DNA of 24,708 nt from a virus, in IMG/VR virus record IMGVR_UViG_3300037086_000054, positions 1-24,708 of that record; one strand, given 5' to 3'. Shown one piece after another: positions 1 to 24,708 of the stretch. Every line of letters begins with the position of its first letter. Position 1 is the stretch's first letter. The notes under the pieces were generated by a model. That model made no database searches, was not told where the DNA came from, and saw nothing but the letters and a program-made list of their open reading frames with translations. The translations under genes and the position numbers were made by a program.

Positions 1-45
1 TTACTGCGAGTGCTTGCCGTCTGCCGATAGCTTCAGCATGTATTA

Positions 46-74
46 ACAATACAACAAGCCCATTGCCGTGTCAA
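46..74 (-). promoter_or_regulatory. Possible divergent sigma70-type promoter
   Basis: On the minus strand a perfect TTGACA (complement of 69-74) is followed after 17 nt by TATTGT (complement of 46-51), which matches four of six -10 positions. It would direct transcription leftwards, out of the window, away from the HTH gene at 276. The only minus-strand reading frame directly downstream inside the window is a 12-codon ORF (39 to 1) that I do not believe. The inference is a divergent unit beginning near or beyond the left edge. In AT-rich DNA a match of this kind can arise by chance. Confidence 0.3.
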
Positions 75-213
75 GAAAATAATGCTATAGCTGCAATTTA
101 TTTTTACAGACAGGTCGTGACAAATAAATCATTTGCTATAAATATATCATAAAATGGTTTGATTGTCAATATATTTGTAATGTTTGTTATAAAACTATTT
201 TAATAAAAATATG

Positions 214-242
214 TTGCAAATCAGTTATAATTATGGTATATT
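214..242 (+). promoter_or_regulatory. Sigma70-type promoter for the accessory operon
   Basis: TTGCAA (214-219) and TATATT (237-242) are separated by exactly 17 nt. Transcription should start near 248-250. This makes ATG 249 an unlikely start, because it would sit at or near +1, and favours ATG 276 for the first gene. The intervals between the following genes are short, so this promoter could serve the whole run from 276 to 5838. The surrounding 120-240 stretch is very AT-rich. Confidence 0.6.
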
Positions 243-246
243 ATTG

Positions 247-265
247 GCATGGATATAATCATTGC
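247..265. promoter_or_regulatory. Candidate operator (dyad over the start of transcription)
   Basis: An imperfect palindrome with arms GCAnnGAT and ATCnnTGC around a 3-nt centre lies just downstream of the -10 box, over the expected start of transcription. This is where a repressor would block transcription. The adjacent gene encodes a small HTH protein, so autoregulation is a reasonable inference. The dyad is short and no second copy was noticed nearby, so support is modest. Confidence 0.3.
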
Positions 266-275
266 AGGGAAAAAA

Positions 276-461
276 ATGATATCCTCCAAGCAAATAGCGG
301 AGGTGTGGAAATGTCGTCCATACACAGTACAAATCCACTGTCATAAAAATCATATTCCAGGAGCCGTGCTGCTGGCAGGAACATGGTTGATACCGGAAGA
401 TGCCGCCGATCCGAGGTTGCCGAGGGGGAGACCAAAGAAAGAAAACGAGTATATAAAATAA
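276..461 (+). CDS. Small HTH DNA-binding protein with AT-hook-like tail
   Basis: This 61-residue protein begins MISSKQIAEVW and contains an N-terminal helix-turn-helix (about residues 2-30) followed by a GTWLIPEDA-type wing. It matches the common family of tiny MerR/excisionase-like HTH proteins (SSKEIAEKW...IPGA...W.IPEDA) found in many bacterial and phage genomes. The C-terminus has RGRPKK (about residues 50-55), the core of an AT-hook, which suggests minor-groove contact with AT-rich DNA such as its own upstream region. ATG 276 is chosen over the in-frame ATG 249 because AGGGA (266-270) lies 5 nt upstream and the promoter places +1 near 249. It is first in the accessory operon and probably regulates it; that role is inferred. 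Confidence 0.75.
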   Translation: MISSKQIAEVWKCRPYTVQIHCHKNHIPGAVLLAGTWLIPEDAADPRLPRGRPKKENEYIK

Positions 462-481
462 ATCTTTATCAAGGAGGATAT

Positions 482-883
482 ATGAAAAAAATAAGTTTGT
501 TGATTGTGATGGCGTTGATGGTTTGTAAAGCCGATACTTTGTCAGTAAACCACGACACGGTATGGCAAAAAATAATGGTGAAGGATACTTCCGTATCAAT
601 GCAGATGAAATATGTGCCTATAGTTGTTCAAAAAATTGAACAAACAAAACCAAAAAACAAAGTACCTCAATACGTATTAGGTGGGTCAATAATAGCATGT
701 AGTATATTTGCCGGTACTGTGGCTATTTGTAATGCAAGTATTGCCAGCCCATCGGGATGGTTTAATGATGATAACTTTGGTGGCTCAGGGCTTATTGGGG
801 CAAGAAACACCCGCATCCATTGTATTTATTTTGCTTTATCATTAACCGGAATTTTGGCCGGTATTGCGGTAATGATTAATTAA
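482..883 (+). CDS. Small exported or membrane protein, unknown function
   Basis: This 133-residue protein is not recognised. The N-terminus looks like a signal peptide: two lysines, a hydrophobic stretch to about residue 15, and a possible cleavage after CKA (residues 15-17). The mature part begins DTLSVNHDTV. Two further hydrophobic segments lie at about 64-85 and 113-131, with a Gly/Asn/Asp-rich loop between them, so an envelope location is likely. The start is fixed by AAGGAGG (471-477) just upstream of ATG 482; the frame is open back to 383, but no good ribosome site lies there. It sits 20 nt after the HTH gene and 5 nt before the first glycosyltransferase, so it belongs to the same unit. 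An exclusion or surface-alteration role is possible but unsupported. Confidence 0.7.
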   Translation: MKKISLLIVMALMVCKADTLSVNHDTVWQKIMVKDTSVSMQMKYVPIVVQKIEQTKPKNKVPQYVLGGSIIACSIFAGTVAICNASIASPSGWFNDDNFGGSGLIGARNTRIHCIYFALSLTGILAGIAVMIN

Positions 884-888
884 ATTAC

Positions 889-1638
889 ATGAATAACCTT
901 ACACTTATTACCTGCTCTTATAATACGCCCGATTACCTAATTACTATGCTACGATCGTTTGTTTCTTTGCATGGATTTGATAAGCAAAAAATAATTATTA
1001 TGGAAAATTCTACCAACGAGGAAACAGCTATACAATTAACCGCGCAAGGAATACCTTTCTTTTGCAACCAAGTAGGTACACATTCCCCCGCGCTTTCCGA
1101 GGCGCTGAAATTATGCCAGACAAAATACGCCCTTGTTGTTGATAGCGATATTGTTTTTAAAAAAAACATTACTCCGCTTTTAAATGTTCTTATACACCAC
1201 GAGGCGGCAATAATGGGAACTAGCGTTGGCAATGTAGGGCAATACCGGCTTAAGCGACGCATTTGTCCGTGGTTTTTTCTTGTTGATATTGAACAATTGA
1301 AAGTCCATAAAATATCGTTTCATAATCAAGCAAAGATTGATTCTGCTATCGGTAGTGAACATTTTTTTAAAAATATTCCATTTAATCCAAATGCGAATAA
1401 TAGGGTTCCCATGTATGATGTTGGTTCAACATTTTATGAGGATATTACAGAAGCGAAGTTGAAGATATTAGATTTGAAAACAATTGAGGAATATTATTTA
1501 CACTTTGCCGGTGCCAGTTGGATGAACAATATTAACGCTTTTGATTGTAAGGCTCATTACAAAACACAAAATAAATTATTCAAAGAGATTGAGGCGCAGC
1601 TTGCGAACATAAACATAAAAAATATATTTGAGGCGTGA
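889..1638 (+). CDS. Glycosyltransferase, GT2-like (GT-A fold)
   Basis: This 249-residue protein has the opening of a GT-A nucleotide-sugar transferase: a first beta strand and loop LTLITCSYNTPDYL (residues 4-17), a second strand KIIIMENS (34-41), and the metal/nucleotide-sugar motif VVDSDIVF (83-90), in which D85-S-D87 is the DxD. These are hallmarks of GT2 enzymes, which move a sugar from a nucleotide donor to an acceptor in the cytoplasm. There is no membrane segment. Donor and acceptor cannot be read from the sequence. It starts 5 nt after the preceding gene with no strong Shine-Dalgarno, which suggests translational coupling, and it ends against the GT41-like gene. The family call is good; specificity is unknown. 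Confidence 0.8.
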   Translation: MNNLTLITCSYNTPDYLITMLRSFVSLHGFDKQKIIIMENSTNEETAIQLTAQGIPFFCNQVGTHSPALSEALKLCQTKYALVVDSDIVFKKNITPLLNVLIHHEAAIMGTSVGNVGQYRLKRRICPWFFLVDIEQLKVHKISFHNQAKIDSAIGSEHFFKNIPFNPNANNRVPMYDVGSTFYEDITEAKLKILDLKTIEEYYLHFAGASWMNNINAFDCKAHYKTQNKLFKEIEAQLANINIKNIFEA

Positions 1639-1640
1639 AA

Positions 1641-2975
1641 ATGGGTTTTGAAGAAGATGTAAAAAAACTAGAAGAGGAAATTGTTAATCCCACCAAGATT
1701 GTGGGGCACTACACTAAGGCGCTCAAAGAAAACGAGACGCTATATTCAAAACATCCCGACAATCCAATTTTAATTTGCAATTACGCTTCTGCGCTGATGG
1801 GCGTTGGTCAGGTACAAAAATCACACGATTTATTTAAATCAATTTTAGGGAAACAATCTTTTGCTCCATCAAATTATATGATGGCATGTGATTATTTAGG
1901 AATACCAAATCAAGATCGTTCACCAATAAAACAATATTTCCCCAAAATTCTTAAACGAAAAATCACAAAACACAAACATGATAAAATACGGCTTTTATAT
2001 TTGACGAGTGATGTATCCATTAAGGGCAACGGTCGTTTATTGTATGAAGTAATCCGAAATCATGATCGGAAACAATTTCATATTACCTTATTTTACAATA
2101 ACGACATTATTGACCCACTTACATACCGTATTGGCACGAATTGCGATGCGGTATTTCAGATAAACAAAGCAACAGAACATGAGGTTTTTGATAAAATAGC
2201 AGAAGAAGAGGCTGATGTTTTAATTGATACTATGGGGCATACGAGCGGGGGAGCAAACCTAATTATATTTGCGCAGCACCCGGCCCCGCTGGTCATAACC
2301 ATGCTCGGATATCCAAATAGTACTATGCTTGATTGTTTTGACTACCGCGTCGGGTCTGAGATTTGTACCGGATTTGCGGAAAAAATATTGATGAATAAAT
2401 TTGGTTATTCTCCATTATCATTTATGGAGGGGCAGGTTCGCAAAACGGAAGGAACGCACGTACTCGGATGTGTTGCTGCTCCCGCAAAAATCACGCAAGA
2501 AGATTTAAGGCTTCATGCCGAATTTATGAAGGCACATCCCTGTTATACGCTTGAATATGCACGTTCAATGGGGCAATTTACAGAGGAAAAGATTGCCGAG
2601 ATAATGGCAGCGCATGAACAATATGGAAACAAGGCTGTAAATGTTGTTAATTATTACGATGAAATGTATGATGATATTTTATTGAGGTATGACGCGCTGT
2701 TAGATACGGCAACATGGAATAATCACATTATTGCAATGGATGCACTGAGTTATGGAATACCAACAATAAGACTTAAGCCGATTGAGCAATGCAAAACCTG
2801 TGCATCTTTATTATCTGACGATTTGTATGGTTCATTGAATATATATTTAAGCGAAAAGCTAAATGAATTATGGAAGCCGCTTTATAATGTCGCGCAATCA
2901 TGGTCAAATACTCAATGGGTGCGCGAATATGAACGACAATTAAAATGGGCGTTAGTAGAGAAGGGATGGAAATAA
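1641..2975 (+). CDS. GT41-like (O-GlcNAc transferase/SPINDLY-type) glycosyltransferase
   Basis: This 444-residue protein has a short TPR-like N-terminus (about 20-75; KHPDNPILICNYASAL resembles one TPR unit) and a GT-B catalytic part characteristic of GT41. Matching landmarks are LYLTSDV (119-125), DVLIDTMGHTSGG (192-204), HPAPLVITMLGYPNSTMLD (213-231), AAPAKITQEDL (279-289), and DALLDTATWNN...GIPTIRL (351-378). GT41 enzymes glycosylate Ser/Thr of proteins in the cytoplasm. By hand alignment the lysine of the FNxxxKI motif is present (K283), but the histidine after SDF(x)nH is replaced by K128. The TPR array is much shorter than in eukaryotic OGT. ATG 1641 is preferred, with GAGG (1630-1633) at good distance; GTG 1635 is the alternative. 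Family confidence is high; activity and acceptor are open. Confidence 0.85.
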   Translation: MGFEEDVKKLEEEIVNPTKIVGHYTKALKENETLYSKHPDNPILICNYASALMGVGQVQKSHDLFKSILGKQSFAPSNYMMACDYLGIPNQDRSPIKQYFPKILKRKITKHKHDKIRLLYLTSDVSIKGNGRLLYEVIRNHDRKQFHITLFYNNDIIDPLTYRIGTNCDAVFQINKATEHEVFDKIAEEEADVLIDTMGHTSGGANLIIFAQHPAPLVITMLGYPNSTMLDCFDYRVGSEICTGFAEKILMNKFGYSPLSFMEGQVRKTEGTHVLGCVAAPAKITQEDLRLHAEFMKAHPCYTLEYARSMGQFTEEKIAEIMAAHEQYGNKAVNVVNYYDEMYDDILLRYDALLDTATWNNHIIAMDALSYGIPTIRLKPIEQCKTCASLLSDDLYGSLNIYLSEKLNELWKPLYNVAQSWSNTQWVREYERQLKWALVEKGWK

Positions 2976-2976
2976 T

Positions 2977-3126
2977 ATGGCAAAAAACAGGAAATTAAGA
3001 GAACATGAAAAGGCGCTTAATAAATACCATGTTACAATTGCTAAAATAATAAGAACCAACATAGAGAAAGATATATTAAAAATTATAAAGAAAGCGAGAC
3101 GCAATGCAGGCATACAACCCAATTAA
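2977..3126 (+). CDS. Very small basic protein, unknown
   Basis: This 49-residue ORF begins MAKNRKLREHEKALNKYH and is strongly basic and probably all helical. Its ATG follows one base after the GT41 gene stop, and AAGGGA lies about 8 nt upstream within the end of that gene. It fills a stretch that would otherwise be a gap in a tight operon, and its end overlaps the next small ORF. No family is recognised. Spacing and ribosome site make it more likely real than chance, but there is no homology support. Confidence 0.55.
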   Translation: MAKNRKLREHEKALNKYHVTIAKIIRTNIEKDILKIIKKARRNAGIQPN

Positions 3127-3256
3127 GCAAGAGAAAAAGCATTTTTGCCGTGAGCACCACATGAGTGGCAAGCGATACCGGGCACTACTGAAAAAAAGAA
3201 AGCGCGAATTTAAGGCCCAAGCCATAGCAAGTTCTGGGGTGTCAAATGAAGCTTAA
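3104..3256 (+). CDS. Very small basic protein, unknown
   Basis: This 50-residue ORF begins MQAYNPIKQEKKHFCREHH and is rich in Lys and Arg, with a KKRKRE run near the middle. It overlaps the preceding small ORF by 23 nt and the methyltransferase start by 11 nt, so it could couple translation between them. Single Cys and several His residues are present but no recognisable metal-binding spacing. No Shine-Dalgarno better than GCGAG is visible. It is kept because together with the gene at 2977 it closes the gap exactly. Confidence 0.45.
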   Translation: MQAYNPIKQEKKHFCREHHMSGKRYRALLKKRKREFKAQAIASSGVSNEA

Positions 3257-3683
3257 GCTCAATCTCGGCTGTGGGCAATACCGATTACCCGGATTTATCA
3301 ACCTCGACAAGATCGACGGCTGGACCTGGGAAAGTGGCTTGCCCTTTAAGGACGAATCTATTGATGCGATAACGGAATCACATAGTTTTATGTATATCAA
3401 GGATTCAGATTGGCCGTTTGTTTTTTCAGAATTGAAAAGAGTATTAAAACCTAGTGGCATTTTGCGGATAACAGAGGACGCAACAGACAATCCATTAAGC
3501 CTATGGTATAACGGACACCCTGAAGCTATTGCTCTTACCAGTTATGATAAAATAGCCGGTTATTTAGGAGATGGTTTTGAGGTATGGAAAACATTATTTA
3601 ACATTTCGGTTGATCCAACACTTTTGCAAAATTGGCACGGCGGAGAACCTAAAGTGTTTTTCTTAGAGGCGCGTAAATTATGA
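3246..3683 (+). CDS. Compact class I SAM-dependent methyltransferase (Methyltransf_11-like)
   Basis: This 145-residue protein has the Rossmann-fold methyltransferase core. Motif I is LNLGCGQYRLPGFINLD (residues 4-20), which contains the SAM-binding GCG loop and the acidic residue ending strand 2. GLPFKDESIDAITESHSF follows (strand 4 region), then ELKRVLKPSGILRI (post-motif helix and strand 5). This pattern is typical of enzymes that modify small molecules or sugars. It is shorter than most family members because the C-terminal cap is minimal. The last base of its frame overlaps the next gene as ATGA, so the two should be co-translated. The substrate may be the sugar or peptide built by the adjacent transferases; that is inference. 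Confidence 0.85.
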   Translation: MKLKLNLGCGQYRLPGFINLDKIDGWTWESGLPFKDESIDAITESHSFMYIKDSDWPFVFSELKRVLKPSGILRITEDATDNPLSLWYNGHPEAIALTSYDKIAGYLGDGFEVWKTLFNISVDPTLLQNWHGGEPKVFFLEARKL

Positions 3684-5590
3684 TTTCAGTAATAGTAATT
3701 CACCGGAAAAATGAATCATGGAAATTAACAGAAGAATCTCTGTTGGTTCAAAAGTCATTTGTGCCAATTACTATTATTGATTATGAGGATACAGATTTGC
3801 ATGGTTGTAGTTATGCCCGTAATCGTGGTTTTGAAAAATCCACTAAAAGCGATTTAGTTTTATTTTCCGATAACGATATTAATTGGAAACCTGATGCGCT
3901 CCAAGTAATGTGCGATACCCTCATTTCTAATCCTAAAGCCTCATACTGCTACGGCTCCTATATGATTGAGCGCGCAGATGGAACACTTTATAGCAACCAC
4001 CAAATGCCGCCAAGCTTCGACCCGAACATTCTTGTTAAAGGCAATTATATTTCGGCTATGACACTTATTCGCACAAGGGATTTCCCCGGATTTGATGAAA
4101 ATGTTGGGCGCTTGCAAGATTGGGATTTATGGCTTACTATGCTTGAGCAGGGCAAGATCGGCGTTGATTGTCATAAATTAATTTTCACTACGCTAGAGCG
4201 TGCCGGAATTACCAAGGAGGGCACGGAAACGTACCAAGAAGCACACGGCAAGGTTGTTGCAAGGCACAAGGCTTTATGTTCAACTGTTTTTATAAAGGCT
4301 GGCGCAAAATTCAAACAAACAGAATTATTCATTGCCCCTCATTGTGATGATGAAACTCTTTTTGGTGCATATACCATCATGGCTCGCAAGCCGCTTGTGG
4401 CAATATTCAACGATCAACAAGCAGGCAATATCAGCAACACACCAGAGCGCGAGGCAGAAAGTGCGGCGGCAATGCACTTTCTTGGCGTTGATGTTGTCTT
4501 TATAAATAACCTTGATGAGATAAGCGGTGATTTTGATATAGTATATGCGCCAATGCTTGAGCACGGACACCCCGGCCACGATTTCATTCATAACGCGGCA
4601 AAAGCAAAATATTCAAACGTCATTAATTATTCAACATATCGCTCCGGCACCGACCTATTACCGCGCGGACAGGTCAAGGTTGAAGCTACAGAAGAGATGA
4701 AACAGAAAAAGCTTGACACATTACTTTTTTATAAATCGCAAATAGCAGCAACACCATGCCACTTTATTCAGGCAAACAAAGATGAGTATATTGACCGCAA
4801 AATAGAAAATATTGCCATTTGTGCAATCGTGAAAGATGAAAACGAATATCTTGATGAATGGATTGCATATCACAAATCTATTGGAATAAATAATTTTATA
4901 CTGTATGACAATGAAAGCGCTATTCCGGTTAATTCTTCAATCAAGGATCATGAGGGCGTTTTAGTTATACCTATTATGGGAAAATATATGCAAGGAACGG
5001 CATATATGCGCTGTATTAGAAACTTTAAAAATAATTTTAATTGGATTGCGTTTATTGATGCTGATGAGTTTATTGTTATGAACGAATCTATCAATATAAA
5101 TGAAGCATTAAAAGAATACGAGTGCGAGCATGTTGGAGGGCTGGGAATCAACTGGCGATTTTTCGGAACGTCAGGACATATAACAAAACCAGATGGTGGA
5201 GTAATAAAAAATTATACACATTGCATTCCAAAAGCTAACGAAATTAGTGACCACATTAAAAGCATAGTGCATCCTAGAAAGGTTGTATCACTAATAACCG
5301 CTCACGCCTTCACATACAAACCAGACTATTACTGCGTCAATGAATTGCGACAAGCAATAAACAATACCGATATAGCGGGTAATAGCTTTAGTCCACACTC
5401 ATCTACCAAGTTTCAGATTAATCATTACTTTACTAAATCAAGTGCTGAATGGTACAATAAGATGAGGCGTGGACGTGCGGACTATCCTAAAGAAAGAACA
5501 ATGGATCAGTTTAACAATTACGAAAGTCAATGTACTGATGTTGATACATCAATTATGCAACGCATAGATGCAATAGAAAGAAGCAAGTAA
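3680..5590 (+). CDS. Three-domain enzyme: GT2 – PIG-L/LmbE deacetylase – GT92/DUF23-like transferase
   Basis: This 636-residue protein contains three separate enzyme signatures. Residues 1-200 form a GT2 domain: ISVIVIHRKNES start, FSDNDINW (62-69) as the metal site, and LQDWDLW (145-151) as the catalytic-base region. Residues 214-370 form a PIG-L/LmbE zinc deacetylase: APHCDDE (219-225) and GHPGHDF (296-302), equivalent to PHPDDE and the HPDH region; the second Asp is Gly here. Residues 376-600 resemble GT92/DUF23: AIVKDENEYLDEWIAYHKS (382-400), FILYDNES (406-413), FIDADEF (458-464) and NWRFFGTSGH (491-500). The order suggests sugar addition, N-deacetylation and a second sugar addition by one polypeptide. 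No membrane segments are seen. It overlaps both neighbours (ATGA, TAATG). Domain calls are strong; substrates are unknown. Confidence 0.87.
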   Translation: MISVIVIHRKNESWKLTEESLLVQKSFVPITIIDYEDTDLHGCSYARNRGFEKSTKSDLVLFSDNDINWKPDALQVMCDTLISNPKASYCYGSYMIERADGTLYSNHQMPPSFDPNILVKGNYISAMTLIRTRDFPGFDENVGRLQDWDLWLTMLEQGKIGVDCHKLIFTTLERAGITKEGTETYQEAHGKVVARHKALCSTVFIKAGAKFKQTELFIAPHCDDETLFGAYTIMARKPLVAIFNDQQAGNISNTPEREAESAAAMHFLGVDVVFINNLDEISGDFDIVYAPMLEHGHPGHDFIHNAAKAKYSNVINYSTYRSGTDLLPRGQVKVEATEEMKQKKLDTLLFYKSQIAATPCHFIQANKDEYIDRKIENIAICAIVKDENEYLDEWIAYHKSIGINNFILYDNESAIPVNSSIKDHEGVLVIPIMGKYMQGTAYMRCIRNFKNNFNWIAFIDADEFIVMNESININEALKEYECEHVGGLGINWRFFGTSGHITKPDGGVIKNYTHCIPKANEISDHIKSIVHPRKVVSLITAHAFTYKPDYYCVNELRQAINNTDIAGNSFSPHSSTKFQINHYFTKSSAEWYNKMRRGRADYPKERTMDQFNNYESQCTDVDTSIMQRIDAIERSK

Positions 5591-5838
5591 TGAGTATGCG
5601 TGGCGCATATCAACAGCGTACACTATGTGAGGTGTTGCGTGAGGTCAACGACCTAGTACAGGGCACACCACTACACGCGCCAGTGCTTGACAAGCTCAGA
5701 GAGGCAGAGGCTATGGCAAAGCGTATGGCATATAAGCTACTCGAATACAATAAGCAATGGGAAGATGATTGGTGGGCAGAGAATAAAGACTATGAGGATG
5801 ATCTGCGTAGACGCATGGCACAGTCATACCTAGCGTGA
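5590..5838 (+). CDS. Small helical protein, unknown
   Basis: This 82-residue protein is highly charged and predicted helical: an N-terminal half with REVNDLVQGTPLHAP and a second half rich in Glu, Asp, Lys and Trp (EDDWWAENKDYEDDLRRR). No family is recognised. Its ATG shares a base with the stop of the preceding three-domain gene (TAATG), which implies reinitiation and membership in the same operon. It is the last gene before the non-coding packaging leader. It may be an accessory subunit of the sugar-modifying enzymes or an ordinary small phage protein; the sequence does not decide. Confidence 0.65.
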   Translation: MSMRGAYQQRTLCEVLREVNDLVQGTPLHAPVLDKLREAEAMAKRMAYKLLEYNKQWEDDWWAENKDYEDDLRRRMAQSYLA

Positions 5839-5851
5839 GGATAGATTATAT

Positions 5852-5938
5852 ATGCACAAATATAAATTGACAAAAGGTACTCCGGGGGGTCTTTTAAAGA
5901 GGTTCAAGCGCCGCACTCGTAATTTTTGCGCAAAATGA
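5852..5938 (+). CDS. Doubtful 28-residue basic ORF in packaging leader
   Basis: The ORF reads MHKYKLTKGTPGGLLKRF and ends with a basic tail. AGGA (5838-5841) lies 10 nt upstream of its ATG. It contains the G6 run discussed as a candidate cos element. It may be an incidental frame across a DNA site instead of a gene. It is recorded because it is the only small ORF with an acceptable ribosome site in the leader. Confidence 0.25.
   Translation: MHKYKLTKGTPGGLLKRFKRRTRNFCAK
5878..5891. other. Candidate cos-region element (G6 run upstream of terS)
   Basis: TACTCCGGGGGGTC is an isolated GC block in an AT-rich 231-nt intergenic leader, about 180 nt before the small terminase gene. In lambda-like phages with this terminase family, the cohesive-end site lies just upstream of the small terminase gene, and overhangs are often GC-rich. 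The element has no other assigned role. Direct evidence of cleavage is absent, so this is a positional inference. Confidence 0.22.
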
Positions 5939-6011
5939 TAGTAAAAAGGGCATTTAGCTTGTTAAGGAAGGACATTTCCATTCTTTGTCGGTATGAAAAT
6001 AATCGTGACCA

Positions 6012-6020
6012 TGCTATAAA
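6012..6020 (+). promoter_or_regulatory. Possible extended -10 promoter for packaging genes
   Basis: TGCTATAAA (TGn plus TATAAA) is an extended -10 element. No good -35 lies at 16-18 nt; TTGTCG (5985-5990) is 24 nt away. Transcription would start near 6027 and give a ~43-nt leader before GTG 6070. The leader contains two GTTAAC sites (near 6030 and 6063) in a T/A-rich context, which might be regulator sites. Confidence 0.35.
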
Positions 6021-6069
6021 ATCAAGTTAACGTTAATTTAATTGATATATTTAATAGAATAGGTTAACC

Positions 6070-6540
6070 GTGAAAAAAATACCTCGCAAGCCTGGGCCGC
6101 AGGCGATGATACGGCATGAACTATCTGGATTTTTAATTATAGAGGTTGCGGCGATATTTGGGGTATCAGAGGCGGCTGTTTCTGCGTGGAAATGTCCGCG
6201 CGAAGCGGGTGGTAGCCTCAATCTTGGCGAAGTTATACGGTGGAGAGAAGCGCAGATTAGAAACAAGCCTACCGACCGCACAGATTTAGAGAAAGATAAA
6301 CTGCGGTTACAATGTGAAAAGATGCAGATTGAGATTGACGCATTGAAGGCGGAGAACATCCCGCTCGAAACCCATAAGCAAATAATGACTGGGCGCATGA
6401 TGAGTTTAAAGAATATGATGATTGAGTTTTTTGCTAAGAACCTGCATCACTTTGCACATAAAAGTATTGAGCAATTGCGGCCATTAATACAAGAGCATAT
6501 CGCCGCGTTGATGAACCATTACAGCAGTAACCATAAATGA
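6070..6540 (+). CDS. terS: Terminase small subunit
   Basis: This 156-residue protein has an N-terminal HTH (IIEVAAIFGVSEAAVSAWKC, about 23-42) of the kind used by small terminases (lambda Nu1 type) to recognise the packaging site. A long charged helix follows (DLEKDKLRLQCEKMQIEIDALKAEN, shown here only in part as DLEKDKLRLQ) that would mediate oligomerisation, and a C-terminal helical part that would contact the large subunit. It starts with GTG 6070 and only a weak upstream AGG; no better in-frame start is near. It overlaps the large terminase gene by 4 nt (ATGA). Family placement rests on the HTH plus coiled-coil layout and on position. Confidence 0.85.
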   Translation: MKKIPRKPGPQAMIRHELSGFLIIEVAAIFGVSEAAVSAWKCPREAGGSLNLGEVIRWREAQIRNKPTDRTDLEKDKLRLQCEKMQIEIDALKAENIPLETHKQIMTGRMMSLKNMMIEFFAKNLHHFAHKSIEQLRPLIQEHIAALMNHYSSNHK

Positions 6541-8483
6541 CAACAGAAATACCCGAAACAATCCTCCTTCCGCCCATCCTCAATGAAGATGTACCTTTTT
6601 GTTCTGAGGATGAGCGGTATGCGGCACGTATTTTGCCGATACCGATGCCTTCGGTTTGGGCCGAGGAAAACTTTTATCTTGTCGAGGGCGCAGGCTATGC
6701 CGCGACAGGGCGCATTACGCTTTACCCGTGGCAGCGGGAACCGCTCAATGCTATCTACTACTACAACCGGGTAATGCTTTGTGGGCCGGTGCAGACCGGT
6801 AAATCACTCCTAGCAGAAATGATGGTCTGGTATGTGGTTTGTAATATTCCTATGCACGGCATGTTTCTTTATGCCAAAAAGGATACGGTAGAGGACGTAT
6901 TCCAAGACCGCATAGTTCCCACCATCAAGGAGGTTCCGTGCATCCGTGCGCTCTGGGACGGCAACGAGGAACATTTAACGCAGTCAAAAATCAAATTGCG
7001 CAACGTAATCCTGCGGGTTGCTTCGGCAGAGGTGCAGAGCGATATTGCCACGTTTTCAGCTGGGCTTATCTATGCGTCCGAGGTGTGCAAATACCGGACG
7101 GCACAGATAGACACCAAGAGCAATTATGACAAGATCAAGCTCCTGCGTGGAAGGCAGGAAGCGTATGGTATCATGGGAAAGAAAAAGGAAATTTTAGAAT
7201 CAAGCCCAAAATTTAAAGGCGACACGCTACACCGTGAAATGTTTACGAGTGGGGTCACAAACCTAGTTCCAAAGTTTCCGTGTCCCACTTGCGGAATGTA
7301 TCAGCAACTTTTACTTGAACAAATAAAGGAGGTGCCAAATGCCAACAAAGAAAAAGACCACGACCCGGAGCGAATCCGGCGGGACGACGCGGCGTATTAT
7401 GAGTGCGCACATTGCGGGAATACAATCCAGGAAACAAAGCGCATCGAAATCGGGGAAAGGGTTGTCTGGGCAGAAAAAGATGAAGCCGTCGAGCGTGATG
7501 GTACAATTAAAAATCAGAAACCAAAACGGACAGCAATATCTTTTCAATGGTCTCGTCTCGTCGATTACAGTTTCAAATTCTCCGAGTGCCTCGCTCGCTT
7601 TTTCGAGGCTCAGCGATCAGGAGATCCTGTTAAATTGGTATCCTTTTTAAACGAGGATATGGGTGAGTTTGGGGAAATTTATGCCGAGGAAAGATCAACG
7701 TCGTGGTTGATGTCGAAAATAGCACAACCGCCATATAAAACAGCAGACGAAACAATACCGGCCGGTGTGCTGGTTGTTTTGTGTGGCATAGACACGCAGG
7801 ACAAGGGTTTTTATTTTGTTCTGCGTGGTTTCGGTGCTGGCAAAAGCTCGTGGTTGCTTGACTGCGATTGGATACCGGCAGATATGGACAACGGCAAAGA
7901 CCCGGATGTTGTTTTTAGTGCCGTGCGGGACAGGATAACCCGCAAGAAACTCGATACGGCGGATGGGCGCTCCCTGGCTATTACTTTGGGCCTGATTGAC
8001 CGCGGTGGGCATAAGGCGGCGTTTGTAGACCACATCGCGCGTAATTTGGAGTGGTTGGTTGTTGGTATCGGGTCAACCAGGGCACTTGCCCCGCTTTGTG
8101 AGCTTGGAAAGAATGATATTTATTGGGTGAACACCGAAAACTTATCCCGTATTGTTGATAGTGATAGTCAAAGGGAAGACTGGTATTTGCCGGAAGATGT
8201 CCCCAGTGAATATTTGAATCAGTTTGTAAAACAATATGACCGGGAAGAAATGGATAGACACGGGAATAAAAAAACAAAGCGCATAAAAGGGGGAAATGAC
8301 CACATGCGCGACTGCGAAAATTATATACAGGGCTGCGTGCAGATTTGCGGATTGAATGAATCTCTATTTGATGAGGTAGCAATGGACGAATTAAAACAAC
8401 CGGAAGAATCTGCCCCACCTCCACAAGAACAAAACAATACTTTTTTAGCCGGTATCCAAGAGCGGTACCGTAGAAGGGGATGA
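6537..8483 (+). CDS. terL: Terminase large subunit, GpA family (packaging ATPase/nuclease)
   Basis: This 648-residue protein is the DNA-packaging motor and nuclease. The N-terminal ATPase has the adenine/Q-like segment ITLYPWQREPL (60-70), Walker A GPVQTGKS (83-90), and a Walker B-like strand GLIYASEV ending in E182. A zinc ribbon follows, with CPTC (C249, C252) and CAHC (C290, C293), as is usual in the GpA family. The C-terminal nuclease shows VLCGIDTQDKGFYF (D419) and GLIDRGGHKAAFVDHI (D488, D498). Length is normal for lambda gpA (641 aa). ATG 6537 overlaps terS. GpA-type terminases generally cut at cos sites, which fits the candidate site upstream. Identification is very secure. Confidence 0.95.
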   Translation: MTTEIPETILLPPILNEDVPFCSEDERYAARILPIPMPSVWAEENFYLVEGAGYAATGRITLYPWQREPLNAIYYYNRVMLCGPVQTGKSLLAEMMVWYVVCNIPMHGMFLYAKKDTVEDVFQDRIVPTIKEVPCIRALWDGNEEHLTQSKIKLRNVILRVASAEVQSDIATFSAGLIYASEVCKYRTAQIDTKSNYDKIKLLRGRQEAYGIMGKKKEILESSPKFKGDTLHREMFTSGVTNLVPKFPCPTCGMYQQLLLEQIKEVPNANKEKDHDPERIRRDDAAYYECAHCGNTIQETKRIEIGERVVWAEKDEAVERDGTIKNQKPKRTAISFQWSRLVDYSFKFSECLARFFEAQRSGDPVKLVSFLNEDMGEFGEIYAEERSTSWLMSKIAQPPYKTADETIPAGVLVVLCGIDTQDKGFYFVLRGFGAGKSSWLLDCDWIPADMDNGKDPDVVFSAVRDRITRKKLDTADGRSLAITLGLIDRGGHKAAFVDHIARNLEWLVVGIGSTRALAPLCELGKNDIYWVNTENLSRIVDSDSQREDWYLPEDVPSEYLNQFVKQYDREEMDRHGNKKTKRIKGGNDHMRDCENYIQGCVQICGLNESLFDEVAMDELKQPEESAPPPQEQNNTFLAGIQERYRRRG

Positions 8484-8484
8484 C

Positions 8485-8694
8485 ATGGGACAAGGAAACA
8501 GGCCGTTACCACCGTTATCAACAAGACCGCTGCCTGAAGCAACTGTAGCGCCCGGGAAAGAGCGCCAAACAACAAGGCGGTGCCCAATTGCGCAAGTTGA
8601 GGAAATGATAAATCAAATGGCAAAGGACGGCTGGATTTTGGCACATTACATAGTTCAGCCGCCATGCGAGGCAATCCTGGTTTTTCAAAAATAA
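8485..8694 (+). CDS. Small DUF4177-like protein
   Basis: This 69-residue protein has a Pro-rich N-terminus (residues 6-21) and a C-terminal part, VEEMINQMAKDGWILAHYIV (38-57), followed by a strand ending in LVFQK. This helix, GW, strand, strand pattern resembles DUF4177-type small proteins, which have no known biochemical role. AGAAGGGG lies directly before ATG 8485, one base after the terL stop, so translation is credible. It is the last gene before the promoter and hairpin at 8705-8835 and does not correspond to a lambda gene. Confidence 0.7.
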   Translation: MGQGNRPLPPLSTRPLPEATVAPGKERQTTRRCPIAQVEEMINQMAKDGWILAHYIVQPPCEAILVFQK

Positions 8695-8704
8695 AAAATA
8701 ATTG

Positions 8705-8733
8705 TTGACATTAATACCCGAAATAGGTATATT
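8705..8733 (+). promoter_or_regulatory. Strong sigma70-type promoter inside the late operon
   Basis: A perfect TTGACA (8705-8710) is followed by 17 nt and TATATT (8728-8733), which makes it the best promoter match in the window. It lies in the gap after the DUF4177-like gene. Expected start of transcription is near 8740, about 40 nt before a long hairpin with T8. It can therefore drive either a short RNA or, with read-through, gpW, portal and capsid. Confidence 0.65.
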
Positions 8734-8739
8734 ATACAC

Positions 8740-8835
8740 AGATAAGGTTTTTTGCCCGAATAGTATTTGCTCTTTATAGAACCGAACAATGGATAATCAC
8801 GACTTGTCGTGGTTGCCTGTTGTCCGGTTTTTTTT
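8740..8835 (+). ncRNA. Candidate ~95-nt phage small RNA or attenuator leader
   Basis: The segment between the promoter at 8705-8733 and the terminator ending at 8835 has no credible ORF. Its 5' part (about 8740-8778) appears unstructured, and its 3' part is a single long stem-loop (8778-8831) with T8. This is the classic organisation of a stand-alone bacterial small RNA. The alternative is a leader whose terminator is overcome by antitermination to express the head genes. No known RNA family is recognised by eye, and 5'/3' ends are estimates. Confidence 0.45.
8779..8835 (+). terminator. Long intrinsic-terminator-like hairpin before gpW
   Basis: The outer stem pairs AACCGAACAA (8780-8789) with TTGTCCGGTT (8820-8829), with one A-C mismatch. 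A GG/CC pair and an inner stem follow, AATCACGA (8795-8802) with TCGTGGTT (8807-8814), closed by a CTTG loop and containing one G-U. Eight T (8828-8835) follow immediately. The hairpin ends 5 nt before the GGGGG ribosome site of gpW (8840-8844), so termination or folding here would affect expression of the head genes. Confidence 0.65.
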
Positions 8836-8849
8836 ATTTGGGGGCACGA

Positions 8850-9053
8850 ATGGCAATCACAGACGCAGAACTCGACGCAATAGATGATGCCGCAACCACA
8901 AACGCTGGCCGTGGTGCTAACGACGTATCCATAGGCGACCGGCGCGTCACCTATGCCGACCCGCTCAAGTTGCTTGAGGCGAAAAGGGCGTTGACAAATG
9001 AGGAGGAAGGCGGTGTTTTTCACCCGACCTTCATACAAAAGGGGTACTTTTAA
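8850..9053 (+). CDS. W: Head-tail joining protein, lambda gpW-like
   Basis: This 67-residue protein lies between terL and portal, exactly where lambda has W (68 aa). The pattern is an N-terminal helix, then DVSIGDRRVTYADPLKLLEAKRAL (given in part: IGDRRVTYADPLKLL), comparable with the gpW hairpin and following helix (DGRRVEFTATSVSDLKKYI in lambda). gpW plugs the portal channel after packaging and permits tail attachment. ATG 8850 is chosen because GGGGG (8840-8844) precedes it; the upstream in-frame TTG 8820 lies within the terminator hairpin. Its stop overlaps the portal start (TAATG). Confidence 0.8.
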   Translation: MAITDAELDAIDDAATTNAGRGANDVSIGDRRVTYADPLKLLEAKRALTNEEEGGVFHPTFIQKGYF

Positions 9054-10588
9054 TGCTCGGAATTGACAAATTACGTCAATTTTGGTTCGATTTCAGCCAA
9101 TACCGCAAGGGCGTTTTACCCAATAATAGGCATTTTCAGGAGCATTTTTCCCGGGAATTGGACGTTTTGACAAAGCGTTACTACCCCGCGGCAGACCTCG
9201 GAGCAATCCGAGCCGACTGGAACCCCTCAATTTTGGTTGACCAGAACATTCTCAGGCTTGAATATAGGCGTATTTTTGCCCGCGCAAAGCGAGCCTATGA
9301 CTGTGATCCGTTTGCCAAAGGTGCCGTAAGCGTGTTACAATCGCAAATCGTTGGAACAGGTATATCTCCGCGCTCAAAGCCTGTTGACAAAGACGGAAAC
9401 GTTGATGACAACATGGGTAAACTGCTAGACCGTTATTTTGAGCGGTTCGCGGATGAGTGTTTCAGGCCGGAGCATGATACGTTTTACGACATGCAGTCAA
9501 AAATGATAGCTAACTGTGCATATTCGGGCGGTTTGTTTTTAAACATGACCCCATCGAAAAAGAAATCACTTCTTCCATTCGCTTTTCAGACAATAGATCA
9601 ATCGTACATAGATTTTTCACACGACAATTTCGCCTTCCCTCAGAATCCATTTGTCTGTAACGGCGTTGAAGTAAATAACTTCTCTGAACCGCAACGATAC
9701 TACATGCAAGATCTTGTGAACTGGGCGTTCTTTGATTTACCAGCATCTAATGTAATTCACTGCTTTGATAAACTCCACGCAAACCAATACATCGGCATTC
9801 CCTGGCTCGCGCCGGTTCTCACGACACTATGGGATTTGAACCAATTGATGGAAGATAAAATAATTGGCTCACGAATGGCGGCGGCAATCGCCCTTTGGAT
9901 TGGAGAGTCAAACCCTTTTCCTAATAAAAACTCAAAAAATACCGACGGCAATGTTCCCTGGGCACCCGGCTCAGTATTTAAAGGAAAAACAAAACCAGAA
10001 GTAGTGCAGTCGGTTGATAATCTAAAAGACAGTTTTGCAATTCTTATTGAAATTTATTTACGCTCAATTGCAACGGGTATGCGGATTTCCTACCAGGAAC
10101 TTACCACCGATACGCAAGCGTCGGCGTTTTCTGCGTCTCGCACAGTAACAACCGACAGGCGCAGATACTACAGAAAAAAACAGGGCTTTATTGTTAAGCA
10201 ATACGGCAGACCAATTTATTACAACTTTGTAAAATGGTGTTTTCTTACCGGTTTAATTCCGGGAAAATCAATAACTGATTTTGTCGCCAATTCGTGGGGA
10301 TATACTCAGGCAATATGGACACCAGATAAATGGGATTGGGTAGATCCGCTCAAAGACATACAGGCGGCAATCGCGGAAAAGGATGCTGGCTGGTTGTCGG
10401 ACGAAAGTTATTGTGAGAGAACTGGCCAAAGTAAAGACGTACTATACCAAGAGTTGAAAGACGAAAAAGACGAACGGAAAAAACTAGGGATTGAGATTCA
10501 GCCCCTAGTGGCGGTTAAGCCGAAAACATTAACTGGCGATTTGGAAGAAAACCAACAAGAGGAAGGTGGTAACAATGCCAAAAAGTAA
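9053..10588 (+). CDS. Portal protein, lambda gpB family
   Basis: This 511-residue protein would form the dodecameric ring at the unique capsid vertex through which DNA enters and leaves. Family landmarks are AKGAVSVLQSQIVGTGISPR in the N-terminal third, the AFQTIDQSYID-type wing, SNVIHCFDKLHANQYIGIPW in the middle, and a C-terminal stretch with SAFSASRTVTTDRRRYYRKK, then GRPIYYNFVKW and FLTGLIPG, which matches the clip/stem end of Phage_portal_2 proteins. Length is close to lambda gpB (533 aa). GGGG precedes ATG 9053 by about 7 nt. The C-terminal tail is charged and Glu/Asn-rich. Its end overlaps the protease-capsid gene. Very secure. Confidence 0.95.
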   Translation: MLGIDKLRQFWFDFSQYRKGVLPNNRHFQEHFSRELDVLTKRYYPAADLGAIRADWNPSILVDQNILRLEYRRIFARAKRAYDCDPFAKGAVSVLQSQIVGTGISPRSKPVDKDGNVDDNMGKLLDRYFERFADECFRPEHDTFYDMQSKMIANCAYSGGLFLNMTPSKKKSLLPFAFQTIDQSYIDFSHDNFAFPQNPFVCNGVEVNNFSEPQRYYMQDLVNWAFFDLPASNVIHCFDKLHANQYIGIPWLAPVLTTLWDLNQLMEDKIIGSRMAAAIALWIGESNPFPNKNSKNTDGNVPWAPGSVFKGKTKPEVVQSVDNLKDSFAILIEIYLRSIATGMRISYQELTTDTQASAFSASRTVTTDRRRYYRKKQGFIVKQYGRPIYYNFVKWCFLTGLIPGKSITDFVANSWGYTQAIWTPDKWDWVDPLKDIQAAIAEKDAGWLSDESYCERTGQSKDVLYQELKDEKDERKKLGIEIQPLVAVKPKTLTGDLEENQQEEGGNNAKK

Positions 10589-12653
10589 AGACCAAGATGA
10601 ATACATTGTAAGCAAATTACCGGAAGGTTTTGCTTCCCGCGCTTTCACGCCTGCGAGTTATGACGAAAAAGCAAGGTGTGTGCGTGCTACGGTTTGGAGC
10701 GAAGACCCGGTGCGCGTTTATGACGGAGCAACCGATCAAATAATCATGGAAGTTCTCAGGGCGGATGGTTGTCAATTGCCGACTCGTGGACAGCTTCCAC
10801 TCCTCGACAATCACAACCGGTGGAACGGTAGCGGATCGGTGCGCGGCTCTGTGCGTGACTTAGTTCAACAGGCCGACGGCTCAATGCAGGGGAATGTATA
10901 CTTTTCGTCAACCGCCGAGCCTGAAAACACGCTTGCGCGCGAGGGACATCTTACTGATCTTTCGACAGGATACCAGACTTTTAATCGTACCGAAGGAACA
11001 GTATGGATACCAGATGGTCAACGCGCAACCGTAAACGGAAAGGAATATATAAACAACCACGGTATGCCAATGGCGATTAGAACCATGTGGAAACCGTTTG
11101 AAATTTCGACAACGCCAATAGGCGCGGATGAAAGGTGTTCATTCCGCGAATCATCCACAATAAAAAAAGGAGAGAGGAACATGCCTGAAGAAAAAAAGCC
11201 GGTGGAAACACCAGCACAGGCTCCCGCGCCGGAAAGCATCGACGTGGTAGCCATTCGTACAGCCGCAGCGAAAGAGGCTGGCGAGGCTGAGCGTGGCCGC
11301 ATCCTGAATATCAGGTCGGCAGCGGGCGAGCTGAAAATACCTGACACGTTTTACGATCCGCTCATTACATCGGGCGTAACGGAAACGGAAGCAATCAGGA
11401 AAATGACGGTAGAGGCGCAGCGACTTATGCAGGTTGCCCCCGTGCAGAAGCCGGACATCCAAAGCGGCAAAGATGAAACGGAAAATCGGCGCGAGGGTAT
11501 GCTTAATGGCATTCTTCTCCGCACCAATTATCCGTTTGAAAATGCCGAAACGCGGAAGAAAATTTCTGCGGATGTCGCCAAGTCCGATTTTAATGGCATG
11601 ACTGGTCCCCAAGCACTTGCAAAAAAGTGTTTGGAAAATGCTGGCGTGCGGGGTGCCACATACATGGATAATGTGGAAGTGGCGAAGCAGATTCTTTCGC
11701 TGTCATCCCGCGCCGTGGCGCAGGGCACTGGCGATTTTCCGTACATTCTTGCCGCAGCCGCCAACAAGTTCCTGATGCTCGGATACAACGAGCAGAACGT
11801 AACGTGGGACAAGTGGGTGGGCCGTCAGCCGCTCAACGATTTCAAACAGAACAAGCTGGTGAATATCAGCCTGTTCTCGGATGTTGATCTTGTTAAAGAA
11901 GGCGAGTCGTTCTCATGGGGAAAACAGGCTGACAAGGGCGAATACGCAACGCTGTACAAATATGGGAAGGCGTTTCTGCTTTCCTACGAGGCTATTGTCA
12001 ACGACGACAAATATGCCTTCTCGCGTATTCCTAGGAACATGGCCGGTGCCATGAACCGCAAGCAGAACCGTACAACATACGACTATCTGTATGGTGCAAC
12101 CGGTGTCGGCCCCGCTATGAACGAGGACAGCCTGTATATGTTCGACGCGACCGCAACAACCGGTCACGCAAACCTTTTGACAGGTGCCGTTCCGTCTATT
12201 GCTGCGCTCAATCTCATGCGGAAGGCGTTAAGGAAGATCAAACTTCCTGCCCCCGACAAGACGAGCAAAACGCAATATTCCAACGCCCCGATCAAGTACA
12301 TCATCACCGGAACCACATACGAGACATCGCTCCAGCAGCTCTTGATGTCCCCCGGCGATCCTGCGCTGACCAACGCCGCAATTATCAACCCGTTCCAGGG
12401 TTCATTTACCCCCGTAATTGATCCTGTCCTGGACGAATACGATACCAACGCGGCTCCGTTGTGGTACGTAGCGACGGACCCGAACATTGTGCAGCATATT
12501 GCAATGTTCACGCTCGCCGGCGAAGAGGCCCCGCAGCTTCGCAGCGAGCCGAGCGAAATTGGCATGGCACGCGGCATAGCATGGGAACTCATGTTCTCGT
12601 TCTGTGTTGCGGCCGAAGATTGGCGCGGAATGGTGAAAAATCCTGGACATTAA
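10575..12653 (+). CDS. Prohead protease–major capsid protein fusion
   Basis: This 692-residue protein combines maturation protease and shell protein. The N-terminal 200 residues match the U35/HK97-type prohead protease: PLLDNHN (H80) and HLTDLSTGYQTF (S130) as the catalytic His and Ser, with KPFEISTTPIGAD (173-185) as the following conserved strand. Residues about 195-330 are a charged, Ala/Glu-rich region suited to a scaffold or delta domain. Residues about 380-692 form a HK97-fold major capsid protein (NKFLMLGYNEQNVTWDKW, IPRNMAGAMNRKQNRTTYDY, C-terminal RGIAWELMFSFC). Such single-chain fusions are known in phages. ATG 10575 has AGGAAGG 8 nt upstream; GTG 10566 is less likely. An internal ribosome site near 11170 could also give capsid alone. 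Confidence 0.92.
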   Translation: MPKSKDQDEYIVSKLPEGFASRAFTPASYDEKARCVRATVWSEDPVRVYDGATDQIIMEVLRADGCQLPTRGQLPLLDNHNRWNGSGSVRGSVRDLVQQADGSMQGNVYFSSTAEPENTLAREGHLTDLSTGYQTFNRTEGTVWIPDGQRATVNGKEYINNHGMPMAIRTMWKPFEISTTPIGADERCSFRESSTIKKGERNMPEEKKPVETPAQAPAPESIDVVAIRTAAAKEAGEAERGRILNIRSAAGELKIPDTFYDPLITSGVTETEAIRKMTVEAQRLMQVAPVQKPDIQSGKDETENRREGMLNGILLRTNYPFENAETRKKISADVAKSDFNGMTGPQALAKKCLENAGVRGATYMDNVEVAKQILSLSSRAVAQGTGDFPYILAAAANKFLMLGYNEQNVTWDKWVGRQPLNDFKQNKLVNISLFSDVDLVKEGESFSWGKQADKGEYATLYKYGKAFLLSYEAIVNDDKYAFSRIPRNMAGAMNRKQNRTTYDYLYGATGVGPAMNEDSLYMFDATATTGHANLLTGAVPSIAALNLMRKALRKIKLPAPDKTSKTQYSNAPIKYIITGTTYETSLQQLLMSPGDPALTNAAIINPFQGSFTPVIDPVLDEYDTNAAPLWYVATDPNIVQHIAMFTLAGEEAPQLRSEPSEIGMARGIAWELMFSFCVAAEDWRGMVKNPGH
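11168..11183 (+). promoter_or_regulatory. Internal ribosome-binding site at protease-capsid junction
   Basis: AGGAGAGAGGAACATG is an excellent Shine-Dalgarno and start codon, in frame with the fusion at residue 203 (ATG 11181). Initiation here would give a 490-residue protein without protease, beginning MPEEKKPVETPAQ. This parallels lambda C/Nu3, where an internal start makes scaffold separately from protease. It is a prediction from sequence strength and position. Confidence 0.5.
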
Positions 12654-12664
12654 TCCAGGTAATG

Positions 12665-12717
12665 AAGGGTCTTTATTGACCCCTTGAAAGCCCCCTCGCA
12701 TAGAGGGGGCATTATTT
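12665..12717 (+). terminator. Tandem hairpins after the capsid gene
   Basis: The first hairpin pairs AAGGGTC (12665-12671) with GACCCCTT (12678-12685), with one bulge. The second has a perfect 8-bp GC-rich stem, GCCCCCTC (12690-12697) and GAGGGGGC (12703-12710), followed by ATTATTT. The T tract is interrupted, so this may be a leaky terminator or an mRNA 3'-end stabiliser that sets capsid mRNA above connector mRNA. No clear promoter follows before the gene at 12748. Confidence 0.5.
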
Positions 12718-12747
12718 AAAAAACAATCAAGCAAAAGGAGAATTAAA

Positions 12748-13143
12748 ATGGCTTTAACAGTATCAAGAAGGGTGAGAGAGTTGGAGGCTACTGACGTAAT
12801 ACAGTATGTCAACAACAGCGGAAGCGCAATTGCCAACAATCAGGTTATTTTTATTGCTGGCGATAGCGGATACGGTATCGTTGCGGTTTCTCAGGAAGTT
12901 GTTGCTGCTACAGCCGGGACAATCGGCTCGGCAATTGTTAAGGGCATTGTGGAACTTCCTACAACCGCCATAGCAATCACGCAGGGCGAAATGGTGTACG
13001 CAGCTACAGCGGGCACCAGTGTGTCTCTTACAACGGCAAGCGGCTCTTATTCTATCGGTATGGCTGTCGAGACTGTCGCGTCTACTGTTGCCTATGTAAA
13101 GGTTGACCTGAACTACGGGCCGACCGCATTCAAGGTTTGGTAA
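12748..13143 (+). CDS. Capsid decoration/cement protein, DUF2190-like
   Basis: This 131-residue protein is rich in small residues and beta strands. The segment VKGIVELPTTAIAITQGEMVYAATAG (given in part: GIVELPTTAIAITQGEMVY, about 67-85) matches the DUF2190 pattern of a Gly-Val-phe-elp strand, an aITqGd turn and a vYw strand. DUF2190 proteins occur next to major capsid genes and are thought to decorate or stabilise the shell, as lambda gpD does. AAAGGAG precedes the ATG. It is separated from the capsid gene only by the tandem hairpins. Confidence 0.75.
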   Translation: MALTVSRRVRELEATDVIQYVNNSGSAIANNQVIFIAGDSGYGIVAVSQEVVAATAGTIGSAIVKGIVELPTTAIAITQGEMVYAATAGTSVSLTTASGSYSIGMAVETVASTVAYVKVDLNYGPTAFKVW

Positions 13144-13149
13144 TTTCAG

Positions 13150-13491
13150 ATGGCGCTTGATTTGATGCGTGATATGGATATGGTCTTTCTGGCTAACGGC
13201 TTTGAGGAGACCATAACTGCTACTCCCCCCACCGGAGCACCTGTTGTCATAAAGGCGCAGGTGTTCCGGGGTGGAGTAAATAATATCAATTTACTTATCA
13301 AGGGCCAGGCCGAAAGCGAAAAGAAATACGAGGTTGAAATCTATGTCTCACGTACCGACGTTCCTATTGCCAGAGTAAATCAGTATAAGTTTTTGCTCAA
13401 AAAACATTTAAGCGATGCGACGGATACGGTTTTTCTTGTTGGTGGGTTGATTCGAGAAGATGAAGGAGCCTTAAGGCTTGGACTACAATGA
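13150..13491 (+). CDS. Putative head-tail connector, lambda FII-like
   Basis: This 113-residue protein lies after the decoration protein, in the lambda FII position. It has an N-terminal helix, then beta-rich segments: PVVIKAQVFRG, YEVEIYVSRTDVP, and a final DTVFLVGGLIREDEGALRLGL. The last part resembles the closing hairpin of FII-type adaptor proteins (117 aa in lambda). Such proteins sit between the gpW/portal and the tail terminator ring. There is no strong ribosome site 6 nt after the previous stop, so coupling is likely. It overlaps the next gene as ATGA. The assignment rests mainly on order, length and fold pattern. Confidence 0.6.
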   Translation: MALDLMRDMDMVFLANGFEETITATPPTGAPVVIKAQVFRGGVNNINLLIKGQAESEKKYEVEIYVSRTDVPIARVNQYKFLLKKHLSDATDTVFLVGGLIREDEGALRLGLQ

Positions 13492-14186
13492 TAAAAAGGG
13501 AACTCTATGATCCTGGCCGCGTTCTTTTTGCGTTTCGCAAAGCTCCTCAAATTTTTGCAGAGGCTATTGATTATTGGCTCAATAAGGAGCGTGTCGCGTT
13601 TCTTGGAAAAGACATCAAAAACCGCGAAAGCACGAAAGGTATTAGGGGTAAATTGTTCCACAAACCCCTGTTTGCGGGACGAATATCAAGTATGGGAGAA
13701 GAGGGTTGGTCGCCACAAATTGTCGGGCAGTTCAAAAGTTTCAAAAAAGAAAAAGGCGGATTAAACGTATCGTTGACAATGGAGTTTGCACGTGGGCCAA
13801 TGGAACCGGCGATGCAACTTGAGGAAACGGGCGGAGATATTTCGTCCGATAAGTTCATGCCGATGCCGATGTATCGCAATCTGGCAAATATTGGGATAGC
13901 AACAAATAGGCATGGCGCATTCAAGGAAATGGCCGCAGCGGGGGAGCTTACCCCAATAAAACCGAAGGGCGATCCAGATACGCTCTTATGGTTTTACAAT
14001 AAAGGCGGATATAGGAGCTTGGCTTTTGTAGGGAAGAAAAACATACACGTCAAAAAACAATTTGATTTTCACGCTACTTGGGCGCGCCGGTTAATGAGCG
14101 TGATGCAACGAGGACAAAAGGCAGCGGATACGGCGACGCGCAAGGTTGAAAAGTTGATTGCAACCGGGGATATAAGCGGTTTGTAA
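13488..14186 (+). CDS. Putative tail completion/minor tail protein, lambda Z position
   Basis: This 232-residue protein occupies the position of lambda Z or HK97 gp10-like tail completion proteins, and its layout is compatible. There is a helical N-terminus (ALFAFRKAPQIFAEAIDYWL type), a central beta-rich part (VSLTMEFARGPMEPAMQLEE), and a C-terminal helix that includes FHATWARRLMSVMQRGQKAA. It would act at the head-tail junction during joining. The family cannot be fixed by eye. ATG 13488 overlaps the preceding stop and the gene ends 1 nt before the next ATG. Confidence 0.55.
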   Translation: MIKRELYDPGRVLFAFRKAPQIFAEAIDYWLNKERVAFLGKDIKNRESTKGIRGKLFHKPLFAGRISSMGEEGWSPQIVGQFKSFKKEKGGLNVSLTMEFARGPMEPAMQLEETGGDISSDKFMPMPMYRNLANIGIATNRHGAFKEMAAAGELTPIKPKGDPDTLLWFYNKGGYRSLAFVGKKNIHVKKQFDFHATWARRLMSVMQRGQKAADTATRKVEKLIATGDISGL

Positions 14187-14187
14187 T

Positions 14188-14937
14188 ATGTCAAATCCAA
14201 CCTATGTAATATCAATCAGCACACAACCACTATCCGGTGGTTTTATTATTGGGGGGACATGTACTCTATCTGTTGTTGCTGCGACAACTCCTCCCGGCGG
14301 TACACTTACTTATCAATGGAACAAAGCAGGCACGCCAATAACTGGCGCAACAAACGCCTCTTTAATTTTAAGTTCCATGACAGCCACTGACGCAGCAAGT
14401 TATACATGCACGGTATCATGTTCCGGTTCGGTTGATGTTGTTAGCTCGGCAGCGGTGCTCGTTCTTGATTCTATTGTTGCGGCGATTATTAGAAACCGCA
14501 AGGCTGCGCTCGCTGTAATATCTACCACAAACGGGGCGAGTTTTACACCGCTTGCGGTTGAAGAAGAACGGTTGACGCTGAATATCAATGGACGTTATCC
14601 TTATGGTTTGCTCTTGAAAGCGCCTATTGAACCTAATGAAGAAGACAACCGGCGCGATGAGGTTGATATTGCGATAATGATATGCTGGTTTTTTCTATAC
14701 AACGATGACGACCAAACCCTTGACGAAATAACTTATCAATACCGCAATGTAGTTGCCGATACCGTAAAAGCCTGGATGCTTGACCGTACAATCGGTGGCC
14801 TTATGGAAGGTACGCGCATGGTGGGCAATGACCAGGGAGTCGCGGAAGACAACAAAGGTAATTTATGTTATCGCGTTGATGTTGCTTTTCATGTTCATGG
14901 ATTTATTGATTCTGATAACCCTTATTTGAAAGGATAA
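14188..14937 (+). CDS. Tail terminator (gpU-like) with N-terminal Ig-like domain
   Basis: This 249-residue protein has two parts. Residues about 5-94 form an immunoglobulin-like domain: GTCTLSV (C25), LTYQWNKAGTPITGA (W44) and ATDAASYTCTVS (D68, Y72, C74), which are the two canonical cysteines, core Trp and DxxxYxC signature. Residues about 95-249 resemble tail terminators: an N-terminal helix (SIVAAIIRNRKAALAVI), a strand ERLTLNINGRYPYGLLL, the segment DEVDIAIMICWFF, and a helix VVADTVKAWMLDRTIGGLME. Lambda U is only 131 aa, so the Ig domain accounts for the excess. Ig domains on phage virions are thought to project outwards and bind carbohydrate or surfaces weakly. The position after the Z-like gene fits U. 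Confidence 0.7.
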   Translation: MSNPTYVISISTQPLSGGFIIGGTCTLSVVAATTPPGGTLTYQWNKAGTPITGATNASLILSSMTATDAASYTCTVSCSGSVDVVSSAAVLVLDSIVAAIIRNRKAALAVISTTNGASFTPLAVEEERLTLNINGRYPYGLLLKAPIEPNEEDNRRDEVDIAIMICWFFLYNDDDQTLDEITYQYRNVVADTVKAWMLDRTIGGLMEGTRMVGNDQGVAEDNKGNLCYRVDVAFHVHGFIDSDNPYLKG

Positions 14938-14942
14938 AAAAT

Positions 14943-15236
14943 ATGGAACGCATAATTGCGCAGATGATTGATGCAATGCAGCCAATGAAAAACCCTATAA
15001 AGGTGGACATTTCTGGCGCTGATTTTACTAATATTGGAACATGCCAGATTAAAGCAATTTCGAGCGCACAAAGCACAACAGGAAACGTTATTGTCATGGT
15101 GGATATTTTGGCAGATGATGGCGTTACATATACCAATGTTGCCATCCCAGGGCCAGGAGTATTTACGGTAGAGGGAATAACAAAAGTGAGGCAATCTGGA
15201 ACAACAGCGACAAATATTGTTCTCTGGAAAATATAA
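14943..15236 (+). CDS. Small beta-rich protein between tail terminator and tail tube
   Basis: This 97-residue protein is not recognised. It has a short N-terminal helix (MERIIAQMIDAMQPM) followed by beta-rich sequence (VIVMVDILADDGVTYTNVAI, then FTVEGITKVRQS and NIVLWKI). The gene stands 5 nt after the U-like gene and 30 nt before the tail tube gene, so a virion or tail-assembly role is likely. It has no lambda counterpart at this position. TTGACA occurs just downstream (15242-15247) but without a -10 partner. Confidence 0.65.
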   Translation: MERIIAQMIDAMQPMKNPIKVDISGADFTNIGTCQIKAISSAQSTTGNVIVMVDILADDGVTYTNVAIPGPGVFTVEGITKVRQSGTTATNIVLWKI

Positions 15237-15266
15237 ACTTATTGACAACCTGAAAGGGGCCATCCA

Positions 15267-16229
15267 ATGATTCAAAAGTTAGAACTCTTTTTGTACAAAG
15301 CACAAACATCGCTAAATTATGACTACACCGCAGCGGGTGCAGCGACGTTTGCTGGAACCGACCTTCTCGAATGTCTTGCAGGTTCAAAGATTGATTCCGA
15401 GCCGGAAGTTGAAACCGTGGTAAATGTGGCCGGCGCACTCGACCAGGACCCGGCGATCCCTGGCCGTGAACCATCCAAGGGCACCATTAACATGAAGATG
15501 ACCCCGGCGCTGAATGCTGGAAAAACTTTGCCACCGTGGGCTGTCATGCTCTGCGGTTCATGCGCGTTTACATCGGCGGCAACGACTAACAATCCTGCCC
15601 CATCGAATTTTGAACTAACACCGGTATCTGTGTTTACCGTTGCGGGTATCCTCGCATATTATACCGGCAACCTCGAAACAAGTGGCTCGCTCATTTTCAA
15701 GCATTATAACCTTGTTGGCGACTGGAAAATCAGTATCAATGCTAACAAAGCCCCTGAAATTTCATTCACTCTTGATGGTGCATTTTACGGTCAGACGACC
15801 GGAACGCAGCCGAGTGTTACCAAGGGACGCACAAGTGCATTAGCGTTTAAAGGGGCTACAATCAACATAGGCGGTGTTTCCACCTACAAATTGATAAGCG
15901 CAGAGATAACCGGTAACCAGGTACCACAGACCACGGAAGCCCCCGATCAGGCCAATGGCATGGGTTATTCGACGATAACCGATCGTAAGATAAAGTTTAC
16001 GGCAAAAGTTTATTCCACGACAGTAGAAGACCCAAAAACTGCGATCCGCAACTCCACAGAGGGTGCCATTGATTTTAAATGGGGCTCAGCTGGAACCGCT
16101 GTTGAAATAAAGGGTAGCTATTCGCAGCTTACAAAGTGCGCCGGGTCAGAACAAAACGGTATCCATACATGGGATTTAGAAGGTCAATGGAACAGAAACG
16201 ACTTTAAAATTGACCTGAACCCAGCTTAA
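15267..16229 (+). CDS. Major tail (tube) protein, lambda gpV position
   Basis: This 320-residue protein has the composition and length of a major tail tube subunit, which stacks in hexameric rings around the tape measure. Typical features are the short N-terminal stretch before FAGTDLLECLAG, the loop PAIPGREPSKGTINMKMTPA, alternating strands (GDWKISINANKAPEISFTLD), and a C-terminal strand ending in DLNPA. GAAAGGGG is upstream of ATG 15267. It lies directly before the G/GT chaperone genes, as lambda V does. No clear Ig-like domain is visible here, unlike lambda gpV. The product call relies on position and general pattern. Confidence 0.8.
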   Translation: MIQKLELFLYKAQTSLNYDYTAAGAATFAGTDLLECLAGSKIDSEPEVETVVNVAGALDQDPAIPGREPSKGTINMKMTPALNAGKTLPPWAVMLCGSCAFTSAATTNNPAPSNFELTPVSVFTVAGILAYYTGNLETSGSLIFKHYNLVGDWKISINANKAPEISFTLDGAFYGQTTGTQPSVTKGRTSALAFKGATINIGGVSTYKLISAEITGNQVPQTTEAPDQANGMGYSTITDRKIKFTAKVYSTTVEDPKTAIRNSTEGAIDFKWGSAGTAVEIKGSYSQLTKCAGSEQNGIHTWDLEGQWNRNDFKIDLNPA

Positions 16230-16257
16230 TAATTTTCATTTCTAAGGAGGTTGAGAA

Positions 16258-16617
16258 ATGAGTATACCCCTATCAAGCGCGCCGGTTGTCTATACCGACA
16301 AGGATACCGGCGTTCGCTATTTTCTCCGGCCGTCTTGCGGCGAAACCGAAACCCTTATGTTCGATCTTCTCGACTCTTTGCCGCAAGGTAAAAAAGAGCG
16401 CGAGCAGCATTTTACTAAAAACCGCAAGGAAGTAATGCGCTTTGATGACGCATCAATCGACATTATTCTCAGTGGGTGGGAATCGGACAAGGTGAAGCTT
16501 CCGCCGTTTCCAAAAGATGGCAGGCCGTCCCAAATGATGAAATGGGACTTAAAGGTTGCTATTTTGAGTTTTTATAACAGTCAGAAAACGTTTTCAGGGG
16601 AAGAAATAAAAAAATAG
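16258..16617 (+). CDS. G: Tail assembly chaperone, lambda gpG-like
   Basis: This 119-residue protein is the short product of a G/GT pair. Its sequence (VYTDKDTGVRYFLRPSCGET, then LPQGKKEREQHF, and ILSGWESD near residue 80) fits the small acidic/basic chaperones that coat the tape measure before tube assembly. AAGGAGG (16242-16248) gives a strong start. The gene ends in ATA AAA AAA TAG, so the stop lies directly behind a slippery heptamer and a fraction of ribosomes should continue in the -1 frame to make the GT form. Lambda G is 140 aa. Confidence 0.8.
   Translation: MSIPLSSAPVVYTDKDTGVRYFLRPSCGETETLMFDLLDSLPQGKKEREQHFTKNRKEVMRFDDASIDIILSGWESDKVKLPPFPKDGRPSQMMKWDLKVAILSFYNSQKTFSGEEIKK
16608..16614 (+). 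other. Programmed -1 frameshift site (A AAA AAA)
   Basis: The heptamer A AAA AAA in the G frame has the X XXY YYZ form at which both P- and A-site tRNAs can re-pair one base back. The 0-frame stop TAG follows at once (16615-16617), which favours pausing. AGGGGA (16596-16601) lies 6 nt upstream and may act as an internal Shine-Dalgarno stimulator, as in dnaX. A small TTGC/GCAA hairpin follows. After the shift the frame stays open to 17000. Confidence 0.75.
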
Positions 16618-17000
16618 TTGCGGCTGCAAACCTCTTGCTCGTTGACAATGATTTTACAAAAATATTTAGTTGTCCGTGCGATCAGAAACGAGAAAGGGGA
16701 TGTGTAAGACCTCGGAGGTCTCCGGTAGCTGTTTTTAAATGCCCGATATGCTCCGGGGAAAACGAGAAATGTTTTTATTGCAAAGGAACAGACAAACTTG
16801 TGTTTAAGCGTTGCCCGCATACGATACTTGATGGAAACATAAGAGCTATTGTTCCTTATTTTTTTCATTTTCTTGCAACGCATCAGTTTCCAGACGGGCG
16901 CGGGCGCGTGTACCAGCCGTCAAAACTGCTGAAAGTTTTTGATATTTGGTATGGAATCTACGATGAGATAAGACCGAAAAAAGGAAAAGAAGATGTCTAA
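16614..17000 (+). CDS. T: T extension of tail chaperone GT, made by -1 frameshift; Cys-rich
   Basis: Read from base 16614 after the shift, 128 residues follow the 119 of G, giving a 247-residue GT protein (lambda GT 279 aa). The GT form recruits tail tube subunits onto the tape measure-chaperone complex. The extension contains a cysteine cluster, SCPCDQ, then CPIC and CFYCKG, then RCPH, whose CPIC-x6-CFYC spacing suggests a zinc-binding knuckle. A TTG at 16635 is the only nearby start codon, with no good ribosome site, so independent initiation is unlikely. Its end overlaps the tape measure start (16993) by 8 nt. Confidence 0.75.
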   Translation: MVAAANLLLVDNDFTKIFSCPCDQKRERGCVRPRRSPVAVFKCPICSGENEKCFYCKGTDKLVFKRCPHTILDGNIRAIVPYFFHFLATHQFPDGRGRVYQPSKLLKVFDIWYGIYDEIRPKKGKEDV

Positions 17001-18936
17001 CGATTTGAGTGTAACGTTAAAATTGGTTGATGAATTTACAGAGCGCATGACCGGTATTGAAACCGAGCTTGGGGCGTTTGGGCGCAAGCTGGAATCTACC
17101 ATAAGCACACTTGGTAAGGTAGCGGTGGGCATAGGTGCCGCCTTTGCGGTGCATCAGGTGCAGGCAATGACACAGGCCGCTATAAATTTTGGGGACTCCA
17201 TCGAAAAGGGCGCTCGACAAACCGGATTAAGCATTGAAGAATACCAGAAGTGGAACTATGTAATAAAGCAGAGCGGCGGAAATATTGATGGAATGGGTAT
17301 GGCGTTTAAAACGCTCGCCAAAAATGCCGCTGCAAGTAGTCAGATACTTGGAGTAAGTACCCGCGATACCAACGGCAACTTGAAAAGCATGGGGCAATTA
17401 TTTGAAGAATTAACCATGAAGATTGCTGGTATTGCAAACCCGACTGAGCGAGCGGCAGCGGCGCAGAAGGCGTTTGGCAGGGGTGGACAGGAAGTCTTTG
17501 CAATGGCATCAATGGGCAAGGATAAAATATCGGAGTTAATTGGAGAAACGAGCAAGTATGGCCTTATCCTTGGTGGTGATATTGTAAAGCGGTTTGATGA
17601 GGCAAAAAAAGCGCAAGAAGCAATGAACTTATCTTGGAGGGTTGCCAGTGCTGAAATAATGGTGAATTTAATTCCGGTTATTAAGCAACTTCTTCCTCTC
17701 GTTACTGACTTAGCGCTCGGAATGGGGTGGATATTTGGCGGAGAAGCAAACAGCGACGAGGCGTTAAAAAAACAACAGGAAAGAAGTGAAGTATACATAA
17801 AACAGCTTAAAGATTTTTACCAGAGAAGAAAAGATTTATTGTCGGGGAAAGGGTCGGGAGGTGCGGCACCAACCAATACAAATCTAAACGACATAGCCAT
17901 ACTTCCAATTGATGAATATTTGAAAAAGGGGAATCAGTCTGTTAAGGAGGAATTGAAAACCCTTGATGATTCGATAGCGAAGATAAAAAAGGAGTATGCC
18001 GACTTAACACACAAGCCCGCAGCACCAAACGACCCATCTCAATTCGATTTTGAAAAAGAAGCAAAGAAAAAGAAGCCAAAAGAAGATGATGAAATGTTTG
18101 GGGTTAGTAAAGCTCTTTCTTCTCAATTGTCCGAAATGCGAGGAAACGCAAAGCTAATTTCCGATGTCAACATAAGTCTCGGGGATAGTTTTCTTAAAAG
18201 CCTTGATACTTCAAAAGCACAAATGGATAAATACGTTGCTATCCAAAAAGAGAAAATAGATTTGGATTCCACCTTAAAAAAAGAACAGGTAAAAAACTTC
18301 AAAAAATATCAAAAAGAAAATGAAGATATATACGCGGCCGGATTGATTACAGAAGAAGAATATCTCAGAAATAAAAACGTTCTTTCCGAGAAGGAGCTTG
18401 AACTACAGAAAAAACAGGTTAACTTTGCAATGCAGATGGGTGAGGCTTACGGCAACGCTATTGGCAGTGGCTTTGAAAAGGGCGGTTATAATGTCCACAA
18501 GGCGCTTAAGGCGCTTCTGGATATGACCGTTGATTTTCTTTCCAAAGAGGCACTCGCAGCGGTTGCCTCCAACACTTTACAAAATGTAGTATCGGAAGGA
18601 TATTGGGGCTTAGTTGTCGGTGCTGCGGAGGCGGCAGGCATAGAGGTTTTGGCAGAGGCGGCAAAAGCTGGAATATCGTCTTTTGCAGGTGGAACTTCAT
18701 ACGCACGCGGCGGAATGTCGCTGGTTGGCGAGCGCGGTCCAGAGCTTATGAACGTTCCGCGCGGATCTCAAATATACAACGCAAACCAGACCAGTACTAT
18801 GATGAGCAGCGGGCATACATTTAATATTACTTTAAACGCAAGCGGCTCGGTTGCAGAGTCGCTACACGCGGAAGTACGCGCCGGTGATCCTGGCGTTCAA
18901 AAACTATTAGGCATACTCTCACAGAGGTTATCGTGA
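16993..18936 (+). CDS. H: Tail tape measure protein
   Basis: This 647-residue protein sets tail length. An N-terminal helical part (SVTLKLVDEFTERMTGIETE) precedes hydrophobic segments (VAVGIGAAFAVHQ near 45; LLPLVTDLALGMGWIFGG near 232-250). The TMP-type core GLSIEEYQKWNYVIKQSGG is also present, with AAAQKAFGRGGQEVFAM. The middle is Lys/Glu-rich and coiled-coil-like (about 280-500). The C-terminus shows the typical FAGGTSYARGGMSLVGERGP followed by ELMNVPRGSQI. At the usual ~1.5 Å per residue, the tail would be near 95-100 nm; this is an inference. AAGAAG precedes ATG 16993 and the stop overlaps the next GTG start. Confidence 0.9.
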   Translation: MSNDLSVTLKLVDEFTERMTGIETELGAFGRKLESTISTLGKVAVGIGAAFAVHQVQAMTQAAINFGDSIEKGARQTGLSIEEYQKWNYVIKQSGGNIDGMGMAFKTLAKNAAASSQILGVSTRDTNGNLKSMGQLFEELTMKIAGIANPTERAAAAQKAFGRGGQEVFAMASMGKDKISELIGETSKYGLILGGDIVKRFDEAKKAQEAMNLSWRVASAEIMVNLIPVIKQLLPLVTDLALGMGWIFGGEANSDEALKKQQERSEVYIKQLKDFYQRRKDLLSGKGSGGAAPTNTNLNDIAILPIDEYLKKGNQSVKEELKTLDDSIAKIKKEYADLTHKPAAPNDPSQFDFEKEAKKKKPKEDDEMFGVSKALSSQLSEMRGNAKLISDVNISLGDSFLKSLDTSKAQMDKYVAIQKEKIDLDSTLKKEQVKNFKKYQKENEDIYAAGLITEEEYLRNKNVLSEKELELQKKQVNFAMQMGEAYGNAIGSGFEKGGYNVHKALKALLDMTVDFLSKEALAAVASNTLQNVVSEGYWGLVVGAAEAAGIEVLAEAAKAGISSFAGGTSYARGGMSLVGERGPELMNVPRGSQIYNANQTSTMMSSGHTFNITLNASGSVAESLHAEVRAGDPGVQKLLGILSQRLS

Positions 18937-19820
18937 GTTCGCCAAGATACGTTACGTTTACAGCTGGTGCCAATAGCATACAGATTGACATGCCTACCTA
19001 TGGCTATTCTTGCGAAATTGTAATGCCGATTTCGAGCGCACAGGATGCAAATGGTGGATATTCGTTTTTTGATCCGCCAGCATCAGCGGAAGATTCAACG
19101 CTCGGAACTTTCGATTATCGTATTCTTAATACAGCTACATGGAGAATACCCGTATCACAGCAGATAAGTTTGTCAGCATTTTTCAGGGATGCCAACAAGG
19201 GGCGCGGTGAACCGGTTACGATGACGCTCCAAGCCAATTCAGGTTTTTATCCGTTCGGCCCTGACCTGGGAGATACCGGAGCGTTTACCGTGCAACTACT
19301 TTCTCAGGATCAAAGTGGTAGACTCGGAAAGCCGTGGAACTATTTTGAAAATAGCATATATCTTGTCTTAATAACTCCCCCGGTCGGTTATTCGTTACCT
19401 GCTGAAATAAAAGAAGGAAATCTCTCAATTGGAACCGTTACCGGCTTACGCTACTGCGATTTTTCACCAAAGACATTGCGAAATATTAAAAGTGGTCTTA
19501 CATTATCCGGCGTTCCTTACGTGGTTGATGGCACAACCGGGGGAGACTCCTACGAAACATCATGGACGCAGCTTTGCAATCAGGGGAAATCGGCGTCGCT
19601 TACGGCTTTCCTTGTCTCAACCTCCGGCAGGGCGAGCGATATTTCAATCGTAACGCCGTCGAATTTTTATGTGGCTGGAATAGATAATTGGTCAAGCGGT
19701 ACTTACAACATGAAATTACTAGGTTCATCTCCTAGTTCAAAAACAATATCATTAAAACTCACGCATGATGGATTCAACAGATGGAGTATTCCACTAAACT
19801 TTTGGATGAACCCAAACTGA
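18933..19820 (+). CDS. Putative minor/distal tail protein
   Basis: This 295-residue beta-rich protein follows the tape measure, where lambda has M and L and other siphoviruses have the distal tail protein. Sequence pieces such as YVTFTAGANSIQIDMPTYG, FDYRILNTATWRIPVSQQ and a C-terminal LKLTHDGFNRWSIPLNFW suggest a sheet-dominated ring or tip subunit, but I recognise no family. The start is GTG 18933 with GAGG at 18924-18927 and a GTGA overlap with the tape measure stop. Role is inferred from place only. Confidence 0.6.
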   Translation: MSSPRYVTFTAGANSIQIDMPTYGYSCEIVMPISSAQDANGGYSFFDPPASAEDSTLGTFDYRILNTATWRIPVSQQISLSAFFRDANKGRGEPVTMTLQANSGFYPFGPDLGDTGAFTVQLLSQDQSGRLGKPWNYFENSIYLVLITPPVGYSLPAEIKEGNLSIGTVTGLRYCDFSPKTLRNIKSGLTLSGVPYVVDGTTGGDSYETSWTQLCNQGKSASLTAFLVSTSGRASDISIVTPSNFYVAGIDNWSSGTYNMKLLGSSPSSKTISLKLTHDGFNRWSIPLNFWMNPN

Positions 19821-19821
19821 T

Positions 19822-22800
19822 ATGAGCCACACAAAAAGAATACAGGCTGTAAAAATAAAACTCGATACCGTTATATCGCCAGAGCATACGGAGCTTGGCA
19901 TTTATTCTGAAACGGTTATTGTAAATACAAACATGGGGGCAAATGTAATAGAGTTTCAGCATGATACGGATTATTTAAAATGTTATATTGGTCAACGGTT
20001 CAAACTAAGTGCCGGGATGCCTTCGGCCACAATATTTTATTCTATTGTCTCTTTTGTTGTTGCCGGTGGATTTACAATAGGTTTTAAAGCTAATATTGCA
20101 GTGGCTTTGTCAGAGTCAGATGTCACCTTATCGGCAGAGTCAGAAATGCGGTGGAGCGAAAACGCCCTTGCAGGAACCGCCGCCGTTTGGACAACCGGCA
20201 TTATCGCCAAGAATGGCCTTGGAGCGATTAAGGAATCGGCAGACCTTGCGCGCGGTGGTGCTCCGGTTGCCGTTGACGGATTCAATATAACTGTCGTTGA
20301 TACTAACCAACTTTTTCTCCGGCTTGGTGAGCTTGGCATAAAACTTCCCGGACTCACCTGTGAACTTTACGAATTTGTAGGAACTGAAGGTGACAGCGAC
20401 GCAACGGAAGTTAAAAAGCTCTTTACCGGAACATGCGAAGACTGCCTGTGGAGCGAAACAATATTACAAATACCGGTTAAAAATAACGCCTATAAGCGCC
20501 GGGCGCTGATGGGAACAGTGATAAATAACTGTCCTACCGGGGGCTACCCTCGCGCTAACGACAATAAAAATGGTCAAATTGTTCCATTAACTTACGGTAA
20601 ATTTTATCCCGATCTAGTAAATTCAAGTGCTAATCAACTTGCAAAATTTACCAGAACAAGTGAAACACCCATAACAATGATAAATGATAATGGGAGTGGA
20701 TATTGCGATCCACGAGGCGCATCTATATTTCCGTGTATTTTTTATGGTGATTCTGCGTCACCCCATTTATCCTATGAAATACAACTAGGAACAGAAAAAC
20801 ACGGGGCGGGAATAGCAACGTCGTTCGATTTGTCTGAAAAATATTTACAAGTGATGGTTGGTGGTTCTTCTGATGGTACATCTTTTGTTGGAAAATATAG
20901 AAAAATAGTCAAAAGTTTGCAATTATCGGGGACTACAACAAATGGATCACATGACATAACGGGAATTGCGGATACCACTGGTGTGGTTTTAGGTACAAAA
21001 TTACGTTGTAGCGCTGGGTTTTCCAGTACGGATTTTGATTTAGTTGTAGAATCCATATCCCCTCACGCCATTTCTGTTAACGCCTATGCAAACGCAAGCG
21101 GGGCAACGACTGTTTATCAGGGAGTATATTGGGTTTCCTCTGATGCTTTTACGGTTACTGTTGTCTTAGAAAGCTTTTTTGAAAAGGATTTAGTAGTAAG
21201 TTCAGATGCTATGACAACCCATAACGTATGGGTGCAAATAGTTGATATTCCATTTGAATATTCCGCTGATACATGGCCATGTCAGGGGTTTCTCGACGAA
21301 ATGGGGGTTGTTATCACGTCCCCTGATTATCCGCGCCTTGCTGTATATGATTCAAACATACGCAACAACGCACGGCCGGAGGAAGATGTCTATGATCCCG
21401 ACACGGGAGAAATAATAGGAAAGACAGATCCTGCACCCTCGAAAGATGGGTTTATATTTATCCCTAATTTTGGATATTCCATATCCAGTGAAGTAGGGGC
21501 TAATAAATTTAAAATTGATTTAAAATTATTTCGTGATTCCCCAGATAAAATGTCTACGTTTTCTATATTTCCTCTTTCAAATATGGAAGATGTGCTTTTG
21601 CCCACACTTACAAAATATGGTCTGGCATCGCTTGTACAGGTCACGGATGATTCAAGTAATCAGATAAATATGTATTCATCCACCCCTCGGAGTTCTTTTC
21701 TTGCACCGTCTAATTCACTTTCAGGAATTGGAAATGTGTTTGATAAAAATGACGGCTCATGTTGTGACCAGAATTTAACATATACAACACACGGCTCCCG
21801 AAACTTCGGCATGTTCTGTGCTTACAAATTTGACCTCCCTAAAACATCCATCATTATGGACTATGATAAATTTTATGTTGGTGTAAAAATGAAAGCAAAA
21901 GTTTTGTGGAATGGTGGGACAATTAATGGTGACGCAAAGAGACTTATGATTTTTTGGGAACGTTTTGTGGGGGCACCAGGGGCTATAAATGATTATTGCA
22001 AGTATGCAGGGATGTTATCTAAAATGGCGGTTAACGCAGAATCAACCGTAGATAATCTCCCCGATTTTTACTATTTGATAAGGGGCTTACCAGACAACAA
22101 CAAGGCGTTTTATTTTGAACTTGACAAAACATTATCAGTCTACACAACCATTTCCGGCAATGACGTATTTGCAATTGGAGATATTACATCTAATGATTTG
22201 TTAAATGCAATAGATAAAATGGTGATAATATCAGGAATTGAAACTGAGGTTATTGGATTGTCCGATCATCCTCTTGTCTATTATAATAAAATTTATGAGC
22301 TTGCTCTCATTTGTGAAAAAACAATCTCCATCGCGGAAGATATTTGGGCCATGTTCTCCGGCCGCGTGTTTAATGATACTTGGGGCTCACGCAAAACGGC
22401 AACAGATTTGATACAAGACCCTGCTGCTATTTTTGAGCATATCTGCCGCCTACAAAACTGGCAAGAGGTTGGTGATCTTAAAATCTACGGTAAAGAATAT
22501 TGCCCGAATGCAAAAATTAAACTCTCTGGCGCTGGCTCTTTTGACAGTTCAACGCTTGACGCTCTACGCGCGCTTCGGCCCGCATTTCAAATATTTGATG
22601 TCGGCAAGAGCTGGACTGATGAATTTAAAAAGGCAATGTGTGAACGGTATTTTTCCGTTACGCGCCAAGATGAAGAAGGAAATGAATGTCTTGAATATCT
22701 TGACCCTCAAAATGCAGCAACGGCAACGCCAGATACTACCATAACATTTAAGGATTTGATCGGTGATATTGGTGATACCGTAGAGCCAAAAGCGCAGGAT

Positions 22801-23388
22801 GTTTTTGTTGAACCTTTCGTAAATTACGCTTTTAATTCTGGCTCAAGTTTATTTGATAAACAGTTGCGCATTCTTAATACCGCAGATGCCGATTGGATAG
22901 GAACTGGTAGTGTTGGAAGCCCGCAGTATGCGGCAGGGTCAGGCTGGCATGTGGAATATACGCCAGGCTTTCAGGGAACGGACGGTGAGGCTGTATGGGT
23001 TGCCTGTAATGCACTCTGGAAGCGTTTCCGTAGCTTTGAGTCTCCACCAGCAGATAAAACCGATTGCAAAGAAATTGTGCTTTATGTCGATGCGCTGTAT
23101 TACATCAAAGATTGGATTGCATGGATGGGAAAGCGCCGTGTTCCTGTTTCGGTTCCATATACTCTTGTTCCAGCCGATGGTAGCGGAACGCCTGCCGCTG
23201 GCCAACCGGCGCGCGATTGGTATGTGGGAAAGAAAATCTATTTTAATAATCCGCACCGCACAAACGGCTGGAATATAAAATGTCTGATTGAATCAATAGA
23301 AAAGGACAAAAACAAACCCCCGGCTGGGGAAGTAAAAGTAGGTCTAATCCTACTCGAAGACATCCCGACGGCTTTTTTTTTAGCATAA
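19822..23388 (+). CDS. Large tail-tip/hub-type protein
   Basis: This 1188-residue protein is the largest in the window. Its position, two genes after the tape measure, suggests a tail-tip hub or receptor-facing protein (lambda J or Tal analogue). N-terminal sequence (VISPEHTELGIYSETVIVNT) and much of the body are beta-rich. The C-terminal third contains hub-like pieces: a helix AAIFEHICRLQNWQEVGDL, KAMCERYFSVTRQDEEG, and a final VKVGLILLEDI strand. No peptidase or lysin motif was recognised. ATG 19822 lies 1 nt after the previous stop. The 3' end crosses a T9 tract, so some product may carry a longer C-terminus. Confidence 0.65.
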   Translation: MSHTKRIQAVKIKLDTVISPEHTELGIYSETVIVNTNMGANVIEFQHDTDYLKCYIGQRFKLSAGMPSATIFYSIVSFVVAGGFTIGFKANIAVALSESDVTLSAESEMRWSENALAGTAAVWTTGIIAKNGLGAIKESADLARGGAPVAVDGFNITVVDTNQLFLRLGELGIKLPGLTCELYEFVGTEGDSDATEVKKLFTGTCEDCLWSETILQIPVKNNAYKRRALMGTVINNCPTGGYPRANDNKNGQIVPLTYGKFYPDLVNSSANQLAKFTRTSETPITMINDNGSGYCDPRGASIFPCIFYGDSASPHLSYEIQLGTEKHGAGIATSFDLSEKYLQVMVGGSSDGTSFVGKYRKIVKSLQLSGTTTNGSHDITGIADTTGVVLGTKLRCSAGFSSTDFDLVVESISPHAISVNAYANASGATTVYQGVYWVSSDAFTVTVVLESFFEKDLVVSSDAMTTHNVWVQIVDIPFEYSADTWPCQGFLDEMGVVITSPDYPRLAVYDSNIRNNARPEEDVYDPDTGEIIGKTDPAPSKDGFIFIPNFGYSISSEVGANKFKIDLKLFRDSPDKMSTFSIFPLSNMEDVLLPTLTKYGLASLVQVTDDSSNQINMYSSTPRSSFLAPSNSLSGIGNVFDKNDGSCCDQNLTYTTHGSRNFGMFCAYKFDLPKTSIIMDYDKFYVGVKMKAKVLWNGGTINGDAKRLMIFWERFVGAPGAINDYCKYAGMLSKMAVNAESTVDNLPDFYYLIRGLPDNNKAFYFELDKTLSVYTTISGNDVFAIGDITSNDLLNAIDKMVIISGIETEVIGLSDHPLVYYNKIYELALICEKTISIAEDIWAMFSGRVFNDTWGSRKTATDLIQDPAAIFEHICRLQNWQEVGDLKIYGKEYCPNAKIKLSGAGSFDSSTLDALRALRPAFQIFDVGKSWTDEFKKAMCERYFSVTRQDEEGNECLEYLDPQNAATATPDTTITFKDLIGDIGDTVEPKAQDVFVEPFVNYAFNSGSSLFDKQLRILNTADADWIGTGSVGSPQYAAGSGWHVEYTPGFQGTDGEAVWVACNALWKRFRSFESPPADKTDCKEIVLYVDALYYIKDWIAWMGKRRVPVSVPYTLVPADGSGTPAAGQPARDWYVGKKIYFNNPHRTNGWNIKCLIESIEKDKNKPPAGEVKVGLILLEDIPTAFFLA

Positions 23389-23492
23389 TTCAGGATTGTT
23401 ATGTAGCGATTGACAGCCTTGAAAAATGGCAGAATTACTATCGCAATCCTGATTTGTACGAGGTAATACAAGATATGGAGAAAGGTTCTTAA
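23373..23492 (+). other. T9 tract and -1-frame C-terminal extension of the tail-tip gene
   Basis: The big tail gene ends GCT TTT TTT TTA GCA TAA over nine T (23373-23381). In the -1 frame, reading continues after TTT as SIIQDCYVAIDSLEKW and on to KGS before TAA at 23490-23492, adding 36 residues. That frame has no ATG, GTG or TTG start near its beginning, and its amino-acid content looks protein-like. Possible explanations are -1 slippage by ribosome or polymerase on T9, or a homopolymer sequencing error (T10 would join the frames). An inverted repeat, CAGGATTG (23391-23398) and CAATCCTG (23444-23451), lies within it. Confidence 0.5.
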
Positions 23493-23493
23493 T

Positions 23494-23838
23494 ATGGGAA
23501 ACATATACAACGAGCCCGGTTCTACCGGAAAGCATATATTTGTTATTAATAATACCAAAACAGATTTGCAATCAAATCTTGGAAAATGTCAGATTGCTAT
23601 TGAAACCGATTCTTTAAGGCTTGGCTTTAAAGACCACCTTGGAGCATACCATACCATATTGCCATCGGCTATTCCCCACCTCCCCTCGGCCCCTGCCGCA
23701 ATCGCGGGCGTGACCCAGCCGTGGATTTTGGATGACGGTGCTGGGAATGTTGACCATGACCACATTTTTCTTGTGTTCCCTGTTGGTGGGGATAATAACA
23801 AATGTATCACGCTCTCAGATATTATATTTACACCGTAG
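23494..23838 (+). CDS. Small tail-associated protein, unknown
   Basis: This 114-residue protein begins MGNIYNEPGSTGKHIFVINN and has a central GFKDHLGAYHTILPS and a His/Asp-rich WILDDGAGNVDHDHIF near residues 76-91. It lacks a signal peptide. It stands between the tail-tip gene and a fibre-like gene, with GGAGAAAGG upstream of ATG 23494. The beta-rich composition and location suggest a fibre or tip accessory protein, but no family is recognised. The D/H cluster might bind metal; this is speculative. Confidence 0.6.
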   Translation: MGNIYNEPGSTGKHIFVINNTKTDLQSNLGKCQIAIETDSLRLGFKDHLGAYHTILPSAIPHLPSAPAAIAGVTQPWILDDGAGNVDHDHIFLVFPVGGDNNKCITLSDIIFTP

Positions 23839-23846
23839 GAACCCGT

Positions 23847-24708
23847 ATGAAAAAGCTGCTTTTGCTTTTGGCCTTGTGCTTGCCCGCGTTTGCCACGCCA
23901 GTTAATTATGACACCGTGAATTGTCACGCCCTGCGCGTAACCCGCACAAAGGGTACGCAACCAGGCACGGCAAAATTTGACGCCTTGGGCCAAATGTGGA
24001 GCGCGGTAGTTGATACGGCGGACACAAACCTTGGCCTAACCGAATGGAGCACCATCCACGGCGCTCCTGCCATTGGCACCCCCTACGACAGCACTGGCAA
24101 AGTTCCAGATAGCATATCCCCGCGCACGGTACACCTTACCGGCTCACCAACGGACGCATCGGCCAGTGACTCAATATGCGTTCTACGTAATGGAGTAATA
24201 GCGCACCGGACTAAGGCGAACATCAAGTCAGACATCGGAGCCGGTTCACCCCTCGACAGTGCTCCTGTAGCGCACCACGCCGACAACGTCGGCACGCTGC
24301 CCACGGGCACGGCTGGCAACCTGCCCAAGTGGTCTAAGACCGGCGTGGACTCGCTGGCGGCAAGCAGCGTGTATGACACGTCCAAGGTGTTCTCCACTGG
24401 TATTGATAGCCTTAAGGCTCCTGCTGCCAAATTTGACAGCGCGAACGTATCTGGAACTACCATAGGCAAAACTGGCATTATAACCGATGCAACCATACCG
24501 GATGCCACGAGCGGCGATAGTATGGCAATTTTCAAGTTGAACAAACTGAGCAAAATCAGCAAGGCGAACATGCTGACGAATATCGGCGCAAGTCCGGCGT
24601 TTGCGTTGACGCGGTATTATTTGCCCGTGGTAAATGCTGACGGGACGACGCTGGGGAGTAGCCTGATACAGCAGAACAGTGCGGGTACGATGGTGGGGGT
24701 TGGGGTTG
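23847..24708 (+). CDS. Partial fibre-like protein with N-terminal signal peptide
   Basis: At least 287 residues are encoded; the gene runs off the right edge. The start MKKLLLLLALCLPAFA is a textbook Sec signal peptide with AxA cleavage after residue 16, then TPVNYDTVNCHALRV. The rest is Gly/Ser/Thr/Asp-rich and low in aromatic residues, with loosely repeated segments (GTPYDSTGKVPDSISP; AAKFDSANVSGTTIGKTGII; ALTRYYLPVVNADGTTLGSS; NSAGTMVGVGV). The last two resemble the fibrous shaft just before a C-terminal chaperone domain in other fibres. AGGA precedes ATG 23847. Base composition is clearly GC-richer than upstream genes. A secreted protein of host origin is the main alternative to a virion fibre. 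Confidence 0.65.
   Translation, partial: MKKLLLLLALCLPAFATPVNYDTVNCHALRVTRTKGTQPGTAKFDALGQMWSAVVDTADTNLGLTEWSTIHGAPAIGTPYDSTGKVPDSISPRTVHLTGSPTDASASDSICVLRNGVIAHRTKANIKSDIGAGSPLDSAPVAHHADNVGTLPTGTAGNLPKWSKTGVDSLAASSVYDTSKVFSTGIDSLKAPAAKFDSANVSGTTIGKTGIITDATIPDATSGDSMAIFKLNKLSKISKANMLTNIGASPAFALTRYYLPVVNADGTTLGSSLIQQNSAGTMVGVGV

Follow-up and report, generated by a model that had tools for sequence, protein, structure and literature searches.

Viral polypeptides that combine several glycan-building domains on one chain have been described in the chlorovirus PBCV-1, in which the 638-aa protein A064R comprises three domains of ~200 aa (two rhamnosyltransferases and a methyltransferase) and A111/114R contains three glycosyltransferase (GT) domains (PMC9614988, PMC7826918). 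Among bacterial viruses, mycobacteriophages of the Che8 type encode glycosyltransferases and carry glycans on their virion proteins (PMC11256854). The PIG-L/LmbE deacetylase superfamily is defined by an HxD1D2 motif together with a distal His, with an Asp acting as the base (PMC4101496). Outside this defining motif, MshB retains 1% or less of its activity without Asp146, and rat PIG-L tolerates the substitution H154A (PMC4101496).

We analysed a 24,708-base virus record (hereafter the window). It is a linear piece of DNA from an uncultivated tailed phage and encodes a lambda-type terminase, a portal, a protease-capsid fusion and a tape measure protein. The plus-strand frame at positions 3680-5590 translates to 636 aa with no internal stop, and this single chain joins a complete short GT2 domain (residues ~1-200), a complete compact PIG-L/LmbE domain (~214-372) and a GT92/GT2_4-type transferase domain (~375-620). 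The same three domains had been proposed from the DNA letters alone (the sequence-only reading), and the proposal is borne out by Pfam profiles and, for PIG-L, by the further evidence described below. The five motifs that it listed lie at the residues claimed, namely FSDNDINW (62-69), APHCDDE (219-225), GHPGH (296-300), FIDADEF (458-464) and FFGTSGH (494-500). Fragments were misplaced when the full protein was globally aligned with single-domain homologues, and that alignment played no part in the folding; a phmmer search of P0001 against the PDB returned repeat-protein noise only.

The GT2 domain (3680-4276, ~199 aa) matches Glycos_transf_2 (PF00535) at residues 41-109 (E 5e-10, 39.9 bits against a cut-off of 23.3). 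The profile match, the DxD motif at D64/D66 and an acidic catalytic-base-type motif, QDWDLWLT (146-153), together place the domain in GT2. A separate local alignment with phage homologues showed D64, D66, R144, Q146, D147, W148, D149, W151 and L152 to be conserved in 14 of 14. Stand-alone homologues of this domain are about 190 aa long.

At the other end of the chain, the GT92-type domain (4802-5587, plus strand) carries the motif D460-A-D462-E-F. Glyco_transf_92 (PF01697) was detected at residues 389-595 (E 8e-15, 55.6 bits against a cut-off of 23), within the interval 376-600 where the sequence-only reading had expected it. Glyco_tranf_2_4 (PF13704, GT2_4) also exceeds its cut-off, at residues 385-474 (E 1e-13), so that no sharp line separates the two families here. 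Homologues 37-39% identical to this domain occur in three phage contigs (L030, L076 and L077), and another is present in a 595-kb phage (L033); D-x-D-E-F is invariant among the four aligned members. An AlphaFold model built from only four sequences reached a pLDDT of just 33, and the sequence profile matched galactan synthase (8d3t) in the PDB only at E 0.02. In another phage contig, a protein of 1662 aa in which several GT domains are combined (L016:5094-10079, contig 3300033388_005412) contains an intein at residues 335-518 (Pfam Intein_splicing, E 5e-14, above cut-off). Inteins usually reside in DNA-handling proteins; the host protein here is a glycosyltransferase.

The central PIG-L domain (4319-4795, plus strand) is the least conspicuous to profile searches. 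In the full protein, the Pfam PIG-L profile matches residues 216-276 at E 4e-4 and 21.2 bits, under the cut-off of 28.2, and the domain scanned alone scores 26.6 bits, still slightly under it. We therefore rely on the subfamily to which the domain belongs. An alignment-based scan gave 42 viral loci; 36 members were aligned, and 35 of these match PF02585 (best E 4e-14). Searching the PDB with the subfamily profile recovers solved LmbE deacetylases (2ixd, E 1.8e-8; 1uan, 6e-7; 6p2t BshB, 7e-7). An AlphaFold2 model of the domain has the LmbE-type Rossmann-like alpha/beta fold (pLDDT 91.2, pTM 0.88), and all eight of its top Foldseek matches in the PDB are LmbE, BshB or diacetylchitobiose deacetylases (probability 1.00, TM-score up to 0.67). 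Thus, the PIG-L domain is real, far beyond chance.

The alignment also bears on the suggestion of the sequence-only reading that substitutions in the motifs may alter activity. Both substitutions are present, Cys222 at the x position of HxDD and Gly299 in place of the Asp of HPDH (MshB Asp146), which lies outside the defining motif. However, residue 222 is Asn in 33 members and Cys in three, the window included, so that Cys is tolerated, and residue 299 varies across the subfamily (Q in 12, H in 12, D in 8, G in 2, L in 1 and I in 1). The idea that HPGH is a sign of inactivation was accordingly rejected. The predicted metal ligands (H221, D224 and H300) and predicted base (D223) are invariant in all 36 members, as are P220, E225, R257, E260, Y320, K344, Y351 and Q354. 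By the published definition the predicted HxDD plus distal His metal site is complete, and the domain belongs to the PIG-L superfamily. The compact (~160 aa) phage subfamily is distinguished by a PHNDDE motif in most members, a G[HN]xxH motif with no fixed Asp, and a distal Y-x-[ST]-Q.

The closest relative of the window's PIG-L domain is a 146-aa single-domain gene that is 62% identical (contig L002). In tblastn searches of 50,697 phage records, this sequence and that of L049 gave no match, and the window's own domain gave only a sub-threshold, 31%-identical partial match (E 0.5). Searched with two PIG-L sequences, bacterial and archaeal genomes gave no match, and the 36-member profile gave nine matches in them, mostly weak; the best (L078) is in a GT-dense contig, perhaps itself viral, from a Moraniibacteriota metagenome bin. 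PIG-L in phages is not new as such, because distant phage LmbE proteins are present in the Foldseek viral library. The contig of the closest relative also has a GroEL-like chaperonin frame (L002:609-2030, recognized by eye from its translation). Genes of similar appearance encoding GT2-TPR-GT4 proteins of 760-777 aa adjoin PIG-L on that contig and on the metagenome-bin contig (L002:2318-4600, L078:2268-4601).

The fusion gene lies near the end of a glycan cassette that stands upstream of the terminase operon, adjoins it and shares its strand. The first gene of the block (383-883) encodes a hydrophobic membrane-type segment; by hydropathy, the cassette transferases contain none. It is followed by a second GT2 gene (889-1638, 249 aa, Pfam E 3e-8) and by a gene for a 446-aa GT41-type glycosyltransferase resembling O-GlcNAc transferase (OGT) and SPINDLY (1635-2975). 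The product of the latter belongs to GT41 by its match to Glyco_transf_41 (PF13844, E 4e-12, 45.7 bits against a cut-off of 25); its best PDB match is a bacterial TPR protein (5djs, E 3e-13, residues 112-388), with OGT and SPINDLY ranking lower, and tblastn found no match to the gene among the 50,697 phage records. A small SAM-methyltransferase (MT) gene (3246-3683, 145 aa, Pfam Methyltransf_11 E 3e-8) comes next; its stop and the fusion gene's start overlap, and the stop of the fusion gene is in turn overlapped by the start of a small gene (5590-5838), called as an open reading frame with no function assigned. The terminase small and large subunit genes (6070-8483; phrog_57 E 5e-5, phrog_15 E 3e-60) then begin the packaging and head operon. 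The GC content of the cassette is 0.386, against 0.458 in the remainder of the window, and counts of promoters and terminators were at or near chance level.

A search seeded with TerL retrieved related contigs that stop at the right edge of the cassette, and assemblies may break there because the cassette varies between strains. One such contig (3300038461_000025, G001, 18,807 bases) is 100% identical to the window over the stretches compared (5902-16480 and 20000-24708); it shares the window's right end and starts at window position 5902, directly to the right of the cassette. L034, which is more distantly related, begins there too. Elsewhere in the window, two adjoining late genes encode large proteins that have no Pfam or PHROG match (19822-23388, 1188 aa, and 18933-19820, 295 aa).

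The MT is the more constant partner, and it had been overlooked in the sequence-only reading. The window MT is 37-43% identical to the MT domains of seven phage proteins (L053, L058, L062, L065, L066, L069 and L072) and to the product of a gene in L002; it is of the same family as the MT that other phages join to GT2 and PIG-L. Fusions of the type GT2-MT-PIG-L occur in L053, L058, L062, L065 and L069, PIG-L-MT in L057, L066 and L072, and GT2-TPR-PIG-L in L046; in those fusion proteins that were scanned, GT2 and PIG-L exceed their Pfam cut-offs. The MT family is found within 1.5 kb of 20 of 39 PIG-L loci and of 5 of 26 GT2-only loci (Fisher p 0.009), a ratio that is indicative only, the MT profile being broad. 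In L002 the same activities are encoded by separate genes in the order GT2 (187 aa), MT, second MT, PIG-L and GT2, with a homologous MT between the first GT2 and PIG-L. The gene after PIG-L has a start codon that overlaps the PIG-L stop, so that little would have to change for neighbours of this kind to become fused. The window fusion probably arose in this way, by the joining of adjacent overlapping genes; its PIG-L domain abuts the GT92 domain with almost no linker, at the point where single-gene relatives end and start.

In the PIG-L tree, whose bootstrap is not fully settled, the four fusion types sit apart on different branches, and we therefore conclude that fusion occurred independently about four times. 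Such repetition is a good reason to place GT2, PIG-L and the small MT in one pathway. Because relatives encode the domains as neighbours or in other fusions, the domains of the window protein probably act on one shared oligosaccharide. The sequence-only reading had gone further and taken the domain order to suggest a reaction order, such as GlcNAc transfer, conversion to GlcN and then extension on the amino sugar. Domain order gives no support to this, since relatives permute the activities (GT2-MT-PIG-L, PIG-L-MT, GT2-TPR-PIG-L, or separate GT2, MT, MT and PIG-L genes). Nor is the identity of the sugars readable from sequence.

Each domain of the fusion is predicted to be active. We consider it an even call that the protein is a soluble trifunctional glycan-building enzyme whose product is a methylated, amino-sugar-bearing glycan on virion proteins. 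In such a pathway, the GT41-like enzyme would most likely begin glycan synthesis on a phage protein, while the GT2 and GT92 domains would lengthen the glycan, PIG-L would strip the N-acetyl group from a HexNAc to leave a free amine, and the MT would cap a hydroxyl or amine. A single chain would keep the enzymes in fixed proportions and allow intermediates to pass between domains. Virion proteins are the target we favour, on three grounds: the enzyme of initiating type is GT41-like, all the transferases are soluble, and PIG-L genes of other phages repeatedly lie close to structural genes (those for the major head protein, the head-tail adaptor and the terminase). Both the sugars and the choice between virion protein and host envelope as target are inferences, and the contig, being a fragment, may lack other genes that would decide the target.

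The same enzyme could instead remodel a host surface glycan (capsule, O-antigen or wall polymer), blocking superinfection or changing the cell surface, a role often assigned to phage glycosyltransferases (PMC10202952). Nucleotide-sugar epimerases and aminotransferases, which also adjoin PIG-L in phages, fit surface polysaccharides and virion glycans alike, and the neighbours include RmlD/polysaccharide-synthesis and DegT families; one GT92 relative lies beside a GHMP-kinase/cytidylyltransferase sugar-activation gene, and the membrane-type segment of gene 383-883 points the same way. However, the window showed no undecaprenyl-phosphate sugar transferase, flippase or polymerase, and the solubility of the transferases, the adjoining late structural genes and the protein-glycosyltransferase-like GT41 gene make a host-surface target less likely than the virion. 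Sugar addition to phage DNA bases as an escape from restriction is also a role sometimes given to phage glycosyltransferases (PMC10202952). Among the profiled window proteins, no base-hypermodification gene was identified. The transferases are of the GT2, GT41 and GT92 types rather than T4-type DNA glucosyltransferases, and we regard a DNA target as very unlikely.

Two further explanations concern the fusion protein itself. The PIG-L domain could lack deacetylase activity and serve as a sugar-binding module or scaffold between two transferases, as its Gly299, its shortness (~160 aa compared with 227-272 in solved enzymes) and its weak single-sequence Pfam score might suggest. Yet a role of the fold alone would not keep the metal site invariant, and with ligands, base and the residues R257, E260, Y320, K344, Y351 and Q354 unchanged across 36 diverse members we think a scaffold quite improbable. 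That the frame is an assembly chimera or mis-joined is scarcely credible: both junctions lie in open frame, start and stop overlap with both neighbouring genes, and comparable fusions exist in other phages. On the other side, no second contig spanning the domain junctions was found, the identical contig starting only at 5902, and the GT92 part has a lower GC content (0.350) than the GT2 (0.409) and PIG-L (0.422) parts, which is a weak hint of a different origin.

Returning to virion glycosylation, a broader and more doubtful proposal is that a group of unisolated phages bears virion glycans with free amines and methyl caps, made by a repeatedly fused PIG-L/MT/GT module, with the window protein acting as a transfer-deacetylate-transfer line after an OGT-like start on protein. 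If true, this would amount to a new virion chemistry, with phage particles displaying sugars that are methylated and positively charged. The repeated fusion offers a testable function for a phage deacetylase subfamily of which about 40 uncultivated phage contigs carry a member and isolated phages, under the queries applied, gave none.

Viral scans found no further GT2-PIG-L-GT92 chain, and titles and abstracts of the phage literature hold no description of one that we could find. The GT2-MT-PIG-L fusions of uncultivated viral contigs (L053, L058, L062, L065 and L069) likewise join GT2 and PIG-L on one chain and use the same MT family, but they have an internal MT, a longer type of GT2 and no GT92. 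With MshB, BshB/BcZBP, TT1542 and diacetylchitobiose deacetylase (PF02585), the window PIG-L shares the fold and the HxDD...H metal site, and it differs from these solved enzymes in being compact, fused to transferases and devoid of a fixed Asp in the third motif. The glycosylated virions of Che8-type mycobacteriophages are a parallel by analogy only. Compared by layout, the protein resembles chlorovirus A064R, a single three-domain viral polypeptide of nearly equal length (638 against 636 aa) that builds consecutive parts of one glycan in a pathway that also includes a methyltransferase. Unlike A064R, it has a predicted PIG-L deacetylase between two transferases, its methyltransferase is encoded by a separate overlapping gene, and it comes from a bacterial virus. 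If its target is the virion, phage particles would carry de-N-acetylated, methylated glycans, and the window protein would parallel, in a bacterial virus, the trifunctional glycan enzymes that giant algal viruses encode.
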